The notes under the pieces: model-generated
Told to the model about the DNA's origin: nothing
The model's input: only the letters and a program-made list of their open reading frames with translations
Databases searched by the model: none
Shown: positions 1 to 64,000 of the stretch, piece by piece
How positions within the stretch are numbered: the first letter of the stretch is position 1
Layout: every line of letters begins with the position of its first letter
Source: Labilibaculum euxinicum
GTDB taxonomy: Bacteria > Bacteroidota > Bacteroidia > Bacteroidales > Marinifilaceae
DNA length: 64,000 bases
Direction of reading: 5' to 3'
NCBI RefSeq assembly: GCF_009795715.1
Contig: NZ_WTCR01000011.1
Coordinates: 62,001-126,000, forward strand
Translations under genes and position numbers: made by a program

Positions 1-842
1 CGGACAACATTATCCTGATCTGCCATTCCTCTCAAAACTGCTTCTGTTTTGTATCCTCTGGCTTCCAATACTGATTTCCAGCTTTCTTCCTCTTCACCCG
101 CCATATCGTTTCGGGCATGATCGCCGGCAATGGTCATAAAAGGAAGCAACCATACTTTGTTTACCTTTCGGGTTTCCAATTTCTCAATCACCTGATTCAA
201 TTCAGGATATCCCTCTACTGTAGCCAGAAATACATTGGAATGTTTTTGCCATAAATAGTACTGCATTCCTGGATAATATACGTTTGCCGGATGATGCGTG
301 CCATGCCCCATAAAAACAACAACATCGCCTTCCACCATTCCTTTCGGTAAGTTTTGCAGCAAAACATCGCCTAGATTTTCAATGTCATTTTGATGATACA
401 ACAAAGGTTTGCCCAGTTGAACCTGATCAATTCCTTTTGGCATCCCCGAAAATGCTTCCACCGTTGTTTTCAAATTTTCATATTCTTCTCCGGGAATTAC
501 ATGCAGAGACTGAACCGCGACATTTGTGAAACCTTCCTCTCCCATTTTGGCCAAAGCTTCGGCAGGCGAATCAATAGTTTCGCCGCGTGAGCGAAGTTTA
601 TTGCGAATTATTTTTGATGTAAAAGCCCAATGTATTTCCAAATCTGGAAACGTGGCTTTCACTTCCGCTTCGATGTGTTGAAAGGTTGCCCGGGTTTCGG
701 GATAACTGGAACCAAAGGAGACCAATAGAATTCCTGTTTTATTCGCTTTTTTTGTGTGTGCAGCAGCCATAAATGAAAATGTTATTAGGAGCAGGAACAA
801 GCCTGTCTTTAAATATTTACTGAACTGATATTTTTTAATCAT
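1..842 (-). CDS. cbiK: Sirohydrochlorin cobaltochelatase, CbiK type, exported (partial)
   Basis: The frame is open from the ATG at 842 to the left window edge, so the C-terminus is missing; about 280 residues are visible. A hydrophobic N-terminal stretch (residues about 12-28, ending near AAAHTKK) looks like a signal peptide. It is followed by the chelatase start LLVSFGSSY, a histidine-rich MGHGTHHPAN motif near residue 195 and GDHARNDM near residue 250. These are where CbiK-family enzymes place the metal-binding histidines. CbiK inserts Co(II) into sirohydrochlorin in the anaerobic B12 pathway; periplasmic versions are known from Desulfovibrio. Its ATG overlaps the end of the PepSY gene by 8 bases, so it is the third gene of the riboswitch-led operon. 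A periplasmic role in cobalt or tetrapyrrole handling is inferred. Confidence 0.9.
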   Translation of the reverse strand, partial: MIKKYQFSKYLKTGLFLLLITFSFMAAAHTKKANKTGILLVSFGSSYPETRATFQHIEAEVKATFPDLEIHWAFTSKIIRNKLRSRGETIDSPAEALAKMGEEGFTNVAVQSLHVIPGEEYENLKTTVEAFSGMPKGIDQVQLGKPLLYHQNDIENLGDVLLQNLPKGMVEGDVVVFMGHGTHHPANVYYPGMQYYLWQKHSNVFLATVEGYPELNQVIEKLETRKVNKVWLLPFMTIAGDHARNDMAGEEEESWKSVLEARGYKTEAVLRGMADQDNVV

Positions 843-2349
843 TGGATTTTATTTTAACCGGTTTCAATCTTACCGGCAGTGATTTTTTAGCTTTTCTCCT
901 GATCCATTTTATTCCCAACACAAAGCCTGATACACTTACCACGGTTCCTCCCAACGAAAGGAATAACAGCAAAAACTTTCTTAACCATTCGTGTTGTTTT
1001 AAAAATGGGAAATCCAAAGTGTGCAAAGATTTGTACAACCAACGGCGTCCTCTGTCGTTGCTGTTGTAGCTTTTGATGACTTCTCCCGTTTTCGGATGAA
1101 TATACATGCAGGTATGATCGGCATCGTGCAAATTCAATTGCCATGCCGGCAAAGGGCGTTTCCACATCCCGGATTTTTGATAGTAGGCATCAAATTCGTT
1201 CAACTCTTTTAGATCGTAATTGGTGCCTGCAAATGCACTTTTGCACCAACTGCTGATTTCCTTTTCTGAATAGTCCGGTTTTGCAAAAACACCATCAGCT
1301 GCGGCAACATACACATCCGGCAATTCAAACTGATCCCGATACACCCAAAAGCAAGCTTGATTCATAACGGTTTTCCAAACTACTTTCCGGATCGGTTTAT
1401 TGTCCTCAATTGCATTCCATAAATCAGACATTGATATTGCGGCATGCTGTTTCACATCAGTTTTCTGATTCCATACTTTTTTAGCAGAAACTTTTGCATG
1501 TACCGGCACCAGGCTTTTGGGAATGTCTACAACAGAGAAAAAACCACTCAAAATAAACGTGAATACAAAAAAGCCAAACAGAAAACCTGTAATGTGATGC
1601 CACTTGTACCAAAACTTTTTATAAGGACTAAATTCTGTCCACTGTGAATTTTTCTTTCGCTTCTTCAAACGAATAAAGCCTGCCACTAAACCCGTAATAC
1701 TTACCAGAATACCCAGAAAAGAAATCCAGGCCACCACCTTCAACCAAAGTCCTTTTTGCAGACGCAGCGATTTAAAGTAAATCCAATGAGGAATGGCTCC
1801 CAATCGTGCGGCCCAACGGCTTTTTCTTGTTGTTTCCTGAATGATACTTCCTGTTTTTTCTGAAATATAAATCCGTGTATGATCCTTATCGTTTAAATAA
1901 CACTTGTAGATAGGAAGTAAGGGATTGTAGTAGTCCCAAGGAATCCACTGATCTAATTCTTCAATCTTTTCAACTGATTGAAGCTTAGCACCCGTAAAAT
2001 TCTCCGCTAAATTTACTGCCTCTTTCTTTGTTGTTTTTTCACTTTCGTTCAAAGAAACAGCATTGTATACTTTCTGCGATTTTCTTCCGGAATAAACTCT
2101 GTAAACCGGATTTCCATTCATTTTCTCTAATTCTATTTCGCCTGTAAAACTCTCCGAAGGAGCTTGAATGGAATCAAAATCAGACTTCGTTAAAAAAGAC
2201 AAATGCAGAAACCTTTCCTCTTTTGAAGCATGAGGAAAACCTGCGAAAATCAGGACAAAACCTGATAAAAACCAAATCACAAACATCAGGCTGAGTACAC
2301 TTCCCGATAGATTGTGAATTTGGAGGATAATATTTTTAAATCTGCTCAT
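835..2349 (-). CDS. PepSY-associated transmembrane protein
   Basis: A 504-residue inner-membrane protein of the PepSY_TM family. Membrane segments are visible near residues 15-37, 205-228, 250-272 and 460-482. Two PepSY-like beta motifs (YISEKTGSII near 160, YIHPKTGEVI near 417) lie in the intervening extracytoplasmic domains, and histidines sit at membrane edges (IHNLSG, WHHITG, LHTLDF), as in proposed heme-binding reductases of this family. Family members accompany TonB receptors and are thought to reduce imported metal chelates. It lies 99 bases downstream of a TonB receptor and overlaps cbiK, so it probably belongs to the cobalamin-riboswitch operon. A role in reducing a corrin or cobalt chelate is inferred. 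Confidence 0.85.
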   Translation of the reverse strand: MSRFKNIILQIHNLSGSVLSLMFVIWFLSGFVLIFAGFPHASKEERFLHLSFLTKSDFDSIQAPSESFTGEIELEKMNGNPVYRVYSGRKSQKVYNAVSLNESEKTTKKEAVNLAENFTGAKLQSVEKIEELDQWIPWDYYNPLLPIYKCYLNDKDHTRIYISEKTGSIIQETTRKSRWAARLGAIPHWIYFKSLRLQKGLWLKVVAWISFLGILVSITGLVAGFIRLKKRKKNSQWTEFSPYKKFWYKWHHITGFLFGFFVFTFILSGFFSVVDIPKSLVPVHAKVSAKKVWNQKTDVKQHAAISMSDLWNAIEDNKPIRKVVWKTVMNQACFWVYRDQFELPDVYVAAADGVFAKPDYSEKEISSWCKSAFAGTNYDLKELNEFDAYYQKSGMWKRPLPAWQLNLHDADHTCMYIHPKTGEVIKSYNSNDRGRRWLYKSLHTLDFPFLKQHEWLRKFLLLFLSLGGTVVSVSGFVLGIKWIRRKAKKSLPVRLKPVKIKSND

Positions 2350-2448
2350 GATAGGGTATCAAAATTGGCAAAGAGCAAATCCCCTGATCAGGAATTTCTA
2401 ATTTTTAAACAGTTCAGGGAATTTGCCTTATGCAGATAAATGTGTATT

Positions 2449-4677
2449 CTATTTTGCAAACTTGATGTTACAGCCAATAAATACGGTTCGTCCCGGATTT
2501 AAAGTACCGTAATGAGATCCGTACGGACTGTCATCTACGTAGTCGAAAATATTATCAACTCCGGCAGTTATTTCAAGAGATGTTCCTGCACTTGTAAACC
2601 GATGTGAAGTTGTTAGTTTCCATAAATTATACCCGTCGGCATTTTTTTCACCTTCATAAAATTTCTCATCCTGAATTCTGCCAATCAAGCTTACATTTAA
2701 AGCATAATCTTTCCAGTTTCTGTCATACAGCAAACGGAAATTGGCATAATTTTGAGCTGCATTCTCCAAACGAATGTCATCTGTCTCATTCATGGCATCT
2801 ACATAGGAGTATCCTCCGCCAAGGGTAAAGCCTCCGCCAACTTTCACATTAAAAAGAAAATCGATTCCTTGTGATTTTGTTTCTCCAATGTTGTAATGCT
2901 GACGTGTTTTTTTAATTCCATCGGCTTTATCTGCAGCACTCGTTTCAACTGTCTGATAGGCAATCATATCATCAATACTATTTTGATAGGCCGATAAACT
3001 AAGCGATAATTTGGAAACAATGTATTCTGCCGAAAAAGAATAATAATCCGATTTTTGCGCATCAAGATCGGTATTTCCCAAATAGAGATTCCCTGCTTTT
3101 TCGTAATGATAATACAACTCTTTTAATGTTGGAGCCTTAAAACCTTTTGCATAAGTGGCTCTAAAATTAAAATTGTTGAATTTGTAAAGTGTGGATAATT
3201 TTGGCGTAAAATCATTACCGAATTCTTTGTGCTTTACGTAACGAACACCAGCTACCAAAGAGAGGTTCTTAATTAGTTTGATCTCATCCTGAGCAAATGC
3301 AGAAAGGGTATAAGCATCTTCTTTGGCATTTACCAACCGACCTTCCGATTTCAGACTTTCGTTTACGTATTCTCCTCCCAATGTAAATTGATGTGCCTTT
3401 TTTAGACTAAAAACATATTTTAGATTTACATCTTCGCGTTTTTGATCCGTATTAAGAACTTTTTCTCTTATTGAATGAAGGGTTTTCCCTGATTTTGAAG
3501 AGATATCATTCTGATTGTATTTGTAATAGTATTTAAATTGATCAGAATTAAAATCTAAAGTGATGTAGTCCTTCTTATTAATTAGGTACTTGGCTCCTGC
3601 CGAATAAGAAAAATCGTTGTAGTAATAACCATATTTTTTTACTGTTATTGGCTGCAGTACATCTTTCTCGTATTTCGATCCCATTGCATATACGCTTAAT
3701 TTATTGGTTGCGGCAAAATCAAAGCGCTGACTGATGGTGTAATCTTCGAACGCATTCACTTGTTTAGCGTCTGTAACAACAAGTACATCATCCGAAGGAT
3801 CATCATTACCCATATCATCGTCAATTTCGAACTTGCTTAGCTGCCACCCGTCCGATTCCTTTCTGGAATAAGTTGTAAGAGATGAAAAACGCCCTAGATT
3901 CAAACCTACTTTATTGAAGTACTGTCTGTTTCCATGTTCGCTTAAACGGGAATTGCTTTCCGCGTAGATTTTTCGTTTCGATTTTTTGGTTATCACATTA
4001 ATTACACCAGCAATGGCTTCCGATCCGTACAATGATGACGATGCACCTTTAACCACCTCAATTCGTTCAATATCATCAGGATTAATGCGGTTGATGTCAT
4101 TCTGACCTCCAACATCTCCGTACATTCTTTTTCCATCAACAAGTACCAAAATGTAATCGTTCCCCAAACCGTTTAGCTGCATAAAAGCTCCCATGCTGCC
4201 CGGAGTAAAATCAAATGATGGACTGATTCCAGTCATTAAATCATCAAATCCGGATGCCGAAACAGCCTTCACCATCTTGCTGCTGATTAGTTCGGTTTGA
4301 ACGGGAGCACTTTTTAAATGATGCGGTGTACCGGTACCTGTAACAACCACTTCGCCCAATTCTCTCTCGGATTTATTCAACTGAAAATCAATAGTATTTG
4401 CTCCTTCCTTAATTTCGATGATTTCTTTTTTTCTTCCATATCCCGAATAGGAAACAACAATTTCGTACTCTCCCACCTTTAAGTTTCGAAACGAATAAAA
4501 CCCATCGCTGTTGGTGGCTGCTCCAATGGTTGTTCCATGAAAATAAACATTGGCACCAATTAAAGGATTTGTCCCGTCCTTTTCTGTAACTGCTCCGGAC
4601 AATGTCCCCACCTGAGCAACTAAACTCTGACTTACCAATATAAAAAGGCCAATCAAAATGTAATTTTTAAACTGCAT
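2449..4677 (-). CDS. TonB-dependent receptor under cobalamin riboswitch control
   Basis: A 742-residue outer-membrane receptor. It has a signal peptide (residues 1-21, ending SLVAQ), a carboxypeptidase-regulatory-like beta domain (about 25-105), a plug with VVVTGTGTP, LVDGKRMYGD and the RIEVVKGASSSLYG motif (about 110-230), and a C-terminal barrel ending in an aromatic-poor FAK. The start is the ATG at 4677, 149 bases below the riboswitch. BtuB-type receptors import cobalamins across the outer membrane using TonB energy. The riboswitch makes a corrinoid the likeliest substrate, but the precise ligand (cobalamin, cobinamide or a cobalt chelate) cannot be read from sequence. Confidence 0.93.
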   Translation of the reverse strand: MQFKNYILIGLFILVSQSLVAQVGTLSGAVTEKDGTNPLIGANVYFHGTTIGAATNSDGFYSFRNLKVGEYEIVVSYSGYGRKKEIIEIKEGANTIDFQLNKSERELGEVVVTGTGTPHHLKSAPVQTELISSKMVKAVSASGFDDLMTGISPSFDFTPGSMGAFMQLNGLGNDYILVLVDGKRMYGDVGGQNDINRINPDDIERIEVVKGASSSLYGSEAIAGVINVITKKSKRKIYAESNSRLSEHGNRQYFNKVGLNLGRFSSLTTYSRKESDGWQLSKFEIDDDMGNDDPSDDVLVVTDAKQVNAFEDYTISQRFDFAATNKLSVYAMGSKYEKDVLQPITVKKYGYYYNDFSYSAGAKYLINKKDYITLDFNSDQFKYYYKYNQNDISSKSGKTLHSIREKVLNTDQKREDVNLKYVFSLKKAHQFTLGGEYVNESLKSEGRLVNAKEDAYTLSAFAQDEIKLIKNLSLVAGVRYVKHKEFGNDFTPKLSTLYKFNNFNFRATYAKGFKAPTLKELYYHYEKAGNLYLGNTDLDAQKSDYYSFSAEYIVSKLSLSLSAYQNSIDDMIAYQTVETSAADKADGIKKTRQHYNIGETKSQGIDFLFNVKVGGGFTLGGGYSYVDAMNETDDIRLENAAQNYANFRLLYDRNWKDYALNVSLIGRIQDEKFYEGEKNADGYNLWKLTTSHRFTSAGTSLEITAGVDNIFDYVDDSPYGSHYGTLNPGRTVFIGCNIKFAK

Positions 4678-4825
4678 GATCGTTTTGTTTTTTAAATTTT
4701 AAAACATCACATCTTGCTGCCAAATGTTTACACAAACAAAGAAATTGGAATAATAAATACTGAACACGCGCGTAAGTTCAATACATATACTTCGATTCCC
4801 GGAAGCAAAATGTTCTTTAGTTACG

Positions 4826-5008
4826 ACTTGGCAGGTCTCCTGACTTATCTCAGTTATTACAGCCTTCCCCCCATTTCTGAGAGTGGCTTGCGGTGTAAAA
4901 ACCATATTTTGCGCATGACAAAATGAGATTTACAGTAGCGGGTACTGTTCCGGATTCTCACCGGATTCCCTTTTCATTCCCTCAGACGATAGCCTGAGCA
5001 GAACACCA
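4826..5008 (-). promoter_or_regulatory. Cobalamin riboswitch 1
   Basis: Read on the minus strand, the element has the conserved order GGTGAGAATCCGG, then a CCCGCTACTGTAA segment, GCCACTC, GGGAAGGC and the GTCAGGAGACCTGCC (B12-box region, complement at 4830-4844). It lies 149 bases upstream of the TonB receptor start at 4677. Binding of adenosylcobalamin normally switches such genes off. No strong terminator is visible between it and the gene, so control is probably at translation initiation. Confidence 0.95.
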
Positions 5009-5017
5009 AAATCGATA

Positions 5018-5025
5018 CAAATGTA
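5018..5025 (-). promoter_or_regulatory. -7 promoter element for riboswitch 1
   Basis: TACATTTG on the minus strand matches the Bacteroidota -7 element TAnnTTTG and lies about 10 bases before the riboswitch begins. The same element is preserved in the second leader. Confidence 0.6.
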
Positions 5026-5191
5026 TTATATATATTTTTAACAACGGTCTAAACAGCTCTTCTAATAAATGTTTTTAAGCACATATCGTAATAACACATT
5101 ATTTGAATAGCAGTGCCGTGAAAATTTTGCCTGAAAATCTGTTTCTTTCTAACCTACCCTCTTTGGCAAATTCTTATGTTTTTTTTAAGGA

Positions 5192-5226
5192 GCTGTTAAA
5201 GTATATATTAAACATACTTTAACAGC
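5192..5226 (-). terminator. Perfect 12-bp inverted repeat after the second receptor gene
   Basis: GCTGTTAAAGTA at 5192-5203 pairs perfectly with TACTTTAACAGC at 5215-5226 across an 11-base loop, just downstream of the receptor gene that stops at 5237. No U-tract follows on the minus strand, so termination or RNA stabilisation is plausible but not proven. Confidence 0.5.
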
Positions 5227-5236
5227 CTCACTATTG

Positions 5237-7747
5237 CTACAACTTAAATCCAACTGTAAGCATAACATTCCGTTCTTGTCCAGGAATGTACTGATTAGAA
5301 TAAACCGAACTTGAATAATATTTTCTATTTAAAACATTATTGATTTTCAAATGCAGATAAGTTCTGTCTAATCCATAACCCAATACAGTATTAAACAGCC
5401 AATATTCAGGTAAACTATACTCATTAGACGAATTGGTATATAACTTATCAGTATAGTCAATACCAGCACCTACACTACAATTTTTTAACGCTCCTTTAAG
5501 CACCAGATAATGTGCCCATACAAACACATGGTTTTTAGGATTGTTCCGAATGTAATTCCCCTGTTTTGAGTCATGATATCCATTCGCTGAATACTTCCTG
5601 TATTTTGCCGTATTATAAGCATAACCAGCTTTTATACTTATCGAATTTACTGGTTTAAAAGTAGTTTCAACATCAAATCCTTTGGAATCAACAACGCCGA
5701 TTTGTCCGTAAATTTTATTTCCCTCACCGGTTTTTCCAAGGTATTCTACAATGTTGTTCTTTTTAATGTAGTAGGCACTGGCATTTACAAACAGTTTCGA
5801 ATTATAATTGTATTTCACACCCAACTCGGCTTGATAACCATTTTCGGGCTCGTATACTTCTTTACCATCATTTGGATAAAATTGATTCCCATCTTTATTT
5901 AAATACACATAGCTCTCATCGTAAACAGAACGTTTTGGTTTAAAGAAACTTGAATAAGATGCATACAATGCCAATGGCTCAATAGGTTCATAAACCACTC
6001 CGGCCCGATATGAAAAAGATTTATTTACAATCTCATTTTCTTTTGATTTGGATGTAATATTTCTTCCATTACTTACTATTCCAGACTGATACCTCATGTT
6101 AAAATAATCAAAACGCATCCCCAGCATGAATTTAAATTGTTTTGAAATCTCAATTAAATCCTGTGCATACAAAGCATTCACCATTTCGTGATAAATACTT
6201 GCACCTGAAAACTTTGTTGTTAAACCTCCTTGATTTAGTACAGGGTTACGAACAGCAATTTTTGCAAACAAACCTGCTCCTGCTACATCTCCTCCATCAA
6301 AATCATACCCTTTGTAAGAAATTCGATCGATATACATGAAAAAACAGCCCATTGTAAGATTGTGCTGTAACAAACCTGTTTTTATCTGAGTTGAATAATA
6401 CAAATCATTTTGAAAAGTTTTTGTGTGATGAGAAAATCGTAAAGGATAAGTACGTTGCAAAGTATCTAAACTGATATGTATTTTTTCTCCTCCTTTTAAA
6501 AAATAAGTATCGTATATTGGATTTTCCGAATGCAAATAACTCAGCTCTTCTGTTGAAAAATAATCAATCAAATCGTCAGAATAGGAAGCTTGCATTTGCA
6601 ATTTGGAATTCCCGGAGGTTTTCCGGGTGTATTTTATTGATGCGTTAACATTTTCATGATCCAAAAAATCAGCAGGATCGTTATAACGTTGTTTACGGTC
6701 GAAAGAAGTTGGTAAATCACCTTTTTTGTACAATAATTTGCCTTCTTTCGTATAAATATCATTTGTTACAGCTGGTAATCCTGTTTCGGTTCCGTAAAAA
6801 TCGTCATTTACTCCCACCCTAAGTTCAAACTGATTTTTGTCATCCAAATCATAATTCAAAGCAAGGTAAGCATTGGATGTTTTATCACCTGCGTTTCGCC
6901 ATCCCTTCTGATCGGACAATGCAGCATCAAAGCGATAGCTCAGCTTATTACTAATTCGGTTTCCTACACCAACATTAACTCTTTTGCTTTCCCAACTTCC
7001 GTAACTTGTCGAAAAATTAGCCCGTAAATCTTTCGACGGTTGCTTACGAACAATGTTAATGATACCTCCAACTGCTGAGTGCCCGTAAAGCACTGAAGCC
7101 GGGCCCTTTAAGAATTCGATTCGTTCTACTGCTGCCAAAGATGTTACAGGAGCACTGTTTGAAAAATTCATTCGTTCATCCCTTGCTCCATCCTGCATAA
7201 TTACAGGAGCTCCAAAACCTCTCATCGTAAATGTCTGAAAACCGCCATAATTAAGCATCGGTTTTATTCCTGTAGAGTAATTTAAAGCTTCGTTGATGCT
7301 ATTTACCTGAGTTTGCTCTATCAATTCAGCACCAACACTTGATGTTGTTAACGGAATATCTTTAAGTGGAACCGGTAGTTTTAAGGCTGCTTCCGTTTTT
7401 CGAATACATTCAGCAGAAATTTCGACACCATCAAGCAAAGTTGCTGTTTTTTCCAATTCAAACTCCAGCATTGGCATATCAGGTTTTACTTCAATTTTAC
7501 TGATTTTTTTTTGGTAGCCAACAAAAGTAATCTCGACAATATGCTCACCTGGAGTAATGCCAAAAATTTGAAATATTCCTGAAGGATTTGTAACTGAACC
7601 ATGATCAATATCTTTCACATACACATTTGCGCCGACAATTGGGACTCCATTTTCTTTAATAATTCCTTTTACATTCACATTTTGTGCTTTGGCCACAAAT
7701 AGACTAAGCAAAACACAAAGCAGTAAGGACAACATCTTTTTTTGCAT
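5237..7747 (-). CDS. TonB-dependent receptor, siderophore-receptor type, under cobalamin riboswitch control
   Basis: About 836 residues if started at the ATG at 7747, which precedes a good signal peptide (KKMLSLLLCVLLSLFVAKAQ). The longer in-frame extension reads back into the riboswitch leader and is not credible. It has a carboxypeptidase-regulatory-like domain (about 25-100), a plug with FTMRGFGAPVIMQDGARDE and RIEFLKGPASVLYG, and a long barrel ending NVMLTVGFKL with a terminal Leu. The plug and barrel resemble ferric-siderophore receptors (FhuA/FoxA-like) more than classical BtuB. Riboswitch control nevertheless points to a corrinoid or cobalt-containing ligand, which is inference. It is separated from the next receptor operon by its own leader. 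Confidence 0.92.
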   Translation of the reverse strand: MQKKMLSLLLCVLLSLFVAKAQNVNVKGIIKENGVPIVGANVYVKDIDHGSVTNPSGIFQIFGITPGEHIVEITFVGYQKKISKIEVKPDMPMLEFELEKTATLLDGVEISAECIRKTEAALKLPVPLKDIPLTTSSVGAELIEQTQVNSINEALNYSTGIKPMLNYGGFQTFTMRGFGAPVIMQDGARDERMNFSNSAPVTSLAAVERIEFLKGPASVLYGHSAVGGIINIVRKQPSKDLRANFSTSYGSWESKRVNVGVGNRISNKLSYRFDAALSDQKGWRNAGDKTSNAYLALNYDLDDKNQFELRVGVNDDFYGTETGLPAVTNDIYTKEGKLLYKKGDLPTSFDRKQRYNDPADFLDHENVNASIKYTRKTSGNSKLQMQASYSDDLIDYFSTEELSYLHSENPIYDTYFLKGGEKIHISLDTLQRTYPLRFSHHTKTFQNDLYYSTQIKTGLLQHNLTMGCFFMYIDRISYKGYDFDGGDVAGAGLFAKIAVRNPVLNQGGLTTKFSGASIYHEMVNALYAQDLIEISKQFKFMLGMRFDYFNMRYQSGIVSNGRNITSKSKENEIVNKSFSYRAGVVYEPIEPLALYASYSSFFKPKRSVYDESYVYLNKDGNQFYPNDGKEVYEPENGYQAELGVKYNYNSKLFVNASAYYIKKNNIVEYLGKTGEGNKIYGQIGVVDSKGFDVETTFKPVNSISIKAGYAYNTAKYRKYSANGYHDSKQGNYIRNNPKNHVFVWAHYLVLKGALKNCSVGAGIDYTDKLYTNSSNEYSLPEYWLFNTVLGYGLDRTYLHLKINNVLNRKYYSSSVYSNQYIPGQERNVMLTVGFKL

Positions 7748-7896
7748 GATTGAGTTGTTTTTGATTTTAAACATCACATCTTGCCTCCAAATGTTTACAC
7801 AAACAAAGAAAGAAATTAGAAAAATAAATACCGAACACGCGCGTAAGTTCAATACATATACTTCGATTCCCGGAAGCAAAATGTTCTTTAGTTACG

Positions 7897-8079
7897 ACTT
7901 GGCAGGTCTCCTGACTTATCTCAGCTTTTACAGCCTTCCCCCCATTTCTGAGAGTGGCTTGCGGTGTAAAAACCATATTTTGCACATGACAAAATGAGAT
8001 TTACAGTAGCGGGTACTGTTCCGGATTCTCACCGGATTCCCTTTTCATTCCCTCAGACGATAGCCTGAGCAGAACACCA
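7897..8079 (-). promoter_or_regulatory. Cobalamin riboswitch 2
   Basis: The same conserved blocks as riboswitch 1 on the minus strand: GGTGAGAATCCGG, CCCGCTACTGTAA, GCCACTC, GGGGAAGGC and GTCAGGAGACCTGCC (complement 7901-7915). It lies about 150 bases upstream of the receptor start at 7747. It differs from copy 1 at only a few bases, for example TGTGC versus TGCGC in the variable arm. Confidence 0.95.
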
Positions 8080-8088
8080 AAATCGATG

Positions 8089-8096
8089 CAAATGTA
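8089..8096 (-). promoter_or_regulatory. -7 promoter element for riboswitch 2
   Basis: TACATTTG on the minus strand, at the same distance from the riboswitch as in copy 1. Confidence 0.6.
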
Positions 8097-8111
8097 TTAT
8101 ATATATTTTAA

Positions 8112-8394
8112 GATATCGTATTCACATCAAACAAACCAAAAGTGTTTTATAGCATAAATATTCTGGTTTCCGAAAATCAGCACATAATTTATAATCCTCA
8201 TTACAAGCAAATTAAGCTTCTGTTATTTTAATCAACATCCCAGAAAATCAAATTAGCTTCAGCAATAGATTACTTGTAAAATCCATACCTCTGTAAACGA
8301 TCAGTTTCTTTACTTCTCCTTTTTTAATTGCCATGAAATCAAATTGATTCAACTTAAAGGAAATTTAAATTTGTTTTTTAGATACTTTTTTTGA
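8112..8394. other. Divergent intergenic region
   Basis: AT-rich sequence between the minus-strand receptor promoter and the plus-strand riboswitch promoter. A 28-codon minus-strand frame (8248-8334) exists but has no clear ribosome binding site or family resemblance, so I do not call it. Confidence 0.5.
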
Positions 8395-8402
8395 TAACTT
8401 TG
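8371..8402 (+). promoter_or_regulatory. Promoter of riboswitch 3 transcript
   Basis: TTG at 8371-8373 and TAACTTTG at 8395-8402 fit the Bacteroidota pattern TTG, about 20 bases, TAnnTTTG, ending some 18 bases before the riboswitch. Confidence 0.6.
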
Positions 8403-8419
8403 CTTCCGAAAATAATTAA

Positions 8420-8572
8420 GATACCCCGTAAAAAGGGTTTAATAGGGAATCACGTTAAAATCGTGAGCTGACGCGCAACTGTAATTCCAAAACAGTTTGC
8501 AACATCAAGCCACTGTTCCAACATATGGAATGGGAAGGCGTTGTAAATGGAAAAGCCAGGAGACCTGTCTTA
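8420..8572 (+). promoter_or_regulatory. Cobalamin riboswitch 3
   Basis: The plus strand carries AATAGGGAATCACG, a GCGCAACTGTAA segment, AAGCCACTG, TGGGAAGGCG and AGCCAGGAGACCTGTC (ending near 8571), the conserved blocks of the cobalamin class. The first downstream ORFs are a 46-codon frame at 8716 and the AspT-type transporter at 9034. A hairpin-forming GAATTAAAA/TTTTTAATTC pair at about 8626-8650 may be part of the expression platform. Confidence 0.93.
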
Positions 8573-8715
8573 TTTAATTAGATTGATGCTTTCGCGACAT
8601 AAAGCTAAAAATCAGGACTCGCTAGTGAATTAAAAGTTCCTTTTTAATTCTATTATTCCTGTTTTTTTATTGATTAACGCAAAGCATACAGTTTTACCAT
8701 TTAAAATGTATTGTT

Positions 8716-8856
8716 ATGCAAAAAGTAAGCAGCACTCCTCGCGAAATGGAGAAAACAGTTAAGACTAAATACGACATGTATTTTGGCTTTACAACTAATC
8801 ATTCCGAAAAAAATATTTTATTCTCCTTTCAACAAGTTTATAACATTCCTTATTGA
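8716..8856 (+). CDS. Small ORF between riboswitch and transporter
   Basis: ATG at 8716 to TGA at 8856, 46 codons, beginning MQKVSSTPREMEKTVKTKYD. I do not recognise a family and see no membrane segment. It is the first possible ORF after riboswitch 3 and is followed by a terminator-like hairpin, so it could be a leader peptide, a small protein, or chance. There is no convincing Shine-Dalgarno sequence. Confidence 0.35.
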   Translation: MQKVSSTPREMEKTVKTKYDMYFGFTTNHSEKNILFSFQQVYNIPY

Positions 8857-8887
8857 TTCCTGACCAGCCTTTGGATCAATTAAGTTG

Positions 8888-8960
8888 AGCCGGCACTTTC
8901 ATTTGCCAATTCATAATATCCTGACTTCGTATCAAGGTAGATGGGAGTTCCGGCTCTTTT
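8888..8960 (+). terminator. Terminator-like hairpin upstream of the transporter gene
   Basis: GAGCCGG at 8888-8894 pairs with CCGGCTC at 8950-8956, and four T bases follow. The long intervening sequence could hold further structure. Its position between the riboswitch and the transporter makes it a possible attenuator. Confidence 0.45.
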
Positions 8961-9033
8961 CATATCCCTTTATTTCTCACTAAAAAATGATCTTCTTTTG
9001 AGATCATATCGTTTAAAACACCAATAATTCAAC

Positions 9034-10689
9034 ATGAACATTATAGAACTATTAACTACACCAGGAACAGCATCTACAATTGTCATCATTTGTCTGGCCG
9101 CTGTTTTAGGTATTCTATTTGGAAAACTAAGGTTTTTCAAAATTAAATTGGGCATTGCAGGCATACTGTTTTCCGGTCTGTTAATTGGTCATTTGGGAGC
9201 TGCTACCGATGCACACGTATTGCACTTTATCAAAGAATTTGGCTTGATATTATTTGTTTATTCCATTGGTTTAGAGGTGGGGCCACGCTTTATCACTTCA
9301 CTTAAAAATAATGGATTAAAGATTAACCTGCTCGCTTCAGGAATTGTTATTTCAGGTTTCTTTATTGCAATTGCCATAAAATTTATTTTCGATGTTCCCA
9401 CTTCCGTGATCACCGGAATTATGTGCGGAGCTGTTACCAATACTCCAAGTTTAGGTGCTGCTCAGCAAACCATTGGCGATGTTATGGGCGCAAGCGAAAA
9501 TATCGAAATTGCGGGCATGGGCTATGCTGTTGCTTATCCGTTCGGAATTTTTGGAATCATTATCAGCATGATATTACTGCGTGTAATTTTCAAAATCAAT
9601 GTAAAACAGGAAGAAGAACGATACAATAAAGAAATTACCGGCCTCGATGGAAAACCAATTGCCATAAATGTTGAGGTTACCAACCAAAACCTTTTTGGCA
9701 AAAGCATACTTTTTCTGAAAGATACCTGCAGTAATAATTTTGTTCTCTCAAGAATTAAACGAAACGATGATTTTATAGCTGCCGATTCCGAAACAGTTCT
9801 TGAAAAAGGAGATGTTCTTTATGGAGTATCGGTAGAAGCAAATTTTAAATTCATTCAACTTAATTTGGGCAAAATAAATACAACCAAAGATGTTGAGGTG
9901 TCTGGTAAACTTGGAATGAAACAAGTGATGATCACCAATAAAAAGCTGGCGGGAAAAAGTATAAAGCAAATTGGGATCTCACGCCAATTCCCTGTAAACA
10001 TTACCAGAATCTACAGAAATGGTATTGAGTTAATGCCGAAGGAAGAAGATAGTATTGAATTTGGTGACACCGTACGTATTGTAGGAGAAAAAAAAGCTCT
10101 GATTAAAGTTGCCTCTCTGCTTGGCAACTCTGTAAAAGAACTATCACACCCTAATATCCTCCCCATTTTTCTGGGAATATTACTAGGTGTTATTATTGGC
10201 TTGCTTCCGATAAATATTCACGGCCTTCCTGCACCTGCCAAGCTTGGTTTGGCAGGCGGACCACTATTAATTGCTCTTATACTTGGGCACAAAGGCAGAA
10301 TTGGTAAACTTGATTTCTACATGACTCCAAGTGCCAATCTGTTTATCAGGGAACTGGGTATTGTTCTCTTTCTGGCATGTGTAGGAATTTCGTCGGGGAA
10401 ATATTTTGTACAAACGCTTCTAAACGAAGGTTACATCTGGATGCTTTATGGCTTTGCCATCACCTTTATTCCTCTCCTTATCGTTGCCGTTATTGCTCAT
10501 ACCCTAAAAATCAATTACCTCACTATTTGTGGTTTACTGGCCGGATCCATGACCGATCCTCCAGCTTTAGAATTTGCCAATTCAATCGCTCCGATTCAGG
10601 CACAATCGACTGCTTACGCCACTGTATACCCTTTGGTCATGTTCTTACGGGTTTTACTCGCACAAGTACTGGTATTACTTTTTACCTAA
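9034..10689 (+). CDS. AspT/YidE-type transporter with two TrkA-C domains
   Basis: A 551-residue membrane protein with the architecture of the aspartate:alanine exchanger family: an N-terminal membrane half (residues about 5-185, five or six segments, with GAVTNTPSLGAAQQT), two regulatory TrkA-C (RCK_C) domains (about 205-285 and 290-370, each with an ILEKGDVL or IEFGDTVRIVG motif), and a C-terminal membrane half (about 380-550) repeating the motif as GSMTDPPALEF. AspT exchanges dicarboxylate and monocarboxylate amino acids. Its place ahead of carboxylase genes suggests dicarboxylate (for example succinate) movement, which is inference. The downstream carboxylase gene starts 61 bases later. 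Confidence 0.85.
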   Translation: MNIIELLTTPGTASTIVIICLAAVLGILFGKLRFFKIKLGIAGILFSGLLIGHLGAATDAHVLHFIKEFGLILFVYSIGLEVGPRFITSLKNNGLKINLLASGIVISGFFIAIAIKFIFDVPTSVITGIMCGAVTNTPSLGAAQQTIGDVMGASENIEIAGMGYAVAYPFGIFGIIISMILLRVIFKINVKQEEERYNKEITGLDGKPIAINVEVTNQNLFGKSILFLKDTCSNNFVLSRIKRNDDFIAADSETVLEKGDVLYGVSVEANFKFIQLNLGKINTTKDVEVSGKLGMKQVMITNKKLAGKSIKQIGISRQFPVNITRIYRNGIELMPKEEDSIEFGDTVRIVGEKKALIKVASLLGNSVKELSHPNILPIFLGILLGVIIGLLPINIHGLPAPAKLGLAGGPLLIALILGHKGRIGKLDFYMTPSANLFIRELGIVLFLACVGISSGKYFVQTLLNEGYIWMLYGFAITFIPLLIVAVIAHTLKINYLTICGLLAGSMTDPPALEFANSIAPIQAQSTAYATVYPLVMFLRVLLAQVLVLLFT

Positions 10690-10750
10690 ATTCTATTTAT
10701 TTGGAAAATATGCTCACAATGAATTCATTTAAATTTTACAACTAAAAATA

Positions 10751-12292
10751 ATGAAAGACAACAGAATACCATTTCAAAAATATACAAGCCGACAAGAACA
10801 GTTAGCAGCACAATACAATTGGGAATATTTCTCGAAACAACACAAAAAGGGAAAACTAACTGCCAAAGAAAGAATTGAATTGCTGTTCGACGAAAACAGT
10901 TTTGAGGAAATAGACGCATTTGTTAAACCTTCAGGCAACATAGAAACGAACATATATGGAGACGGTGTAATTTGCGGACATGGCAAAATAAACGGTCGCA
11001 AAGTATTTGCCTTCGCTCAGGATTTTACATTTATGGGAGGTTCACTGGGATCTGTTCATGCCGCCAAAATCATGAAAGTTCAAGACATGGCCTTAAGTAT
11101 GGGTCATCCAATAATCGGACTAATTGATTCCGGCGGAGCAAGAATACAGGAAGGTGTGGCAAGTTTAGCAGGATATGCCGGAATTTTCCACCGCAATGTA
11201 AAAGCATCAGGTGTAATTCCTCAAATTTCAGTCATACTTGGACCTGCTGCCGGTGGTGCCGTTTATTCTCCGGCTCTTACCGATTTTATTTTTATGACCA
11301 GACAAACTGCATACATGTTTGTAACCGGTCCGGAGATCGTAAAAGAAGTCTTAAATGAAGAAATAAATTCAGAAGATTTAGGAGGTGCGGATATACACGG
11401 TTCCAAAAGTGGGGTTGCTCATTTTGTTTACGATGATGAAGAACATACTCTTTTGGGGGTCCGAAAATTATTGCAGTATTTACCCTCTAACAATGTAGAC
11501 TTTCCTCCTGTATCGGCTCAAGAAGCTTTAGCTCCTAATAATCCCCAAAAACTTGGTGTAATTATCCCTGAAGAGGCCAACATTCCTTACGATATGCTGG
11601 ATATTATCAACAATATTACAGATAAGAACAGTTTTTTCGAAATATCTGAAAATTTTGCCGGTAATATCATCATAGGATTTGCACGCCTTCAAAACAAAGT
11701 AATAGGATTAGTTGCCAATCAGCCTAAGGTTTTAGCCGGAGTTCTGGACATTAATTCGGCAGAGAAAGCCGCCCGTTTTGTTCGTTTCTGCGATGCTTTC
11801 AATATTCCTATTTTGGTTCTGGAAGATGTCCCCGGCTTTTTACCTGGCAGCAATCAGGAACATTCCGGAATTATCCGGCACGGTGCAAAATTATTGTATG
11901 CATTTAGCGAATCTTCTGTTCCTAAAATAACAGTAATAGTAAGAAAAGCTTATGGCGGAGCTTATATTGTGATGAACAGTAAAAATATGGGAGGAGATTT
12001 TAATTTTGCCTGGCCTACTGCCGAAATTGCCGTTATGGGTCCCGAAGGTGCAGTAAAAATCCTTCATCGAAAAGAACTAATCCAATCGAAAAATACCGAT
12101 GAACTAAAAGCAAAATTAATTGCTGACTATAAGGAAAATATTGCCAATCCATACATTGCTGATGAAAAAGGATATGTTGACGAAGTAATTGAACCCGCCA
12201 ACACACGTAAAAAATTAATTTCCGCTTTCGAAGCTCTGGAAAACAAATACATGGAGAAAATTGCTAAAAAGCACGGAAATATTCCTCTTTAA
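10751..12292 (+). CDS. Acyl-CoA carboxylase, carboxyltransferase subunit (propionyl/methylmalonyl-CoA type)
   Basis: 513 residues, the normal length of a PccB/MmdA-type subunit. The N-terminal crotonase-like half contains the acyl-CoA binding region with DSGGARIQEGV and GPAAGGAVYSPALTDF. The C-terminal half contains the carboxybiotin site with EDVPGFLPGSNQEHSGIIRHGAKLLYAF (key residues PGFxPG) and RKAYGGAYIVM. It transfers CO2 between carboxybiotin and propionyl-CoA, or the reverse from methylmalonyl-CoA. Two further subunits follow within 32 and 3 bases, giving a complete three-subunit enzyme. The cobalamin riboswitch upstream fits, since methylmalonyl-CoA mutase needs B12. Whether it works as carboxylase or decarboxylase cannot be told from sequence. 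Confidence 0.9.
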   Translation: MKDNRIPFQKYTSRQEQLAAQYNWEYFSKQHKKGKLTAKERIELLFDENSFEEIDAFVKPSGNIETNIYGDGVICGHGKINGRKVFAFAQDFTFMGGSLGSVHAAKIMKVQDMALSMGHPIIGLIDSGGARIQEGVASLAGYAGIFHRNVKASGVIPQISVILGPAAGGAVYSPALTDFIFMTRQTAYMFVTGPEIVKEVLNEEINSEDLGGADIHGSKSGVAHFVYDDEEHTLLGVRKLLQYLPSNNVDFPPVSAQEALAPNNPQKLGVIIPEEANIPYDMLDIINNITDKNSFFEISENFAGNIIIGFARLQNKVIGLVANQPKVLAGVLDINSAEKAARFVRFCDAFNIPILVLEDVPGFLPGSNQEHSGIIRHGAKLLYAFSESSVPKITVIVRKAYGGAYIVMNSKNMGGDFNFAWPTAEIAVMGPEGAVKILHRKELIQSKNTDELKAKLIADYKENIANPYIADEKGYVDEVIEPANTRKKLISAFEALENKYMEKIAKKHGNIPL

Positions 12293-12323
12293 ATACAAAC
12301 AAATTTGAACTGATATCTTAAAA

Positions 12324-13811
12324 ATGATCAAATCAATATTAATCGCAAACCGTGGTGAAATTGCAATTAGAATTGCAAAAACAGCCACAAAAATGGGGGT
12401 TTTAGTGTATTGTATTCAGACAAACAGAGAGGCAAATGCTTTGTATCTCGACTTTGCCGATGAAATTATTACTCTTGAAGAAAATCCAAACGGATCCATT
12501 TTCTTAAATGCCGAAGAACTAATTCGTCTGGCAAAAGAACACCAAATCGAAGCCATTCATCCGGGCTACGGTTTTCTTTCCGAATCGCCTTATTTGGCAA
12601 GCAGATGCAAAGATGAAGGTATTCTGTTTATCGGCCCAAGCGAAAAAGCCATCTATACGATGGGAAACAAAGGGATGGCCCGCAATATTGCTCAAAAAAG
12701 CGGAATCCCCGTTTTGGCTGGCAGCACTACAAACATTACTAATTTTTACGATGCAAAAGCCTGGGTGGAACAAATTGGCTATCCGGTGATTATGAAAGCC
12801 GTTGCCGGAGGTGGCGGCAAAGGAATGCGCATTGTCCGTTCGGCTGATGAATTGGAACTGATGTACAAATTGGTTACAAACGAAGCTAAATCAGCTTTTA
12901 ACGACGACTCTTTGTTAATCGAAAAGTACATTGAAAGTCCTAAACACATCGAAATACAGGTATTGGCCGACCAGCATGGAAATGCCATTCATTTATTCGA
13001 ACGTGAATGTTCCATTCAGCGCAAACATCAGAAATTAATGGAGGAAGCTCCCTCAGTTGCTGTTTCCGATGATTTGAGAAATAAAATGGGAGAAATGGCT
13101 CTTTATCTTTGTCGGAAAATTAATTACCACACACTAGGTACGGTAGAATTCTTATTGGACAAAGATAATCGTTTCTATTTTCTGGAAATGAATACCAGAG
13201 TGCAGGTAGAGCATCCAATTACCGAGGCAATAACCGGAATCGACTTGATTGAGCAACAGATTAAAACAGCAGTTGGTGAAAAACTGGAACTTCAACAAGG
13301 CGATATTCAAAGAAAAGGCTGGGCAATTGAATTGCGTATTAATGCCGAAGATGTGCAAGCCGATTTTTCTCCTAATCCGGGAATTATTGATAGAATGGAA
13401 TTTCCTGAATGCAGTTTCCTGCGTGTTGATACAGGTTTTGAAAACGGCAAATTAATTCCTCCCAGTTACGATTCTATGATTACTAAATTGATCATTACGG
13501 GAGATAACAGACAAGAAGCCATTAAGCATGCTTTAGCGGTAATTGAAAACACGGTAATAAAAGGTGTAAAAACAACAATTCCATTTTTTAAACTGGTGCT
13601 TAATCATCCCGATTTTATCAATGGATCATACAACACATCGTTTATATCAGAAAAACTTGATAAACCTTTCTTTCAGGAACAGGATGAAGAAAAAGCTGCA
13701 GCCATAATGGCTCTTCAGGCTTATTTAAACGAAAAACAAAAAATCGAAAGTAATTTGACTCACAAGGAGGATTCCGCGTGGGCTACTAAAATGAGAAATA
13801 AACTTTTTTAG
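12324..13811 (+). CDS. accC: Biotin carboxylase subunit
   Basis: 495 residues. The N-terminal domain starts ILIANRGEIAIRI and contains EAIHPGYGFLSE. It is followed by an ATP-grasp domain with the glycine-rich AVAGGGGKGMRIV loop (about 155-167), FERECSIQRKHQK (about 230) and the catalytic EMNTRVQVEHPITE (about 290), then a biotin-carboxylase C domain with AEDVQADFSPNPG. It carboxylates biotin with ATP and bicarbonate. The gene lies between the carboxyltransferase and biotin-carrier genes, so it most likely serves the propionyl/methylmalonyl-CoA carboxylase rather than fatty-acid synthesis. Confidence 0.92.
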   Translation: MIKSILIANRGEIAIRIAKTATKMGVLVYCIQTNREANALYLDFADEIITLEENPNGSIFLNAEELIRLAKEHQIEAIHPGYGFLSESPYLASRCKDEGILFIGPSEKAIYTMGNKGMARNIAQKSGIPVLAGSTTNITNFYDAKAWVEQIGYPVIMKAVAGGGGKGMRIVRSADELELMYKLVTNEAKSAFNDDSLLIEKYIESPKHIEIQVLADQHGNAIHLFERECSIQRKHQKLMEEAPSVAVSDDLRNKMGEMALYLCRKINYHTLGTVEFLLDKDNRFYFLEMNTRVQVEHPITEAITGIDLIEQQIKTAVGEKLELQQGDIQRKGWAIELRINAEDVQADFSPNPGIIDRMEFPECSFLRVDTGFENGKLIPPSYDSMITKLIITGDNRQEAIKHALAVIENTVIKGVKTTIPFFKLVLNHPDFINGSYNTSFISEKLDKPFFQEQDEEKAAAIMALQAYLNEKQKIESNLTHKEDSAWATKMRNKLF

Positions 13812-13813
13812 CC

Positions 13814-14326
13814 ATGATTACACTTAAAAAAAACAAGAACTTTGTGCTTTCCGGAGATCAATCGTACAGCTTAAAAACACAAAACTATCAGGTACTTTCT
13901 TCCCGGTCAAAAAACGAAAGATTTACATTAAAAGAAAAAGACAATGAATTTATCATTCAATACAAAGACAAAAATTTCATTGGTGAAATCGTTGAATTAA
14001 AACAGAATAAATGTACTGTATTAGTAAACGGAAACACCTATAACTTTACAATTGATACCGAAGCTACTTTTCAAAGAAAAGAGAAACTTCGTAAAAATAA
14101 TCTCATCAAGCCCAATTGTAATTTACTTGCTCCTATGCCGGGCAAAATTACAGAGGTATTAACATCTGAAGGATGTATAGTTGAAAAAGGAAGTCCTCTG
14201 GTGTTGCTCGAAGCAATGAAAATGCAGAATCAGATATTGGCCGCACAAGATGGTACAATATCAAAAATCCTGGTTAAAGACGGCGATAGTGTAATGTCCA
14301 ATCAGGTTTTAATCGAAATAGACTAG
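13814..14326 (+). CDS. Biotin carboxyl carrier protein
   Basis: 170 residues. The C-terminal 75 form a biotinyl/lipoyl domain: LLAPMPGKITEVL, then VLLEAMKMQNQI with the biotin-accepting Lys in EAMKM (about residue 136), ending NQVLIEID. The N-terminal half resembles the linker domain found in separate BCCPs of three-subunit propionyl-CoA carboxylases. It starts 2 bases after the biotin carboxylase stop, which indicates translational coupling. A hairpin follows at 14343. Confidence 0.9.
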   Translation: MITLKKNKNFVLSGDQSYSLKTQNYQVLSSRSKNERFTLKEKDNEFIIQYKDKNFIGEIVELKQNKCTVLVNGNTYNFTIDTEATFQRKEKLRKNNLIKPNCNLLAPMPGKITEVLTSEGCIVEKGSPLVLLEAMKMQNQILAAQDGTISKILVKDGDSVMSNQVLIEID

Positions 14327-14342
14327 TTTTGGCAATTAGTTA

Positions 14343-14381
14343 AATCCCCTGCCGTAAAGGTATGTCCTTTGGCAGGGGATT
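14343..14381. terminator. Hairpin between convergent operons
   Basis: AATCCCCTGCC (14343-14353) pairs perfectly with GGCAGGGGATT (14371-14381), with a second pair AAAGG/CCTTT in the loop. It lies between the end of the carboxylase operon and the end of nrdG and could serve both directions. No clear U-tract is present. Confidence 0.65.
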
Positions 14382-14409
14382 AACCACAAACTAAAAAAAC
14401 TTATATCAA

Positions 14410-15120
14410 TTAACCAATCTGGCTAATATTACCATTTAAATCCTGGTTGGATTTAATGATCTCTTCTACCTCCAAATGAGTATAGCCTGAATAATTTGCA
14501 AAAGATGAATCCAATACTTTTACGGGTGAAAACGACTGTAAAGTGTATTTGTAATCTCCTTTAAGCACTTCGCACATTTTACGAATATCGGCTTCGGAAT
14601 GACACTCACGAATTAGTGTTGTTCTAAACTCAACATCAATCGGCGAATCTTTGAGAATAGCAATCGACTTTTTCACATTCATCAGTTGAATTTCTGTAAA
14701 CTGATTTCCAACAATTCCTTTATATGCAGATAATTCAGGCACAGTCTTCAAATCCATTGCCACATAATCAATCAGATTCTGCTGCATCAGAATTCTTAAA
14801 AGCTTGGGATTGGTCCCATTCGTATCTAATTTTACAAATAGTCCCAATTCCTTCACTTTACGTATAAATGCGACCAAATCTGACTGAACAGTTGGTTCAC
14901 CTCCGGTAATAACAAGGGCATCAATAAATCCCTTCGCTTTTTTTAAATAATTCAACACCTCAGTTTCACCAACTGAATCTCCCATAGGGTGATATTTCGA
15001 AATCAGCTCCCAATTGTGACAAAACCTACATGCCATATTACAAGCTTGAGTGAAAATCACCGAAGATACCTTTCCAGGATAATCAATTAAGCTGTTCTTT
15101 ATAAATCCTGATATTTGCAT
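14410..15120 (-). CDS. nrdG: Anaerobic ribonucleotide reductase activating protein
   Basis: A 236-residue radical SAM protein. The iron-sulfur motif CNMACRFC (Cx3Cx2C, about residues 27-34) follows the typical start GFIKNSLIDYPGKVS, and TGGEPT (about 82) is the SAM-binding motif. It generates the glycyl radical in NrdD. The gene starts 29 bases downstream of nrdD and is cotranscribed with it. Its sequence is of the NrdG2/PflA-like branch. Confidence 0.9.
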   Translation of the reverse strand: MQISGFIKNSLIDYPGKVSSVIFTQACNMACRFCHNWELISKYHPMGDSVGETEVLNYLKKAKGFIDALVITGGEPTVQSDLVAFIRKVKELGLFVKLDTNGTNPKLLRILMQQNLIDYVAMDLKTVPELSAYKGIVGNQFTEIQLMNVKKSIAILKDSPIDVEFRTTLIRECHSEADIRKMCEVLKGDYKYTLQSFSPVKVLDSSFANYSGYTHLEVEEIIKSNQDLNGNISQIG

Positions 15121-15149
15121 TGAAATAAATTAAGATGGTGAAAAATCAG

Positions 15150-17303
15150 CTAGCAAACGACCTGTTCTTCTTCCTCAACATGAGCCTTTTTGTCAAATAA
15201 TTTTCTTTCCTTAAATTCCTGTCTTTTGCCGTCATTCCACTGATGTATGGGACGCAGATAACCAACAATCCTCGAGAACACTTCACATTCCGTCCGTTGA
15301 CCGGAATTAGCACATTTCGGACACAATTCATGTTCTCCGTAAATGTATCCGTGTTCGTGGCAAATACTAAATGTAGGTGATAAGGTAATATATGGGAGAT
15401 GATAATTATTGGTTATTTTTTGCAGCAACAACTTTACGGCATCAACAGAAAGCTGTTTTTCTCCAATAAATGTATGAAACACAGTTCCTCCGGTATATTG
15501 CGTCTGCAACTTGTCCTGCAATGTTAAAGCTTCGAATAAATCATCGGTATATGCAACCGGAAGCTGCGAAGAGTTGGTATAATAAGGTGCTGCCCCTTTT
15601 CGGAAGTTTTCCTGATTGGCAACAATTATATCATCGTAAGTTTTGGTATCAAGCTGAGCCAAACGATAGGTTGTTCCTTCGGCCGGAGTCGCTTCCAAAT
15701 TATAGATGTTACCTGTTTCCTCTTGAAAACTAACCAGTTTTTGCTTCATAAAATCAAAAATCCGAAGTGCAAAAGCATTTCCCTCTTCCGAAACCAAATC
15801 ACTTCCAATAAAGTTCAGGCAACACTCATTCATTCCAACAATGCCTATTGTTGAAAAATGATTTTGCCAAAATTTGCCATTCCTGTTTTTCAAATGACGC
15901 AAATAAAATTTTGAATAAGGGAACAATCCTTTTTCCGTTAAATTTTCAATCATTTTTCGTTTGATCTCCAGACTATTTTTCGCCAAATTCATCAGATGCT
16001 CCAACCGCTTAAAAAATTCGGCTTCGTTACTTGCTTCGTAGCCCAAACGAGGTAAATTTACAGTTACCACTCCAACCGAACCGGTTAACGGATTTGCACC
16101 AAACAGACCTCCTCCACGTCGTGCCAGTTCACGTTTATCCAAACGCAGCCTGCAACACATACTTCGCACATCATCAGGCGACAAATCAGAATTTACAAAA
16201 TTAGAAAAGTACGGAATTCCATATTTAGCAGTAATTCTCCAAATGTTTTCATACGCTGGTTTATCCCATTCAAAATCGGATGTGATATTATAAGTTGGTA
16301 TTGGGAAAGAAAAAACACTTCCATTGGCATCTCCTTCTTCAATCACCTGTGCAAAAATTTTATTAAAAAGATCCATCTCAACCTGAAAATCCCCGTAAAC
16401 TTCGTTCATCAATTTGCCGCCAATAATTACCGGCTGATCACTCATAAATTTTGGAACATTTAAATCCATGGTCACATTGGTAAATGGTGTTTGGAAACCT
16501 ACCCGGGTAGGAACATTCATATTATAAAGAAACTCCTGAAGAGCCTGTTTAATCTGATTTTCATCCAATTGATCGTACCTTATGAAAGGAGCCAATAAGG
16601 TATCGAAATTCGAAAATGCCTGGGCTCCGGCGGCTTCTCCCTGCATGGTATAAAAGAAATTGACCACTTGTCCGAGAATGGTACGAAAATGTTTGGCCGG
16701 CCGGCTAACCAATTTGCCCGATGCGCCTTTAAAACCTGTTAATAAAAGATCTTCCAGATCCCACCCTACACAATACACACTTAAGAATCCAAGGTCGTGA
16801 ATGTGAAACGCTCCTTTCTTGTGAGCATCTCCAATTTCCTGCGGGTAAATCTTATTCAGCCAATATTGTGAACTTACAATGGTCGAAATATGTTGATTCA
16901 ATCCCTGCAGAGAATATGACGAATTCGCGCTTTCTTTTATTCTCCAGTCCTGAAGATTCAAATAATCGTCAACCAAGTTTAAATTGGAAAATAATTCCTT
17001 GGTATCGCGAGCCAATTCATGCTGTTTCCGGTATAAAATAAATGCCTTCGCAACTTCAAACAAATCATATCTGAATAATGTTTTCTCTACCAAATCCTGA
17101 ATTTCTTCCACATTGGGAATTCCCGAAAAATCAATCTCTTTCATGATCTGACTGACACAAAATTCGATTAGTTCAACGCGTTCTTCACCTACTGCCTGAA
17201 ATGCTTTATTGATTGCATTTTTAATTTTATCAGGCTTGAATTTAACAACCTGACCGTTTCTTTTCCGAATTTGAGATTCGGATACACTACCATTCATTTT
17301 CAT
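15150..17303 (-). CDS. nrdD: Anaerobic (class III) ribonucleoside-triphosphate reductase
   Basis: 717 residues from the ATG at 17303; another ATG lies at 17297, and the longer frame to 17369 has no signal-like or conserved content. An ATP-cone domain occupies the first 90 residues (IRKRNGQVVKFKPDKIKNAI). The catalytic glycyl-radical domain follows, with MSVx-type FSNFDTLLAPFI and a C-terminal zinc-type cluster CHEHGYIYGEHELCPKC. The glycyl-radical loop is RIVGYLRPIHQWNDGKRQEF. It reduces ribonucleotides without oxygen and without B12. A cobalamin riboswitch lies 120 bases upstream, implying repression when B12 is plentiful and presumably that a B12-dependent class II enzyme is encoded elsewhere. 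Confidence 0.93.
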   Translation of the reverse strand: MKMNGSVSESQIRKRNGQVVKFKPDKIKNAINKAFQAVGEERVELIEFCVSQIMKEIDFSGIPNVEEIQDLVEKTLFRYDLFEVAKAFILYRKQHELARDTKELFSNLNLVDDYLNLQDWRIKESANSSYSLQGLNQHISTIVSSQYWLNKIYPQEIGDAHKKGAFHIHDLGFLSVYCVGWDLEDLLLTGFKGASGKLVSRPAKHFRTILGQVVNFFYTMQGEAAGAQAFSNFDTLLAPFIRYDQLDENQIKQALQEFLYNMNVPTRVGFQTPFTNVTMDLNVPKFMSDQPVIIGGKLMNEVYGDFQVEMDLFNKIFAQVIEEGDANGSVFSFPIPTYNITSDFEWDKPAYENIWRITAKYGIPYFSNFVNSDLSPDDVRSMCCRLRLDKRELARRGGGLFGANPLTGSVGVVTVNLPRLGYEASNEAEFFKRLEHLMNLAKNSLEIKRKMIENLTEKGLFPYSKFYLRHLKNRNGKFWQNHFSTIGIVGMNECCLNFIGSDLVSEEGNAFALRIFDFMKQKLVSFQEETGNIYNLEATPAEGTTYRLAQLDTKTYDDIIVANQENFRKGAAPYYTNSSQLPVAYTDDLFEALTLQDKLQTQYTGGTVFHTFIGEKQLSVDAVKLLLQKITNNYHLPYITLSPTFSICHEHGYIYGEHELCPKCANSGQRTECEVFSRIVGYLRPIHQWNDGKRQEFKERKLFDKKAHVEEEEQVVC

Positions 17304-17423
17304 TTTATTGTTTTTTGATTTTGAAAAAAATGATAGCTTCTGAGGAAAATATAGAATAGGAAGATACATTTAATTGTGTATCCTCATTCTCTGCCTTTCT
17401 CCCGAAAGCTACGAATAATCATT

Positions 17424-17580
17424 ACAGGCAGGTCTTCTGGCTTGTCCTCTTTTGGTTTGCCTTCCCATTTTAGTTGAGATAAAACAGTGGCTTCAGAAAC
17501 CAAAAATATGAGGATTTACAGCTGCGGGGACAGCTCACGAATTAAACGTGATTCCCTATTATTCCTTTCGGAACCTATAA
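17424..17580 (-). promoter_or_regulatory. Cobalamin riboswitch 4, upstream of nrdDG
   Basis: Read on the minus strand: GGTTCCGAAAGG, AATAGGGAATCACG, CCCGCAGCTGTAA, GAAGCCACTG, ATGGGAAGGC and AGCCAGAAGACCTGCC (complement starting at 17427). All conserved blocks of the cobalamin class are present. It ends about 120 bases before the nrdD start codon. Confidence 0.94.
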
Positions 17581-17860
17581 ATCAACACAATAGTAAGAAG
17601 AAAAAATATGATAATCAATCTGAGTTATTAACAGTTATTGGTCAATAAGCTATGAAAGAGGAAGAAACACGGTTCAATTCTTTTTCAGGAAAGAATATCC
17701 TCAATAAAGAAAGCTCAGTAAATTGAATTTATCTACTACTATGCAAGGAAGTATTTGAGAATTCATCTTATAAATGAGATTTAAAGCAAACCAATTTGTA
17801 TCCTACTTTTTGAATTTACCTTAAAGAAAAACTTCAAATACGAATTTGTCTAAGTACAAA
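17581..17860. other. Intergenic region without recognised genes
   Basis: AT-rich sequence separating the nrdD promoter region from the end of the envelope operon. I see no tRNA, repeat or credible ORF. Confidence 0.5.
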
Positions 17861-18415
17861 CTAAGTGAAAAAATACAAAAGTACAGGTATAATAAAACCA
17901 ATCATCATTAACCAAATGCCTCTTTTCTTAAATCCATTTTTCCCTTTCACCATAACAGCTCCGGAAATGGCAAAAAAGATTAATACAATTGCGTAAATAA
18001 TGGCTATTGATGAAAACCTTTTGCCTGAATTGTAGTGAATATCATTCACAAACTTATACACCGGCACCTTTTTATATGTTGTTAGTAAAACCTTACCGTT
18101 ATTAGGGTAATACTCTCCCAACCCACCTTTAATATAGATATTATAAATTCCATTTGCCGGAATTACCTGTGTTAACTTTGGCAAGTCTTTAAAATGGTTT
18201 TGAAAGTATAACTTAAATTCCTTTGGACTTAAATTTGGTTTAGCTTTTTTCTCCAAAACTATTTCCTGATACGAAGGATCTTTCTCATTTTTTTTCAAGA
18301 TTAATAAGACTCCCGACACAGCATAAATCAAGGTTAATCCTATAAATAAATAGCCAAGATCTCTATGCAGAGACCTTATGCTTTTATTCAACTTTTTACT
18401 ATTCCACAATTTCAT
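17861..18415 (-). CDS. Small PepSY-domain membrane protein
   Basis: 184 residues. A first membrane segment (about 20-40, GYLFIGLTLIYAVSGVLLIL) is preceded by RSLHRDLG, an arrangement with a conserved His as in PepSY_TM proteins. A PepSY-like extracytoplasmic portion follows (GKVLLTTYKKVPVYKFVNDIHYNSG, key residues GKV and DIHYN), and two C-terminal segments lie at about 130-180. It overlaps the preceding lipoprotein gene by 17 bases and is the last gene of the eight-gene operon. Small PepSY proteins often pair with metal or heme uptake systems; a redox role here is inference. Confidence 0.75.
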   Translation of the reverse strand: MKLWNSKKLNKSIRSLHRDLGYLFIGLTLIYAVSGVLLILKKNEKDPSYQEIVLEKKAKPNLSPKEFKLYFQNHFKDLPKLTQVIPANGIYNIYIKGGLGEYYPNNGKVLLTTYKKVPVYKFVNDIHYNSGKRFSSIAIIYAIVLIFFAISGAVMVKGKNGFKKRGIWLMMIGFIIPVLLYFFT

Positions 18416-18926
18416 ACGAAGTTCCGTTTACGAAATAAACTAAATAAAAATTTCTATTTGCCTTTTTCATCCATTCGCGCATTTGATTAATATTTATCAT
18501 TTCTGAGGCACAATGTTCTCCCCCTTCTTCGGCATCTTCTTTAGCCTTTACTTTTGCTTCCCAATCGTTAATAAACTTTTCAGATAAACGGTTCTCTTGA
18601 AGCGTTCCTTTAACCGCAATTGTAGAACCTGATAATTCCCGGTTAAAACCCTTAATATCTCCCGTAGCTTCAACTCTTAACGACAGTTTACCTGTTTCAT
18701 CCAGTAATATCACTCTACGACCCGAATGAGCACATACATGTTTTACTATTCCTTCAAAATAAACCTCTTTCCCTACATTCTGCTCTGCTGTTTCCATTAT
18801 CTGAGCAATGGTTTTAGCGGCATGTTCCTTCCCATTTTCTTTTTTTAGTGCCTGTTTTTTATTGATTTGATTACAAGAAACCAATACACTTAAAGCAACA
18901 AATGCTGTAAATATTAACTTTTTCAT
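18399..18926 (-). CDS. OB-fold lipoprotein
   Basis: 175 residues with a lipoprotein signal (LSVLVSC, Cys about residue 18). The remainder has an OB-fold pattern (VGKEVYFEGIVKHVC, IILLDETG, STIAVKGTL) similar to small secreted nucleic-acid-binding-type or DUF4920-like domains. HVCAHSGRR and a late EHCASEM add Cys and His residues that might bind metal or heme, which is speculation. It sits in the envelope operon, overlapping the PepSY gene and 11 bases downstream of the DUF4857 gene. Confidence 0.65.
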   Translation of the reverse strand: MKKLIFTAFVALSVLVSCNQINKKQALKKENGKEHAAKTIAQIMETAEQNVGKEVYFEGIVKHVCAHSGRRVILLDETGKLSLRVEATGDIKGFNRELSGSTIAVKGTLQENRLSEKFINDWEAKVKAKEDAEEGGEHCASEMININQMREWMKKANRNFYLVYFVNGTSYEIVE

Positions 18927-18937
18927 TTCTAAATTGT

Positions 18938-20161
18938 TTAACGATTAAATATAATGTTTGCGATAAAACCATAAATACCTGTAATTGCAATCCAAACCAC
19001 TGAAAACAATTGTATTTTTTGTTTCCGATATCTCGTAATGAAAACAAATACCAATGTCAATAGTAAATTGGTTAGTAATACCCAATAAGATCCAAAATAA
19101 ACCATAGGTTTGATGTATTTGGTATTGGCATTTGTAAATCCAACTGCGAATGGTAAAATAAATTTACTATAAGCAGATTCTGTAATATCCTGCTTAAATG
19201 TTACTTCATCAACCACCTGTTTTGTATCTGCATTAAGAGCTAAAACTGTTTTCCCTTTCGATGATATTACATTGACATTCCAGAACAAAGGATTTGCCAT
19301 AATCAACAATTGATCTTTATTGATATCGAAAGCTGATGTTGGAATTTCCTGTAGTTTGTAAGCTTCAGTTGTGATAATGTAGAGCCTTTTATTTGTATCA
19401 AATACAAAGGCATAAAAGCTTCTGTCGTCTGGTTCCATTGTTGCAATGTATTCCGGAACTACACCTGCAGGTAAAGAAACTTTCCTCAAAAAAGGCATTG
19501 CATTCACCATTTTTAAGTGGAAAATCTGATCGTCATTATCGATAATAAAATAGCCTTCATCGTAGGCTTTTCTGGTTGATGGATTACCCGCTGCCATTTT
19601 AGCAGGAAATCGGAAACCCCTTTTCTCAAAAATCTTATTAAAACATTGACTTTTTTCTTCATTTACCCGATTGGTTTCGGGATTGATAAACTCAATTTTA
19701 GAATTTAAACGAAAAACATCACCAGGCATTTCAATTCTAACTCGTCCCGACATGGACTCAAACAAAGTATAAAGACCAATGTGCGGCTTATTTTTATCAG
19801 TAGGATTTACTTTAAAAAAGAATTTCTTAGAATTCACTTCCCTTGGATTAATAAGCTTGCCATGAATACTTTTTGGCATTCTTCCGTCTGCCATTAATTG
19901 TCTGGAATAAAACATTGGTAGTATACTGTCGAATTCTGATTCAGAATACACTCTATTGGTATTCATGTTTTTGCGAATCAAACGTTCTTCCTTATCATCA
20001 AAATCGATGGTGCAGAAAGCTTTGTCAACAGAACTATAATAAGTAAATATATTTTTTGAAGCTGTATCGGTAACCAGATGATAAGATTTAGGCAACAACC
20101 ATGCTAATAGCAGGGTGCCTAAAATAACTATTAAATAATTTATTGAATATCTATTTTTCAT
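18938..20161 (-). CDS. DUF4857-type membrane protein
   Basis: 407 residues. One N-terminal membrane segment (about 8-22) is followed by a large extracytoplasmic domain rich in beta motifs (DDRSFYAFVFDTNKRLYII) and two C-terminal membrane segments (about 350-372 and 382-402). I believe it belongs to DUF4857, a Bacteroidota family found beside ABC transporters; its function is unknown. It sits directly after the ABC permease, so it may be an extra component of that exporter or importer. Confidence 0.65.
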   Translation of the reverse strand: MKNRYSINYLIVILGTLLLAWLLPKSYHLVTDTASKNIFTYYSSVDKAFCTIDFDDKEERLIRKNMNTNRVYSESEFDSILPMFYSRQLMADGRMPKSIHGKLINPREVNSKKFFFKVNPTDKNKPHIGLYTLFESMSGRVRIEMPGDVFRLNSKIEFINPETNRVNEEKSQCFNKIFEKRGFRFPAKMAAGNPSTRKAYDEGYFIIDNDDQIFHLKMVNAMPFLRKVSLPAGVVPEYIATMEPDDRSFYAFVFDTNKRLYIITTEAYKLQEIPTSAFDINKDQLLIMANPLFWNVNVISSKGKTVLALNADTKQVVDEVTFKQDITESAYSKFILPFAVGFTNANTKYIKPMVYFGSYWVLLTNLLLTLVFVFITRYRKQKIQLFSVVWIAITGIYGFIANIIFNR

Positions 20162-20281
20162 GCGTTTCTATTTTCTCAGTTGCAGCATACTACTCTCATG
20201 AATATTTAATCACTCTCTTGTGTGAATAATTGAATCATTAAATTTCGCATGCTTTTTTTATATCTATTAAAAGCGAACATA

Positions 20282-20953
20282 TTAATCCTGAATTCCAACT
20301 TTAAAACGTTGAACCGAGAAGTAGCCAAACGGTAAGACATAAAATGGAATAATAACAACACTTACCACTACAAAACTGTATGCTCCGGGGAAATCGGTCA
20401 GATAAAACAATTGAAGGCTTGCAAACATGATTAAAGTATTGAAGATCCTTCGTTTCCAACTTGGCTCCAAACAAATCCATGACATCATTGCATAAGCCGC
20501 TAATCCGGCAATATACCATGGCAGTAAAGTATATATCATGCTCGCGGTTATTTCCACAGGAAAATAAATTCCAGAGAATGTCAGAAGTATTAGTAAGTGC
20601 ATCGCAAAAATTATCATCAGCAATGTCATTCCAAATCCTAACATTGTGAAAACAATTTTACGATTGGACAATGGCAGATGTAAACTTAACTTGATTCGCT
20701 TTTGAACCATTTCAGGAACAAACTGTGCTAAAGCCAAACAAAATCCGACCGCAGGAGGAAAGAATTTTAAATCTCGGAATAGAAACTGATCTCTGTTTAC
20801 AATTACATCCCAAAGATGTTCTAAACCTACCATGCGAAACGACCTGCCTAGTTTTAAAAACAGATATGTCAAAAGAATTACTCCGGCAATAAATGCACCT
20901 ATGGCAAACCATTTGGTTTTTTTCCATTCTTTAAATAATAATGCTCTTATCAT
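20282..20953 (-). CDS. ABC-2 type permease subunit
   Basis: 223 residues with about six hydrophobic segments, starting RALLFKEWKKTKWF, a typical ABC-2 N-terminus with a charged segment before the first helix (15-37). It pairs with the ATPase gene, whose stop lies 3 bases upstream. The substrate is not evident. A 120-base gap with no ORF separates it from the DUF4857 gene. Confidence 0.8.
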   Translation of the reverse strand: MIRALLFKEWKKTKWFAIGAFIAGVILLTYLFLKLGRSFRMVGLEHLWDVIVNRDQFLFRDLKFFPPAVGFCLALAQFVPEMVQKRIKLSLHLPLSNRKIVFTMLGFGMTLLMIIFAMHLLILLTFSGIYFPVEITASMIYTLLPWYIAGLAAYAMMSWICLEPSWKRRIFNTLIMFASLQLFYLTDFPGAYSFVVVSVVIIPFYVLPFGYFSVQRFKVGIQD

Positions 20954-20956
20954 CTC

Positions 20957-21844
20957 TTAATATTTTCCGGTTAATCCAATAAATGCCTCTTCTAAACTCA
21001 AACTTTCTTCCTGTATAGAATTGGTTACCTTAACATTACCGCTTAGTAATTTTTCCAATTCATTTTTCGACAGTAATGAATAAAGTTCTGTTTTCCCTTT
21101 AATGCTTACTGAATTATAAATGTGATTGCTATTGTCCAACAACTCAGGCTTTTCGCATGTAAATCTGTATCGTTTAAATGACTCAAGAAGTTCACTAACT
21201 GGCTTTTGCATCACAATACGACCATAATCCATAATCAAACAATCATCAATCAATCGTTCCATGTCCTGAATAATATGAGAGGTGACAAAAACGGTTTTAT
21301 TTTCCGCTTTAGCATATTCACTTAAATAGTCAACAAACAACATGCGGTAACCAGGATCCAAGCCCATCGAAAAATCATCGAGAATTAAAAGCTCTGGATC
21401 TTGTGCCAGAATTAACCCCAAGGCTACTTGCGATCTTTGTCCGCACGACATTCGGGATATTTTCTGTTTGGGATCAATTTTCAGCAGTTTCATTAACTCA
21501 TAGTAAGCATCCTTTCTCCATTTGGGATAAAAGGCAGAATAAAACTTCTCAATCTCCGAAATGTTCATGAAAGAATATTGAACATGCCCTTCAATTAATA
21601 AACCAACTTTTTGTTTGGTTTCTGGTGAAAGGTTTGCCGAGCTTTCGCCAAACATTAAGCATTCTCCGCTTCGTGGTTGTAAATAGCCGTTTAAAATGTT
21701 GATTGTAGTGGTTTTTCCTGTTCCATTTTTTCCTAATAATCCTAAAATTCGTCCTTTCGGGATTTCAAAATTCAAATTCTCATAAATACAGCGTTTGCCG
21801 TAATAGTGAGTTAGGTTTTTGCATTCAACAATAGCTTGTTGCAT
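20957..21844 (-). CDS. ABC transporter ATP-binding protein with unusual catalytic motifs
   Basis: 295 residues. The Walker A motif is GLLGKNGTGKTT (about 35-46). The signature reads MSCGQRSQ where LSGGQ is usual, and Walker B reads LLILDDFSMGLDPG, so the catalytic glutamate after the Walker B Asp is replaced by Asp. The H-loop VTSHI is intact. A C-terminal region of about 80 residues is typical of CcmA-like drug/antibiotic ABC-2 exporters. The gene lies 11 bases after the barrel gene and 3 bases before its permease. Confidence 0.85.
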   Translation of the reverse strand: MQQAIVECKNLTHYYGKRCIYENLNFEIPKGRILGLLGKNGTGKTTTINILNGYLQPRSGECLMFGESSANLSPETKQKVGLLIEGHVQYSFMNISEIEKFYSAFYPKWRKDAYYELMKLLKIDPKQKISRMSCGQRSQVALGLILAQDPELLILDDFSMGLDPGYRMLFVDYLSEYAKAENKTVFVTSHIIQDMERLIDDCLIMDYGRIVMQKPVSELLESFKRYRFTCEKPELLDNSNHIYNSVSIKGKTELYSLLSKNELEKLLSGNVKVTNSIQEESLSLEEAFIGLTGKY

Positions 21845-21855
21845 AAAATATATGT

Positions 21856-23388
21856 TTAAAGTGTTAATCCAATTGCAAAATTGAAACTGTATTGTGATTT
21901 AGAATTTTCTATTATCATGTATTGATAAGCTAGTTTGGTATAAATACCATAAGTATTTTTTGTGTCGAAATCGTATCGAATATTCGAAGCCAAGCTCAGC
22001 CAATCACTTTTTAAATACTCATAGTTTGGAACAATCAAACTTTCATTTGCCTTTCCTTTTGCCAAAGATGAAGTTGTTAAATCACTATTAATGCAGTATT
22101 GGGCTAATGCCTCGAGTTTTATATTCAAGCTAGATTTACTAAACTGAAAGTTTCTTCCTGTATTTAGCCTAAGCGTTACATGTTCTACTTCTTGTTTGGG
22201 ATTTTTAGAATTAGCTATCTTATATTCTGACTCATCAGAAGAGTATTTAATTTCCATTTGATACAAAGAACTGTGCTTAATACCCCTTACCAATAAAATA
22301 CTTGTAAAACCTCCATCTAGATACTTGGCTGAATATTTTTCGATGACACTTAAAAGTTGTCTATTATAATTATAGTTGTAATCAGACCCTGTTTTACTTT
22401 GATAAGATGCGAAAGAATTTATTTTGAATATTTTATTAGTGAACTGATACTGCTTTCCTAAAGTGAATTGAAACTCCTTAGCATCTAAATCATTCACAAT
22501 ATCATAGCCTGTCCCAACTATTTTTAATAATTCCAGTTTCGACTTTTTGTATGAGAATGACTGATACCATCCTGTTTGGCCAATAGGAATCAATTGTGTA
22601 CCCAGTGAATACCCTTTCTTTTCATAAATATTACCAACACCTCCACTATTGGTTACAACCGTTGAGAAATTCTCATCGCTAATACCTAATCCTCTCAGAT
22701 AAAAAACTTTAATCCCTGTACCAGGTCGCAACGCATCTACTTCATGATCTTGCTGATAATCATGATATCCTGCATACAGACCAATCATATATTTTGAATT
22801 GATTTCTCTTGTACCTCCTAATTTTATTTCTAAATCAGAAACGGTAGATTTTGGTCGTGGATCTAATTTTCTGTAATCTTCTGAGGATCTATATTTGGCC
22901 TGAAGGGCATAAGTACTTTTCTTTTGAATCAGACTGTATATTCCTTCGAATGAATAATTTTCGCCGTACGTTTTTCCACCAATAGTATCCGCCACGATAT
23001 ATGGAGCCAATTCACTGTAATCGCTTACTGTATTCCATTTAATATTATCCATATTGTTTTTGCTGTAACTTGCTCTTCCAAACACAAAGTTTTTCTCACG
23101 TCTTTTAAACGAATAAGCATCAAAATCAATTGAGGATGTTTTGTTTCCAGTTTCAATTCTGTACAAGCCATTTGCTTTCCTCTGTTTCCAAGCCAAAGAA
23201 ACATCGGTAAAAGATTTATTGTATTGATGACCTAGCATAGCAGGATTATCCCAAATCCCACTTTGTATTTGAATTAATTCCTTTTCAAAATCAACGGCAT
23301 TCGCATTTCTATCTTGAGCAAATGCTGATGCTGTTAAATTTAAGAGAATGACAATTCCAAGAATGGATTTTAACTTTTGTGTTAGCAT
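21856..23388 (-). CDS. DUF6850-type outer-membrane beta-barrel protein
   Basis: About 510 residues from the ATG at 23388, which opens a good signal peptide (KLKSILGIVILLNLTASAFAQ). The remainder alternates hydrophobic and polar residues and ends FNFAIGLTL, like an outer-membrane barrel. It resembles the DUF6850 family, which accompanies DUF4876 and TonB receptors in Bacteroidota. Function unknown. It sits 69 bases below the DUF4876 gene. Confidence 0.7.
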   Translation of the reverse strand: MLTQKLKSILGIVILLNLTASAFAQDRNANAVDFEKELIQIQSGIWDNPAMLGHQYNKSFTDVSLAWKQRKANGLYRIETGNKTSSIDFDAYSFKRREKNFVFGRASYSKNNMDNIKWNTVSDYSELAPYIVADTIGGKTYGENYSFEGIYSLIQKKSTYALQAKYRSSEDYRKLDPRPKSTVSDLEIKLGGTREINSKYMIGLYAGYHDYQQDHEVDALRPGTGIKVFYLRGLGISDENFSTVVTNSGGVGNIYEKKGYSLGTQLIPIGQTGWYQSFSYKKSKLELLKIVGTGYDIVNDLDAKEFQFTLGKQYQFTNKIFKINSFASYQSKTGSDYNYNYNRQLLSVIEKYSAKYLDGGFTSILLVRGIKHSSLYQMEIKYSSDESEYKIANSKNPKQEVEHVTLRLNTGRNFQFSKSSLNIKLEALAQYCINSDLTTSSLAKGKANESLIVPNYEYLKSDWLSLASNIRYDFDTKNTYGIYTKLAYQYMIIENSKSQYSFNFAIGLTL

Positions 23389-23457
23389 GTAAACAATAAA
23401 ATTAAAGAAGACCCTCAGAGACAAGTCCAACGGATCTTCTTTAAGGTTAATATTGGA

Positions 23458-24690
23458 TTATTCCTCTTCGATTATACCTGGTGTAGGATCAGCAGTAGGA
23501 ATAAAGTCGAATTCTGAGTTGTTGGTATCCAATAAAACAATACGATTACCTTCTTTGTGACTTACCTTACGCTTCACACATTTTCCGTAACGAGCATCAT
23601 CCCCGTCACCAGCATGAGTCCAGGTAAGGTCTAATGATGGATCGAGAGCTTTCCATTCGTAATCAGAAACAGTAGAACATTCTACTGCATCGATAATTAT
23701 ATTATTTGGAACTTTCCAAGCATCAAAATCCATAACTTTCACAAAGTCACCCCATACAAAAGTATATTGATAGTGGTAAGCGTTATCAGTATTAAATTTC
23801 TCTGGTGTCATATCATCCATCTTAAAGATCACATAAGAAGTAAATCCACGATTGTGAAGTCCCCAAACAGAAGCTGAAGTAGAAACCATTTTTTCCATAT
23901 TAGGAACTTCCGGTACGTCTACATCAACATCAGCACCATCGAACCATTCAAAATCTGCAATCGATAAATCAAATGAATTCGCATTCTCAGCAGAGTGATC
24001 AATGGCTACGTCACATACAATAATAGATTTTCCAGGTTCAACAGGATATTCTTTTCCTGATCCGGGAATTCTATAAACTGAACTAACAGGTGTATATTCT
24101 TTTCGTACATCAGGAGTATATTCATTCAATGACTGAGCTGTATTTAGTTCAGATTCCGCAATACATAAACCATCAGCATATAAGATTTTATCCGTATTGT
24201 TATAAATTTCAAAGTATTTATCATCATTATACTGTTTTCCTTCTGGTGTTTTTGTTCCACTGAAGAAGATTTCTGAAATCACAAAACTGGTATTCTTTCT
24301 GTACTCAAATAAGTCGATAGTAAGATCGAAAGATCCTCCTGTAACTTCAACATTCTCGCTAAAGCCTCTAATCCCCGTGGTAGCATAAATTATTTTATCA
24401 TCAACATCTCTAGTAAAATAATCCACTTCGGCTTCTACAGTAAAATTGTAAAGACCATCTTCCAGGTTCAATGTTGGAAGCATGAATCCATATAAATCCT
24501 TGGAAATTTCTTCTCCGGAATTAACATTAGTAACAGTTACCGTACCATTCTTAAATGTTGGTGCCTTTAGTTTTGCAGGTGGATTCAACACCAAATTCAA
24601 ATCTGATTGCAATATTGGATCATCATCATCGCTGCAAGAGAACAAGGATACTACCATTAAAAGGCTTAAACCGAATATCAGTTTTTTCAT
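23458..24690 (-). CDS. DUF4876-type surface lipoprotein with lamin-tail-like domain
   Basis: 410 residues with a lipoprotein signal (LMVVSLFSC, Cys about 19) followed by SDDDDP, an acidic stretch resembling Bacteroidota surface-export signals. A beta domain occupies about 35-130. A segment reading FVISEIFFSG and DKYFEIYNNTDK follows (about 135-165), the hallmark of a lamin-tail-like fold. It probably works with the TonB receptor encoded 13 bases upstream, as SusD-like or XusB-like partners do for theirs, but the ligand is unknown. Confidence 0.75.
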   Translation of the reverse strand: MKKLIFGLSLLMVVSLFSCSDDDDPILQSDLNLVLNPPAKLKAPTFKNGTVTVTNVNSGEEISKDLYGFMLPTLNLEDGLYNFTVEAEVDYFTRDVDDKIIYATTGIRGFSENVEVTGGSFDLTIDLFEYRKNTSFVISEIFFSGTKTPEGKQYNDDKYFEIYNNTDKILYADGLCIAESELNTAQSLNEYTPDVRKEYTPVSSVYRIPGSGKEYPVEPGKSIIVCDVAIDHSAENANSFDLSIADFEWFDGADVDVDVPEVPNMEKMVSTSASVWGLHNRGFTSYVIFKMDDMTPEKFNTDNAYHYQYTFVWGDFVKVMDFDAWKVPNNIIIDAVECSTVSDYEWKALDPSLDLTWTHAGDGDDARYGKCVKRKVSHKEGNRIVLLDTNNSEFDFIPTADPTPGIIEEE

Positions 24691-24703
24691 TTTTTATTAT
24701 TAT

Positions 24704-27478
24704 TTAAAGATTAATATTAAGTTCCATTCCAAAGTATGGAGATACTTTTCGAGTTACTTTAGTGCCATCACTACGCGTATAATCCGGATGATAATCTAAA
24801 ATTCTATTTACATAAAAGGATAGTTCCATCTGATCACCTATGCTCTTTGATACGGTAAGATTCACATCAATACCAATAGGAGTTTTATACAAGTCAAAGT
24901 CATTTGGACTTGGTTTGTGATATAAGAATCGCAATAACGGATCTGTTGTGTGTGATTCATTGTATTCAAACTGATTTCCATCCATATCAAAATAATACTC
25001 AGGCATACCATCATGAGGATTATATCTAAATTGATGATACCACATACACTGTATGGCTGTTGAGAACATTAAACCAAATTTTTCAATATGAGTATCCGCT
25101 CTAAAATTGGTATTGAACTGTTCATATTCTTTCCCTCTGTCCCAGTTGTAATATCCTATGTATGGATAATCCTTTCCATCGATTACTGTACTTGGGTGTT
25201 TGTAAGTTGCATCGCTTAAATCGTATTTAGCTCTCATCCAAGCACCATTAATTGAGACCCTTGAGTGTATGGCATCAATTTGTCCCAAATCAATTTGATA
25301 CTCAACACCTACTTTCTCTTCTCGTGCGCCGTTTGCTCTTTTACTATAGTAGATAAATTCTTTTCTTGATTCATAATCGAATTGTTCTACTGTTGGTGGT
25401 CCACTTAATTCATCGGGATGAGGTCCTGATGATACATCGTATAATTTAAAACCCATTGTTTCGTAATATCCCAATCGCTTAAATCCATTCTTAAGCAATT
25501 CGTGATATGCTGTTACATAAGCTCTGGCCTTTCCCAATTTTAAATTAAATCCAAATTCAAACTTTTCATTTCTATTGGGTTTCAACTGATAATTGATTGG
25601 ATCAATCATTTTGGTTTTATACTGTACTTGTCTTAAATCTTTATTTTGAGAAAAATAATTTAGCTGAACGATATCGAGATAAAGCATATCTGGATATAGG
25701 TGTGTCAGCCCTGGGAATTTGGTATGCATCCCATATCCACCAGTTAACTCAACATATCCACTTCTATTAAATAAATTGAACTTAGGAAAGCGCCATCTCA
25801 TGTTAGCTCTGGGATCGAAATAGAGTTTCCCTGAGAGAGCATAATCCGATGCCATATTCAAGGCCTGTGTTGCTCTTACACCCCCTTGTAGATTTAACCT
25901 GTGATTCGCAATAGGAATACTTAACTTATCTTCCATATAGAATGACAGTCGTTGAATAGAAGGAATATCTTTTGAAACCCTTGATCTGCCATTTCCTGGA
26001 TACAATGGACGGTTTACGTCATACACCTCTCCATCTCCAAAGTTTTTGTTGTATCTCCATTCTGCTCCGATTAGAATGTTTTGCTTTACATTGAAAATAT
26101 CCAATTGGAAATCCGATGAAACATCTGCAAACAAATAAATAGGTTTGCCATCAACCACAAGGTGAGACAAATAGGATGAGGGCAAATACTCACTGTAAAA
26201 TTCTCCTTCCTCTCTATTGGTCATGATGGGTGTATTATTTCCCAGTACCGACTTATCTATGACCTTTTGATTGTGTGTGTAACTACCATTGACTCTAGCC
26301 TCAATTCCTTTAAAGATTGAAGATTTATAAGACTGCCATGAAAGAGTGGTACCTGCACTCACTTTATTGTATTTACTCTTATACTTATCAGTTTCTGGTA
26401 GGTCTATCTCCGGGTCTTTCTTAGTTTCATCAAACGATCCAGTATAATCAATATTTGCATTAAAAGTAAATAAGCCATTTTCGGATTCTGATCTGCTTCC
26501 ATAACGCACTGATCCAGTTATTCTACTGTAATTTACCTTCGGATTTCTGGGATCGGATTTATAATCCAAATAATCAATATCGGCATTCAAGCTTTTACTT
26601 CCTCCCAAATTCACACCTTTTCCTATCGAGAACAATTTAGAACCTGGATCTGCTTTAATTCTTGCAGTCAAGGGCTTTGCTTTATAAGCCCGTGTGATAT
26701 TGACCAAACCACTGGTGAGATCCCCATATTTTACAGAAGGAATTCCTCGAACAATTTCTACAGATTCAATATTATCTGTAGAGATCAATCTCATATCAAT
26801 ACCTTTACCAGTCGTATTTCGTCGCCTTATGTAACGATCTGAACTATAAGATCCGGTTACATTTTGCAATTCTGCATCATTGGAAATTGCCTGTCCGTCA
26901 ATCACAAATGATGTTCCAAAGGATGAATTATAATCATATGAATCATTACTAAAGCTAGAGGCACTACCAGGCTCTCTCAATGAAATCAATTTCATCGTGG
27001 TCATCGAATTCTTTTGGCTTACGCCTCCGGGAAGCAATTCCAAAATATCTGCAAAGCTGGAAGGCTGTAGATGTTTTAAGGCCTCTTTCTTAATGGTGGA
27101 AGATGTTCCGTTCTCTCTCGATTCTTCCGCAATTACAATTACCTCTGATAAATCCTGCGATTCTACACTCATTTGCAATGTGAATGGCTTTCTTTGTGCT
27201 GTAAGTGAAATGGTATCTTGTATTTTTTGGTACCCCAAGCACGAAACCATAATGGTATATTCTCCATTAGGTACATTGTCAATGCTAAACTCTCCATTTA
27301 AATTGGTGGTTGACCATTTTAATGATTCTTTCAGCACAACCGTTGCAAAAGCAATGGGTTTGCCCGATTCTTTTGCCACAAGCCTGCCCTTTACAGCTGG
27401 GTGTGTTTGAGAAATAGCTTGTGAAGGTATAAATGTTATGCCAAGCACAAACAATACAATAAGAGAACTTAATTTCAT
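24704..27478 (-). CDS. TonB-dependent receptor of the envelope operon
   Basis: About 924 residues from the ATG at 27478, which opens a signal peptide ending IPSQAISQ. A carboxypeptidase-regulatory-like domain (about 25-105) precedes the plug (SGLVNI, EIVRGIPSVKYGDLTSGLVN) and a long barrel ending FGMELNINL. It is the first gene of the operon. Its plug carries a long loop with SFSNDSYDYNSSFG-type Ser/Asn/Tyr content. The ligand is unknown; metal or heme is suggested only by the PepSY and OB-fold partners. Confidence 0.9.
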   Translation of the reverse strand: MKLSSLIVLFVLGITFIPSQAISQTHPAVKGRLVAKESGKPIAFATVVLKESLKWSTTNLNGEFSIDNVPNGEYTIMVSCLGYQKIQDTISLTAQRKPFTLQMSVESQDLSEVIVIAEESRENGTSSTIKKEALKHLQPSSFADILELLPGGVSQKNSMTTMKLISLREPGSASSFSNDSYDYNSSFGTSFVIDGQAISNDAELQNVTGSYSSDRYIRRRNTTGKGIDMRLISTDNIESVEIVRGIPSVKYGDLTSGLVNITRAYKAKPLTARIKADPGSKLFSIGKGVNLGGSKSLNADIDYLDYKSDPRNPKVNYSRITGSVRYGSRSESENGLFTFNANIDYTGSFDETKKDPEIDLPETDKYKSKYNKVSAGTTLSWQSYKSSIFKGIEARVNGSYTHNQKVIDKSVLGNNTPIMTNREEGEFYSEYLPSSYLSHLVVDGKPIYLFADVSSDFQLDIFNVKQNILIGAEWRYNKNFGDGEVYDVNRPLYPGNGRSRVSKDIPSIQRLSFYMEDKLSIPIANHRLNLQGGVRATQALNMASDYALSGKLYFDPRANMRWRFPKFNLFNRSGYVELTGGYGMHTKFPGLTHLYPDMLYLDIVQLNYFSQNKDLRQVQYKTKMIDPINYQLKPNRNEKFEFGFNLKLGKARAYVTAYHELLKNGFKRLGYYETMGFKLYDVSSGPHPDELSGPPTVEQFDYESRKEFIYYSKRANGAREEKVGVEYQIDLGQIDAIHSRVSINGAWMRAKYDLSDATYKHPSTVIDGKDYPYIGYYNWDRGKEYEQFNTNFRADTHIEKFGLMFSTAIQCMWYHQFRYNPHDGMPEYYFDMDGNQFEYNESHTTDPLLRFLYHKPSPNDFDLYKTPIGIDVNLTVSKSIGDQMELSFYVNRILDYHPDYTRSDGTKVTRKVSPYFGMELNINL

Positions 27479-27533
27479 GTCAATCCAACATTTTTTGCCA
27501 TTAGTTAGCCCTTTATTCATGGGCTTTCATCTT

Positions 27534-27558
27534 CTTATTAAGATTTACTCTTAATAAG
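27534..27558. promoter_or_regulatory. Perfect palindrome at the envelope operon start
   Basis: CTTATTAAGA, TTTAC, TCTTAATAAG: two perfect 10-base arms with a 5-base centre, positioned where transcription should start from the TACCTTTG element at 27564-27571. It is either an operator for a dimeric repressor or a 5'-end RNA hairpin. Confidence 0.6.
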
Positions 27559-27563
27559 TGGGA

Positions 27564-27594
27564 CAAAGGTATATTGGATTACAAGTCTGCACAA
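27564..27594 (-). promoter_or_regulatory. Promoter of the envelope operon
   Basis: On the minus strand, TTG (27594-27592), 20 bases, then TACCTTTG (27571-27564) matches the Bacteroidota promoter consensus, 86 bases upstream of the receptor start codon. Confidence 0.6.
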
Positions 27595-27715
27595 TCCTCA
27601 TAAATAATGATATTACCTGAGGTTACTCATTGTTTATGATGATTTAATAAAAATCCCAGCGAGAGCTTAATCCAACAGGGACTTTCATATACAACTATAA
27701 AGAAAATAGCATTAA

Positions 27716-28468
27716 TTATTTATTCGGTTCAGCATACACCTCATAATAAGTGTAATCATATCTTTCCACATGACATTTAAGCAACGCTATTCGGGAATTA
27801 GAGGTAATCCACATGTTTGTTGGACTCGCATCATCTTTTTTATAATGAAACAATTCATTGTATTTCTCCATTAAAAGTTCTTCGTCTTCAAGTGTGTAAT
27901 CCGGATCAGAATACAATTCTTTCATAAAATCCAAAAAGATATGCTCATGGATTTCATCTTCATCTCCTATCCCAAAGGTAACAGATGGCACATCATCATG
28001 TTTATCTTGATAGGTAGTAAATCGAAGCATATTTGGGAACATGGTAAAGTAACCTGTTCCATGTCCGATTGAACCTTTAATTTCTGACCAATAATAGCTC
28101 AAAAATTCTCTGTAGTTTGTGACTTCTATGGCAGTAGTATCGCTATAAAATTTATCTTCATCTTTATAGCCTATTAAAAATGTATCAAACTTACCTGGCA
28201 CGAAGAAATTATAAGACCATGAGTATACGGTATGCCCCCATTCAAAAACTTTAGTTTTCCCCTTTGTATCAACATGCCATTCAATAGAGTCATAAGTATC
28301 ATAAAGTTCATTGTAAGAATGTCCCGCATTGGGATTCATTTCAAACTCCATTCGCTCAAAAATATTCTTACGCGTTTGTTTAACTTTCAAAGCAAAATTT
28401 AATTGAGTGGATTCTTTTTTATCAACATTTGGTAAAACATTGTCATGATCATCATCACAAGATACAAT
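27716..28468 (-). pseudogene. Lipoprotein-like protein with damaged N-terminus
   Basis: The frame is open for about 250 codons back to a TAG at 28469-28471. Just after that stop it reads IVSCDDDHDNVLPN, a lipobox-like sequence with the acidic residues typical of Bacteroidota lipoproteins, but no signal-peptide hydrophobic core precedes it in frame. An ATG shortly upstream (MKTKTCGCG, then stop) lies in another frame. This suggests one or more indels or a nonsense change in the signal sequence. The body (YDSIEWHVDTKGKTK, YFTMFPNMLRF) has no family I recognise. If still expressed, it would need an unusual start. Confidence 0.5.
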
Positions 28469-28600
28469 CTACCAAAAGTTTAACCACATCCACAAGTCTT
28501 TGTTTTCATTGTCAAATTAAATATGTCTCTGCACTTGCGATATATTTAAAGTTTCATGTCTTTTAATTGGGTGTTTATCATGAATGTGAATATATGAAAA

Positions 28601-28615
28601 ACGCCCTGAGGGCGT
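28601..28615 (-). terminator. Terminator after the small secreted protein gene
   Basis: ACGCCC, TGA, GGGCGT forms a tight stem followed on the minus strand by a run of U, 10 bases after the stop at 28625. Confidence 0.75.
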
Positions 28616-28624
28616 AATTATATT

Positions 28625-29065
28625 TTATTCATTAACACGTTTCACTGTCATCGAAAATTTTGTTTTCTTTTTAAAACCCATTATTTCAACTTTATCCCTA
28701 GAAATACTAACGATTTCCCAAACTGAACTTATCTTATCAGGTGAATCCCTGTGATTCCTTATCGAGCCGTTAGAACCCTTCACCGTACGAGAGGAAATAA
28801 TAATATACTTACCATCAACTCTCTTACCAATATTATCACAATTGAAAACTGTTGGTACAAAATCACTTAAATAGTAAACTGATTTAATAGCATCAATATC
28901 ATTAATATACGTAAATACACTATCAGATATGAATTTATGACCGTAAGTAATTTCTACACTGTCAACTTGCCATCGATGACCATTCTCAAGTAATTCCTTC
29001 ACGGATTGGCCAAAACTATTTAAACCAACCAATACTAAAATCAATAAAATAAAATGCTTTCTCAT
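28625..29065 (-). CDS. Small secreted protein of unknown function
   Basis: 146 residues from the ATG at 29065. A signal peptide (HFILLILVLVGLNSFGQS) is followed by a mostly beta domain (HRWQVDSVEITYG, KYIIISSRTVKGS, VWEIVSISRDKVEI) suggestive of a lipocalin-like barrel. The start is 9 bases after the cysteine-protease gene stop, so the two are coupled. A terminator follows. I do not recognise a family. Confidence 0.65.
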   Translation of the reverse strand: MRKHFILLILVLVGLNSFGQSVKELLENGHRWQVDSVEITYGHKFISDSVFTYINDIDAIKSVYYLSDFVPTVFNCDNIGKRVDGKYIIISSRTVKGSNGSIRNHRDSPDKISSVWEIVSISRDKVEIMGFKKKTKFSMTVKRVNE

Positions 29066-29074
29066 AATAATCAA

Positions 29075-29650
29075 TTATTTACATCCACTAATTACAAAAT
29101 TATAGTTGTTATTAAAATAACCAGGATGAGCTTCCATCCATTTACCAACTTCAGGATCCATATAAATTAAATAACCATTGTACTTATAACCAACAATAAC
29201 AACATTGTGAAATACATTGGACTGACTGGTTGCCATATCTGTCATAACAACATATCCCTGATCAATTGTGTTAGTAAAACTACCAAAGTTATGCGTATAA
29301 AAATAATGATTCACTAAATCATCCATGTACTGTAACTCAACACCTTGAGTTATATCAACATTACCAGATAATTGCATATAGTAAAAAGCTGCTGCATCTT
29401 GAGTTACTCCTCCATCACATAAATTATCACCTAAATAACCCATAATAGAAACAACACACAAACCCTGTATTTGAGTAGTCATAATCTTAGACATGTTAGT
29501 GTCCGCTAAACTGTCATTAGGTACAGGAGTATACAATTTAGGATTACCTATAGGATCTCCCCCTCCAAGAGGTGTGCCACCAGAGTTAATGTCATAAATA
29601 GCCCCTACAGGACAATATGGTACGCACTCACCACAATTATCACATTTCAT
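29075..29650 (-). CDS. C39-like cysteine protease with N-terminal ferredoxin-type cysteine motif
   Basis: 191 residues. It begins MKCDNCGECVPYCPVGAI: the spacing Cx2Cx2Cx3CP (Cys 3, 6, 9 and 13) is that of a [4Fe-4S] ferredoxin half. A Gly/Pro-rich linker (GGTPLGGGDPIGNP, about 24-37) follows. The rest resembles a papain-like C39 peptidase: QIQGLCVVSIMGYLG with candidate nucleophile Cys near residue 65, HNVVIVGYKYNGYLIY with candidate His near 150, and MDPEVGKW with the Asp. No signal peptide or transporter domain is present. Whether the Cys motif binds a cluster and whether the enzyme is active are inference. The ATG overlaps a 21-codon upstream ORF. Confidence 0.6.
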   Translation of the reverse strand: MKCDNCGECVPYCPVGAIYDINSGGTPLGGGDPIGNPKLYTPVPNDSLADTNMSKIMTTQIQGLCVVSIMGYLGDNLCDGGVTQDAAAFYYMQLSGNVDITQGVELQYMDDLVNHYFYTHNFGSFTNTIDQGYVVMTDMATSQSNVFHNVVIVGYKYNGYLIYMDPEVGKWMEAHPGYFNNNYNFVISGCK

Positions 29651-29712
29651 TTTTTAGGTTCAGTAGGCTTACTTGGATTCCCCTTTTCTCTTACTACAAA
29701 TTTTACTGACAT
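29647..29712 (-). CDS. 21-codon HU-like ORF overlapping the cysteine-protease start
   Basis: ATG at 29712 to TGA at 29647, beginning MSVKFVVREKGNPSKPTEP. The start resembles the first strand and loop of Bacteroidota HU-like DNA-binding proteins, but the rest of that fold is absent. Its stop overlaps the protease ATG as ATGA, after a run of six A. A -1 frameshift on the A run would fuse the two proteins; otherwise it may act as a coupled leader. It may instead be the scar of a recombination. Confidence 0.4.
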   Translation of the reverse strand: MSVKFVVREKGNPSKPTEPKK

Positions 29713-29981
29713 AATAATTAAAATTTTAAATGATTGGAACAGATTCTCTTTTATTTAGACAAATAAAACTAAGTATGAATAAAACATAAGTAAATCATTA
29801 AAAATGATGATATTTAATAGAGATCCTTTTTACCTGTAAAAAATGTTGTTAAATTAACAAAGGTTTGAAATCAGTATTATTTCGCATTTTAGTTTATGTG
29901 AAAATGCCGGAACTGATGATTTCTTTCATGCTAATCATTATTAATGATAACAAATCAATCAGTACTCTAGTTCATAAAAAA
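29713..29981. other. Intergenic region upstream of the protease island
   Basis: AT-rich sequence with a weak GCATTTT/AAAATGC inverted repeat near 29884-29907. I see no gene or RNA here. Confidence 0.4.
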
Positions 29982-30023
29982 AATACTCACTAAAGAATAA
30001 TCGGATTATCTAAAGTGAGTATT
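29976..30023 (-). terminator. Terminator of the flavodoxin operon
   Basis: AATACTCACT (29982-29991) pairs with AGTGAGTATT (30014-30023); the A-run at 29976-29983 becomes a U-tract on the minus strand, 25 bases after the DUF2023 gene. Confidence 0.75.
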
Positions 30024-30047
30024 GAATTAGCAGCAAAAGAAAATCTT

Positions 30048-30443
30048 TTAACCTACTTGTCTGGAGTTTGTAATTGGTGTGACAATCCCTTTTCGTTTCA
30101 TGTATCTTTCATATTGCAGAGTTCTGTCGTAGCCAAGCATAATACCAAGAATAAAATCCTCCTCATCAGAAAAATGAGATAAAGATTTTTCACCAAATGA
30201 CAAAATAATCTGAATACACTCCTCTTTACCAAAAAAAACATTAATCTTATTTTCGTTAACCGTATGCAAAAAATAATTAATCCCCTTTCGAATTAACAAC
30301 TCTTCTGTTTTATCTTTTTCTTTACTATTCATCGTGTGTAAAACGAGGCTTCTTAATCCTTTTTTATACTCGTATACATGATGAAGCAGTATCTGCATGT
30401 CAGCAGTTTTATAATCCAAGCAAGTAATTTTCATTTTCTTCAA
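30048..30443 (-). CDS. DUF2023 family protein, flavodoxin partner
   Basis: 131 residues without signal or membrane segments. The motif LLHHVYEYKKGLRSLVLHTM near the start and FFGKEECIQIILSF with LGIMLGYDRTLQYERYMKR near the end match DUF2023, a small family encoded beside flavodoxin in Bacteroidota. Function unknown. Its start overlaps the flavodoxin stop (30440-30443). Confidence 0.75.
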   Translation of the reverse strand: MKKMKITCLDYKTADMQILLHHVYEYKKGLRSLVLHTMNSKEKDKTEELLIRKGINYFLHTVNENKINVFFGKEECIQIILSFGEKSLSHFSDEEDFILGIMLGYDRTLQYERYMKRKGIVTPITNSRQVG

Positions 30444-30946
30444 TTGAATTGAGAGCCAATTTGTTCAACCCAGGATTTTATTCTTTTACTTGTTAATTCG
30501 CTTTGATTATCCTCATCTATAATTAATCCAACAAATTGACCTTCTTTTTCTGCTTTTGAAGCATCATATTCGTATCCTTCAATTGATGTTTTACCAATTA
30601 ATTCAGAATTTTTATCTTCCAGAAGTTCATAAATTTCCCCCAATCCATCAACAAATGAATCGGAGTAAGAACACTGATCACCCAGTCCAAACAGAGCAAT
30701 TTTTTTTCCTGCTAAATTCGAATTCAACAACTCAGCTAAAAAGCATTCAAAATCATCCTGTAAATCGCCGGTTCCCCAGGTTGACGTGCCAAAAATAAGA
30801 TTATTAAATTGCTCAACATCACTAGACTTGGCTTCTGAAACATCAAAAATCACCGCTTTATCTTCTCCTAATTCTTTCTGAATTAATTTTGCTGCTGATT
30901 CTGTATTACCGGTTGATGAACCGTAAAAAATTCCAACATTCTGCAT
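30440..30946 (-). CDS. fldA: Flavodoxin
   Basis: 168 residues, the length of a long-chain flavodoxin. The FMN phosphate loop is FYGSSTGNTESAA (about 8-20). FGTSTWGTGDLQDD (about 53-66) and FGLGDQCSYSDSFVDG (about 92-107) form the isoalloxazine loops. It carries low-potential electrons and often replaces ferredoxin under iron limitation. The intact protein overlaps DUF2023 by 4 bases. Confidence 0.95.
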   Translation of the reverse strand: MQNVGIFYGSSTGNTESAAKLIQKELGEDKAVIFDVSEAKSSDVEQFNNLIFGTSTWGTGDLQDDFECFLAELLNSNLAGKKIALFGLGDQCSYSDSFVDGLGEIYELLEDKNSELIGKTSIEGYEYDASKAEKEGQFVGLIIDEDNQSELTSKRIKSWVEQIGSQFN

Positions 30947-31100
30947 CTTTTATTTTTATTTATTATTAATATATATTCCCGGAAAACCTCTTGCAATAGC
31001 TATTAATTATGATTTTAACGAAACCCCGAAAACATTATACAAGGCTAATTATCTAACACTTACAATATCGCCATCAACATTTCTTGCTAATAAGTTCTAA

Positions 31101-31712
31101 TCACCTTACTTCCTCAGCTTTAATAATATGATTCATTAAGGCATAGACTGTTAATCCTGAAATAGTTTTTATTCCTAATTTTTGGGTAATATTTTTCCGA
31201 TGAGTAATCACCGTGTTGATGGAAATAAACAATTGATCAGCAATTTCTTTATTTGAATAACCTAAAGCTACCGCCTTTAAAACATCAATCTCCCGATCAC
31301 TTAAAGTACCAGAATCATGATTTCCAAAAGTGGAGTCCGACTCTTGAAAGAAGAGTTGTAATTTTTCAACCACCTGTTTTCTGTTATAAGAATGGAGAAT
31401 AAAATGCTCAAATACGCAATTTGGTATTTTTTGCTGACCAATTATTATTGCCTTACAAAAACTACAAGAACCTTTAATACCTTTTAAACAATCTTGCTTT
31501 TGTTTGGGTAAAAGATCTTCACTAAGAATTAAATAATTTAAATCCGGAACATCATTCACAAGTCGTTCCAACTCCACAAAACTATCTGCTTCGTATAAAT
31601 CCGATTCTATTCCAATCACATTTAAAAGTGTTTTAACTCCTAGTCGAACCAAGTATTGGTCAGAAGCAATTACTGTTTGTATTTTTTTATCCTCAAACTC
31701 CATAATACTCAA
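31101..31712 (-). CDS. LuxR-type regulator with degenerate receiver domain
   Basis: 203 residues. The C-terminal third is a LuxR/NarL helix-turn-helix (LSDREIDVLKAVALGYSNKEIADQLFISINTVITHRKNI region, key residues at about 140-180). The N-terminal half follows the receiver pattern (IASDQYLVRLGVKTLL), but the phosphoacceptor position reads YLILSEDLLP where DLxLLDxxMP is expected, so the canonical Asp seems replaced. A CSFC pair sits near residue 89. The gene overlaps the hemerythrin gene by up to 20 bases, which suggests shared control of an oxygen, NO or redox response. Confidence 0.8.
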   Translation of the reverse strand: MSIMEFEDKKIQTVIASDQYLVRLGVKTLLNVIGIESDLYEADSFVELERLVNDVPDLNYLILSEDLLPKQKQDCLKGIKGSCSFCKAIIIGQQKIPNCVFEHFILHSYNRKQVVEKLQLFFQESDSTFGNHDSGTLSDREIDVLKAVALGYSNKEIADQLFISINTVITHRKNITQKLGIKTISGLTVYALMNHIIKAEEVR

Positions 31713-32433
31713 GTACTTTACGTTCTAACATTTTAACTTTAGGAATTAATACTTTCTCTTCCATTCTTGTGTGATCCTCAATATCACATTCCAGTTGAAA
31801 TAATTCTGTAAGTAAATGTTCACAATCGTCTTCACAATGTAAAGGGGGCAAAAACCTTATGATTAGATTTTTCATATCAGCCAGTTTCACTTCAAGACTT
31901 TCGTGGTTACGTTCATATATCTCTATTGGTTCACGTTTTATTTTTTCTATTAATTGCGGTGAACAATTATTTGATTTTAAGGCTTTTTCTAAAGCGAGTA
32001 CATAAGGAAATACATTTTTTTCTTCTTCACTAAAATGATGTTCGATATCAATTTTATACTCATTAAAAAACTGTTTTAACAAAGCAACATTTCTACTATT
32101 CTCAAATTGAGCTGTCTGATCCATCCGATCAATAAATAGCTCTATATGCGGTACTTTTGAATTTAAATAGTAAGAATGAGTATTGGTTAAATAGGAAACC
32201 ATAACATCGGCTTTAAAATCGCACAAATGATTTTCCGGGAAATAATCAATACTGTGATAAGAATTTAATATTTCTAAAAAGAATGGAAGATCTACATTCC
32301 GATCTGTACAAATCTCTTCAATGCTCTTATTACCGAATCCTAATTTTATTCCAAATCGAGATATAATGGGTAGCAACTGATAATCTCTTAAGATCACCTC
32401 TGCCATTTTACTGTTTTTTGTAAAAGCAACCAT
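31693..32433 (-). CDS. Hemerythrin-domain protein, ScdA/RIC-like
   Basis: 246 residues. An N-terminal ScdA_N-like segment (LLPIISRFGIKLGFGNKSIEEICT) precedes an HHE four-helix bundle with histidine/glutamate sets HIELFID (about 110), EHHFSEEEKNVFPY (about 140), HESLEVKL (about 185) and EDHTRMEEKVLIPKV (about 225). RIC/ScdA proteins hold a di-iron site and repair iron-sulfur clusters after NO or oxidative damage. The overlap with the LuxR-type gene suggests one regulatory unit. I cannot tell whether it senses or repairs. Confidence 0.8.
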   Translation of the reverse strand: MVAFTKNSKMAEVILRDYQLLPIISRFGIKLGFGNKSIEEICTDRNVDLPFFLEILNSYHSIDYFPENHLCDFKADVMVSYLTNTHSYYLNSKVPHIELFIDRMDQTAQFENSRNVALLKQFFNEYKIDIEHHFSEEEKNVFPYVLALEKALKSNNCSPQLIEKIKREPIEIYERNHESLEVKLADMKNLIIRFLPPLHCEDDCEHLLTELFQLECDIEDHTRMEEKVLIPKVKMLERKVLEYYGV

Positions 32434-32657
32434 CTACTTCTTTTTTATACGTTTTTATTGAGTTTTGTGAATAGCATAATCACGATCTAAATTATTATAC
32501 ATTCTTCTTGACAAAAATAGCTCATCCAAATGTTATGTGAAATCCCCATTTATAATGATTTTTTTACAGATAAAATCAAAAGAAAATACCTGACAAAATA
32601 AACTCTATCCTTTCGACATGTATTAGAAGTAGTGTCTTTTCTATAAAAAGAAGAGAT

Positions 32658-32687
32658 AAAAAAAATCCCCCTATTTCAAGGAGGATT
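32658..32687 (-). terminator. Terminator after the 257-residue protein gene
   Basis: AATCCCCCT (32664-32672) pairs, with one wobble, with AGGAGGATT (32679-32687). The A-run at 32658-32665 gives a U-tract on the minus strand, 26 bases below the stop at 32714. Confidence 0.7.
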
Positions 32688-32713
32688 AACAATTCAACTC
32701 ATTTTATCTTTTA

Positions 32714-33487
32714 CTAACAAAAACCTTTCAATGCTTTTTGCACTATTTTCAGATCGTTTTCTTCGTTGCGGATAATTTTATTTTTATCGTCGTACTCAAA
32801 ATCAGAATAAGAAATTACGACCAAAGAGATATCATTCTCTGGAAGAACTTTAGCTCTTCGTTCATCGTATATTCTTCGTTGCTCTTCTCGCGACACAGTC
32901 TTTGTTTTTTCTTCTTCTTCCTCGTCCTCGTCGTTGTTTTTGTCAAAGCCGGCAACAGGTCTAAAATTCTGTATTTCTTTGTATTCAATCACCAATTGCA
33001 ATTCTTCATAATAAGCATCTACAGGCAACATGGTTTGTTTTTTCCCATTTTTATGCAGATCTCCCAAAAGGAAATCAAATCGTTTTTGACGATCCGATGT
33101 TAACGATAAAACTTTATCGCATAAAGCAATAACATAGGTTTCATCACTGTTTAAACGAATGGCTATCGGATCATTTTCCGGCTTCTTTTTTTCCTGTTTG
33201 TAGGGTGCATCCGGAGCAGGTGCATTGGCCGGAACAAAATACCAATAAGTATGTTCTCCATGTCTTTCGGCATGAACAAAAGGTATTAAAGCTAACTGAT
33301 CTTCGGCATCTAGTTCCCTAAGGATTAAGCGAATTGGCAATCCTTTTTTCACATCTTTTGCAAAAATTCCGGCTTTAATAAAGGCTGGCATCAAATCTTT
33401 TACCGGTACTATTGTAAGTGAAGCATTCGAGTTAAAATATTCTTCAACTACTTTGTTTATCTTTTCTATTTTGGAAAGATCTTTCAT
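32714..33487 (-). CDS. Unknown protein with possible PD-(D/E)XK nuclease-like domain
   Basis: 257 residues without signal or membrane segments. The first 100 residues look like a small domain (VPVKDLMPAFIKAGIFA, PIRLILREL, TYWYFVPA). Residues about 130-250 read FDFLLGD, LPVDAYYEELQLVIEYKE and NDISLVVISYSDF: an Asp followed by a strand and ExK is the core of PD-(D/E)XK nucleases and related DUF559-like proteins. A low-complexity acidic run (DEDEEEEE) interrupts the domain near 187-195. The family assignment is tentative. Part of its 5' leader is repeated at 33704-33780. Confidence 0.5.
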   Translation of the reverse strand: MKDLSKIEKINKVVEEYFNSNASLTIVPVKDLMPAFIKAGIFAKDVKKGLPIRLILRELDAEDQLALIPFVHAERHGEHTYWYFVPANAPAPDAPYKQEKKKPENDPIAIRLNSDETYVIALCDKVLSLTSDRQKRFDFLLGDLHKNGKKQTMLPVDAYYEELQLVIEYKEIQNFRPVAGFDKNNDEDEEEEEKTKTVSREEQRRIYDERRAKVLPENDISLVVISYSDFEYDDKNKIIRNEENDLKIVQKALKGFC

Positions 33488-33556
33488 CTGTTTATAATTT
33501 TAAGTTTTTGTCAGATGGTCCCGAAAGCTTTCGGGATTACCATGCTGGAATAATCA
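33483..33556. repeat. Leader repeat, copy 1
   Basis: Contains the start codon of the gene at 32714-33487, TTTATAATTT, the palindrome TCCCGAAAGCTTTCGGGA and ACCATGCTGGAATAATC. A diverged copy is at 33704-33780. Confidence 0.75.
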
Positions 33557-33703
33557 TTTCCCTGTGTATAGAAAGCTTTATACATGGACGTTTTATATGT
33601 CTAAATTTGTTTTTTATTGCCACATAGCCTGTCCCGAACTTGTTTCGGGAGAACTCACCAACTTAGTCATCCTCGTGTGTGAGAAAAGTCTTCTCATGGC
33701 TCG
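33557..33703. other. Intergenic region between the leader repeats
   Basis: Holds a second CCCGAACTTGTTTCGGG inverted repeat near 33641-33658 and a 31-codon minus-strand frame starting from the ATG in repeat copy 2. The frame lies within repeat-like sequence and I do not call it a gene. Confidence 0.5.
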
Positions 33704-33780
33704 TTTCATCTGTTTATAATTTGTTTTTTTAGTTCCATATGGTCACAAAAGCTTTCGGGATTACCATGCTGGAATAATCT
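33704..33780. repeat. Leader repeat, copy 2
   Basis: Shares TTTCATCTGTTTATAATTT, the second half of the CTTTCGGG palindrome and ATTACCATGCTGGAATAATC with 33483-33556; the left arm of the palindrome has decayed to CACAAAAG. Confidence 0.75.
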
Positions 33781-33963
33781 ATTGCCAGTAAGAGACACTT
33801 TTCTTCTTTCGTTTCTTAATGGCGTACAAAGATAGATTTAAATTCCCTGATAAAGACTATTCCCTTTTCGGTTGCCTTGATTGTTTTGTATGTATTTCTA
33901 TTCAATGGTAAGAATCAAGATCACGAAAGTGGCTTTGTAATGCAAAACAAGATTAGAATTATC

Positions 33964-33971
33964 TATTTTTG
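33964..33971 (+). promoter_or_regulatory. -7 element of the FKBP gene
   Basis: TATTTTTG fits TAnnTTTG and places transcription start near 33978, which supports the ATG at 33996 over the frame's first ATG at 33969. Confidence 0.55.
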
Positions 33972-33995
33972 TACTCACCAAATTTTCAAAAAAAG

Positions 33996-34391
33996 ATGAC
34001 GAAACGCAATTTCCGGCATAAAAACGACGAAGAAATTACAGCCTATCTTGCTGACAATAAACTGGAAGCCCAAAAAAGCGATTCCGGCATATATTACCAC
34101 ATATCCAAAGAAGGAGAAGGCGAGCATCCCACCTGCACTTCAAACATTACGATCAGCTACATTGGCTATTTTACCGATGGCAATACCTTCGATCAAAATG
34201 AAAGACTGGAAATTAATATGGCAGATGTTATTGCAGGCTGGACAGAAGGAATCCAATATTTTAAAGAAGGAGGTGAAGGAATCTTATTCATCCCTTCGCA
34301 TTTAGCATACGGAAATACCGATTTTGGATTCATCCCTGCCGGAACGGTTCTTATCTTCGATATTCAATTGATTGGAGTTGACGCAGTCTAA
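33996..34391 (+). CDS. FKBP-type peptidyl-prolyl isomerase
   Basis: 131 residues from the ATG at 33996. The FKBP fold is recognised by ISYIGYFTDGNTFDQNE, VIAGWTEGIQYFKEGGEGILFIPSHLAYG and IPAGTVLIFDIQLIGV. It catalyses cis-trans isomerisation of prolyl bonds. No signal peptide or lipobox is visible, so it is probably cytoplasmic. Single-gene unit with its own promoter and a strong terminator. Confidence 0.9.
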   Translation: MTKRNFRHKNDEEITAYLADNKLEAQKSDSGIYYHISKEGEGEHPTCTSNITISYIGYFTDGNTFDQNERLEINMADVIAGWTEGIQYFKEGGEGILFIPSHLAYGNTDFGFIPAGTVLIFDIQLIGVDAV

Positions 34392-34419
34392 AAAAAATCG
34401 AAATATTCTTCAACAAAAA

Positions 34420-34449
34420 ACCTGACAGATTTTTGAAAATCTGTCAGGT
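34420..34449 (+). terminator. Terminator of the FKBP gene
   Basis: ACCTGACAGATTTT pairs with AAAATCTGTCAGGT, a near-perfect long stem with a tiny loop, 28 bases after the stop. An A-run before and CTAATTATAT after make either direction possible. Confidence 0.75.
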
Positions 34450-34501
34450 CTAATTATATCATTTGCAATCGAATTATTCTAAAATCTGAGTAAAGAAAAA
34501 C

Positions 34502-35017
34502 TTAGATGCGTTTCAGCATGCCTTCTATTTCTCTGATTTGTGCCGTCAACATTTTTTGTTTGTCCAGTTTTTTGGCATCCTGTAAATAATATGTTGCCAG
34601 TTTCTTGTTTCGTTTCGAGAGAGCTATTCCTGACAAATTTAATTTAGCAACTGCCTGATCAGTTTTCAAACGAAGACCAGTTTCCAAGGCTTTCTTAAAA
34701 TGTTTTTCAGCCTGTGCATTTTTTTGCTTTTGTGCTTCAACCAAACCGGAAAGATAATAGTAATATGCTTCCTGACTTTCAATCATCCTTTCGGGATGCT
34801 TTACCTTTGCTAATACCTTACCTGCAGACTCAAACTTATTTTTTCGAACAAAATAAAATGCAAGAAGGTTCATTTCATTTTTAAAATAGCTTAATACAAA
34901 CAATCCGGAAAGTAAAAGAATCCATATTCCCGAAGACACTAAACTATTAATAAAAAGAGCGATAGATCCTAAAAATAAGATTCCAGCAATTATAAGACGT
35001 AGATATTTTCTAATCAT
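34502..35017 (-). CDS. TPR-containing membrane protein
   Basis: 171 residues. Two adjacent N-terminal membrane segments (about 7-25 and 28-45) are followed by a cytoplasmic domain of two or three tetratricopeptide repeats (AYYYYLSGLVEAQKQ, AEKHFKKALETGL, ATYYLQDAKKL). TPRs mediate protein contacts. Function otherwise unknown; no operon partner. Confidence 0.7.
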   Translation of the reverse strand: MIRKYLRLIIAGILFLGSIALFINSLVSSGIWILLLSGLFVLSYFKNEMNLLAFYFVRKNKFESAGKVLAKVKHPERMIESQEAYYYYLSGLVEAQKQKNAQAEKHFKKALETGLRLKTDQAVAKLNLSGIALSKRNKKLATYYLQDAKKLDKQKMLTAQIREIEGMLKRI

Positions 35018-35190
35018 GATTATTATTTTTTAGTTCAAGGCTACAAAACAAAGCATTTTTTGATAAAAAACCAGCATTATCGAACTTAGTTTTTCCTATT
35101 TAATAAAGTATATTTTTTTATTCTGCTTTATGAAGAAGAATAAACTCGCTGTATAAGATTCAACTCAACTTACAAGCTAATAATTTATTC

Positions 35191-35236
35191 AAAAAAAAAT
35201 CCAGACCTGTTTTCAACCAGTCTGGATTCTTTTATA
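35191..35236. terminator. Bidirectional terminator
   Basis: AATCCAGACTG-type stem: ATCCAGAC at about 35199-35207 pairs with GTCTGGAT near 35219-35227, with an A-run on the left (35191-35199) and TTCTTTT on the right. It terminates the gene ending at 35275 on the minus strand. Confidence 0.75.
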
Positions 35237-35274
35237 TTTTGTATGATAAACCATATAGCTTATCGTTTATTATT

Positions 35275-35571
35275 TTATTCTCCTATTGCTTTACGAAATG
35301 AATTTGCTCTTTCAACAAAATCTTCAAATTCTCCGTATTCAATAAAGCGGCTTACATAACCTTCGCACTTTTTACAAACCCCTTTGATTAAAATATCATT
35401 CATATCATTAAGAATATTTTCCCTCACCTCAACTCCTTCAACGCATACAGCCTTACAATGAACACAGTAAGTACCTTCCTGCACAATATAGCGATAGGCT
35501 TCTTTCTCTTCTTCGTCCAATAATATATTTAACTGAAACTGATTTAAATGTATTTCTTTTAATAAATTCAT
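35275..35571 (-). CDS. Small zinc-ribbon-like protein
   Basis: 98 residues from the ATG at 35571. Two CxxC pairs (CVHC near residue 36 and CKKC near 68) make a likely zinc ribbon. The rest is helical with many acidic residues. I do not recognise a family or function. Confidence 0.6.
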   Translation of the reverse strand: MNLLKEIHLNQFQLNILLDEEEKEAYRYIVQEGTYCVHCKAVCVEGVEVRENILNDMNDILIKGVCKKCEGYVSRFIEYGEFEDFVERANSFRKAIGE

Positions 35572-35626
35572 AGTGTGTTTGCCTATTAATAACTTAACCA
35601 AAGTGAAAACAAAAAAACTAAACTAG

Positions 35627-36034
35627 TTACGAATTTTCCTTCAATAATTTTCTGCCGGATTCAATATGCCTATCCCAAAAATAGTAAAATTCAGCAATAT
35701 GCTTTCTACTGCTCCTAAGCATCTTCATTATCCATAAACTTAGTAATGAAAACAAGGTAGAAAGCCATAGCAGCAAATTAAATAAACCCGGACTTTTGGT
35801 AACAATTTCCTGAATGCTTTCCATCCCTAAATCCTTTCCTATCACCTGACCAATATTTATAAAATTCCCGCTTAGCAATACTAGTATACAACATATAGCA
35901 ATCAGTACGAATAAAGCTCGTAATACATTAAGAAAATTCTTCATCCTTTCTGTAGAATGACCTTTCGTGTAGATCACTACAAATTTACCCGCGGATGATT
36001 TCAACCAGCTTTCAAAATCATTTTTAATCATCAT
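35627..36034 (-). CDS. Small membrane protein of unknown function
   Basis: 135 residues with two membrane segments (about 38-58, FVLIAICCILVLLSG, and 83-105, FNLLLWLSTLFSLLSLWIM). Charged termini lie on the same side. No family recognised. It is 25 bases upstream of the zinc-ribbon-like frame and may be cotranscribed with it. Confidence 0.55.
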   Translation of the reverse strand: MMIKNDFESWLKSSAGKFVVIYTKGHSTERMKNFLNVLRALFVLIAICCILVLLSGNFINIGQVIGKDLGMESIQEIVTKSPGLFNLLLWLSTLFSLLSLWIMKMLRSSRKHIAEFYYFWDRHIESGRKLLKENS

Positions 36035-36235
36035 ACTTCTGTAATTTCTTATTGTTTTTTAGCTTAATTAACTCCCAATTACAGGAGGTATTTTCAAAAC
36101 GACTACGAAAGTATAAAAATAATCATTAAAAAAAAAGTTATGTTGACTAATTATCATACTGTTATTTGCCAGGTAATTTCTCATCATAAACAAACAATTA
36201 AGACTTAAAACTCTTTTTCTATTCATATTCCTTAC

Positions 36236-36243
36236 TATCTTTG
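36236..36243 (+). promoter_or_regulatory. -7 element of pyrD
   Basis: TATCTTTG matches TAnnTTTG, 18 bases before the pyrD start codon. Confidence 0.6.
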
Positions 36244-36261
36244 TTTAAAATTTATATTTAG

Positions 36262-37305
36262 ATGAGTTTATACCGATTATTGATACGCCCCTTTTTAATT
36301 CAGTTCAATCCTGAAACAATTCACAGATTTACATTTACCTGTTTTAAGGCTTTCCAGAAATCGAAAATTATCCGTTCTATTGTTTCTGCGCAGTTTAGAG
36401 TTGAAAGCTCATCCCTTGAAAGGGAGCTTTTTGGCTTAAAATTTCCAAACCCCGTTGGTTTGGCCGCAGGATTGGATAAAAATGCAGAAGCTTTCGATTT
36501 TTTAGGAAGTATGGGCTTTGGATTTGTTGAAATTGGAACACTTACTCCAAAAGCACAGCCAGGAAATCCAAGACCTCGTTTGTTTCGTTTTGTTAATGAT
36601 AAAGCATTGGTAAACCGTATGGGATTTAACAATGAAGGTGTTGAAGAGGCTGTTGAACGCTTGCGGAAAAAAAGAACCAATATAATAATTGGTGGAAATA
36701 TTGGCAAAAATAAAAATACACCTAACGAGGAAGCTACTGATGATTACTTAAAGTGTTTTGATGCCTTATATCCTTATGTAGATTACTTTGTAGTAAACGT
36801 AAGTTCTCCCAACACTCCTAATCTGAGAGAACTGCAGGGAAAAGAACCTTTAAAGAGGCTTTTGAATGAAATTATGGAGGTAAACAGAAACAAAGAAAAA
36901 ACGAAGCCTGTCCTTTTAAAAATTGCACCGGATATTAACAACTCACAATTGGATGATATCATCGAAATTGTTCAGGAAACTAAAATTGATGGCATTGTTG
37001 CGACAAACACAACCATTTCACGGGAAGGATTGTCGTATCCGGAAAGCAGAATAAAACAAGTTGGTGCCGGCGGATTAAGCGGACAACCACTTCGTGAAAG
37101 ATCTACGCAAGTGATTCGATACATACATGAAAAATCCGGCGGGAAAATTCCTGTTATTGGTGTTGGAGGTATCCTAACAAAAGAGGATGCTTTGGAAAAA
37201 TTAGAAGCTGGAGCTTCGCTTGTGCAAATTTACACCGGCTTTATTTACGAAGGACCTGCTTTGGTGAAAGCAATTAATAAGGAGTTGGTAAGAAACAAAG
37301 TCTAG
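36262..37305 (+). CDS. pyrD: Dihydroorotate dehydrogenase, quinone type
   Basis: 347 residues, the class 2 length. The N-terminal membrane-associating helices ([22 protein letters not shown]) are present. The FMN barrel shows [27 protein letters not shown] (key residues GLDKN), [12 protein letters not shown] with the catalytic Ser, KIAPDI, ATNTT and GVGGI. It oxidises dihydroorotate to orotate in pyrimidine synthesis and passes electrons to the quinone pool. It stands alone with its own promoter. Confidence 0.96.
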
Positions 37306-37440
37306 AAAGGTCGGGAAAAGTCAAACAGTCGAATGGTCTAAAAGTCATAAAACAACAATAATCGAATGTTTTGCCGTGTGGCCTTGGCCCAGGGTTAAAA
37401 TAAACCTCATCCTTTTTAATTACTAATTAATAACTCATAA
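37306..37440. repeat. Intergenic repeat, copy A
   Basis: Shares GAAAGGTCG, GTCAAACAGTCGAATG, AAACAACAATAAT, TGTGGC, GCCCAGGG and a run of TTAAT/ATAATT motifs with 40421-40580. A short imperfect stem CCGTGTGGCCTTGGCCCAGGG lies inside. The two copies flank dnaE. Confidence 0.75.
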
Positions 37441-40386
37441 TTACTTTGTCACATCGTCTAAACTCAAATTTGGCATCCGTTCCATTTTGCTCACTTCAAT
37501 GCTTAAAAATCCATATTCCACAGTTACTTTTCCTTCTATGCAATAGCAACCGGGCCCGCGAAATGGATACTCTTTGGCAACAGGTGGAAAATGAACAGTA
37601 TCGATCCAATGTCCATCCAAATCGATCCAGGTTCCAAAAAACATGATTTTTCCATTGCTGGCCTTGGTTGGTTTTCGAGTAATCAAAAAGCCAACAATGC
37701 GAACATACCGATTAATAAGCTGAGGTAAATGACATGCTTTTAAATCGGAAGGAAGCTCATCTTTCAGCAATTCGAAAGGCGACTGTATGGATAAACCCAG
37801 CAATTCAATTTCATCAAAGGCATCTTCCAATTGATGTTTCCATAGATCCGGAAGCTTGAACTCTTTCACCTCAGTCTGGAACAAGGTTTTTTCGGACTTG
37901 ATCTTTTTACTATGCCCCAATAGAAAATGAGCATCCCAAAGCAATTCTTTTTTGCCTTTTCCGGTAAAACGGAAGGCTCCCACCCGTATCAAAACAATTA
38001 ATTGCTCCAAACTAACAGGAAATCGATTCACAAAATCGCGCAAGCTTGTAAATATGCCATTCTCATTCCGCTCATTAATCAGATTTTTTCCGATTGTTCT
38101 TTCCAAATCATGCAAAAGATAGAAACCCAACCATATTGTTCTTCCCTGAATTCGATTCTCCCAAGAACTTCGATTTACACAAGGTGCTTCAACCGTGGCT
38201 CCATGCATTACCGCTTCATGCAAGTAGAGTTGTGCAGAATAAAAACCACCGCCATTGTTCAGCGTTGCCACCATATATTCTAATGGATAATATGCTTTTA
38301 AATACAGCGCCTGAAAACTCTCCACCGCATAACTGGCCGAATGTCCTTTTGCAAAGGCGTAATTGGCAAAGCTTTCAATCTGCCGCCAAATATCCTGAAC
38401 AATTGCATCTGCATAGCCTTTTTGCCTGCAATTGGAAAAAAACTTATCCCGAACTTTCGCAAATTCATTTCTTTGCTTAAACTTCCAGGACATTCCTCTG
38501 CGCAAAACATCTGCTTCGTCGAGCGATAAACCGGCAAAATAATGCGCTACTTTAATCACATCTTCCTGATACACCATCACACCATAAGTTTCCTCCAATA
38601 TGCGGTATAGGTCGGGAATTTCACGTCTGGCCTCTTCCCTTCTGTTTTCATCCTGAAAGCGGAGAATGTACTCGCGCATCATTCCACTCTTAGCCACTCC
38701 CGGTCTGATAATGGAACTTGCAGCAACCAACCGCTTGTAATCTTCGGCCTTTAATTTGGTTAAAAGCATACGCATGGCCGGCGATTCCACATAAAAACAG
38801 CCGATAGCTTCACCTCTTTTTAACATGCGCTTTATCCGCACATCTTCCATAAACAATTTGGTATTGTGAATGTCGATATCAATGCCATGATTTTGCTTGA
38901 TAATGGCAAGAGTGTCTTTAATTTTACCCAATCCCCGCTGACTCAGAATATCGAACTTGTGCAAGCCCAAGTCTTCAGCAATGTACATGTCGAATTGAGT
39001 GGACGGGAAACCTTTTGGCAAAAGTTCGGTTGCTGAATAGTTGTTTATTGGTTCATCTGCAATTAAAATCCCACTGGAGTGGATGCTTCCATGACTCGGA
39101 AAACCTGCAATATACTGGCTGTAACGAATTACCCATTTTCCATATTCATCAGCCTGATCGGGATTGGGATTTTTTTGCAGGCGGGTAATCTCTTCATCGG
39201 GCAAACCAAATACCTTACCAATTTCACGAAAGGCTGATTTATGATTGAAAGTGATAAAAGTACCAAGCAAAGCAACTCTGTCCCAACCATATTTATCAAA
39301 CAAATAGTGAGTCACATCATCACGATCGGTCCAGGAAAAGTCGATATCAAAATCGGGTGGCGATGTTCGGAAGGGATTAATAAAACGCTCAAAGTAAAGA
39401 TCTAAGTCAACCGGGTCAACATTAGTGATTCTCAGAAGGTAAGCAACCAGACTATTGGCACCGCTTCCCCGCCCTACATGGTAATATCCTTTACTCATAG
39501 CATATTTTACCAGATCCCAATTAATCAGAAAATAGGAACAAAAGCTCAACTCCCGAATTACCTTCAATTCCTTGTTCAGGCGATCCAAAATCTCATCGGT
39601 TATCTGATCGTAACGATATTTTAATCCTTCGCAGGCCTCGCGCTTCAACAGTTCAAAATCTTCCTCCTCCGAAGAGGTAAAGTGCTTTTTGTTTTTGTTG
39701 CTTCCAAACTCAAACTCCATATTGCAGGAATTCAATAGATTTTCAGTATTTTCAATAATTTTTGGATATTCCCTGTAAATCTCTAAAAGTTCACTTCTAC
39801 TTCGGTATCGATCCTCAAAATCAGCTTGTTCAGACTTGGGCAGTTTGCTTAACAAAGTATTCTTATCGATGGCCCGCAACAAACGGTGAATGTTGTAATC
39901 GCGTTTGTTTCGAAAGCTCGCTGTTTGCAAAACCACCAACTTATGCTGATGGTTTTTCCACTCAGTAAACGGCAAACGAAGTAAATCCTGAGGGCTCACA
40001 CCTACATATTCATATTCTTTTAAATCACAAAGCTCTGACGTAAAAGGATAAACGACACAGGCATGTTTAAAGCTGGGTGCATTCGGTAAAAACGCTCTCT
40101 TTTCGTGCAAATGAAGGGTTAAGAACGCATTCAGTTCACGAAATCCATCTGTATTTTTAGCAATTGCAACATACTGTTGCTGAGTTCCATTCCGAAAATC
40201 GATTCCCACCACAGGGCGAATACCAAACGCCGCACATTGCCTTACAAAATCAAGACTTGCTGCGGTATTATTGATATCCGTTAAGGCAATAGTCGTAAAT
40301 CCTCCTGCAGTAACCTCTTTTAAAAGATCTTCAACAGAAAGTGTTCCGTATTTAAAACTGTAGTAGCTATGGCAATTTAAAAGCAT
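37441..40386 (-). CDS. DNA polymerase III alpha-type subunit, short (error-prone DnaE-like)
   Basis: 981 residues, shorter than a replicative DnaE (about 1160). An N-terminal PHP domain (SYYSFKYGTLSVEDLL, LTDINNTAASLDFV) covers about 1-200. The catalytic palm has PPDFDIDFSWTDRDDV with the Asp pair (about 340), then the fingers (GRGSGANSLVAYLL, SHGSIHSSGILIAD). An HhH region and a C-terminal OB fold (VRIVGFLITRKP, about 870-975) follow, and the tau-binding C-terminal domain seems missing. The adjacent Y-family polymerase and LexA-like gene mark it as the damage-tolerance alpha subunit type (DnaE2/ImuC role), though no ImuA is visible. Confidence 0.88.
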   Translation of the reverse strand: MLLNCHSYYSFKYGTLSVEDLLKEVTAGGFTTIALTDINNTAASLDFVRQCAAFGIRPVVGIDFRNGTQQQYVAIAKNTDGFRELNAFLTLHLHEKRAFLPNAPSFKHACVVYPFTSELCDLKEYEYVGVSPQDLLRLPFTEWKNHQHKLVVLQTASFRNKRDYNIHRLLRAIDKNTLLSKLPKSEQADFEDRYRSRSELLEIYREYPKIIENTENLLNSCNMEFEFGSNKNKKHFTSSEEEDFELLKREACEGLKYRYDQITDEILDRLNKELKVIRELSFCSYFLINWDLVKYAMSKGYYHVGRGSGANSLVAYLLRITNVDPVDLDLYFERFINPFRTSPPDFDIDFSWTDRDDVTHYLFDKYGWDRVALLGTFITFNHKSAFREIGKVFGLPDEEITRLQKNPNPDQADEYGKWVIRYSQYIAGFPSHGSIHSSGILIADEPINNYSATELLPKGFPSTQFDMYIAEDLGLHKFDILSQRGLGKIKDTLAIIKQNHGIDIDIHNTKLFMEDVRIKRMLKRGEAIGCFYVESPAMRMLLTKLKAEDYKRLVAASSIIRPGVAKSGMMREYILRFQDENRREEARREIPDLYRILEETYGVMVYQEDVIKVAHYFAGLSLDEADVLRRGMSWKFKQRNEFAKVRDKFFSNCRQKGYADAIVQDIWRQIESFANYAFAKGHSASYAVESFQALYLKAYYPLEYMVATLNNGGGFYSAQLYLHEAVMHGATVEAPCVNRSSWENRIQGRTIWLGFYLLHDLERTIGKNLINERNENGIFTSLRDFVNRFPVSLEQLIVLIRVGAFRFTGKGKKELLWDAHFLLGHSKKIKSEKTLFQTEVKEFKLPDLWKHQLEDAFDEIELLGLSIQSPFELLKDELPSDLKACHLPQLINRYVRIVGFLITRKPTKASNGKIMFFGTWIDLDGHWIDTVHFPPVAKEYPFRGPGCYCIEGKVTVEYGFLSIEVSKMERMPNLSLDDVTK

Positions 40387-40420
40387 GGTTGTAAAGTCTA
40401 AAAAGTCTGGAAGGGTTTAA

Positions 40421-40580
40421 GAAGTCTGGAAAGGTCGAACAGTCAAACAGTCGAATGATATAAAAGTCTTGAAACAACAATAATATAATGCATTGCCCTG
40501 TGGCTTTAGCCCAGGGATAATGAGAATATCTTCTTTCACCCTGTTAATTCTTAATTCATCATTACTAATTCATAATTCTC
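40421..40580. repeat. Intergenic repeat, copy B
   Basis: Diverged copy of 37306-37440, in the same orientation, with the CCTGTGGCTTTAGCCCAGG stem intact. It lies between dnaE and the Y-family polymerase gene, so the two genes may not share a simple short spacer transcript. Confidence 0.75.
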
Positions 40581-40591
40581 ATTCATCGTCT

Positions 40592-41797
40592 TTAGTGTGC
40601 CGGAATAATTGGTGTCTTACCATTGAAAGGGTTCATCCCTCCAATTGTTGTTGAGCCCATTCCAATGGCGCGCTTCACGGCACTTTGTCCGTAACGGTTG
40701 CGCACAAGGTCCATGGCCTGATACAATTTAATCAGCTTCTCCGAATCCTCGAACAAACGAATTTGATACGTTCCGCCCACCAAATAGCTAAAACAAACAC
40801 CAATCAAACGAATCAATACTCTGCGCTCATACATCTTCTCAAACAAATCAAGTACTACAGCGATGAGTGTATGATCTAAAGATGTGTAGGGAATTCGCTT
40901 CTGTTTTGTATACGTCTGAAAATCGGAATATCGGATCTTAACCGTCACACAAGCAGTTAGTTTGTTTCCATTTCGCAGTTGATAACACAGATTTTCGGCC
41001 ATAGCCACCAACAAACTGCGTAACTTGGTCACATCAGTGGTATCTTTCTCGAAAGTCCGCTCGCTGGATATGGATTTTCTCTCGTTCCAGGCCACTACAG
41101 GAGTATTGTCAATTCCTTGTGCCTTTTTCCAGATTACCGTGCCGTTTTTACCCAATACCCGTTCCATCAATTCCATGGGCATTTCCTGTACGGTTCGTAT
41201 TTTTTCTACCCCCATACTTCGTAACTTGTGATAGGTTTTATCGCCCACCATGGGTATTTTCTTTATGGAAAGAGGCGCCAAAAAAGGCATTTCGTTTCCT
41301 TCCGGAATTTCGATGTGATTATTGGGTTTGGCCTCTCCTGTTCCCACCTTCGAAACCGTTTTGCTCGTAGAAAGGCCAAAAGAAATGGGTAAATTTGTCT
41401 CTTTTAAAATCTTCTCCCGTAATTCCCTCGACCACAAATAACTGGTCTGCACAAAACGATCCATTCCGGTAATGTCCACGTAAAACTCATCAATCGATGA
41501 TTTTTCGAAAACAGGTGCACGTTCCTTTACAATTTCAGTCACCATGTCGGAAAACTTACTGTAAGTCCCGCTATCTCCTCTTATCACAACAGCACCCGGA
41601 CATAATAGCCTGGCCATTTTCATAGGCATGGCAGAATGAATGCCATACACACGCGCTTCGTAGCTACAGGCAGCCACAACACCTCTGTCTGATGTTCCTC
41701 CAATCAGTACCGGACGATTATTCAACCTGTTGTCTAAAAGCCGTTCACAGGACACAAAAAAAGTATCCAAATCCATATGCAATATTGTCTTTCTCAC
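40592..41797 (-). CDS. dinB: Y-family DNA polymerase (DinB/UmuC type)
   Basis: 401 residues. Catalytic carboxylates are intact: HMDLDTFFVSCERLL (residues 7-21), the RGDSGTY segment, and SSIDEFYVDITG near 100. It continues with the thumb helix-hairpin-helix KIPMVGDKTYHKLRSMG and a little-finger domain, so it is an active-type polymerase rather than the degenerate ImuB. It synthesises across damaged templates. It is transcribed divergently from the LexA-like gene, with an operator-like palindrome between them. Confidence 0.92.
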   Translation of the reverse strand: MRKTILHMDLDTFFVSCERLLDNRLNNRPVLIGGTSDRGVVAACSYEARVYGIHSAMPMKMARLLCPGAVVIRGDSGTYSKFSDMVTEIVKERAPVFEKSSIDEFYVDITGMDRFVQTSYLWSRELREKILKETNLPISFGLSTSKTVSKVGTGEAKPNNHIEIPEGNEMPFLAPLSIKKIPMVGDKTYHKLRSMGVEKIRTVQEMPMELMERVLGKNGTVIWKKAQGIDNTPVVAWNERKSISSERTFEKDTTDVTKLRSLLVAMAENLCYQLRNGNKLTACVTVKIRYSDFQTYTKQKRIPYTSLDHTLIAVVLDLFEKMYERRVLIRLIGVCFSYLVGGTYQIRLFEDSEKLIKLYQAMDLVRNRYGQSAVKRAIGMGSTTIGGMNPFNGKTPIIPAH

Positions 41798-41814
41798 TAA
41801 TTGTCGATATTTTC

Positions 41815-41841
41815 GTCATTATTCTGACTATAATTTAGTCA
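41815..41841. promoter_or_regulatory. Operator-like inverted repeats between dinB and the LexA-like gene
   Basis: TGACTA, TAATT, TAGTCA (41825-41841) is a perfect 17-base palindrome. An overlapping GTCA, 6 bases, TGAC pair begins at 41815. The position, between the divergent start codons at 41797 and 41871, fits a binding site of the S24-type repressor. Binding is inferred. Confidence 0.6.
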
Positions 41842-41849
41842 TTAATTGC

Positions 41850-41857
41850 TATCTTTG
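41850..41857 (+). promoter_or_regulatory. -7 element of the LexA-like gene
   Basis: TATCTTTG matches TAnnTTTG, 13 bases before the start codon and immediately after the palindrome at 41825-41841, so repressor binding would block it. Confidence 0.65.
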
Positions 41858-41870
41858 AAAAAAAGAAGCT

Positions 41871-42581
41871 ATGTTTTTTGCAGAAAATATTAAGTTCCTG
41901 CGTCAGCGGAGAAAGAAATCTCAACTTAGTTTAGCTGAACAACTGGACATTACAAGAACTACTTTGGCAGGATATGAAAAAAATGTTCAGCCACCGTTTA
42001 AGGTATTGATTAAATTCGCTGAATACTTTGGTGTATCAATAGATGCATTGCTGCGCTACAATTTAGCAGAGCTGTCGGAATTTCAGCTTTCGCAGATAGA
42101 AGATGGATTCGATATTGATGTTACCGGAAAAAAATTACGCCTGCTCACCATATCCGTAAACAAAGATGGAGAAGAGAACATTGAAATGGTTCCGCTAAAA
42201 GCACAGGCAGGCTATACAAACAGCTACGGCGATTTGGAGTTTATCGGCTCACTGCCAAAATTCTTATTGCCCTTTCTTCCTAAAGACAAAACCTACCGAA
42301 CGTTTCAAATTGCAGGAGATTCGATGCTGCCAATTCCCGAAGGTGCATGGGTAACTGCTTCCTTTATTCAAAACTGGGAGCAAATTAAAGATGGTACTCC
42401 CTGTATTATAGTAACACTTGAAGATGGGATTGTTTTTAAAGTAGTTTACAAACAGTTGGAGAAAAACCAAACACTCCTTTTGGTATCCTCGAACCGAAAC
42501 TACAAGCCTTACGAATTGCCTATTAAGAACGTAATTGAAATCTGGAAATTTGAGACTTTTAACGGGTTTGAAATTGAATAA
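41871..42581 (+). CDS. LexA-like autocleaving repressor (XRE helix-turn-helix plus S24 peptidase)
   Basis: 236 residues. An XRE helix-turn-helix occupies about 5-60 (KFLRQRRKKSQLSLAEQLDITRTTLAGYE region). A linker leads to an S24 domain: candidate Ala-Gly cleavage site in KAQAGYTN (about residue 106), catalytic Ser in IAGDSMLP (about 145) and Lys in DGIVFKVVYK (about 185). RecA-stimulated self-cleavage is the known mechanism for such proteins. Bacteroidota generally use these HTH-S24 regulators for SOS-type control, and the divergent dinB and dnaE are the expected targets. Confidence 0.88.
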   Translation: MFFAENIKFLRQRRKKSQLSLAEQLDITRTTLAGYEKNVQPPFKVLIKFAEYFGVSIDALLRYNLAELSEFQLSQIEDGFDIDVTGKKLRLLTISVNKDGEENIEMVPLKAQAGYTNSYGDLEFIGSLPKFLLPFLPKDKTYRTFQIAGDSMLPIPEGAWVTASFIQNWEQIKDGTPCIIVTLEDGIVFKVVYKQLEKNQTLLLVSSNRNYKPYELPIKNVIEIWKFETFNGFEIE

Positions 42582-42700
42582 CAAACAGAAGAACAAAAGC
42601 TTCAAGTCTAAAAATTCAGATTATAAAAACAATAATTTAACTTTACTACGAATAAAAAATAAAGTAAGACTAAAAACCAACGTTATTTAATAGAAATATC

Positions 42701-42994
42701 ATGATCATCGTAAATGTAAAAATAAGACCTAAGGCCGGCTGTAAGCAGGATTTCATTAATGCATTCAATAATGTGGCTGAGCTGGTGAGACAAGAAGACG
42801 GATGTTTGGAGTACGAACTTCACCAAAAGCTGACTTCTGATTCGGAACTTTTTCTATTCGAGCGATGGGAATCTAAACCAGCTCTCGACAAGCATTTAAA
42901 TGCTGAGCACATGACTAAATACATCGCTGAAGTGAAAGGTTTTCTTGAAGCAAAAAACGAACTGAATATTTACGAAGCTGAGAAACTGAATTAA
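42701..42994 (+). CDS. Antibiotic-biosynthesis-monooxygenase (ABM) fold protein
   Basis: 97 residues with the YgiN-like ABM ferredoxin-type fold: VNVKIRPKAGCKQDFINAF, EDGCLEYELHQKL, FLFERWESKPALDKHLNAEHM. Members are dimeric quinol monooxygenases or unknown. No signal peptide and no clear partner. Confidence 0.85.
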   Translation: MIIVNVKIRPKAGCKQDFINAFNNVAELVRQEDGCLEYELHQKLTSDSELFLFERWESKPALDKHLNAEHMTKYIAEVKGFLEAKNELNIYEAEKLN

Positions 42995-43097
42995 ATAACA
43001 AAAAGACGATACCGTACTTAATGATTGATTAAGGCCTTTAAACACAGTTTCGTGAACAGTCTCTTTTTCCTTGTTGATATCAGCACTCGAAAAATTA
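42995..43097. other. Intergenic sequence before the repeat cassette
   Basis: No gene seen. A short run TTTAAACACAG occurs here but no repeat structure of note. Confidence 0.4.
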
Positions 43098-43150
43098 TTT
43101 AACAGCTTATTATTGATAAGTTTTCATATTACACAGGACTTACAGAGTAC
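43098..43150. repeat. Direct repeat, left flank of the 42-bp array
   Basis: TTTAACAG, TTATTATTGA, AAGTTTTCATATTACACAGG and ACTT-CAGA are shared with 43699-43751 in the same orientation, with one 1-base indel and a few substitutions. The two copies bracket about 600 bases. Confidence 0.8.
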
Positions 43151-43160
43151 ACGAGGGTGG

Positions 43161-43580
43161 CATTTTCGAAACTCCGAGGCATGTGTGTGTTACAAAAATG
43201 GGCATCCACGAAAAAATATGAGTATTGTGCGTCACTAAATCCGGCATTCTTGAAACTCCGAAAGACTTGTGTGGCTCTAAAATGGGCATCCACGAAAAAA
43301 TATGAGCATTGTGTGTGACTAAAACCGGCATTCTTGAAACTCCGAAAGACTTGTGTGGCTCTAAAATGGGCATCCACGAAAAAACATGAGCATTGTGCAT
43401 CACTAAAACCGGCATTTTTAAAACTCCGAAGGGTTTGTGTTTTGCTTCAATCAACATTCCTGAAACTCCGAGAACATTGTTTGCCGCTAAAACCGGCATC
43501 CACGAAAGTGAGAGGGCTTTGTATTTTGCTAAAATGGGCATCCACGCAAGCAGATGCCCATTTATATAAAGTAAAACAGC
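43161..43580. repeat. Tandem array of ten 42-bp units
   Basis: Ten consecutive units, each exactly 42 bases, starting at 43161, 43203, 43245, 43287, 43329, 43371, 43413, 43455, 43497 and 43539, each opening CAT and mostly ending GG; a partial eleventh begins at 43581. Two unit types tend to alternate (CATTCTTGAAACTCCG and CATCCACGAAAAAA-like), giving an 84-base superperiod. In the plus frame starting at 43160 each unit encodes 14 residues with a Cys every 14 (for example LRKTCVALKWASTK), but a TGA at 43316 interrupts it. A 159-codon minus-strand frame is also open. It may be a decaying repeat gene or noncoding DNA. Confidence 0.85.
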
Positions 43581-43698
43581 CATTTTCAAAACTGATCCTG
43601 CAAAGGGAATAATGCTCATTTAAATAATCAGAAGCCAAACAACACGATAAATGTAATATATACATGTCCATCAATGCTTTCAACCATTCGAAGTGTAG

Positions 43699-43751
43699 TT
43701 TAACAGTTTATTATTGAAAGTTTTCATATTACACAGGACTTGCAGATTAGA
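43699..43751. repeat. Direct repeat, right flank of the 42-bp array
   Basis: Second copy of 43098-43150, including AAGTTTTCATATTACACAGG. It ends shortly before the M13 peptidase terminator. Confidence 0.8.
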
Positions 43752-43775
43752 CTCTCCCGTCGAATTGAATTCAAA

Positions 43776-43809
43776 CAAAAAAAACCGCCTCAGTTTCCCG
43801 AGACGGTTT
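43776..43809. terminator. Terminator of the M13 peptidase gene
   Basis: AAACCGCCTC pairs with GAGACGGTTT, with an A-run on the left giving a U-tract for the minus strand and TATTTTTATA on the right; 62 bases after the stop at 43871. Confidence 0.7.
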
Positions 43810-43870
43810 GTATTTTTATACATCAAGTAAATCAGTATGATTACTATTTACTTTGTACTAATTTCCAACC

Positions 43871-45916
43871 TTACCAAATTTTAGCTCTTTGCTCTTCGGT
43901 ACGGTACAAAGGAGCTTCAGGACCAATATTAAAAGTAGTGTAGAATTCTGGAATATTGAATAATCCACCATTCACACGATATTTTCCTGGTGAGTGAACA
44001 TCTTCTTTAATCAATTTTCTTAGATAAGTATCTCTTACATTTCCTCTCCACACCTTTGAATAAGAAAGGAAGAAGCGCTGCATGTTATTAAAACCATCCA
44101 CATCTGCAGGTGTTTTTCCATTCAACGACATTTTGTAGGCTTCCAATGCAATTGTTAATCCTCCATAATCGGCAATGTTTTCACCCAATGTTAATTTACC
44201 GTCAACATGAACATCATCAAATGGCTTAAACCCATCAAACTGGTCGACTAATTTCTGTGCTTTTGCATTGAATTTATCTGTGTCTTCTTCTGTCCACCAG
44301 TCTCTCATGTTTCCTTCCTTATCGAAACGGCGACCCGAATCATCAAAACCGTGAGTCATTTCGTGACCAATTACCACACCAATTGCTCCGTAGTTTACAG
44401 CATCGTCGCCATCCTTATAAAAGAAAGGAGGTTGAAGTATTGCAGCCGGAAATACTACTTCGTTCAACATCGGATGATAGTAGGCATTTACAGTTTGCGG
44501 AGTCATGCCCCATTTCTTGGTATCAACAGGCTCGCCTAATTTTTTAATATTTTTCTCGTACTCAAATTCGGAAGCTCTCCACATGTTCTGCACATACGAA
44601 TCGGTACTTACTTCCAGTTTCGAATAATCTTCCCATTTATCAGGATAACCAATTTTCACACCAAAAGCATCCAATTTTGCCAATGCCTCTTTTTTGGTGT
44701 CTTCACTCATCCAATCCAACTTCTCAATTCTTCCACGCAAAACAGTTTTCAGATTGTCAACCAATTTAATCATTCTCTCTTTTGCCTCGGCAGGAAAATA
44801 TTTCTCAACATACAATTGACCAATAGCTTCGCCCAATACTGCACCTGTTGCTGATGACATACGTCTCCATCGTGGCAGCTGCTCTTTTGTTCCCGAAAGA
44901 ACTGTTCCAAAAAAGGCAAAGTTTTGCTTCTCAAGCTCAGTATTTAAATAACCGGCCGATTCATCAAGAACTCTCCATTTCAAGTACAATTTAATGTCTT
45001 CCAGTTTTTCATCTGCCAACATCTTATTTAACTCTGCTGTGTATTTTGGGTGAGTAACAATTACATACTCTTTAATATCAGCACCAATTTCTTTGAAATA
45101 GGCAGCCCAGTCGAAATTTGGATATTCTGCAGCCAATTCTTCAACTGTTTTAGGGTTGTACATGGCTGGATAATTTCTGTTTTCCAGATTAGTATTGAAT
45201 TTGGTCGCCATGCGGGTCTCAAATTTCATAATTGTTTCCGCATTTGCTTTTGCTGTATCCGCATTTTCACCAATCAATTCAAGCATCTTAGCAACGTGCT
45301 TCACAAACTCAACACGAATGTTCGCGCTCGTTTCGTTATCTGCTGTGTAATAATCACGATCCGGTAAGGAAATACCATCTTCAGACAAATACATCCGATT
45401 AACAGTTGTGTTTTTCATGTCCTGCTCAACACCGGCACCAAACAAAGTACTTATGCCCATTTTATGCAGATGAACCAATGCATGACGCAAATCAACAGGA
45501 TTGGAAACAGCCGCAATTCTTTCAAATTCGGGCAGCAATGGTTTGATTCCAACAGAATTAATTTTTTCAACATCCATACCTGTTGCGTAGAAATCCTGAA
45601 TCTTTTTCAGATTGCTTCCCGCTTCGGCATTTTCTGTTTTTGCTGCTTCTTCCAACAAATCATGTACAGCACCATTGGCACTTTCCCCTAAAATATCGAA
45701 AGCACCGTATCGACTTCTATCTTCAGGAATTGGAGTATTTTTCATCCAGGTTCCATTGGCATATTCAAAAAAGTCATCACCTGGATTTACTGCAAGGTTC
45801 ATGTCTTCTTTTTTAAGTACTCCTGTACCTTTTGGTGCCTTTTCTGCACATCCTACCATAATGGAAAGAGCCAAACCTGCGCTCAGAATTCCACCTGACA
45901 ATCTTTTAATGTTCAT
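43871..45916 (-). CDS. M13 (neprilysin-like) zinc metallopeptidase lipoprotein
   Basis: 681 residues from the ATG at 45916, which opens a lipoprotein signal (LSAGLALSIMVGC, Cys about 23). An M13 N-terminal domain (VNPGDDFFEYANGTWMKNTPIPEDRSRYG, key residues DDFFxYxNGxW) precedes the catalytic domain with VIGHEMTHGFDDSG (HExxH) and ENIADYGG (third zinc ligand Glu). It hydrolyses peptides in the periplasm or at the surface. The longer upstream start has no lipobox context. Single gene. Confidence 0.93.
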   Translation of the reverse strand: MNIKRLSGGILSAGLALSIMVGCAEKAPKGTGVLKKEDMNLAVNPGDDFFEYANGTWMKNTPIPEDRSRYGAFDILGESANGAVHDLLEEAAKTENAEAGSNLKKIQDFYATGMDVEKINSVGIKPLLPEFERIAAVSNPVDLRHALVHLHKMGISTLFGAGVEQDMKNTTVNRMYLSEDGISLPDRDYYTADNETSANIRVEFVKHVAKMLELIGENADTAKANAETIMKFETRMATKFNTNLENRNYPAMYNPKTVEELAAEYPNFDWAAYFKEIGADIKEYVIVTHPKYTAELNKMLADEKLEDIKLYLKWRVLDESAGYLNTELEKQNFAFFGTVLSGTKEQLPRWRRMSSATGAVLGEAIGQLYVEKYFPAEAKERMIKLVDNLKTVLRGRIEKLDWMSEDTKKEALAKLDAFGVKIGYPDKWEDYSKLEVSTDSYVQNMWRASEFEYEKNIKKLGEPVDTKKWGMTPQTVNAYYHPMLNEVVFPAAILQPPFFYKDGDDAVNYGAIGVVIGHEMTHGFDDSGRRFDKEGNMRDWWTEEDTDKFNAKAQKLVDQFDGFKPFDDVHVDGKLTLGENIADYGGLTIALEAYKMSLNGKTPADVDGFNNMQRFFLSYSKVWRGNVRDTYLRKLIKEDVHSPGKYRVNGGLFNIPEFYTTFNIGPEAPLYRTEEQRAKIW

Positions 45917-46049
45917 TTTATGCGATTTGTTGTTAATACTTATTTTATTAAGCCCAAAAATAGGAAAAAGCCACAAAATCCTCTTATTTTTTCGATAATC
46001 ATTATGATTCGCCCGACAAGACTTATTTTGTTATCAGCTTTTAAAGAGA

Positions 46050-46057
46050 TATTTTTG
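46050..46057 (+). promoter_or_regulatory. -7 element of mnmA
   Basis: TATTTTTG matches TAnnTTTG, just upstream of the first possible start at 46072; this would leave a very short leader and may favour the ATG at 46084, which is preceded by GGAG. Confidence 0.5.
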
Positions 46058-46071
46058 CATCGGATTACAAA

Positions 46072-47175
46072 ATGGAGAATTATATGAACGAGGAGATGGA
46101 CAAAAAAGCCGGAGTAGTGTTGGGAATGAGCGGAGGAACCGATTCGTCGGTAACAGCCATGATTCTAAAGGAACAAGGTTACCATGTTATTGGTGTTTCT
46201 CTTTGGTTTTTTAGTACCGATAATTCCTTTAATCCTGGTGATCCACTGCCCGATTTTATTGTTGATGCTCAAAAGCTGGCACAGCAATTAGGTCTCGAAC
46301 ATCATGTGATTGATGCACGCAGAGAATTTCGTGATACCATTATTCAATTCTTTTTGGATGAATATATGGCAGGCCGAACCCCCAGTCCTTGTATTCAGTG
46401 CAATCCCCAGTTAAAATGGAAATTGCTTTTGGAAAAAGCCAATGAATTAAACTGCGAATTTATTGCTACCGGTCATTACATTCAGATTTGCAAAGAACCC
46501 AACGGTTACTATATCTGCAAAGGCAAAGATCCGGCAAAAGACCAATCGTATTTCCTATGGAATTTAGGACAGGATATTTTGTCGAGAACTCTTACTCCGC
46601 TTGGAAAATATACCAAAACTGAGGTTCGGGAAATAGCCGGGAATTTTGGTTTCGAAGAAGTGGCAAAAAAGAAAGAAAGCATGGGCATCTGTTTTATGGA
46701 TCGTATGGATTACCGCGATTTTTTACAGGAAATGATTCCTGATTTGGATCAAAAAATAGGCCGTGGAAAAGTAACCGACACAAAAGGCAATCATTTGGGT
46801 TGGCACGATGGATATCCATACTACACAATCGGTCAGAAACGAGGGCTGGAACTGAAAGAAAAATCAGGTTTGATGGTAAGCCGGATTGATGCCGGTACCA
46901 ATACGCTTATTCTGGAAAAGAAAGATGATTTGAATCGAATGAACTTAAAAATTTCCAATTATTATTTTAATGATATTGAGGATAGTAAATTACCGAACAT
47001 CAGCACCATTGTGCGGGGCTTGGGCCGAAATCCACAAAAATACAGCAGTCTTCAAATTAACAACGATACAGAACTGGAAGTGAAACTGGAAGATCCGGCA
47101 TGGGCCATTGCACCCGGACAACCCGTAGCATTCTATATTGGCGATAAATTGATAGGTGGTGGTTTTGCCGAATAG
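46072..47175 (+). CDS. mnmA: tRNA 2-thiouridine(34) synthase
   Basis: 367 residues if started at 46072; the ATG at 46084 is better placed behind GGAG. The PP-loop GMSGGTDSSVTAMIL (about 19-33) binds ATP. The catalytic cysteines are in SPCIQCN (about 104) and GICFMDR (about 205), and FIATGHY and GQKRGLEL are typical. It thiolates U34 of Lys, Glu and Gln tRNAs. The SGGTDSS replaces the usual SGGVDSS. It is a single-gene unit converging on the GAF gene. Confidence 0.9.
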   Translation: MENYMNEEMDKKAGVVLGMSGGTDSSVTAMILKEQGYHVIGVSLWFFSTDNSFNPGDPLPDFIVDAQKLAQQLGLEHHVIDARREFRDTIIQFFLDEYMAGRTPSPCIQCNPQLKWKLLLEKANELNCEFIATGHYIQICKEPNGYYICKGKDPAKDQSYFLWNLGQDILSRTLTPLGKYTKTEVREIAGNFGFEEVAKKKESMGICFMDRMDYRDFLQEMIPDLDQKIGRGKVTDTKGNHLGWHDGYPYYTIGQKRGLELKEKSGLMVSRIDAGTNTLILEKKDDLNRMNLKISNYYFNDIEDSKLPNISTIVRGLGRNPQKYSSLQINNDTELEVKLEDPAWAIAPGQPVAFYIGDKLIGGGFAE

Positions 47176-47181
47176 TTCCGG

Positions 47182-47676
47182 TTAAGAAATTGAAGAATTC
47201 CGAATGATATTATTCTGCTCATCAATAACCAAATCCGATTCGATACTTTCCTTGAAATGATCGACCAATTTATGATCCAAATCATCAAATTCTCTGCATT
47301 CCTTATTCAACACACAGAGCGTTCCGAATAATTCCTCATTCGGATAACAAATTGGCATTCCAAGATAGCAGGACATTCCACTGTTATACGTCATTTTATC
47401 TTTCCATAAATCATCTTCAGCAGCATCCTTAATGTGAACTTTAGTTTTGCCGGCTACAACCGAATCGCAGTAAGAACCAATACTTAACTCTCCTCTATCT
47501 CCTATCAAGTATGGGTTGTTCTCGTTTTGAGAACTAACTAATACTTCCAGCTCGTGAGGATGCAGTTTCATAATCAGAATTGCTGACACCTTCAACAAAT
47601 CCTCCAGCAGATCAATTTTTTCCTGCCATTTCAACAAAATATTCAGATCTATATATTGTTTTTCTATTGCATTCAT
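47182..47676 (-). CDS. GAF-domain protein
   Basis: 164 residues from the ATG at 47676 (an alternative lies at 47697). A single GAF domain is recognised by VSAILIMKLHPHELEVLVSS, CDSVVAGKTKVHIKDAAED and MSCYLGMPICYPNEELFGTLCVLNKE. No output domain is attached, so it may act as a stand-alone sensor of redox or small molecules. The cysteines C92 and C118 region resemble free-Met-sulfoxide-reductase-type GAF proteins only loosely. Confidence 0.8.
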   Translation of the reverse strand: MNAIEKQYIDLNILLKWQEKIDLLEDLLKVSAILIMKLHPHELEVLVSSQNENNPYLIGDRGELSIGSYCDSVVAGKTKVHIKDAAEDDLWKDKMTYNSGMSCYLGMPICYPNEELFGTLCVLNKECREFDDLDHKLVDHFKESIESDLVIDEQNNIIRNSSIS

Positions 47677-47788
47677 CTCTATCCGTTTAAAAATCATTAG
47701 TAAATGATTAGTAAAGTTATGGAAAAAATAAACAGAATGTCAATAGTAAATTTGCTGCATAATTTTCTTATTATAATAAATTCTAAAA

Positions 47789-47796
47789 TATCTTTG
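47789..47796 (+). promoter_or_regulatory. -7 element of the DUF3820 gene
   Basis: TATCTTTG overlaps the GTG that would be the frame's first start, so the true start is the ATG at 47820. Confidence 0.6.
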
Positions 47797-47819
47797 TGCA
47801 AAACAATCTACAAAAAGAT

Positions 47820-48059
47820 ATGGACAATATAGATGGGGATTTAATGAACGAAGAGTTAATCAAATTAATTCGAATGAGAATGCCCTATGGAAAATACAAA
47901 GGAAGATATCTGATTGATATTCCTGAGCCTTATTTGGTTTGGTACAGGCAAAAAGGTTTTCCTCCCGGAAAATTAGGAGAAATGCTTGCATCCATGTACG
48001 AAATAAAACTAAACGGATTAGAGGGAATGCTGCGTCCGCTTTGCAAAAAATACCAGTGA
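47820..48059 (+). CDS. DUF3820 family protein
   Basis: 79 residues from the ATG at 47820. The pattern MPYGKYKGRYLIDIPEPYLVWYRQKGFP is the signature of DUF3820, a small family sometimes annotated as a putative quorum-sensing-regulated factor. Its function is not established. Confidence 0.85.
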   Translation: MDNIDGDLMNEELIKLIRMRMPYGKYKGRYLIDIPEPYLVWYRQKGFPPGKLGEMLASMYEIKLNGLEGMLRPLCKKYQ

Positions 48060-48112
48060 GTAATGAGTCTAAATTAAATTTTTCAATTCTTAATTTCTAA
48101 TACCTAATTAAT

Positions 48113-49207
48113 TTAGGTATTTGTTTGCAAGGCCATCGATTTAAACAAACACCAAACATTTTTCCCTTCGGAAAGTTCCATTTTTAAAAGGGAAGCGTGA
48201 GTTATCGAAATCAATAATTTAAAGCCAACATCAACAAGACAATAGTTGCGATTCTCTTTTTGAATCACTTTTAGGATCGTTCCTGGCAATTGATTTCGAA
48301 TTGAAATATTAGGGATTTTCTCCAATGTTAAAGCAATATCCTCAGGACGAAGCGAAACGTTCATTTCATCACCAATCTGACAACAATCCAAAACCATTTC
48401 CCTCTCAATGCTTATTTCTTCACTGGCATCTTTGTTCGATAAAATAGTTAATCCGTTTTTCTTATCGTGAGCTTCAACCTTAAATTGGATTACATTCATT
48501 AAACCGGCACCCCGCATTACATCAAGCATATTCTCCTGCTCAATCAAATCAAGATAGTTTCCTTGTCCAAGAACGCGTCCGTTTTTGAGCAAGAATAACT
48601 CCCGCGTCAAACTTAGTAAATCAGGCAAATCATGACTTACTACAAGCATGGGGATGTTAAATTTTCGATTGATCTTAATCAGGTAAGGAATAATCTGCCG
48701 GCGCAGCTTCACATCCAGCGATGAAAAAGGTTCATCCATCAGCAAAAGCTTGGGAGAACTAAGTAAAGCACGCCCTATGGCTACCCGTTGCTTCTCTCCT
48801 CCTGATAATTGTTTGGGTCTTTTTTCAAGTAAATTGTTTAGTTCCAGCAAATTAACCAATTCCTCAAATTCTATTACTTGTTTCCCTTTCGGGATGTACT
48901 TTGCTGCAAAAAGTAAATTTTTCCGAACATTCATGTGCGGAAACAATCTTCCTTCCTGAAACACATATCCAACTTTACGATTTCGGGCCGGTTCATAAAT
49001 GTTTTTAAAAGTATCTACCATAGTAGTTTCTTCAATTTTCAGAAAACCTTCATCGGGCTTCTCTAAACCAACCAATAAGTGCATTAAAGTTGTTTTTCCT
49101 GCCCCCGACGGCCCAAAAATCCCTGTAATTCCTTGAATAAAATCCACTTCAATATCCAGAGAAAAATCGCCCTTACTACGTTTTAAATGTGCCGACAAAG
49201 CGTGCAT
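48113..49207 (-). CDS. modC: Molybdate ABC transporter ATP-binding protein
   Basis: 364 residues from the ATG at 49207. Walker A GPSGAGKTT (about 34-42), signature LSGGEKQR (about 130), Walker B LLLMDEPFSSLD and H-loop VSHD are intact. A TOBE domain (about 290-360, MNVSLRPEDIAL, QLPGTILKV) binds molybdate for feedback control. It energises ModAB. It is the last gene of modABC, 45 bases after modB. Confidence 0.92.
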   Translation of the reverse strand: MHALSAHLKRSKGDFSLDIEVDFIQGITGIFGPSGAGKTTLMHLLVGLEKPDEGFLKIEETTMVDTFKNIYEPARNRKVGYVFQEGRLFPHMNVRKNLLFAAKYIPKGKQVIEFEELVNLLELNNLLEKRPKQLSGGEKQRVAIGRALLSSPKLLLMDEPFSSLDVKLRRQIIPYLIKINRKFNIPMLVVSHDLPDLLSLTRELFLLKNGRVLGQGNYLDLIEQENMLDVMRGAGLMNVIQFKVEAHDKKNGLTILSNKDASEEISIEREMVLDCCQIGDEMNVSLRPEDIALTLEKIPNISIRNQLPGTILKVIQKENRNYCLVDVGFKLLISITHASLLKMELSEGKNVWCLFKSMALQTNT

Positions 49208-49258
49208 AAACAATTGATTATTAAATTAGAACTAATTCTCACAACCGGATTCTCAAAC

Positions 49259-49954
49259 TTAGTTTCGCTTGTGTAATTTTTTCACTAAATATTCAGAAAA
49301 AGCCATAGCCAAAAAGGAAAAAAGCACTGCAACCAAAAGCAATCTAAATGCCGAACTTTCCATACCAGGCATTTGAATCTGGTTGAACAAAGCCAATGGA
49401 ATGGTTTGAGTTTCACCGGAAATATTTCCTGCAAATATAATGGTGGCGCCAAATTCGCCCAATGATCTTGCAAATGAGAGCACAAAACCACTGATAATAC
49501 CTGGCAATGCCAATGGTAAAGTCACTCTAACAAAACTTTGAAAAGTACTGGCTCCCAAAGTTTTCGCGGCTTCTTCAAATCCAGGATCAACCATTTCAAT
49601 GGAAAGCCGAATGGCACGCACAGCCAATGGAAAAGAAACAATCATTGAAGCAATTACTGCAGCATAATAAGTAAAGGCAATTCTGATTCCGAGGAGTTCG
49701 TTCAACCAGTGACCAATCAGTCCTTTTGTTCCTAATAAAAGCAACAGAATAAAACCTGTAGCAACAGGCGGTAAAACCAAGGGTAAATTTATAAATCCTT
49801 CAATTAAAGATTTTCCCCGGAAAGTTTTACGAGCCAACCACCAGCCCATCAAAACAGCAATGGGTAAAACCAAAACAGCACACCACAAAGCCACTTTAAA
49901 AGAAAGACCGATTGCACTCATTTCTGTTTCCGAAAATACGAACCAATGCTCCAT
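49259..49954 (-). CDS. modB: Molybdate ABC transporter permease
   Basis: 231 residues with about five membrane segments. The permease EAA loop is EEAAKTLGASTFQSFVRVTLPLALPGI (about 140-166) and PLVLPPVATGFILLLLLG is typical of ModB. The start lies 2 bases after the modA stop. It forms the molybdate (or tungstate) channel. Confidence 0.92.
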   Translation of the reverse strand: MEHWFVFSETEMSAIGLSFKVALWCAVLVLPIAVLMGWWLARKTFRGKSLIEGFINLPLVLPPVATGFILLLLLGTKGLIGHWLNELLGIRIAFTYYAAVIASMIVSFPLAVRAIRLSIEMVDPGFEEAAKTLGASTFQSFVRVTLPLALPGIISGFVLSFARSLGEFGATIIFAGNISGETQTIPLALFNQIQMPGMESSAFRLLLVAVLFSFLAMAFSEYLVKKLHKRN

Positions 49955-49956
49955 AA

Positions 49957-50736
49957 TTAGTCTATTTTAAAACCATTTTTTTTCCAAATAGATTTGGCTT
50001 TATCCTCATTTAAAAAGACAACGAATGCCTTCTGTTTTTTATCTGAATTTATTTTGCCTGCACCGCAATACTGTATTGGATCACAATCTGTCACAGCAAA
50101 TTCATAAACTGTTCTCACTTTTTTAGATTTCTTTGCATCTGATAAATATACCATCCCCATTTCAACCTCTCCCATCTCAACCATAAAGAGTGCATCTCTA
50201 ACATCCTTAGCTGGTAATATTCGTTTGGCAAATTTATTTTCCCATGAATTATTTATCATGATTTGCCTGGCATACTTCCCTGCTGGAACATGAGCCGGAT
50301 CGCCAATGGAGATTCGACCTTTGAATAAATCGGGGAAATTAACTATCGAAACAGAATCCAGATACAAATCTGTATTCTCGATGGGTACAATAGCCACCAT
50401 TCTATTTTCAACCAGACTTCGAATCGAATTTCGATCCACCAATTGCAACGAATCCAAATAATCCATCCAGTCTTTACTCGCCGAAACATAGTAATCGAAC
50501 TCAGCACCGCTTTCAATTTGTCTGGCCAATATACCCGATGACGCAAAATTCAGACGAACACTTATTCCTGTCTCCTTCTTAAACTCCTGAGCAATTTCAT
50601 TCATCACATCAATAACGCTTGCTGCCGCAAAAACACTAATCGAGTTAGTGGATTTATTGTGAGATGAGCACGATAATAAAAAAACAAATAGGAGCAAAAA
50701 GAGATACTGTTTCTTCGATTTCAACAATAATTTCAT
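49957..50736 (-). CDS. modA: Molybdate-binding lipoprotein
   Basis: 259 residues with a lipoprotein signal (FLLLFVFLLSC, Cys about 23). The binding domain shows SISVFAAASVIDVMNEIAQEF, RLNFASSGILARQIESGAEFDYYVSA and IGDPAHVPAGKYAR. These place the residues that hydrogen-bond molybdate. It captures molybdate or tungstate at the cell surface for ModBC. First gene of the operon. Confidence 0.93.
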   Translation of the reverse strand: MKLLLKSKKQYLFLLLFVFLLSCSSHNKSTNSISVFAAASVIDVMNEIAQEFKKETGISVRLNFASSGILARQIESGAEFDYYVSASKDWMDYLDSLQLVDRNSIRSLVENRMVAIVPIENTDLYLDSVSIVNFPDLFKGRISIGDPAHVPAGKYARQIMINNSWENKFAKRILPAKDVRDALFMVEMGEVEMGMVYLSDAKKSKKVRTVYEFAVTDCDPIQYCGAGKINSDKKQKAFVVFLNEDKAKSIWKKNGFKID

Positions 50737-50810
50737 AGGGCATTATTAAATTAGTTGGGGTTTGAAGACATGAAAATAGCAATTTTTCCTAAGACTAAAG
50801 CTTTCCATAA

Positions 50811-51002
50811 TTAGAAGAGCATGGAATTAAAATTGAAGATGAACGTGAAATCCGGTTAAACCTAACGCATCAAGATATTGCAAACCTTGCTGTCACAACA
50901 CGACAAACGCTTACATCTATTTTTAACGAGTTAGTACAAAACGGCATTATCAACTACAATAGAAGAAAAATTCTTATACGAAAGCAAGAGGAATTGCTGT
51001 AG
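50811..51002 (+). pseudogene. Remnant of a Crp/Fnr-type regulator (C-terminal helix-turn-helix)
   Basis: After a TAA at 50808-50810 the plus strand reads LEEHGIKIEDEREIRLNLTH then QDIANLAVTTRQTLTSIFNE and LVQNGIINYNRRKILIRKQE to TAG at 51002. This is the winged helix-turn-helix of a Crp/Fnr protein, including the recognition helix and wing, but the cyclic-nucleotide-binding-like N-terminal 150 residues are absent and no start codon is available. It lies divergently beside modA, a place where a regulator of molybdate uptake would be expected. Confidence 0.8.
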
Positions 51003-51034
51003 GCTTTTTACAGACTAAACATTTAAATATAAAC

Positions 51035-51697
51035 CTAAAGCCCGTTAGCTTTTTTCATTCGTAATTCTTCCAAACGCGAACGTATTGGTTTATATCTGAT
51101 TATAAAACCCAACCCCAATAAACAAACATAAACAATCCAGTCTTCTTCCAGCAGTATTACATGCAAAACGACCAAACCTGCTGCCACATAAGCCAATTTG
51201 TGAAGTTTTTTCCAAGCCTTTTTCAATAACTTCATAGACCTTTTATTGGATGTAATCATTAGAGCAAATACAATAATTCCAGCCAAGAATCCGGCTACAA
51301 GTTTTACTTCACTAAAAATGGCTGAAAATCCTTCGTACTTAATAAAAAACGAAAAATGCAAAAGGGCATAAACTCCTGTTGTTATACCAATTGCCTGACG
51401 GGTACGCAAATTGCTTGTCCATCCAAAAAGAATACGTACAGGTGTACACATTAAAATGGCTATCAGAAAACGAATACCCCATTTTCCTGTAGTATGAATC
51501 GCATATTTAATACCCGGTATTGCATCAACATCCATTTCCGCAGCTAGTTCGGGAGATAATTCGTAATCATCAAAAATGAGAAAATCATAATTGTTATTCT
51601 CAAAATTAAAATTTGCCAATTCATACAAGCTCAACAAAGGAACAAACGCAATGATGCAAACTAAAATCCATCCCCTGTTTTTCTTCAGCCAATTCAT
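51035..51697 (-). CDS. MsrQ/YedZ-like ferric-reductase-type heme membrane protein
   Basis: 220 residues with about six membrane segments. Conserved histidines sit in YAIHTTGKWGI (about 67), YALLHFSFFI (about 112) and LHKLAYVAAGLVVLHVIL (about 163 and 176), with CTPVRILFGW as in MsrQ. MsrQ supplies electrons to the molybdopterin methionine-sulfoxide reductase MsrP. No msrP is visible nearby, but the gene lies beside the molybdate transporter. The first 65 residues include an extra periplasmic loop unlike E. coli MsrQ. Confidence 0.8.
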   Translation of the reverse strand: MNWLKKNRGWILVCIIAFVPLLSLYELANFNFENNNYDFLIFDDYELSPELAAEMDVDAIPGIKYAIHTTGKWGIRFLIAILMCTPVRILFGWTSNLRTRQAIGITTGVYALLHFSFFIKYEGFSAIFSEVKLVAGFLAGIIVFALMITSNKRSMKLLKKAWKKLHKLAYVAAGLVVLHVILLEEDWIVYVCLLGLGFIIRYKPIRSRLEELRMKKANGL

Positions 51698-51843
51698 ATA
51701 AAACTCAAAATTAATAATTCAGAATCTCTTTCCAAAGGTAGAATAAAGCCAGAAACATCATGTTAGGCTCTTTCAATAAGTAAAGATGGGGAAAAAACAA
51801 GAGATGATAAATACCAACATTTAGGTATTAAAAAACAAATGAA

Positions 51844-52548
51844 TTACCCTACACGGCTAATTTGCTTTAGTTTATCCATATCCAGTATTGAAATACAACG
51901 GCCATTTACTTTTATGATCTTATCGGATTCAAAACCGCAAATCTGCTTCGACACACTTTCCCGACTGGTTCCAATCATGCAAGCAATTTCTTTACGGCTA
52001 AGTGGCAAAATAAAATTCGGAGAATTAAAAATCACACATGAAAAATACAAAAGAGCATCGGCAACTTTGCCAAAAATCTTTTTTTGATGCTGATCGATAA
52101 AACGATGATAATTCCTCACACTATCATTACATACAGAAGACAATATTTCATAACCAAACCTTCCATTTTCTTTAATAAATGTTGAAAAAACAGGAAGCTT
52201 GATATAACAAACAGTTACATTGTTTAAAGCCATGTAAGAATAGTGAGTTATATTGTCACTAAAGATAGAATGTAAGCCCAAATAAGAATGAGGCTTAATA
52301 ACCTGCAGAATATATTCCTGATGCCGATCACCTTTTCCATATTCTTTCACAAGACCACTTCGCAGATATACAACATGATCGGCCCAAGCACCTTCCAACA
52401 ATATTATTTCTCCCCTTTCAAATGAAACTTCATGGCAGTTATCACTCAACAAAGACAAGTCATCACCAGAAAGCATTTGAACTGCACAGGATTTGTCTGT
52501 ACAAGTTTCACAATTCGAAAAAATAGAGGCATTAGACTTTAGCAACAT
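51844..52548 (-). CDS. Crp/Fnr-family transcriptional regulator
   Basis: 234 residues from the ATG at 52548; the upstream in-frame ATG at 52590 adds 14 residues that look like leader. An N-terminal cysteine group CETCTDKSC (about 13-21) resembles an FNR-type cluster ligand region. A cNMP-binding-like barrel (ERGEIILLEGAWADHVVYLRSGLVKEY) and a winged helix-turn-helix (LPLSRKEIACMIGTSRESVSKQICGF) follow. It may sense oxygen, NO or redox state. Targets are not known; mod and msrQ are adjacent. Confidence 0.9.
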   Translation of the reverse strand: MLLKSNASIFSNCETCTDKSCAVQMLSGDDLSLLSDNCHEVSFERGEIILLEGAWADHVVYLRSGLVKEYGKGDRHQEYILQVIKPHSYLGLHSIFSDNITHYSYMALNNVTVCYIKLPVFSTFIKENGRFGYEILSSVCNDSVRNYHRFIDQHQKKIFGKVADALLYFSCVIFNSPNFILPLSRKEIACMIGTSRESVSKQICGFESDKIIKVNGRCISILDMDKLKQISRVG

Positions 52549-52873
52549 AATGATGTAATATATCTCACAAATATATGATAAAACATTCACAATAAGTAAT
52601 TATTACACCCGTAACTTCGTCTATTACTTTACAGTAAGCGAAAAAATTATAAATAAAACAATCCTCCTTCGCTCAATATTGTTTATTGAATATGCAATAC
52701 TTTTCCTTTGAATTGTCAGCTTTTGAGTTGGGAGCTCAGGATAAATTTTACTGCGGATTCTATTGCAAATTTGCGCTGTATCTTGAGATTTTCTTTTGTT
52801 GTGTGTTGCTCTTTTCAAAAGGTTTTTTCACAAAAACAGCTCCAAACATTTAGGATTATGTCGTCTTTACTAA
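52549..52873. other. Intergenic region upstream of the Crp/Fnr gene
   Basis: AT-rich region without a recognised gene. Short frames exist on both strands but show no family features. Confidence 0.5.
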
Positions 52874-52902
52874 TAAAAAAAAGATCGACTGTTCAGTCGA
52901 TC
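52874..52902 (-). terminator. Terminator of the 234-residue protein gene
   Basis: GATCGACT (52883-52890) pairs with AGTCGATC (52895-52902); the A-run at 52874-52882 gives a U-tract on the minus strand. Confidence 0.8.
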
Positions 52903-52929
52903 CTCTATTACTTTTGTGAAATTAGATTA

Positions 52930-53634
52930 TTACAAACCTAAATTCTTATTCTTTATCACTTCATCCTGAAGTTTCCTTGCCAATTTTTGCTCACGCACAA
53001 GAGCATTCTTACGATGAGTATCGAATTCCTCACGTACATCTTCTAAAGTTTCTTTGGTTTCTATTGTTACAACATTACTTCTTTTAAACAAAAAGAAACA
53101 CAAACCAGCAATCGCAAGCGATCCAAAAATTAAAATCCACATAATGGTATTGTAAGTCGATTTTGGCAATTGCATTCCCAACAGACTCATACTATCTTTT
53201 GAATTAATAGTTTCTTCCAATTGATTTTTTACTGTTTGCAATTCTTTTTTTAGAGAACCAATTTCTGTATTTTGATTTTCAAGCAAAGATTTTGTATCCG
53301 ACAAGTTCTTTTTTACAAAATTCAACGAATCTGTAACATTAGACTGAAACTTTTCTAAAGAGCTGATTTTAACAACTTTATAATCCTCATACCGATTGGA
53401 TTTTGTCATCATATAATCAAACTGCTCTTTAATGGTTCCTTCATCAAGATAAGCTTTTACACGCTTTCTTACGACAGGTTTCACAACAGCTGGAGTAGTA
53501 ACCTCCTGCTTAGTTGTCTCTTGCTTCTTCACTTCTGTTTTTACTTCGTTAGAAGTTTCTGTTGTCTGCGCAAATATTGCAGATGAAAACAAGATGAAAA
53601 GGACGGTTGAAAATAATGTTTTGTACAACTTCAT
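52930..53634 (-). CDS. Secreted coiled-coil membrane protein of unknown function
   Basis: 234 residues. A signal peptide ends near SSAIFAQ (residue 23) and a Thr/Glu/Lys-rich stretch follows (24-60). A coiled coil covers about 100-150 (LKKELQTVKNQLEETI), and one membrane segment lies at about 163-183 (IMWILIFGSLAIAGLCFFLF), followed by a charged cytoplasmic helix. The topology suggests an inner-membrane protein with a periplasmic coiled coil. Family not recognised. Monocistronic. Confidence 0.7.
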   Translation of the reverse strand: MKLYKTLFSTVLFILFSSAIFAQTTETSNEVKTEVKKQETTKQEVTTPAVVKPVVRKRVKAYLDEGTIKEQFDYMMTKSNRYEDYKVVKISSLEKFQSNVTDSLNFVKKNLSDTKSLLENQNTEIGSLKKELQTVKNQLEETINSKDSMSLLGMQLPKSTYNTIMWILIFGSLAIAGLCFFLFKRSNVVTIETKETLEDVREEFDTHRKNALVREQKLARKLQDEVIKNKNLGL

Positions 53635-53730
53635 TGGGATTCTTTTTGTTTTAATTCGTTTCTCAATTACAAAGAAAACGATATTCGACTTAGAAAATTG
53701 TTAGTAGTGAGTAAAATTTCTTAAACTTAT

Positions 53731-56280
53731 TTAGGCTGAATTTCTACTGGCATTAATATTACCATAAAGTGATCGAATAACCAAGTTTTGCAGTATATTA
53801 TATTTGTTTTGATCAGTATTTCCAGATAAATCCATCTCACGGATTTTCATCAGCGCAAATTGCTGAATACATATTAAAGGCAATACAATCTCTTCCCTTA
53901 AATGAATCGAATCCTTTAACTCCAGTGATAATTCCATAATCTCCTCTTGTCCGGATACTTCCAATAACATATCAATACTCAATTGATATTCCTTATAAAT
54001 CCAATTCCAAAATTCACCAAATTCTTCATCTTTTTGCATGTATTGTGTTAATGAAAAATATGATTTGCTTATTGACTGCATACTGTTCTCAACCAAAGTT
54101 CTAAAAAACAGAGAATTCTGATACAGACTCTTACACCCTTCCATTCGTCCTTCTTCTTTCAATCTCTTTATAGATGCTCCAACACCAAAAAAACCAGGTA
54201 CATTTTGCTTCATCTGACTCCAGGCTCCTACAAAAGGAATTGCCCGCAAATCTTCAAAATTTAATTCCGCTGATGCATTTCGTTTACTGGGACGACTTCC
54301 AATTTTTGCTTCTCCGTAGTATTTCAAAGCACTCATTTTCTCTAAATAAGGCACAAACTTATCCGATGATTTAAATCGCTGATATTCTTCCAGACTGTAT
54401 TGCGAAAGAGCCTCCATTATTTCTCTGTCTTCTGTGCTGAATTGTTTACTTTGATCCTCGAACAGACGATTTCCCAATCCAGCGGTAATCAGTAATTCCT
54501 GATAATATTTAGCCGATGCCTTGGTTCCAAACTTCGAACTAATCGTCTGCCCTTGAATGGTTACCTGTATTTCCTGATTTTCGATATTATTCCCAAGAGA
54601 AGAATAGAATTTGTGTGTGTTTCCTCCTCCTCGTGCCGGAGGTCCCCCGCGTCCATCAAAAAAGACAACTACAATTCCCTTTTCGCGCGCCAATCGGGTA
54701 ATATTTTCTTTTGCTTTGTAAATGCTCCAATTTGCTGAAAAGTAACCCCCATCTTTGGTTCCGTCCGAAAAGCCAAGCATAATGGTTTGCTTCTTTCCTC
54801 TCGAAACCAAATGCTGATAGTATACCTTATTTTCAAACAACTCCCTCATTGTTTCATCGGCTTTCGACAAATCATCAATCGTTTCGAATAACGGTACAAT
54901 ATCTAATGGCAAAGAATCTTCCCAGGCACAAAGCTTAGCCATAGCATAAACCCGGGCTACATCAACAGAAGACTGACAATTACTGATAATAAATCGATTA
55001 CATGCCAACTCCCCATTTCTTTCCTGAATCTCTTTTATGGTGGAAAAAACACTTATTGTATCTCTGCTCACCTTATCTTCAGTTTTAAAATAGCTAACTG
55101 ATCCTTTTACTTCAAATAAACTTTCAATAGAAACATCGCCAATTTGATTCGTTAAAAAGGTAGAAGATTTACACAAAACATCAAAAGCTTTACCAATAAT
55201 CCGACTATCCTGCCGGATGTCAATATTAGCAAAATGAGAACCAAACAGTTTCACTTTATTCTGAAACTTTCTCAATAAATCGAGAAAGAAACCATCGTGT
55301 TGCTCCACTAATATTTTCTCAATTTTATTTAAACAATCAGTAATCTCAGCAAGAGAGATTCCTGCACTTTTATCACTATCATTCAAAGCAGTAAGAACCC
55401 TTTCTTCCAAGTTCACAATTAACTCATACACACCTTTAAAGCTTAAGCGCCTGCGCAAAAGTCTCAAATCTTTGTAATAATTCAAAAACAAAATATACCG
55501 AAGTCTTTCTGCAACTTTCAGTGTTGTTTCAGTATTTACATAAGGATTTCCATCACGGTCGCCTCCCGGCCAAAAACCAAATGAGATTACAGAACCAACC
55601 TTTTCATTAGAAAAGTCTTCGCTTTTTAACAATTCTGAATACAAATCGGAAGCCGACTGATAAAATATATTCTCAAGATACCAGCTCAAACTTTTTGCTT
55701 CATCATATGGTGTAGGACGTTCCTTCTTAAAAAACGGTGTTTTCCCCAACTGGGTAAGCAATAACTTAATTTGAAGCAAATCGCTTTTTTGAATGGCTTT
55801 TATCAAATCATTGATAATGGCAAGAACAGTGCTGGGATAAAATTGCGTAGGATGAGCAGTTAACACAACCCGCACAGCAAAATGTTCTAAATCATTTTTT
55901 AAATCCTCCCATTTGCCGGTTTGTTTGATCTTCGACTTTAATGCTTTCAAACTGCCGGCACCATCTAAATCATTCATTTTGCCAAAGACTGCATCCTCCA
56001 CTGCATCCAGCAAAACCACCTGTCTTTCGATGTAATGAATTACCCGAAACATGAAATCAAATTCTTCCTCCTCTGTTTTAAAGGAGGTTTGCTTCTCAAA
56101 AAAATCCTCGAATATTTCAACCGGTGATTTTCCTGTCTCCAATCCCTTCGAGCATTCTTCTTTTAAAATGGGAATTAATATTCCCGTTTTATGAATACCA
56201 TCCAATGGCAATGTCAAAAATATACTGTTGTACAATTTGTACTTTAAATCAACTTCATTTTGAAATTTCTCTGATCTCAT
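53731..56280 (-). CDS. ppc: Phosphoenolpyruvate carboxylase
   Basis: 849 residues. Catalytic motifs are present: VLTAHPTQFYPSTVL with the essential His, GFWPGGDRDGNPYVN, and FFDGRGGPPARGGGNTHKF. It carboxylates PEP to oxaloacetate, feeding the C4 branch that leads to succinate and propionate. The C-terminus reads NASRNSA where most enzymes end RNTG, a small deviation at a residue group that contributes to the active site. Single gene. The role fits the carboxylase cluster at 9-14 kb. Confidence 0.95.
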   Translation of the reverse strand: MRSEKFQNEVDLKYKLYNSIFLTLPLDGIHKTGILIPILKEECSKGLETGKSPVEIFEDFFEKQTSFKTEEEEFDFMFRVIHYIERQVVLLDAVEDAVFGKMNDLDGAGSLKALKSKIKQTGKWEDLKNDLEHFAVRVVLTAHPTQFYPSTVLAIINDLIKAIQKSDLLQIKLLLTQLGKTPFFKKERPTPYDEAKSLSWYLENIFYQSASDLYSELLKSEDFSNEKVGSVISFGFWPGGDRDGNPYVNTETTLKVAERLRYILFLNYYKDLRLLRRRLSFKGVYELIVNLEERVLTALNDSDKSAGISLAEITDCLNKIEKILVEQHDGFFLDLLRKFQNKVKLFGSHFANIDIRQDSRIIGKAFDVLCKSSTFLTNQIGDVSIESLFEVKGSVSYFKTEDKVSRDTISVFSTIKEIQERNGELACNRFIISNCQSSVDVARVYAMAKLCAWEDSLPLDIVPLFETIDDLSKADETMRELFENKVYYQHLVSRGKKQTIMLGFSDGTKDGGYFSANWSIYKAKENITRLAREKGIVVVFFDGRGGPPARGGGNTHKFYSSLGNNIENQEIQVTIQGQTISSKFGTKASAKYYQELLITAGLGNRLFEDQSKQFSTEDREIMEALSQYSLEEYQRFKSSDKFVPYLEKMSALKYYGEAKIGSRPSKRNASAELNFEDLRAIPFVGAWSQMKQNVPGFFGVGASIKRLKEEGRMEGCKSLYQNSLFFRTLVENSMQSISKSYFSLTQYMQKDEEFGEFWNWIYKEYQLSIDMLLEVSGQEEIMELSLELKDSIHLREEIVLPLICIQQFALMKIREMDLSGNTDQNKYNILQNLVIRSLYGNINASRNSA

Positions 56281-56552
56281 ATAATTATATTTCTCCCCCG
56301 TACATATACATATATTAATTGATCCGATTAAGATAAGAAAACAGATTGAAATTTAACGAGGAGATAAACTATTTTCAGAAATATTTGCTGCTGGACGGGG
56401 ACTGCTGCATTCACACAACTCAACCTCTTTATCAGCAAGGAAAAAATCTCAAAAACTTCACTCCTTTTTAAAATAATTGCATCAGATAAATTGTATCTTT
56501 AAACTTGTTGCACCAACAACTTACTTCCTAATCCGGAACTCTTATACCGCTT
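56281..56552. other. Divergent intergenic region
   Basis: Region between the divergent ppc and glgB genes. A TATCTTTA close to the -7 consensus lies near 56496-56503, but no full promoter is called. Confidence 0.4.
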
Positions 56553-58565
56553 ATGATTAAACATCTTAAAATAGTTGACTCGGATCCCATGTTATACGAT
56601 TATCAATATGTGATTCAAAAAAGATTAAATGCAGCTTTCCAAAAGGAAAAGGAACTAACAGAAACTACGCTTTCAGCCTTTGCCAATGGACATCATTATT
56701 ATGGTCTCCATCAAGATTCTGAAAACTGGATTATTCGGGAATGGGTTCCAAATGCCGATAAAATGTATCTTATTGGTGAATTTTCGAACTGGCAAAAGCA
56801 AACAAACTATCAATTCGAAAGAATTGCCAATGGTAATTTTGAGTTGAAACTGCCGTTAGCTTCACTAAAACAAGCTGATTTATATAAATTACTGATTTAT
56901 TGGCCGGGAGGAAAAGGAGAACGTATTCCTGTTTGGTGCACACGAGTGGTACAAGATCCTGATACACTTATTTATTCAGCTCAAGTGTGGCAAAACGAAA
57001 AGCCTTTTGAATGGAAATTTGATACCAATAGAGTCAAATACAAATCGCCTCTTATTTATGAAGCCCATATTGGAATGGCTACAGAAAAAGAAAGCGTTGG
57101 CACTTATAAGGAATTTCGTGAACTCGTATTGCCCAGAATTCACCGCGCCGGTTACAATACCATACAATTAATGGCCATTCAGGAACATCCGTACTATGGC
57201 TCTTTTGGATATCATGTTTCCAGCTTATTCGCAGCATCTTCCCGCTTCGGAACGCCCGAAGAATTGAAACAACTAATTGATGCAGCACATTCCTTAGGCA
57301 TTATGGTGATTATGGATATCGTTCACTCGCATGCAGTAAAAAATGAACTGGAAGGCATTGGTAATTTCGATGGTTCGCCACATCAATTTTTTCATGCAGA
57401 TGAACGAAGAGAACACATAGCATGGGATTCTTTGTGTTACAATTATGGGAAAAATGAAGTTCTTCACCTTCTGTTATCCAATATTAAATACTGGTTGGAA
57501 GAATATCATTTCGATGGATATCGTTTTGATGGCGTGACAAGTATGCTTTACTACGATCATGGTTTATCGAGAGATTTTACAAGCTATGAAATGTATTTTG
57601 ACGGCGGACAAGATGAGGATGCAATTTGCTACCTAAGCTTAGCCAACAAGTTGATTCACGAATACAATCCCAATGCGATTAGTGTTGCAGAAGAAATGAG
57701 CGGATATCCCGGCTTAGCATCTTCTTTGGAGGATGGAGGCTTGGGTTTTGATTTTAGATTAGCCATGGGAATTCCCGATTATTGGATCAAGCTGATTAAG
57801 GAAACACATGATGAAGACTGGAATGTAGGCAATATCTTTTACGAATTATCCAACAAACGAGCCGAAGAAAAAACCATTAGCTATGCAGAATCTCACGATC
57901 AGGCTTTGGTTGGCGACCAAACGCTTATTTTCCGTTTAATTGAAAAATCAATGTATGACAGCATGGACAAATCAAGCGTAAACTTGGTGGTCGACCGTGG
58001 AATTGCTCTTCATAAATTGATTCGATTGCTGACACTTTCCTGTTCTGGAAACGGCTACCTAAATTTTATGGGAAATGAATTCGGACATCCCGAATGGATT
58101 GATTTCCCCCGTTTAGGTAACAATTGGTCCTACAAACATGCGCGGCGACAATGGAGTTTGGTCGACAATCATCTCTTGCGCTTCGAAGATTTAAATGAGT
58201 TTGATAAAGATATGATTGCTCTGCAAAACAGAGAGGAATTCATTAACGAACCCTATATCAATTGTGTTCAATCCGATCAGCAAAATCAAATTTTGGCTAT
58301 TCTGAGAAAAGATTTACTTTTCGTTTTCAACCTCAATCCAAGCGAATCATTTACCTATTATGGAATTCCTGCAAAATCAGGTAAATATCAGCTTGTGCTT
58401 AATTCAGACGAGAAAAAATATGGTGGCTTCGATCGTGTGGATGGCAGCCTGCTTTACTATTCCAAACCTGAAGCTTCAATGTCGAAAAACCACAGGGTAT
58501 ATCTTTATTTACCAAGCAGAACAGCTTTAGTATTCAAGTATATTCCTTCAAAAAGTATCTTTTAA
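56553..58565 (+). CDS. glgB: 1,4-alpha-glucan branching enzyme
   Basis: 670 residues, the short eukaryote-like form. An N-terminal CBM48-like domain (IREWVPNADKMYLIGEFSNWQ, about 50-75) precedes the GH13 barrel with DGYRFDGVTSMLYYDHG (nucleophile Asp), ISVAEEMSGYPG (acid/base Glu) and ESHDQALVGD. A C-terminal beta domain ends the protein. It makes alpha-1,6 branches in glycogen. Its stop is 2 bases before the GH13 gene. Confidence 0.95.
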   Translation: MIKHLKIVDSDPMLYDYQYVIQKRLNAAFQKEKELTETTLSAFANGHHYYGLHQDSENWIIREWVPNADKMYLIGEFSNWQKQTNYQFERIANGNFELKLPLASLKQADLYKLLIYWPGGKGERIPVWCTRVVQDPDTLIYSAQVWQNEKPFEWKFDTNRVKYKSPLIYEAHIGMATEKESVGTYKEFRELVLPRIHRAGYNTIQLMAIQEHPYYGSFGYHVSSLFAASSRFGTPEELKQLIDAAHSLGIMVIMDIVHSHAVKNELEGIGNFDGSPHQFFHADERREHIAWDSLCYNYGKNEVLHLLLSNIKYWLEEYHFDGYRFDGVTSMLYYDHGLSRDFTSYEMYFDGGQDEDAICYLSLANKLIHEYNPNAISVAEEMSGYPGLASSLEDGGLGFDFRLAMGIPDYWIKLIKETHDEDWNVGNIFYELSNKRAEEKTISYAESHDQALVGDQTLIFRLIEKSMYDSMDKSSVNLVVDRGIALHKLIRLLTLSCSGNGYLNFMGNEFGHPEWIDFPRLGNNWSYKHARRQWSLVDNHLLRFEDLNEFDKDMIALQNREEFINEPYINCVQSDQQNQILAILRKDLLFVFNLNPSESFTYYGIPAKSGKYQLVLNSDEKKYGGFDRVDGSLLYYSKPEASMSKNHRVYLYLPSRTALVFKYIPSKSIF

Positions 58566-58567
58566 AT

Positions 58568-60268
58568 ATGAGCATTCCCAAACCAATTATATATCAATTG
58601 CTTCCTCGTTTATTTGGAAATAAAAACACGAAGCCTGTTGTTGATGGTTCCCGAAGCGAAAATGGAACCGGAAAGTTCAATGACATCATCAATACTGCAC
58701 TCCAGGAAATAAAAAAACTTGGAATTACTCATGTTTGGTATACCGGAATCATCGAGCATGCGATTGTTGAGGCTTATCCTGATGCTGGAATCCCTCATGG
58801 AAATCCATTAGTGATTAAAGGAAAAGCAGGATCTCCATATGCAATTAAAGATTACTACGATGTAAATCCAGATCTGGCCGAGGATGTAGATGAAAGAATG
58901 CTGGAGTTTCAAAATCTTGTTGCGAGAACCCATCAGAACGATATGAAGGTGATTATCGATTTTGTTCCCAATCATTTGGCCCGGGAATATCATTCGGATG
59001 CAAAACCGGAAGGTATTTCTGATTTCGGTGACCAAGATGATGGCAGTAAAGCATTTTCGGCCACTAACAACTTCTACTATCTACCGCACCAACAATTGCA
59101 TCTGTCTGATGAAATAAGAAATCGGTTTCCGAATACAGATTATCAGGAATATCCTGCAAAGGCAACCGGAAATGATCAATTTACTGCCCATCCGCAACTA
59201 AACGATTGGTACGAAACCGTTAAGCTAAATTATGGTGTCGATTATCAGAATGGGCACTCCGCTCATTTTGATCCAATTCCAGATACTTGGTTGAAAATGA
59301 AAGACATTTTGCTCTATTGGGCAAAAAAAGAAATTGATGGTTTCCGTTGTGATATGGCAGAAATGGTACCCGTAGAATTTTGGCAGTGGGTAATTGGGGA
59401 AATAAAATCAGCATTTCCTGATATCCTTTTTATTGCCGAAGTATACAATCCTTATTTATACGAAACCTATATTAAAAACGGAAAATTCGATTACCTGTAC
59501 GACAAAGTAGGTTTGTATGACACTCTTAAAGGAGTAATTCGCGGAGAACGTGCAGCCAGAGATATTTCACAATGCTGGCAATCCTTAAACAATCTGGACG
59601 AATACATGCTTCGGTTTCTGGAAAATCATGATGAACAAAGAATTGCTTCGCCCTATTTTGCTTCCGATCCTATTAAAGCCCTTCCGGGGATGATGCTGTC
59701 GCTTTGTATGCACCGAGGACCTGTGATGATATATTCGGGACAGGAATTTGCTGAAACAGGAATGGAAATATCCGGTTATAGTGGTTCTGACGGGCGATCT
59801 ACCATATTCGATTACTGGAATTTGCCAGAACACCAAAAATGGATGAATGATGGCAGATTTGATGGTGAATTATTATCTGATCGGCAAAAAAAACTGCAAA
59901 CAGCCTATCATGACATTCTAAAATATGCACAACTGCCCGCTATCGTCTTTGGTGAATTTTATGATATAATGTGGCAAAACACGGATTCAAACATCTTTAA
60001 TTCGGATAAAGTTTACGCTTTTTTGCGGCATACCGTAAATCAAAAACTATTAGTGATTTGCAATTTCGATGATCACACACAGCATTTGCAAGTAAAAATA
60101 CCAACACACGCACTGGAAACAATGAAGATTCAACGTCCGCTAGAATTGTGTTTTGTTAATAAACAATCAAATGCTGAGCATAGGCTTACCTGCGAAGAAG
60201 CATCTGAAAAAGGATTGTCTCTAAATGTTTCGGGCTATCAATATTTGCTGTTCGAAATTAGAAACTAA
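58568..60268 (+). CDS. GH13 alpha-amylase family enzyme
   Basis: 566 residues without signal peptide, so cytoplasmic. The barrel motifs are present: MKVIIDFVPNHLA, DGFRCDMAEMV (nucleophile Asp), LFIAEVYNP (acid/base Glu) and LENHDEQRIAS. A B-domain insertion with YQEYPAKATGNDQFTAHPQ lies between. Substrate is probably glycogen or maltodextrin. Translationally coupled to glgB, it likely trims or debranches the storage glucan, which is inference. Confidence 0.88.
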   Translation: MSIPKPIIYQLLPRLFGNKNTKPVVDGSRSENGTGKFNDIINTALQEIKKLGITHVWYTGIIEHAIVEAYPDAGIPHGNPLVIKGKAGSPYAIKDYYDVNPDLAEDVDERMLEFQNLVARTHQNDMKVIIDFVPNHLAREYHSDAKPEGISDFGDQDDGSKAFSATNNFYYLPHQQLHLSDEIRNRFPNTDYQEYPAKATGNDQFTAHPQLNDWYETVKLNYGVDYQNGHSAHFDPIPDTWLKMKDILLYWAKKEIDGFRCDMAEMVPVEFWQWVIGEIKSAFPDILFIAEVYNPYLYETYIKNGKFDYLYDKVGLYDTLKGVIRGERAARDISQCWQSLNNLDEYMLRFLENHDEQRIASPYFASDPIKALPGMMLSLCMHRGPVMIYSGQEFAETGMEISGYSGSDGRSTIFDYWNLPEHQKWMNDGRFDGELLSDRQKKLQTAYHDILKYAQLPAIVFGEFYDIMWQNTDSNIFNSDKVYAFLRHTVNQKLLVICNFDDHTQHLQVKIPTHALETMKIQRPLELCFVNKQSNAEHRLTCEEASEKGLSLNVSGYQYLLFEIRN

Positions 60269-60433
60269 AAAAATCACTGATTTATATACTGTTATTGCAA
60301 TTAATTGAGTGAATAGATCGTATTATCATCAGTAATTGTACTACGTTTACACAATTTTTAAAAATCAACTGCGAAATAAACATTGCTTAGGAGTTTGACC
60401 TTGGTTTTGCGAAACGCGAAAAACAAATAAGGA

Positions 60434-61531
60434 ATGTTAAAAAACGAATTAGAGCTGATCATATCAGGTCAAAAAATATCAGTAAACAGACCAGAACCAA
60501 TTGTTGCAGATATCGATGTGGTTCCCTACAAAAGACGTATGGATCCTATGGATGCCGTAGATGCACTTATTGAAGGCTATTCGGTTTTAATTGTTGATTA
60601 CTATAGCAGCGGACTTGCTGTACTCAGCGAATTAAAAAAACATCTGGAGAAAAAATATACGGATCAATCGTTTAAGGGACAACGTGAATTGCGCAAAACT
60701 TATCGCGAGCTTTCTCATAAATTACTTCTGCACATAACAAACAACAAACTCACCGTTAGAAAAGCTCCGGAAATTGGCTGGTTAGAAACTCTATATCCCG
60801 ATTTTACTGAATTTCTGCTGCCATTTTCTCAGGTTCAAGGATTAAACAGTTCGTGGCAGTGGTACAACAAAGGTATTTTCATTCCTGTTATCGACAGAAA
60901 AATACATCCGTTTTATGGCACTTACTTCCCAACCCGATTTGAACATTTAAAACTATTCGACAAGTGGTTGGAACGTTACAAGGGAGAAAAAAAATCTGCT
61001 ATTGATGTTGGAATTGGATCCGGTATTTTAAGTTTTCAACTGTTGAAGCGTGGTTTTCAGAAGGTTTGTGGTACCGATAACAATCCAAATGCGATTATTG
61101 GCTTAACACAAAGTCTGAAAAAAAGTAAATTAAACTCGAAAATAGAACTTCTATTCGGAGATTTATTTGCCCAAAACGACAGCAAATCAGATTTAATTGT
61201 ATTTAATCCGCCCTGGTTGCCGGCATCAAACAAATCGGAAGGAATCGACAATGCAATCTACTATGAAAAGGATTTGTTTCCACGCTTTTTTGCAGAAGCA
61301 AAAAAACACACCAGACTTAATGGCCGTGTTGTAATTCTGTTTTCAAATCTGGCACAAATTACCAATCAGAAGGAAAGTCATCCTATCGAAAAGGAATTGG
61401 CTGAAGGCGGTCGTTTTGAAAAAGAATTACTTTTGCATAAAAAAGTAAGATCAGCTTCGAAGAACACAAAAAGAAATCAAAATTGGCGCCACGAAGAAAT
61501 GATTGAACTATGGGTATTAAAATTGCTTTAA
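60434..61531 (+). CDS. SAM-dependent methyltransferase with NPPW motif
   Basis: 365 residues. An N-terminal region of about 170 residues without recognised domain (LKKHLEKKYTDQSFKGQRELRKTYREL) precedes a Rossmann methyltransferase: AIDVGIGSGILSFQLLKRGF (motif I, about 197), GTDNNPNAI and LIVFNPPWLPAS (about 258). NPPW marks methylation of an amide or amino nitrogen, as in HemK/RsmC-like enzymes acting on protein or nucleic acid. Target unknown. Confidence 0.85.
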   Translation: MLKNELELIISGQKISVNRPEPIVADIDVVPYKRRMDPMDAVDALIEGYSVLIVDYYSSGLAVLSELKKHLEKKYTDQSFKGQRELRKTYRELSHKLLLHITNNKLTVRKAPEIGWLETLYPDFTEFLLPFSQVQGLNSSWQWYNKGIFIPVIDRKIHPFYGTYFPTRFEHLKLFDKWLERYKGEKKSAIDVGIGSGILSFQLLKRGFQKVCGTDNNPNAIIGLTQSLKKSKLNSKIELLFGDLFAQNDSKSDLIVFNPPWLPASNKSEGIDNAIYYEKDLFPRFFAEAKKHTRLNGRVVILFSNLAQITNQKESHPIEKELAEGGRFEKELLLHKKVRSASKNTKRNQNWRHEEMIELWVLKLL

Positions 61532-61629
61532 CCAAACACACAAAAAATATTAAATGCCAATTTATTTCGTAAATTTGAAATAACACTTTATAAGTAATAA
61601 AATAGAAACTTAATTTTAATATAAATATC

Positions 61630-61734
61630 ATGGCTAAGTCACAAGACGCTAAGAAAAACGTGAAAAAGGAATCGACAAAAACGGCGAAAGAAAAAAAAGA
61701 AGAAAAAAGAGAGAAAAAAGCTAATAAAAAATAA
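61630..61734 (+). CDS. Lysine-rich small protein
   Basis: 34 codons, ATG to TAA, starting MAKSQDAKKNVKKESTKTAK; about half of the residues are Lys and nearly all others are Glu, Ala, Ser or Thr. Upstream ATAAATATC leaves no obvious ribosome binding site. A strong terminator follows 20 bases later, suggesting a real short transcript. Similar basic tails occur in nucleic-acid-binding small proteins, but no family is recognised. Confidence 0.6.
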   Translation: MAKSQDAKKNVKKESTKTAKEKKEEKREKKANKK

Positions 61735-61753
61735 TTTCATTTATTCTAAATAC

Positions 61754-61790
61754 AAAAAAAGGCTGTTTCAAAATTGGAACAGCCTTTTTT
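61754..61790. terminator. Bidirectional terminator
   Basis: AAGGCTGTT with AACAGCCTT forms the stem, with A-runs on the left and a T-run (TTTTTT) on the right, between the lysine-rich ORF and the glucan phosphorylase. Confidence 0.85.
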
Positions 61791-61804
61791 CATAATATTT
61801 TATT

Positions 61805-64000
61805 CTAAATCCATTTCACATAGTTAAAATCCTGACGATGAGGAAGGTTGCAATTACACGCATACATTCTCAATCCAAAATCGAAGATCCCCGGATCATT
61901 CAACACCAAATCCAAACGATAGAAGGCCAGTGAATCCACCTTCCGGTCAAGAATTAACGGTTCTGTACGAATTGGGCCAGGTTTTTGAGCATCTATGGTA
62001 GCTCTTAGTACCAATTCAACGCAAATATCTTCATCGATCAAATCCTTTAAATCAAGTGCTGCTTCCACATGATAATTTTCACCTGACAAGTATTTGTGCT
62101 TAGGAGTACTTGGTGCATCCACAGAAACCACTTCAATTTTATCCCATGAAGCAAGAATTTTCTTTTTCCAATTGGCAGTATCTTTTGCCATTTCATAGTC
62201 TCCCTCCTTCAATTTTAGAACACGTTGATGCATTTTACTGTAAAAACGATCTTTATAATCGTCAATCATACGCTTGGTTGTATATTCCGGTGCAATTTCA
62301 GCAATACATTTTTTAACGTACTGAATCCAATCAACCGGAATGTTGTTCTCATCACGCTTATAGTATAGAGGTATTATTTCATTTTCGAACATTGAATAAA
62401 TTGTCTGCGCATCCAATTCATCCTGAAACGATTGACTTTCATAGGTTCTGTCATCGGTCAGTGCCCATCCTGCTCCTTCACGATAACCTTCCAGCCACCA
62501 TCCGTCAAGTACACTAAAATTAAGAACTCCATTCATAACAGCCTTTTCACCCGATGTTCCGGAAGCTTCCAGCGGACGGGTTGGCGTGTTCATCCAGATA
62601 TCAACACCTTTAACCAAGCGCTGTCCCAATTCCATGTCATAATTCTCAAGGAATAAAATTTTCCCTTCAAATTCAGGACGACGAGACACATCAACAATGC
62701 GTTTAATTAAATCCTGTCCTGCTTTATCTGCAGGATGTGCTTTTCCTGCAAAAATAAATTGCACCGGTTTTTCAGGATTATTTAAGAGTTCGGCCAATCG
62801 GTCTATATCACTAAATAATAAATGCGCACGCTTATAAGTAGCGAATCGGCGGGCAAATCCAATGGTAAGAGCATTCTCATCTATCGAATCCATTATCTCA
62901 ACTAAAGAACGGGGATCCTCATATCTTTTGATCCAGTTCTTTTGGAAACGATCTTTCGCGAAATCAATCAATTTTTTACGCAATACATTTTTAATGCTCC
63001 AAATTTTTTCATCAGCAACATCGTATATTTTTTTCCAATATTCTTTGTTCGACAAATCATTTAAGAATCCTTCATCGAATTCCTGTTCGTGCAAAGTTCT
63101 CCATTCTTTTGCAGTCCAGCTAGGATAATGCACTCCATTTGTTACGTACCCAATATGCAATTCCTCAGGAAAATATCCCTGATAAAGATTATTGAACATT
63201 TCCTGAGAAATCTTGCCGTGAAGCATACTTACTCCGTTCATGGCAACCGATGTATTGGCTGCCAAGTTACTCATCGAAAACCTCTCGTTATAATCCAAAG
63301 GATTTACTCTTCCCAAAGCAAGGAATTGATCCCATCCTAATTTCAGTTTCTCAGGAACATAAGACAGATAATGTCTGATCATATCAGGAGAAAAAGTATC
63401 ATGTCCGGCTGGTACCGGCGTATGTGTAGTAAAAAGGGAGGAAGCTCTTACAATTTCCAAAGCCACTTCGTATTGATAACCATCAGAAATCAGATTGATC
63501 AATCTCTCTACATTTATTAATGCGGCATGTCCCTCGTTGCAATGATACAAGTCAGGTTGAATATCAATAGCATCGAGAGTTTTGATACCTCCCATTCCCA
63601 AAAGAATTTCCTGCTTAATCCGGTGATCCCAGTCGCCGCCATATAATTGATGAGTTAAAGAACGATCTCTCTCATCATTCATTTCGGTTTCGGTATCCAA
63701 AAGATATAAGGAAATTCTACCCACTTCAACCTTCCATATTTTTGCTGTAACAGTTCTTCCTTCCAAAGAAAGGGAAATGGTTTTTGCAAATCCTGAACTA
63801 TCTCTCACCCTTACAATTGGCAACTGAGAAAATTTTTGTTCGTCCAGCTCAACCAACTGCTCGCCATTTAAAGATAAACGCTGGGTAAAGTATCCAAACC
63901 GATACATAAAACCAACCGCAACCATATCCACATTAGAGTCACTGGCTTCTTTTAAATAATCGCCCGCCAATATTCCCAATCCTCCGGAATAAATCTTCAG
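61805..64000 (-). CDS. glgP: Alpha-glucan phosphorylase (partial)
   Basis: At least 731 residues are visible and the frame is open to the right edge, so the N-terminus is missing; the TTG at 63979 sits inside SGGLGILAGD and is not the start. It is the TIGR02094-type GT35 family: HCNEGHAALINVERL, HTPVPAGHDTFSPDMI, FARRFATYKRAHLLF, and the pyridoxal-phosphate region ASGTSGEKAVMNGVLNFSVLDGWW. It releases glucose-1-phosphate from glycogen. Convergent to the glgB group. Confidence 0.92.
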   Translation of the reverse strand: MKIYSGGLGILAGDYLKEASDSNVDMVAVGFMYRFGYFTQRLSLNGEQLVELDEQKFSQLPIVRVRDSSGFAKTISLSLEGRTVTAKIWKVEVGRISLYLLDTETEMNDERDRSLTHQLYGGDWDHRIKQEILLGMGGIKTLDAIDIQPDLYHCNEGHAALINVERLINLISDGYQYEVALEIVRASSLFTTHTPVPAGHDTFSPDMIRHYLSYVPEKLKLGWDQFLALGRVNPLDYNERFSMSNLAANTSVAMNGVSMLHGKISQEMFNNLYQGYFPEELHIGYVTNGVHYPSWTAKEWRTLHEQEFDEGFLNDLSNKEYWKKIYDVADEKIWSIKNVLRKKLIDFAKDRFQKNWIKRYEDPRSLVEIMDSIDENALTIGFARRFATYKRAHLLFSDIDRLAELLNNPEKPVQFIFAGKAHPADKAGQDLIKRIVDVSRRPEFEGKILFLENYDMELGQRLVKGVDIWMNTPTRPLEASGTSGEKAVMNGVLNFSVLDGWWLEGYREGAGWALTDDRTYESQSFQDELDAQTIYSMFENEIIPLYYKRDENNIPVDWIQYVKKCIAEIAPEYTTKRMIDDYKDRFYSKMHQRVLKLKEGDYEMAKDTANWKKKILASWDKIEVVSVDAPSTPKHKYLSGENYHVEAALDLKDLIDEDICVELVLRATIDAQKPGPIRTEPLILDRKVDSLAFYRLDLVLNDPGIFDFGLRMYACNCNLPHRQDFNYVKWI

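Follow-up and report, generated by a model that had tools for sequence, protein, structure and literature searches.

Introduction

XusABC of B. thetaiotaomicron (BT2063–BT2065) is described as a xenosiderophore uptake system that is induced by iron starvation and consists of a TonB-dependent receptor, a second outer component and a PepSY protein. NosR–NosDFYL is a copper-site maturation system; it resembles the locus studied here in pairing an ABC ATPase and permease with a partner in the periplasm, in having a lipoprotein that binds metal (in our case a candidate one) and, at some related loci, in a NosR/NapH-like polyferredoxin. The Fus and YddB–PqqL systems have a TonB-dependent receptor and an M16 protease, a pairing that recurs at some loci related to ours; in Pectobacterium, ferredoxin is reported to be taken in by TonB-dependent receptors with M16 proteases (PMC6793856). 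TonB-dependent receptors encoded next to PepSY_TM genes are reported to be capable of copper import (PMC12914433).

For loci with the present make-up, it is regulation that has been described in print. According to a 2023 paper, BT3625–BT3633 of B. thetaiotaomicron is 36.7- to 128-fold upregulated without iron and shows values between 14.1 and 19.1 in the colitis column; the authors regard the locus as putatively fimbrillin-related. PG1019–PG1022 is reported to rise 20.8- to 214.5-fold without iron, and the flavodoxin/DUF2023 pair BT0516–BT0517 326- and 598-fold. In a hemin study, the P. gingivalis DUF4876 gene stands at −5.42 and HmuY at −6.11, which we read as lower expression in excess hemin. 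Iron starvation was imposed with dipyridyl in the published induction data. How such loci are regulated has already been reported, and we found no function for them in the literature; the 2023 paper itself describes knowledge of iron regulation in these bacteria as scarce.

Here, we analyze an eight-gene cluster from Labilibaculum euxinicum, located in a 64,000-nucleotide stretch of DNA that we refer to as the window. A first-pass annotation had suggested that this uncharacterized system could import or export one particular ligand, with a metal or haem complex as a candidate. With moderate confidence, we read the cluster as a three-module system for TonB-dependent iron acquisition. On this reading it would be a modular iron system that has its own ABC/DUF4857 complex, a lipoprotein that is a candidate metal binder, and redox partners that vary between loci.

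Results and discussion

Architecture of the cluster

The ORF list confirms all eight genes on the minus strand at 17861–27520, separated by 3 to 27 bases or overlapping, save for 120 bases before the DUF4857 gene, and six of the families are recognized by Pfam; the first-pass description of same-strand genes with mostly short spacing thus stands. So does its single promoter, a Bacteroidetes-type TTG-N20-TACCTTTG match upstream of the receptor gene (27564–27594, minus strand), which a pattern search returned as the sole TTG-N18-22-TAnnTTTG match on that strand between 17300 and 31400; over the whole window there are 6 on the minus strand and 4 on the other. TAnnTTTG is given as the −7 box of Flavobacterium sigma-A (PMC9723704). 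Further upstream on the minus strand, and not members of the cluster, the ORF list contains a DUF2023 gene (30048–30443, with a DUF2023 match) and a flavodoxin gene (30440–30946), a gene pair familiar from iron starvation.

The composition departs from each of the systems introduced above. XusABC, as described, is a three-gene locus with DUF4374 in place of DUF4876 and without DUF6850, the OB lipoprotein or the ABC/DUF4857 genes, and DUF4374 has no match in the 10 window proteins scanned. NosD and NosL have no Pfam or NCBIfam match among the eight proteins, and, unlike NosDFYL, the cluster has a TonB-dependent receptor and an ATPase closer to PmtA/GldA (best 25 of 183 matches). In contrast to Fus and YddB–PqqL, Pfam recognizes no M16 or other protease in the cluster. 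The SusD partner, already noted as missing, has no Pfam match in the cluster; a SusCD importer and siderophore export were both weighed and rejected. A SusD does occur beside a variant ABC module at one related locus (L029).

Outer-membrane components

The TonB-dependent receptor (24704–27520, minus strand), an outer-membrane importer, carries Pfam CarboxypepD_reg and Plug domains, the latter at 2.8e-8. The window sequence alone has no PDB match at 0.01, whereas a family profile built from 12 chosen relatives matched the N-terminal and plug region of 22 PDB sequences. The best was 9gbc (4.6e-18), ahead of receptors for ferric enterobactin and colicin I and of BtuB; none of the 22 entries bears the name FusA or YddB.

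The DUF4876 lipoprotein (23458–24690, minus strand; Pfam 4e-53) has SCSDDDD at its lipobox. At least two acidic residues directly follow the lipobox cysteine in 41 of the 59 DUF4876 relatives that have a lipobox-like site, versus none of 22 OB lipoproteins, and the protein probably sits on the cell surface. A profile search finds a solved relative, 4q1z, at 1.5e-100. The DUF6850 protein (21856–23430, minus strand; Pfam 9e-70) is, judged by eye, a probable outer-membrane barrel, and its true start is likely the ATG near 23388, which would give it a signal peptide.

The ABC transporter and DUF4857

The ATPase (20957–21844, minus strand; Pfam ABC_tran 8e-22) is nearest to the PmtA and GldA models among the best 25 of 183 NCBIfam matches, although it misses every curated cut-off among the matches listed; among solved proteins the closest are ABCA-type transporters. 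The neighboring gene (20282–20953, minus strand) had been annotated as part of an ABC-2 transporter. Its product has no Pfam match, but an ABC-2-like permease is suggested by its position, by its fusion to DUF4857 in relatives and, on visual inspection, by some six hydrophobic segments.

This fusion also alters the place of the DUF4857 protein (18938–20161, minus strand; Pfam 1.6e-90, conserved in relatives), which had been listed as a separate part. Because permease and DUF4857 form a single polypeptide in three loci (L050–L052), sequence comparison assigns DUF4857 to the ABC transporter. By eye, it has an N-terminal membrane anchor, a domain of ~270 residues (39–309) and C-terminal membrane segments; the alignment of relatives contains no conserved cysteine or histidine. 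In PDB searches with profiles built from 7 to 14 hand-picked members, DUF4857 had a single match, at chance level (E 0.95), and the permease and the OB lipoprotein had none. Structure models from single window sequences were too poor to use, at a mean pLDDT of 43 for DUF4857 and 45 for the OB lipoprotein.

The OB-fold-like lipoprotein and the PepSY protein

The lipoprotein at 18399–18926 (minus strand), predicted to face the periplasm, has no Pfam match in its window form, DUF4920 included. Its OB-fold label is retained because relatives match DUF4920 (3 of 14, best 1.8e-12) or tRNA_anti-like (3 of 14), the 14 having been scanned out of 27 labelled members. Across 28 aligned sequences, of which those from the window, L002 and L003 are near-identical, the motif H63-x-C65-x-H67 retains C65 in all 28, H63 in 24 and H67 in 23, making the protein a candidate metal-binding lipoprotein. 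A CxxxGCW variant of the motif also occurs.

The PepSY_TM inner-membrane protein (17861–18415, minus strand; Pfam PepSY_TM_like_2 3e-9) keeps H17 and H127 in 22 of 22 sequences and is a candidate haem-bearing ferric reductase. FsrB, a protein of the PepSY kind, reduces ferric siderophores upstream of the FeoAB step, and FoxB, a PepSY_TM relative, is described as reducing the iron of ferrioxamine.

Conservation and modularity

An initial contig scan found only two near-identical loci. In a neighborhood search of 295 genomes in the window's order, DUF6850 and DUF4876 were both present within 12 kb at 32 of 40 DUF4857 places, and each pair of the three DUF families co-occurs with a hypergeometric p of at most 3.2e-30; the linkage counts leave out 14 sub-cut-off DUF6850 places and two DUF4876 fragments that share their reading frame with a listed hit. 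DUF4876 lies no more than 3 kb away at 58 of 62 DUF6850 places. The families, which might have proved unlinked, are thus linked in most genomes that have them. The idea of a machine that imports one ligand, such as a metal or haem complex, points in the right direction, given this linkage, the iron-starvation response of relatives and the operator shared with feoAB and fldA described below, but the eight genes are not a fixed unit. The OB lipoprotein is found at 25 of 50 loci and PepSY at 20; 15 of the 50, some cut by contig ends, show no OB lipoprotein, PepSY or polyferredoxin. In one of the 50 (L045) the DUF4857 ORF was not found. The cluster is a set of separable modules rather than one fixed eight-gene unit.

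The window's genome encodes FeoB, as do 19 of the 20 relatives that were checked for it. The loci clustered into families numbered 71; the 20 trio loci were chosen from 30 DUF6850 places without DUF4857. One family, assigned to M16 peptidases by profile tests of two members, comprises 10 ORFs in 9 of the 71 loci, 6 of these being DUF4857 loci. Other neighbors at related loci include a Dpp7-like peptidase of family S46, a met-zincin, HEAT proteins that match C25 weakly and a papain protein, part of which resembles HmuY below cut-off (L060). Certain other genomes have a NapH/NosR-like polyferredoxin, in which HMA-like repeats can be read by eye, close to the ABC genes.

A palindrome shared with feoAB and fldA

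The palindrome ATACC-N8-GGTAT was detected upstream of the relatives' receptor genes. Exact TACC-N8-GGTA occurs in 7 of 49 receptor upstreams against a shuffle mean of 0.15, and half-site spacings of 4–7, 9 and 10 give no match in the same regions. One genome (G238) has seven exact sites of its own, and three of these stand at its three DUF4876 loci. A first matrix (17 of 49 receptor upstreams) was circular for cluster sites because these had been in its training, and it was discarded in favor of two others. The matrix from non-cluster sites, with 12 training sites hand-chosen from 28 exact ones, matched 14 of 49 receptor upstreams versus 0.5 expected. Reciprocally, the matrix from cluster sites, with 14 training sites chosen from the cluster matches of the non-cluster matrix and earlier ones, matched 6 of 10 fldA upstreams (0.2 expected) and 7 of 18 feoAB upstreams (0.4 expected); the p values of these reciprocal tests are only rough because the feoAB matches partly repeat, L145 being the site already known as L108 and L151 and L153 being one site in one genus. 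The fldA set comprises the 10 of 21 DUF2023 loci in which the gene was located by pattern, the remaining 11 lying outside the test, and the 18 usable feoAB upstreams derive from 19 of 20 listed FeoB places. At the thresholds used, the site is absent from 35 of the 49 receptor and 11 of the 18 feoAB upstreams.

Palindromic expectation-maximization scored 70.5 at width 21 against 48 to 55 in four shuffles, and just 41.9 against 32 to 39 at width 15, with twice as many starting seeds in the real set as in the shuffles; exact 6-base dyads yielded no repeated motif among the 49 receptor upstreams. Seven genomes together contain 58 matches to the exact pattern versus 31 to a reversed control, and many single matches are therefore chance; of the 28 exact sites, those not used for training are intragenic or stand beside genes without an evident iron role. 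A good palindrome is lacking at the window's own promoter, where the best score is 2.9 and ranks 23rd within the window; the window's fldA upstream reaches 6.2 with the cluster-site matrix, for which the threshold is 10. We found no description of ATACC-N8-GGTAT in the open-licence papers searched; PgFur is reported not to bind the E. coli Fur box (PMC6613475). Together, the matrix tests support the palindrome as an operator common to the cluster, feoAB and fldA in relatives, and as such it offers a way into the iron regulation of these bacteria. The window's own copy may be under iron control as well.

Proposed mechanism and alternatives

In the proposed model, the DUF4876 surface lipoprotein would capture an iron-bearing ligand, which would reach the periplasm through the TonB-dependent receptor with the DUF6850 protein. 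There, iron would be reduced by electrons that the PepSY_TM protein passes through haem, and the HxCxH OB-fold lipoprotein would receive the released iron, Fe(II) then entering via FeoB, encoded elsewhere. The ATPase, the permease and the periplasm-facing DUF4857 protein would work at the inner membrane and most likely expel or remodel the ligand once it is emptied. Iron is most likely the class of ligand; we infer the ligand itself, which way transport runs, what the ABC complex does, and that PepSY and the OB lipoprotein serve as reductase and chaperone.

The ligand could instead be an iron-carrying protein or peptide that is imported as in Fus, cut by peptidases and cleared as peptides by the ABC transporter. 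The peptidases at related loci (the M16 family, the S46 Dpp7-like protein, the met-zincin, the weak C25 match and the papain protein with the HmuY-like stretch), whose count is a lower bound, fit such piracy, as do the Pectobacterium precedent and the ATPase's best NCBIfam model, the peptide exporter PmtA, itself below cut-off; yet no peptidase was recognized by Pfam in the window's own cluster, and we consider this reading rather unlikely. Peptidases are common in these genomes, and their presence at the loci may be due to chance. Somewhat less probable is a haem importer parallel to Hmu, with DUF4857/ABC and the OB lipoprotein as CcmABE-like parts. An OB-fold protein with an ABC-2 transporter does resemble CcmE with CcmAB, the P. 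gingivalis DUF4876 gene appears in a hemin response and one neighbor (L060) has the sub-cut-off HmuY-like stretch, but Pfam finds no chelatase or haemophore family in the cluster, and B. thetaiotaomicron is reported to possess hmu already, co-induced with BT3625–BT3633. Copper, or another metal, handled as by the CrtA/PepSY_TM importers and bound as Cu(I) by HxCxH, is more doubtful still: the chemistry of HxCxH and of the CxxxGCW variant suits Cu(I) and the polyferredoxin carries HMA-like repeats by eye, but the related loci are dipyridyl-induced, appear in a hemin response and have the same operator as feoAB and fldA. Dipyridyl is not perfectly iron-specific.

Within the iron-acquisition reading, a bolder version is conceivable but improbable. 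The ATPase, permease and DUF4857 protein could constitute a new class of mechanochemical machine that strips iron from the imported ligand in the periplasm, with ATP-driven motion relayed via DUF4857, electrons supplied by PepSY or the HMA-bearing polyferredoxin and iron taken over by the HxCxH lipoprotein, and ATACC-N8-GGTAT would at the same time be the order's iron-responsive operator.

A locus for fimbrillin synthesis or transport, as suggested in the 2023 paper for BT3625–BT3633, is highly improbable. That paper annotates BT3630 as fimbrillin family, but in seven related loci its position is held by a family of 580–813 aa proteins, in which no fimbrillin match was seen. For one of them (L008) the matches, to DUF6383 and to an SBBP propeller model, are both below cut-off, another (L010) matches nothing in NCBIfam, and a PDB search with a profile of hand-picked members gave nothing convincing. 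The window's cluster has no gene at this position, and the fimbrillin reading was rejected on both counts. Compared by annotation, BT3625–BT3633 differs from the window in this gene and in having PepSY before the ATPase. Its order is that of L008: the receptor, DUF4876, PepSY, ATPase and DUF4857 genes agree by annotated family (five of nine), and BT3631, BT3630, BT3629 and BT3626 by position alone. It is therefore most likely the same kind of locus, judged by annotation and position, and a locus of a common gut commensal that is strongly induced by iron starvation and in a colitis data set had been filed as putatively fimbrial.

Linkage and modular organisation

The eight cluster ORFs, which encode a TonB-dependent receptor, DUF4876, DUF6850, an ABC ATPase, a permease, DUF4857, an OB-fold lipoprotein and a PepSY protein, lie on the minus strand from 27520 down to 17861 in a 5.06-Mb genome. 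The pattern TTG-N18-22-TAnnTTTG has its sole minus-strand match between 17300 and 31400 at 27594-27564, recovering the promoter position proposed in the first-pass annotation. A flavodoxin pair lies ~2.5 kb upstream (30048-30946). The DUF4857 protein of a Marinifilaceae bacterium is the closest named record at 100 percent, followed by that of Labilibaculum manganireducens at 96 percent. Marinifilaceae belong to the GTDB order Bacteroidales.

Among 295 genomes of this order, DUF4857 occurs in 35, DUF6850 in 47 (counting only matches over the cut-off) and DUF4876 in 48, all three being present in 33. Both DUF6850 and DUF4876 lie within 12 kb of DUF4857 in 32/40 places; DUF4876 without DUF6850 does so in 1/40, and neither in 7/40. 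DUF4876 lies within 3 kb of DUF6850 in 58/62 places. In a phylum sample, 15/395 genomes carry DUF4857: three from the order, including the genome studied here, and 12 listed only as of the same phylum.

We labelled the ORFs of 50 loci (49 stretches around DUF4857 plus the window) by iterative HMM searches seeded with the window's proteins. Since stretches stop at contig ends, the counts are lower bounds: at least 42 loci carry the receptor, 36 DUF4876, 36 DUF6850, 48 the ATPase, 44 the permease, 49 DUF4857, 25 the OB lipoprotein and 20 PepSY, with the complete set in at least 12. The permease lies immediately 5' of 45 of the 51 DUF4857 ORFs and is preceded by the ATPase in 43, and in three loci (L050, L051 and L052) permease (residues ~6-235) and DUF4857 (~232-668) are fused in a single polypeptide. 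On this sequence evidence, DUF4857 is assigned as a component of the ABC transporter. Another 20 loci, chosen for the absence of DUF4857, contain the receptor-DUF4876-DUF6850 trio and neither permease nor DUF4857 labels; the outer-membrane trio therefore also exists as a separate module. Conversely, the ABC part of locus L029, with doubled permease and DUF4857, adjoins a SusC/SusD/DUF4843 set rather than the usual trio, so the ABC module also partners a SusCD-type importer. This module and its SusC/SusD, DUF4843 and PKD_2 neighbours span L029:8252-19899, and L039 is similar judging by ORF sizes.

Conserved residues and a polyferredoxin partner

In the OB lipoprotein family a His-x-Cys-x-His motif is kept (Cys 28/28; His 24/28 and 23/28), a few members having a DUF4920-like CxxxGCW in its place. 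Two PepSY histidines are kept in 22/22, and the DUF4857 family alignment contains no conserved Cys or His. Acidic residues after the lipidated Cys mark lipoproteins for surface export; they follow it in 41 of 59 DUF4876 relatives with a lipobox-like site and in 0/22 OB lipoproteins, and by this rule DUF4876 is predicted to lie outside and the OB lipoprotein inside.

A membrane polyferredoxin of ~640-660 aa, with NapH/NosR-like Fer4_5 iron-sulphur motifs and HMA-like repeats, occurs in 12/71 clustered loci (L041:604-2574 and 11 more). The family searches were run on L041, L043 and L070; the repeats, read by eye, have KC[YF]GS where CxxC is expected. Its gene immediately precedes the ATPase in L036, L046 and L049. 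Among the 50 DUF4857 loci, 29 have the OB lipoprotein or PepSY, nine the polyferredoxin, three both and 15 neither. The family may be a new source of electrons for reducing metals in the periplasm.

A palindrome shared with iron genes

A palindromic search upstream of receptor genes yielded ATACC-N8-GGTAT. Exact TACC-N8-GGTA occurs in 7/49 receptor upstreams versus 0.15 in shuffles, and half-site spacings of 4-7, 9 and 10 each in 0/49. Exact sites also precede a FeoAB gene in L108, where FeoB was identified by profile. Further sites precede genes named by inspecting their translations: in L110 a flavodoxin-DUF2023 pair, in L074 and L106 hemerythrin-response regulator pairs, in L105 an M75/porin pair, in L101 a PepSY gene, and elsewhere receptors; the rest lie within or close to genes without an evident iron role. 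In a count over seven genomes, exact matches number 58 versus 31 for the reversed control, and in genome G513 the control is commoner (5 versus 4).

A matrix trained on 12 non-cluster sites (threshold 12) matched 14/49 receptor upstreams versus 0.5 expected. Over all loci it gave 39 matches, 15 inside genes and 24 between them, and 21 of the latter lie within 350 bases of a receptor, OB-lipoprotein or ATPase gene start. A second matrix, trained on 14 cluster sites (threshold 10; 0.02 expected per upstream), matched 6/10 upstreams of fldA, the flavodoxin gene, and 7/18 of feoAB (binomial p ~1e-8 and ~4e-8, both rough, as L145 repeats the L108 site and L151 and L153 share one site within a genus). 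Counting against an iron operator, the window's own cluster promoter scores low (2.9) and its fldA upstream falls under the threshold of 10 (6.2), so iron control is putative for this copy.

The sole exact site in the window, ATACCAACATTTAGGTAT at 51811-51828, is one of seven in the genome; it sits between two genes named by eye, one Crp/Fnr-like (51844-52590) and one for an MsrQ/YedZ-like small membrane protein (51035-51697).

Iron response of related loci, proposed mechanism and alternatives

Regulation of related loci is already published. PMC10434189 gives increases of 36.7- to 128-fold under 150 uM dipyridyl for Bacteroides thetaiotaomicron BT3625-BT3633 (colitis-column values 14.1 to 19.1), labelled there putative fimbrillin synthesis/transport, and of 20.8- to 214.5-fold for Porphyromonas gingivalis PG1019-PG1022. 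There, BT3633 to BT3625 are annotated as receptor, DUF4876, DUF4876/hypothetical, fimbrillin, PepSY, PepSY, ATPase, hypothetical and DUF4857. The order in L008 is receptor, DUF4876, DUF6850, a 621-aa protein, OB lipoprotein, PepSY, ATPase, permease and DUF4857; comparing annotations rather than sequences, five positions match by family and four by position alone. A hemin study places DUF4876 at -5.42 with HmuY alongside at -6.11 (PMC10470040). In the portions of the open-licence literature covered, we found no published function for DUF4876, DUF4857, DUF6850, BT3625-3633 or PG1019-1020. The present analysis contributes the description of the system as modules, the fusion of permease and DUF4857, the lipoprotein with HxCxH, the polyferredoxin as a partner and the operator shared with other genes.

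Outer-membrane import by the cluster and iron-regulon membership of the relatives' loci are both well supported. From families and motifs, we propose that PepSY would reduce the iron, the HxCxH protein would capture it and the ABC complex may handle the ligand. The related PepSY protein FoxB reduces ferric siderophore iron (PMC12914433), as does FsrB in Bradyrhizobium, where the step comes before FeoAB (PMC10760861). Copper is the main rival to iron as the ligand metal. The cargo might instead be protein-borne iron, by analogy with Fus systems (PMC6793856); this is a serious rival because peptidases recur in sister loci (M16, S46, met-zincin and papain with an HmuY-like stretch).

Other neighbouring genes

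At 29075-29709 in the window, a 191-aa ORF overlaps a 21-codon fragment at the latter's stop. We take the ORF to have a ferredoxin-like start (CxxCxxCxxxCP) and a papain/C39-like remainder, and the fragment to look like the N-terminal part of an HU-like DNA-binding protein. In L060, a papain-family protein (4859-6436; 9.5e-5) with an HmuY-like stretch (1.4e-4, under its cut-off) adjoins a receptor-DUF4876-DUF6850 locus. Proteins of ~730 aa follow or lie near the trio in 10 loci within L053-L067 (15 ORFs); HEAT repeats were recognised in the three tested, one of which also matches C25 peptidases weakly. A HEAT protein is also listed alongside DUF4876 and a receptor in BT1933-BT1939 (PMC10434189).
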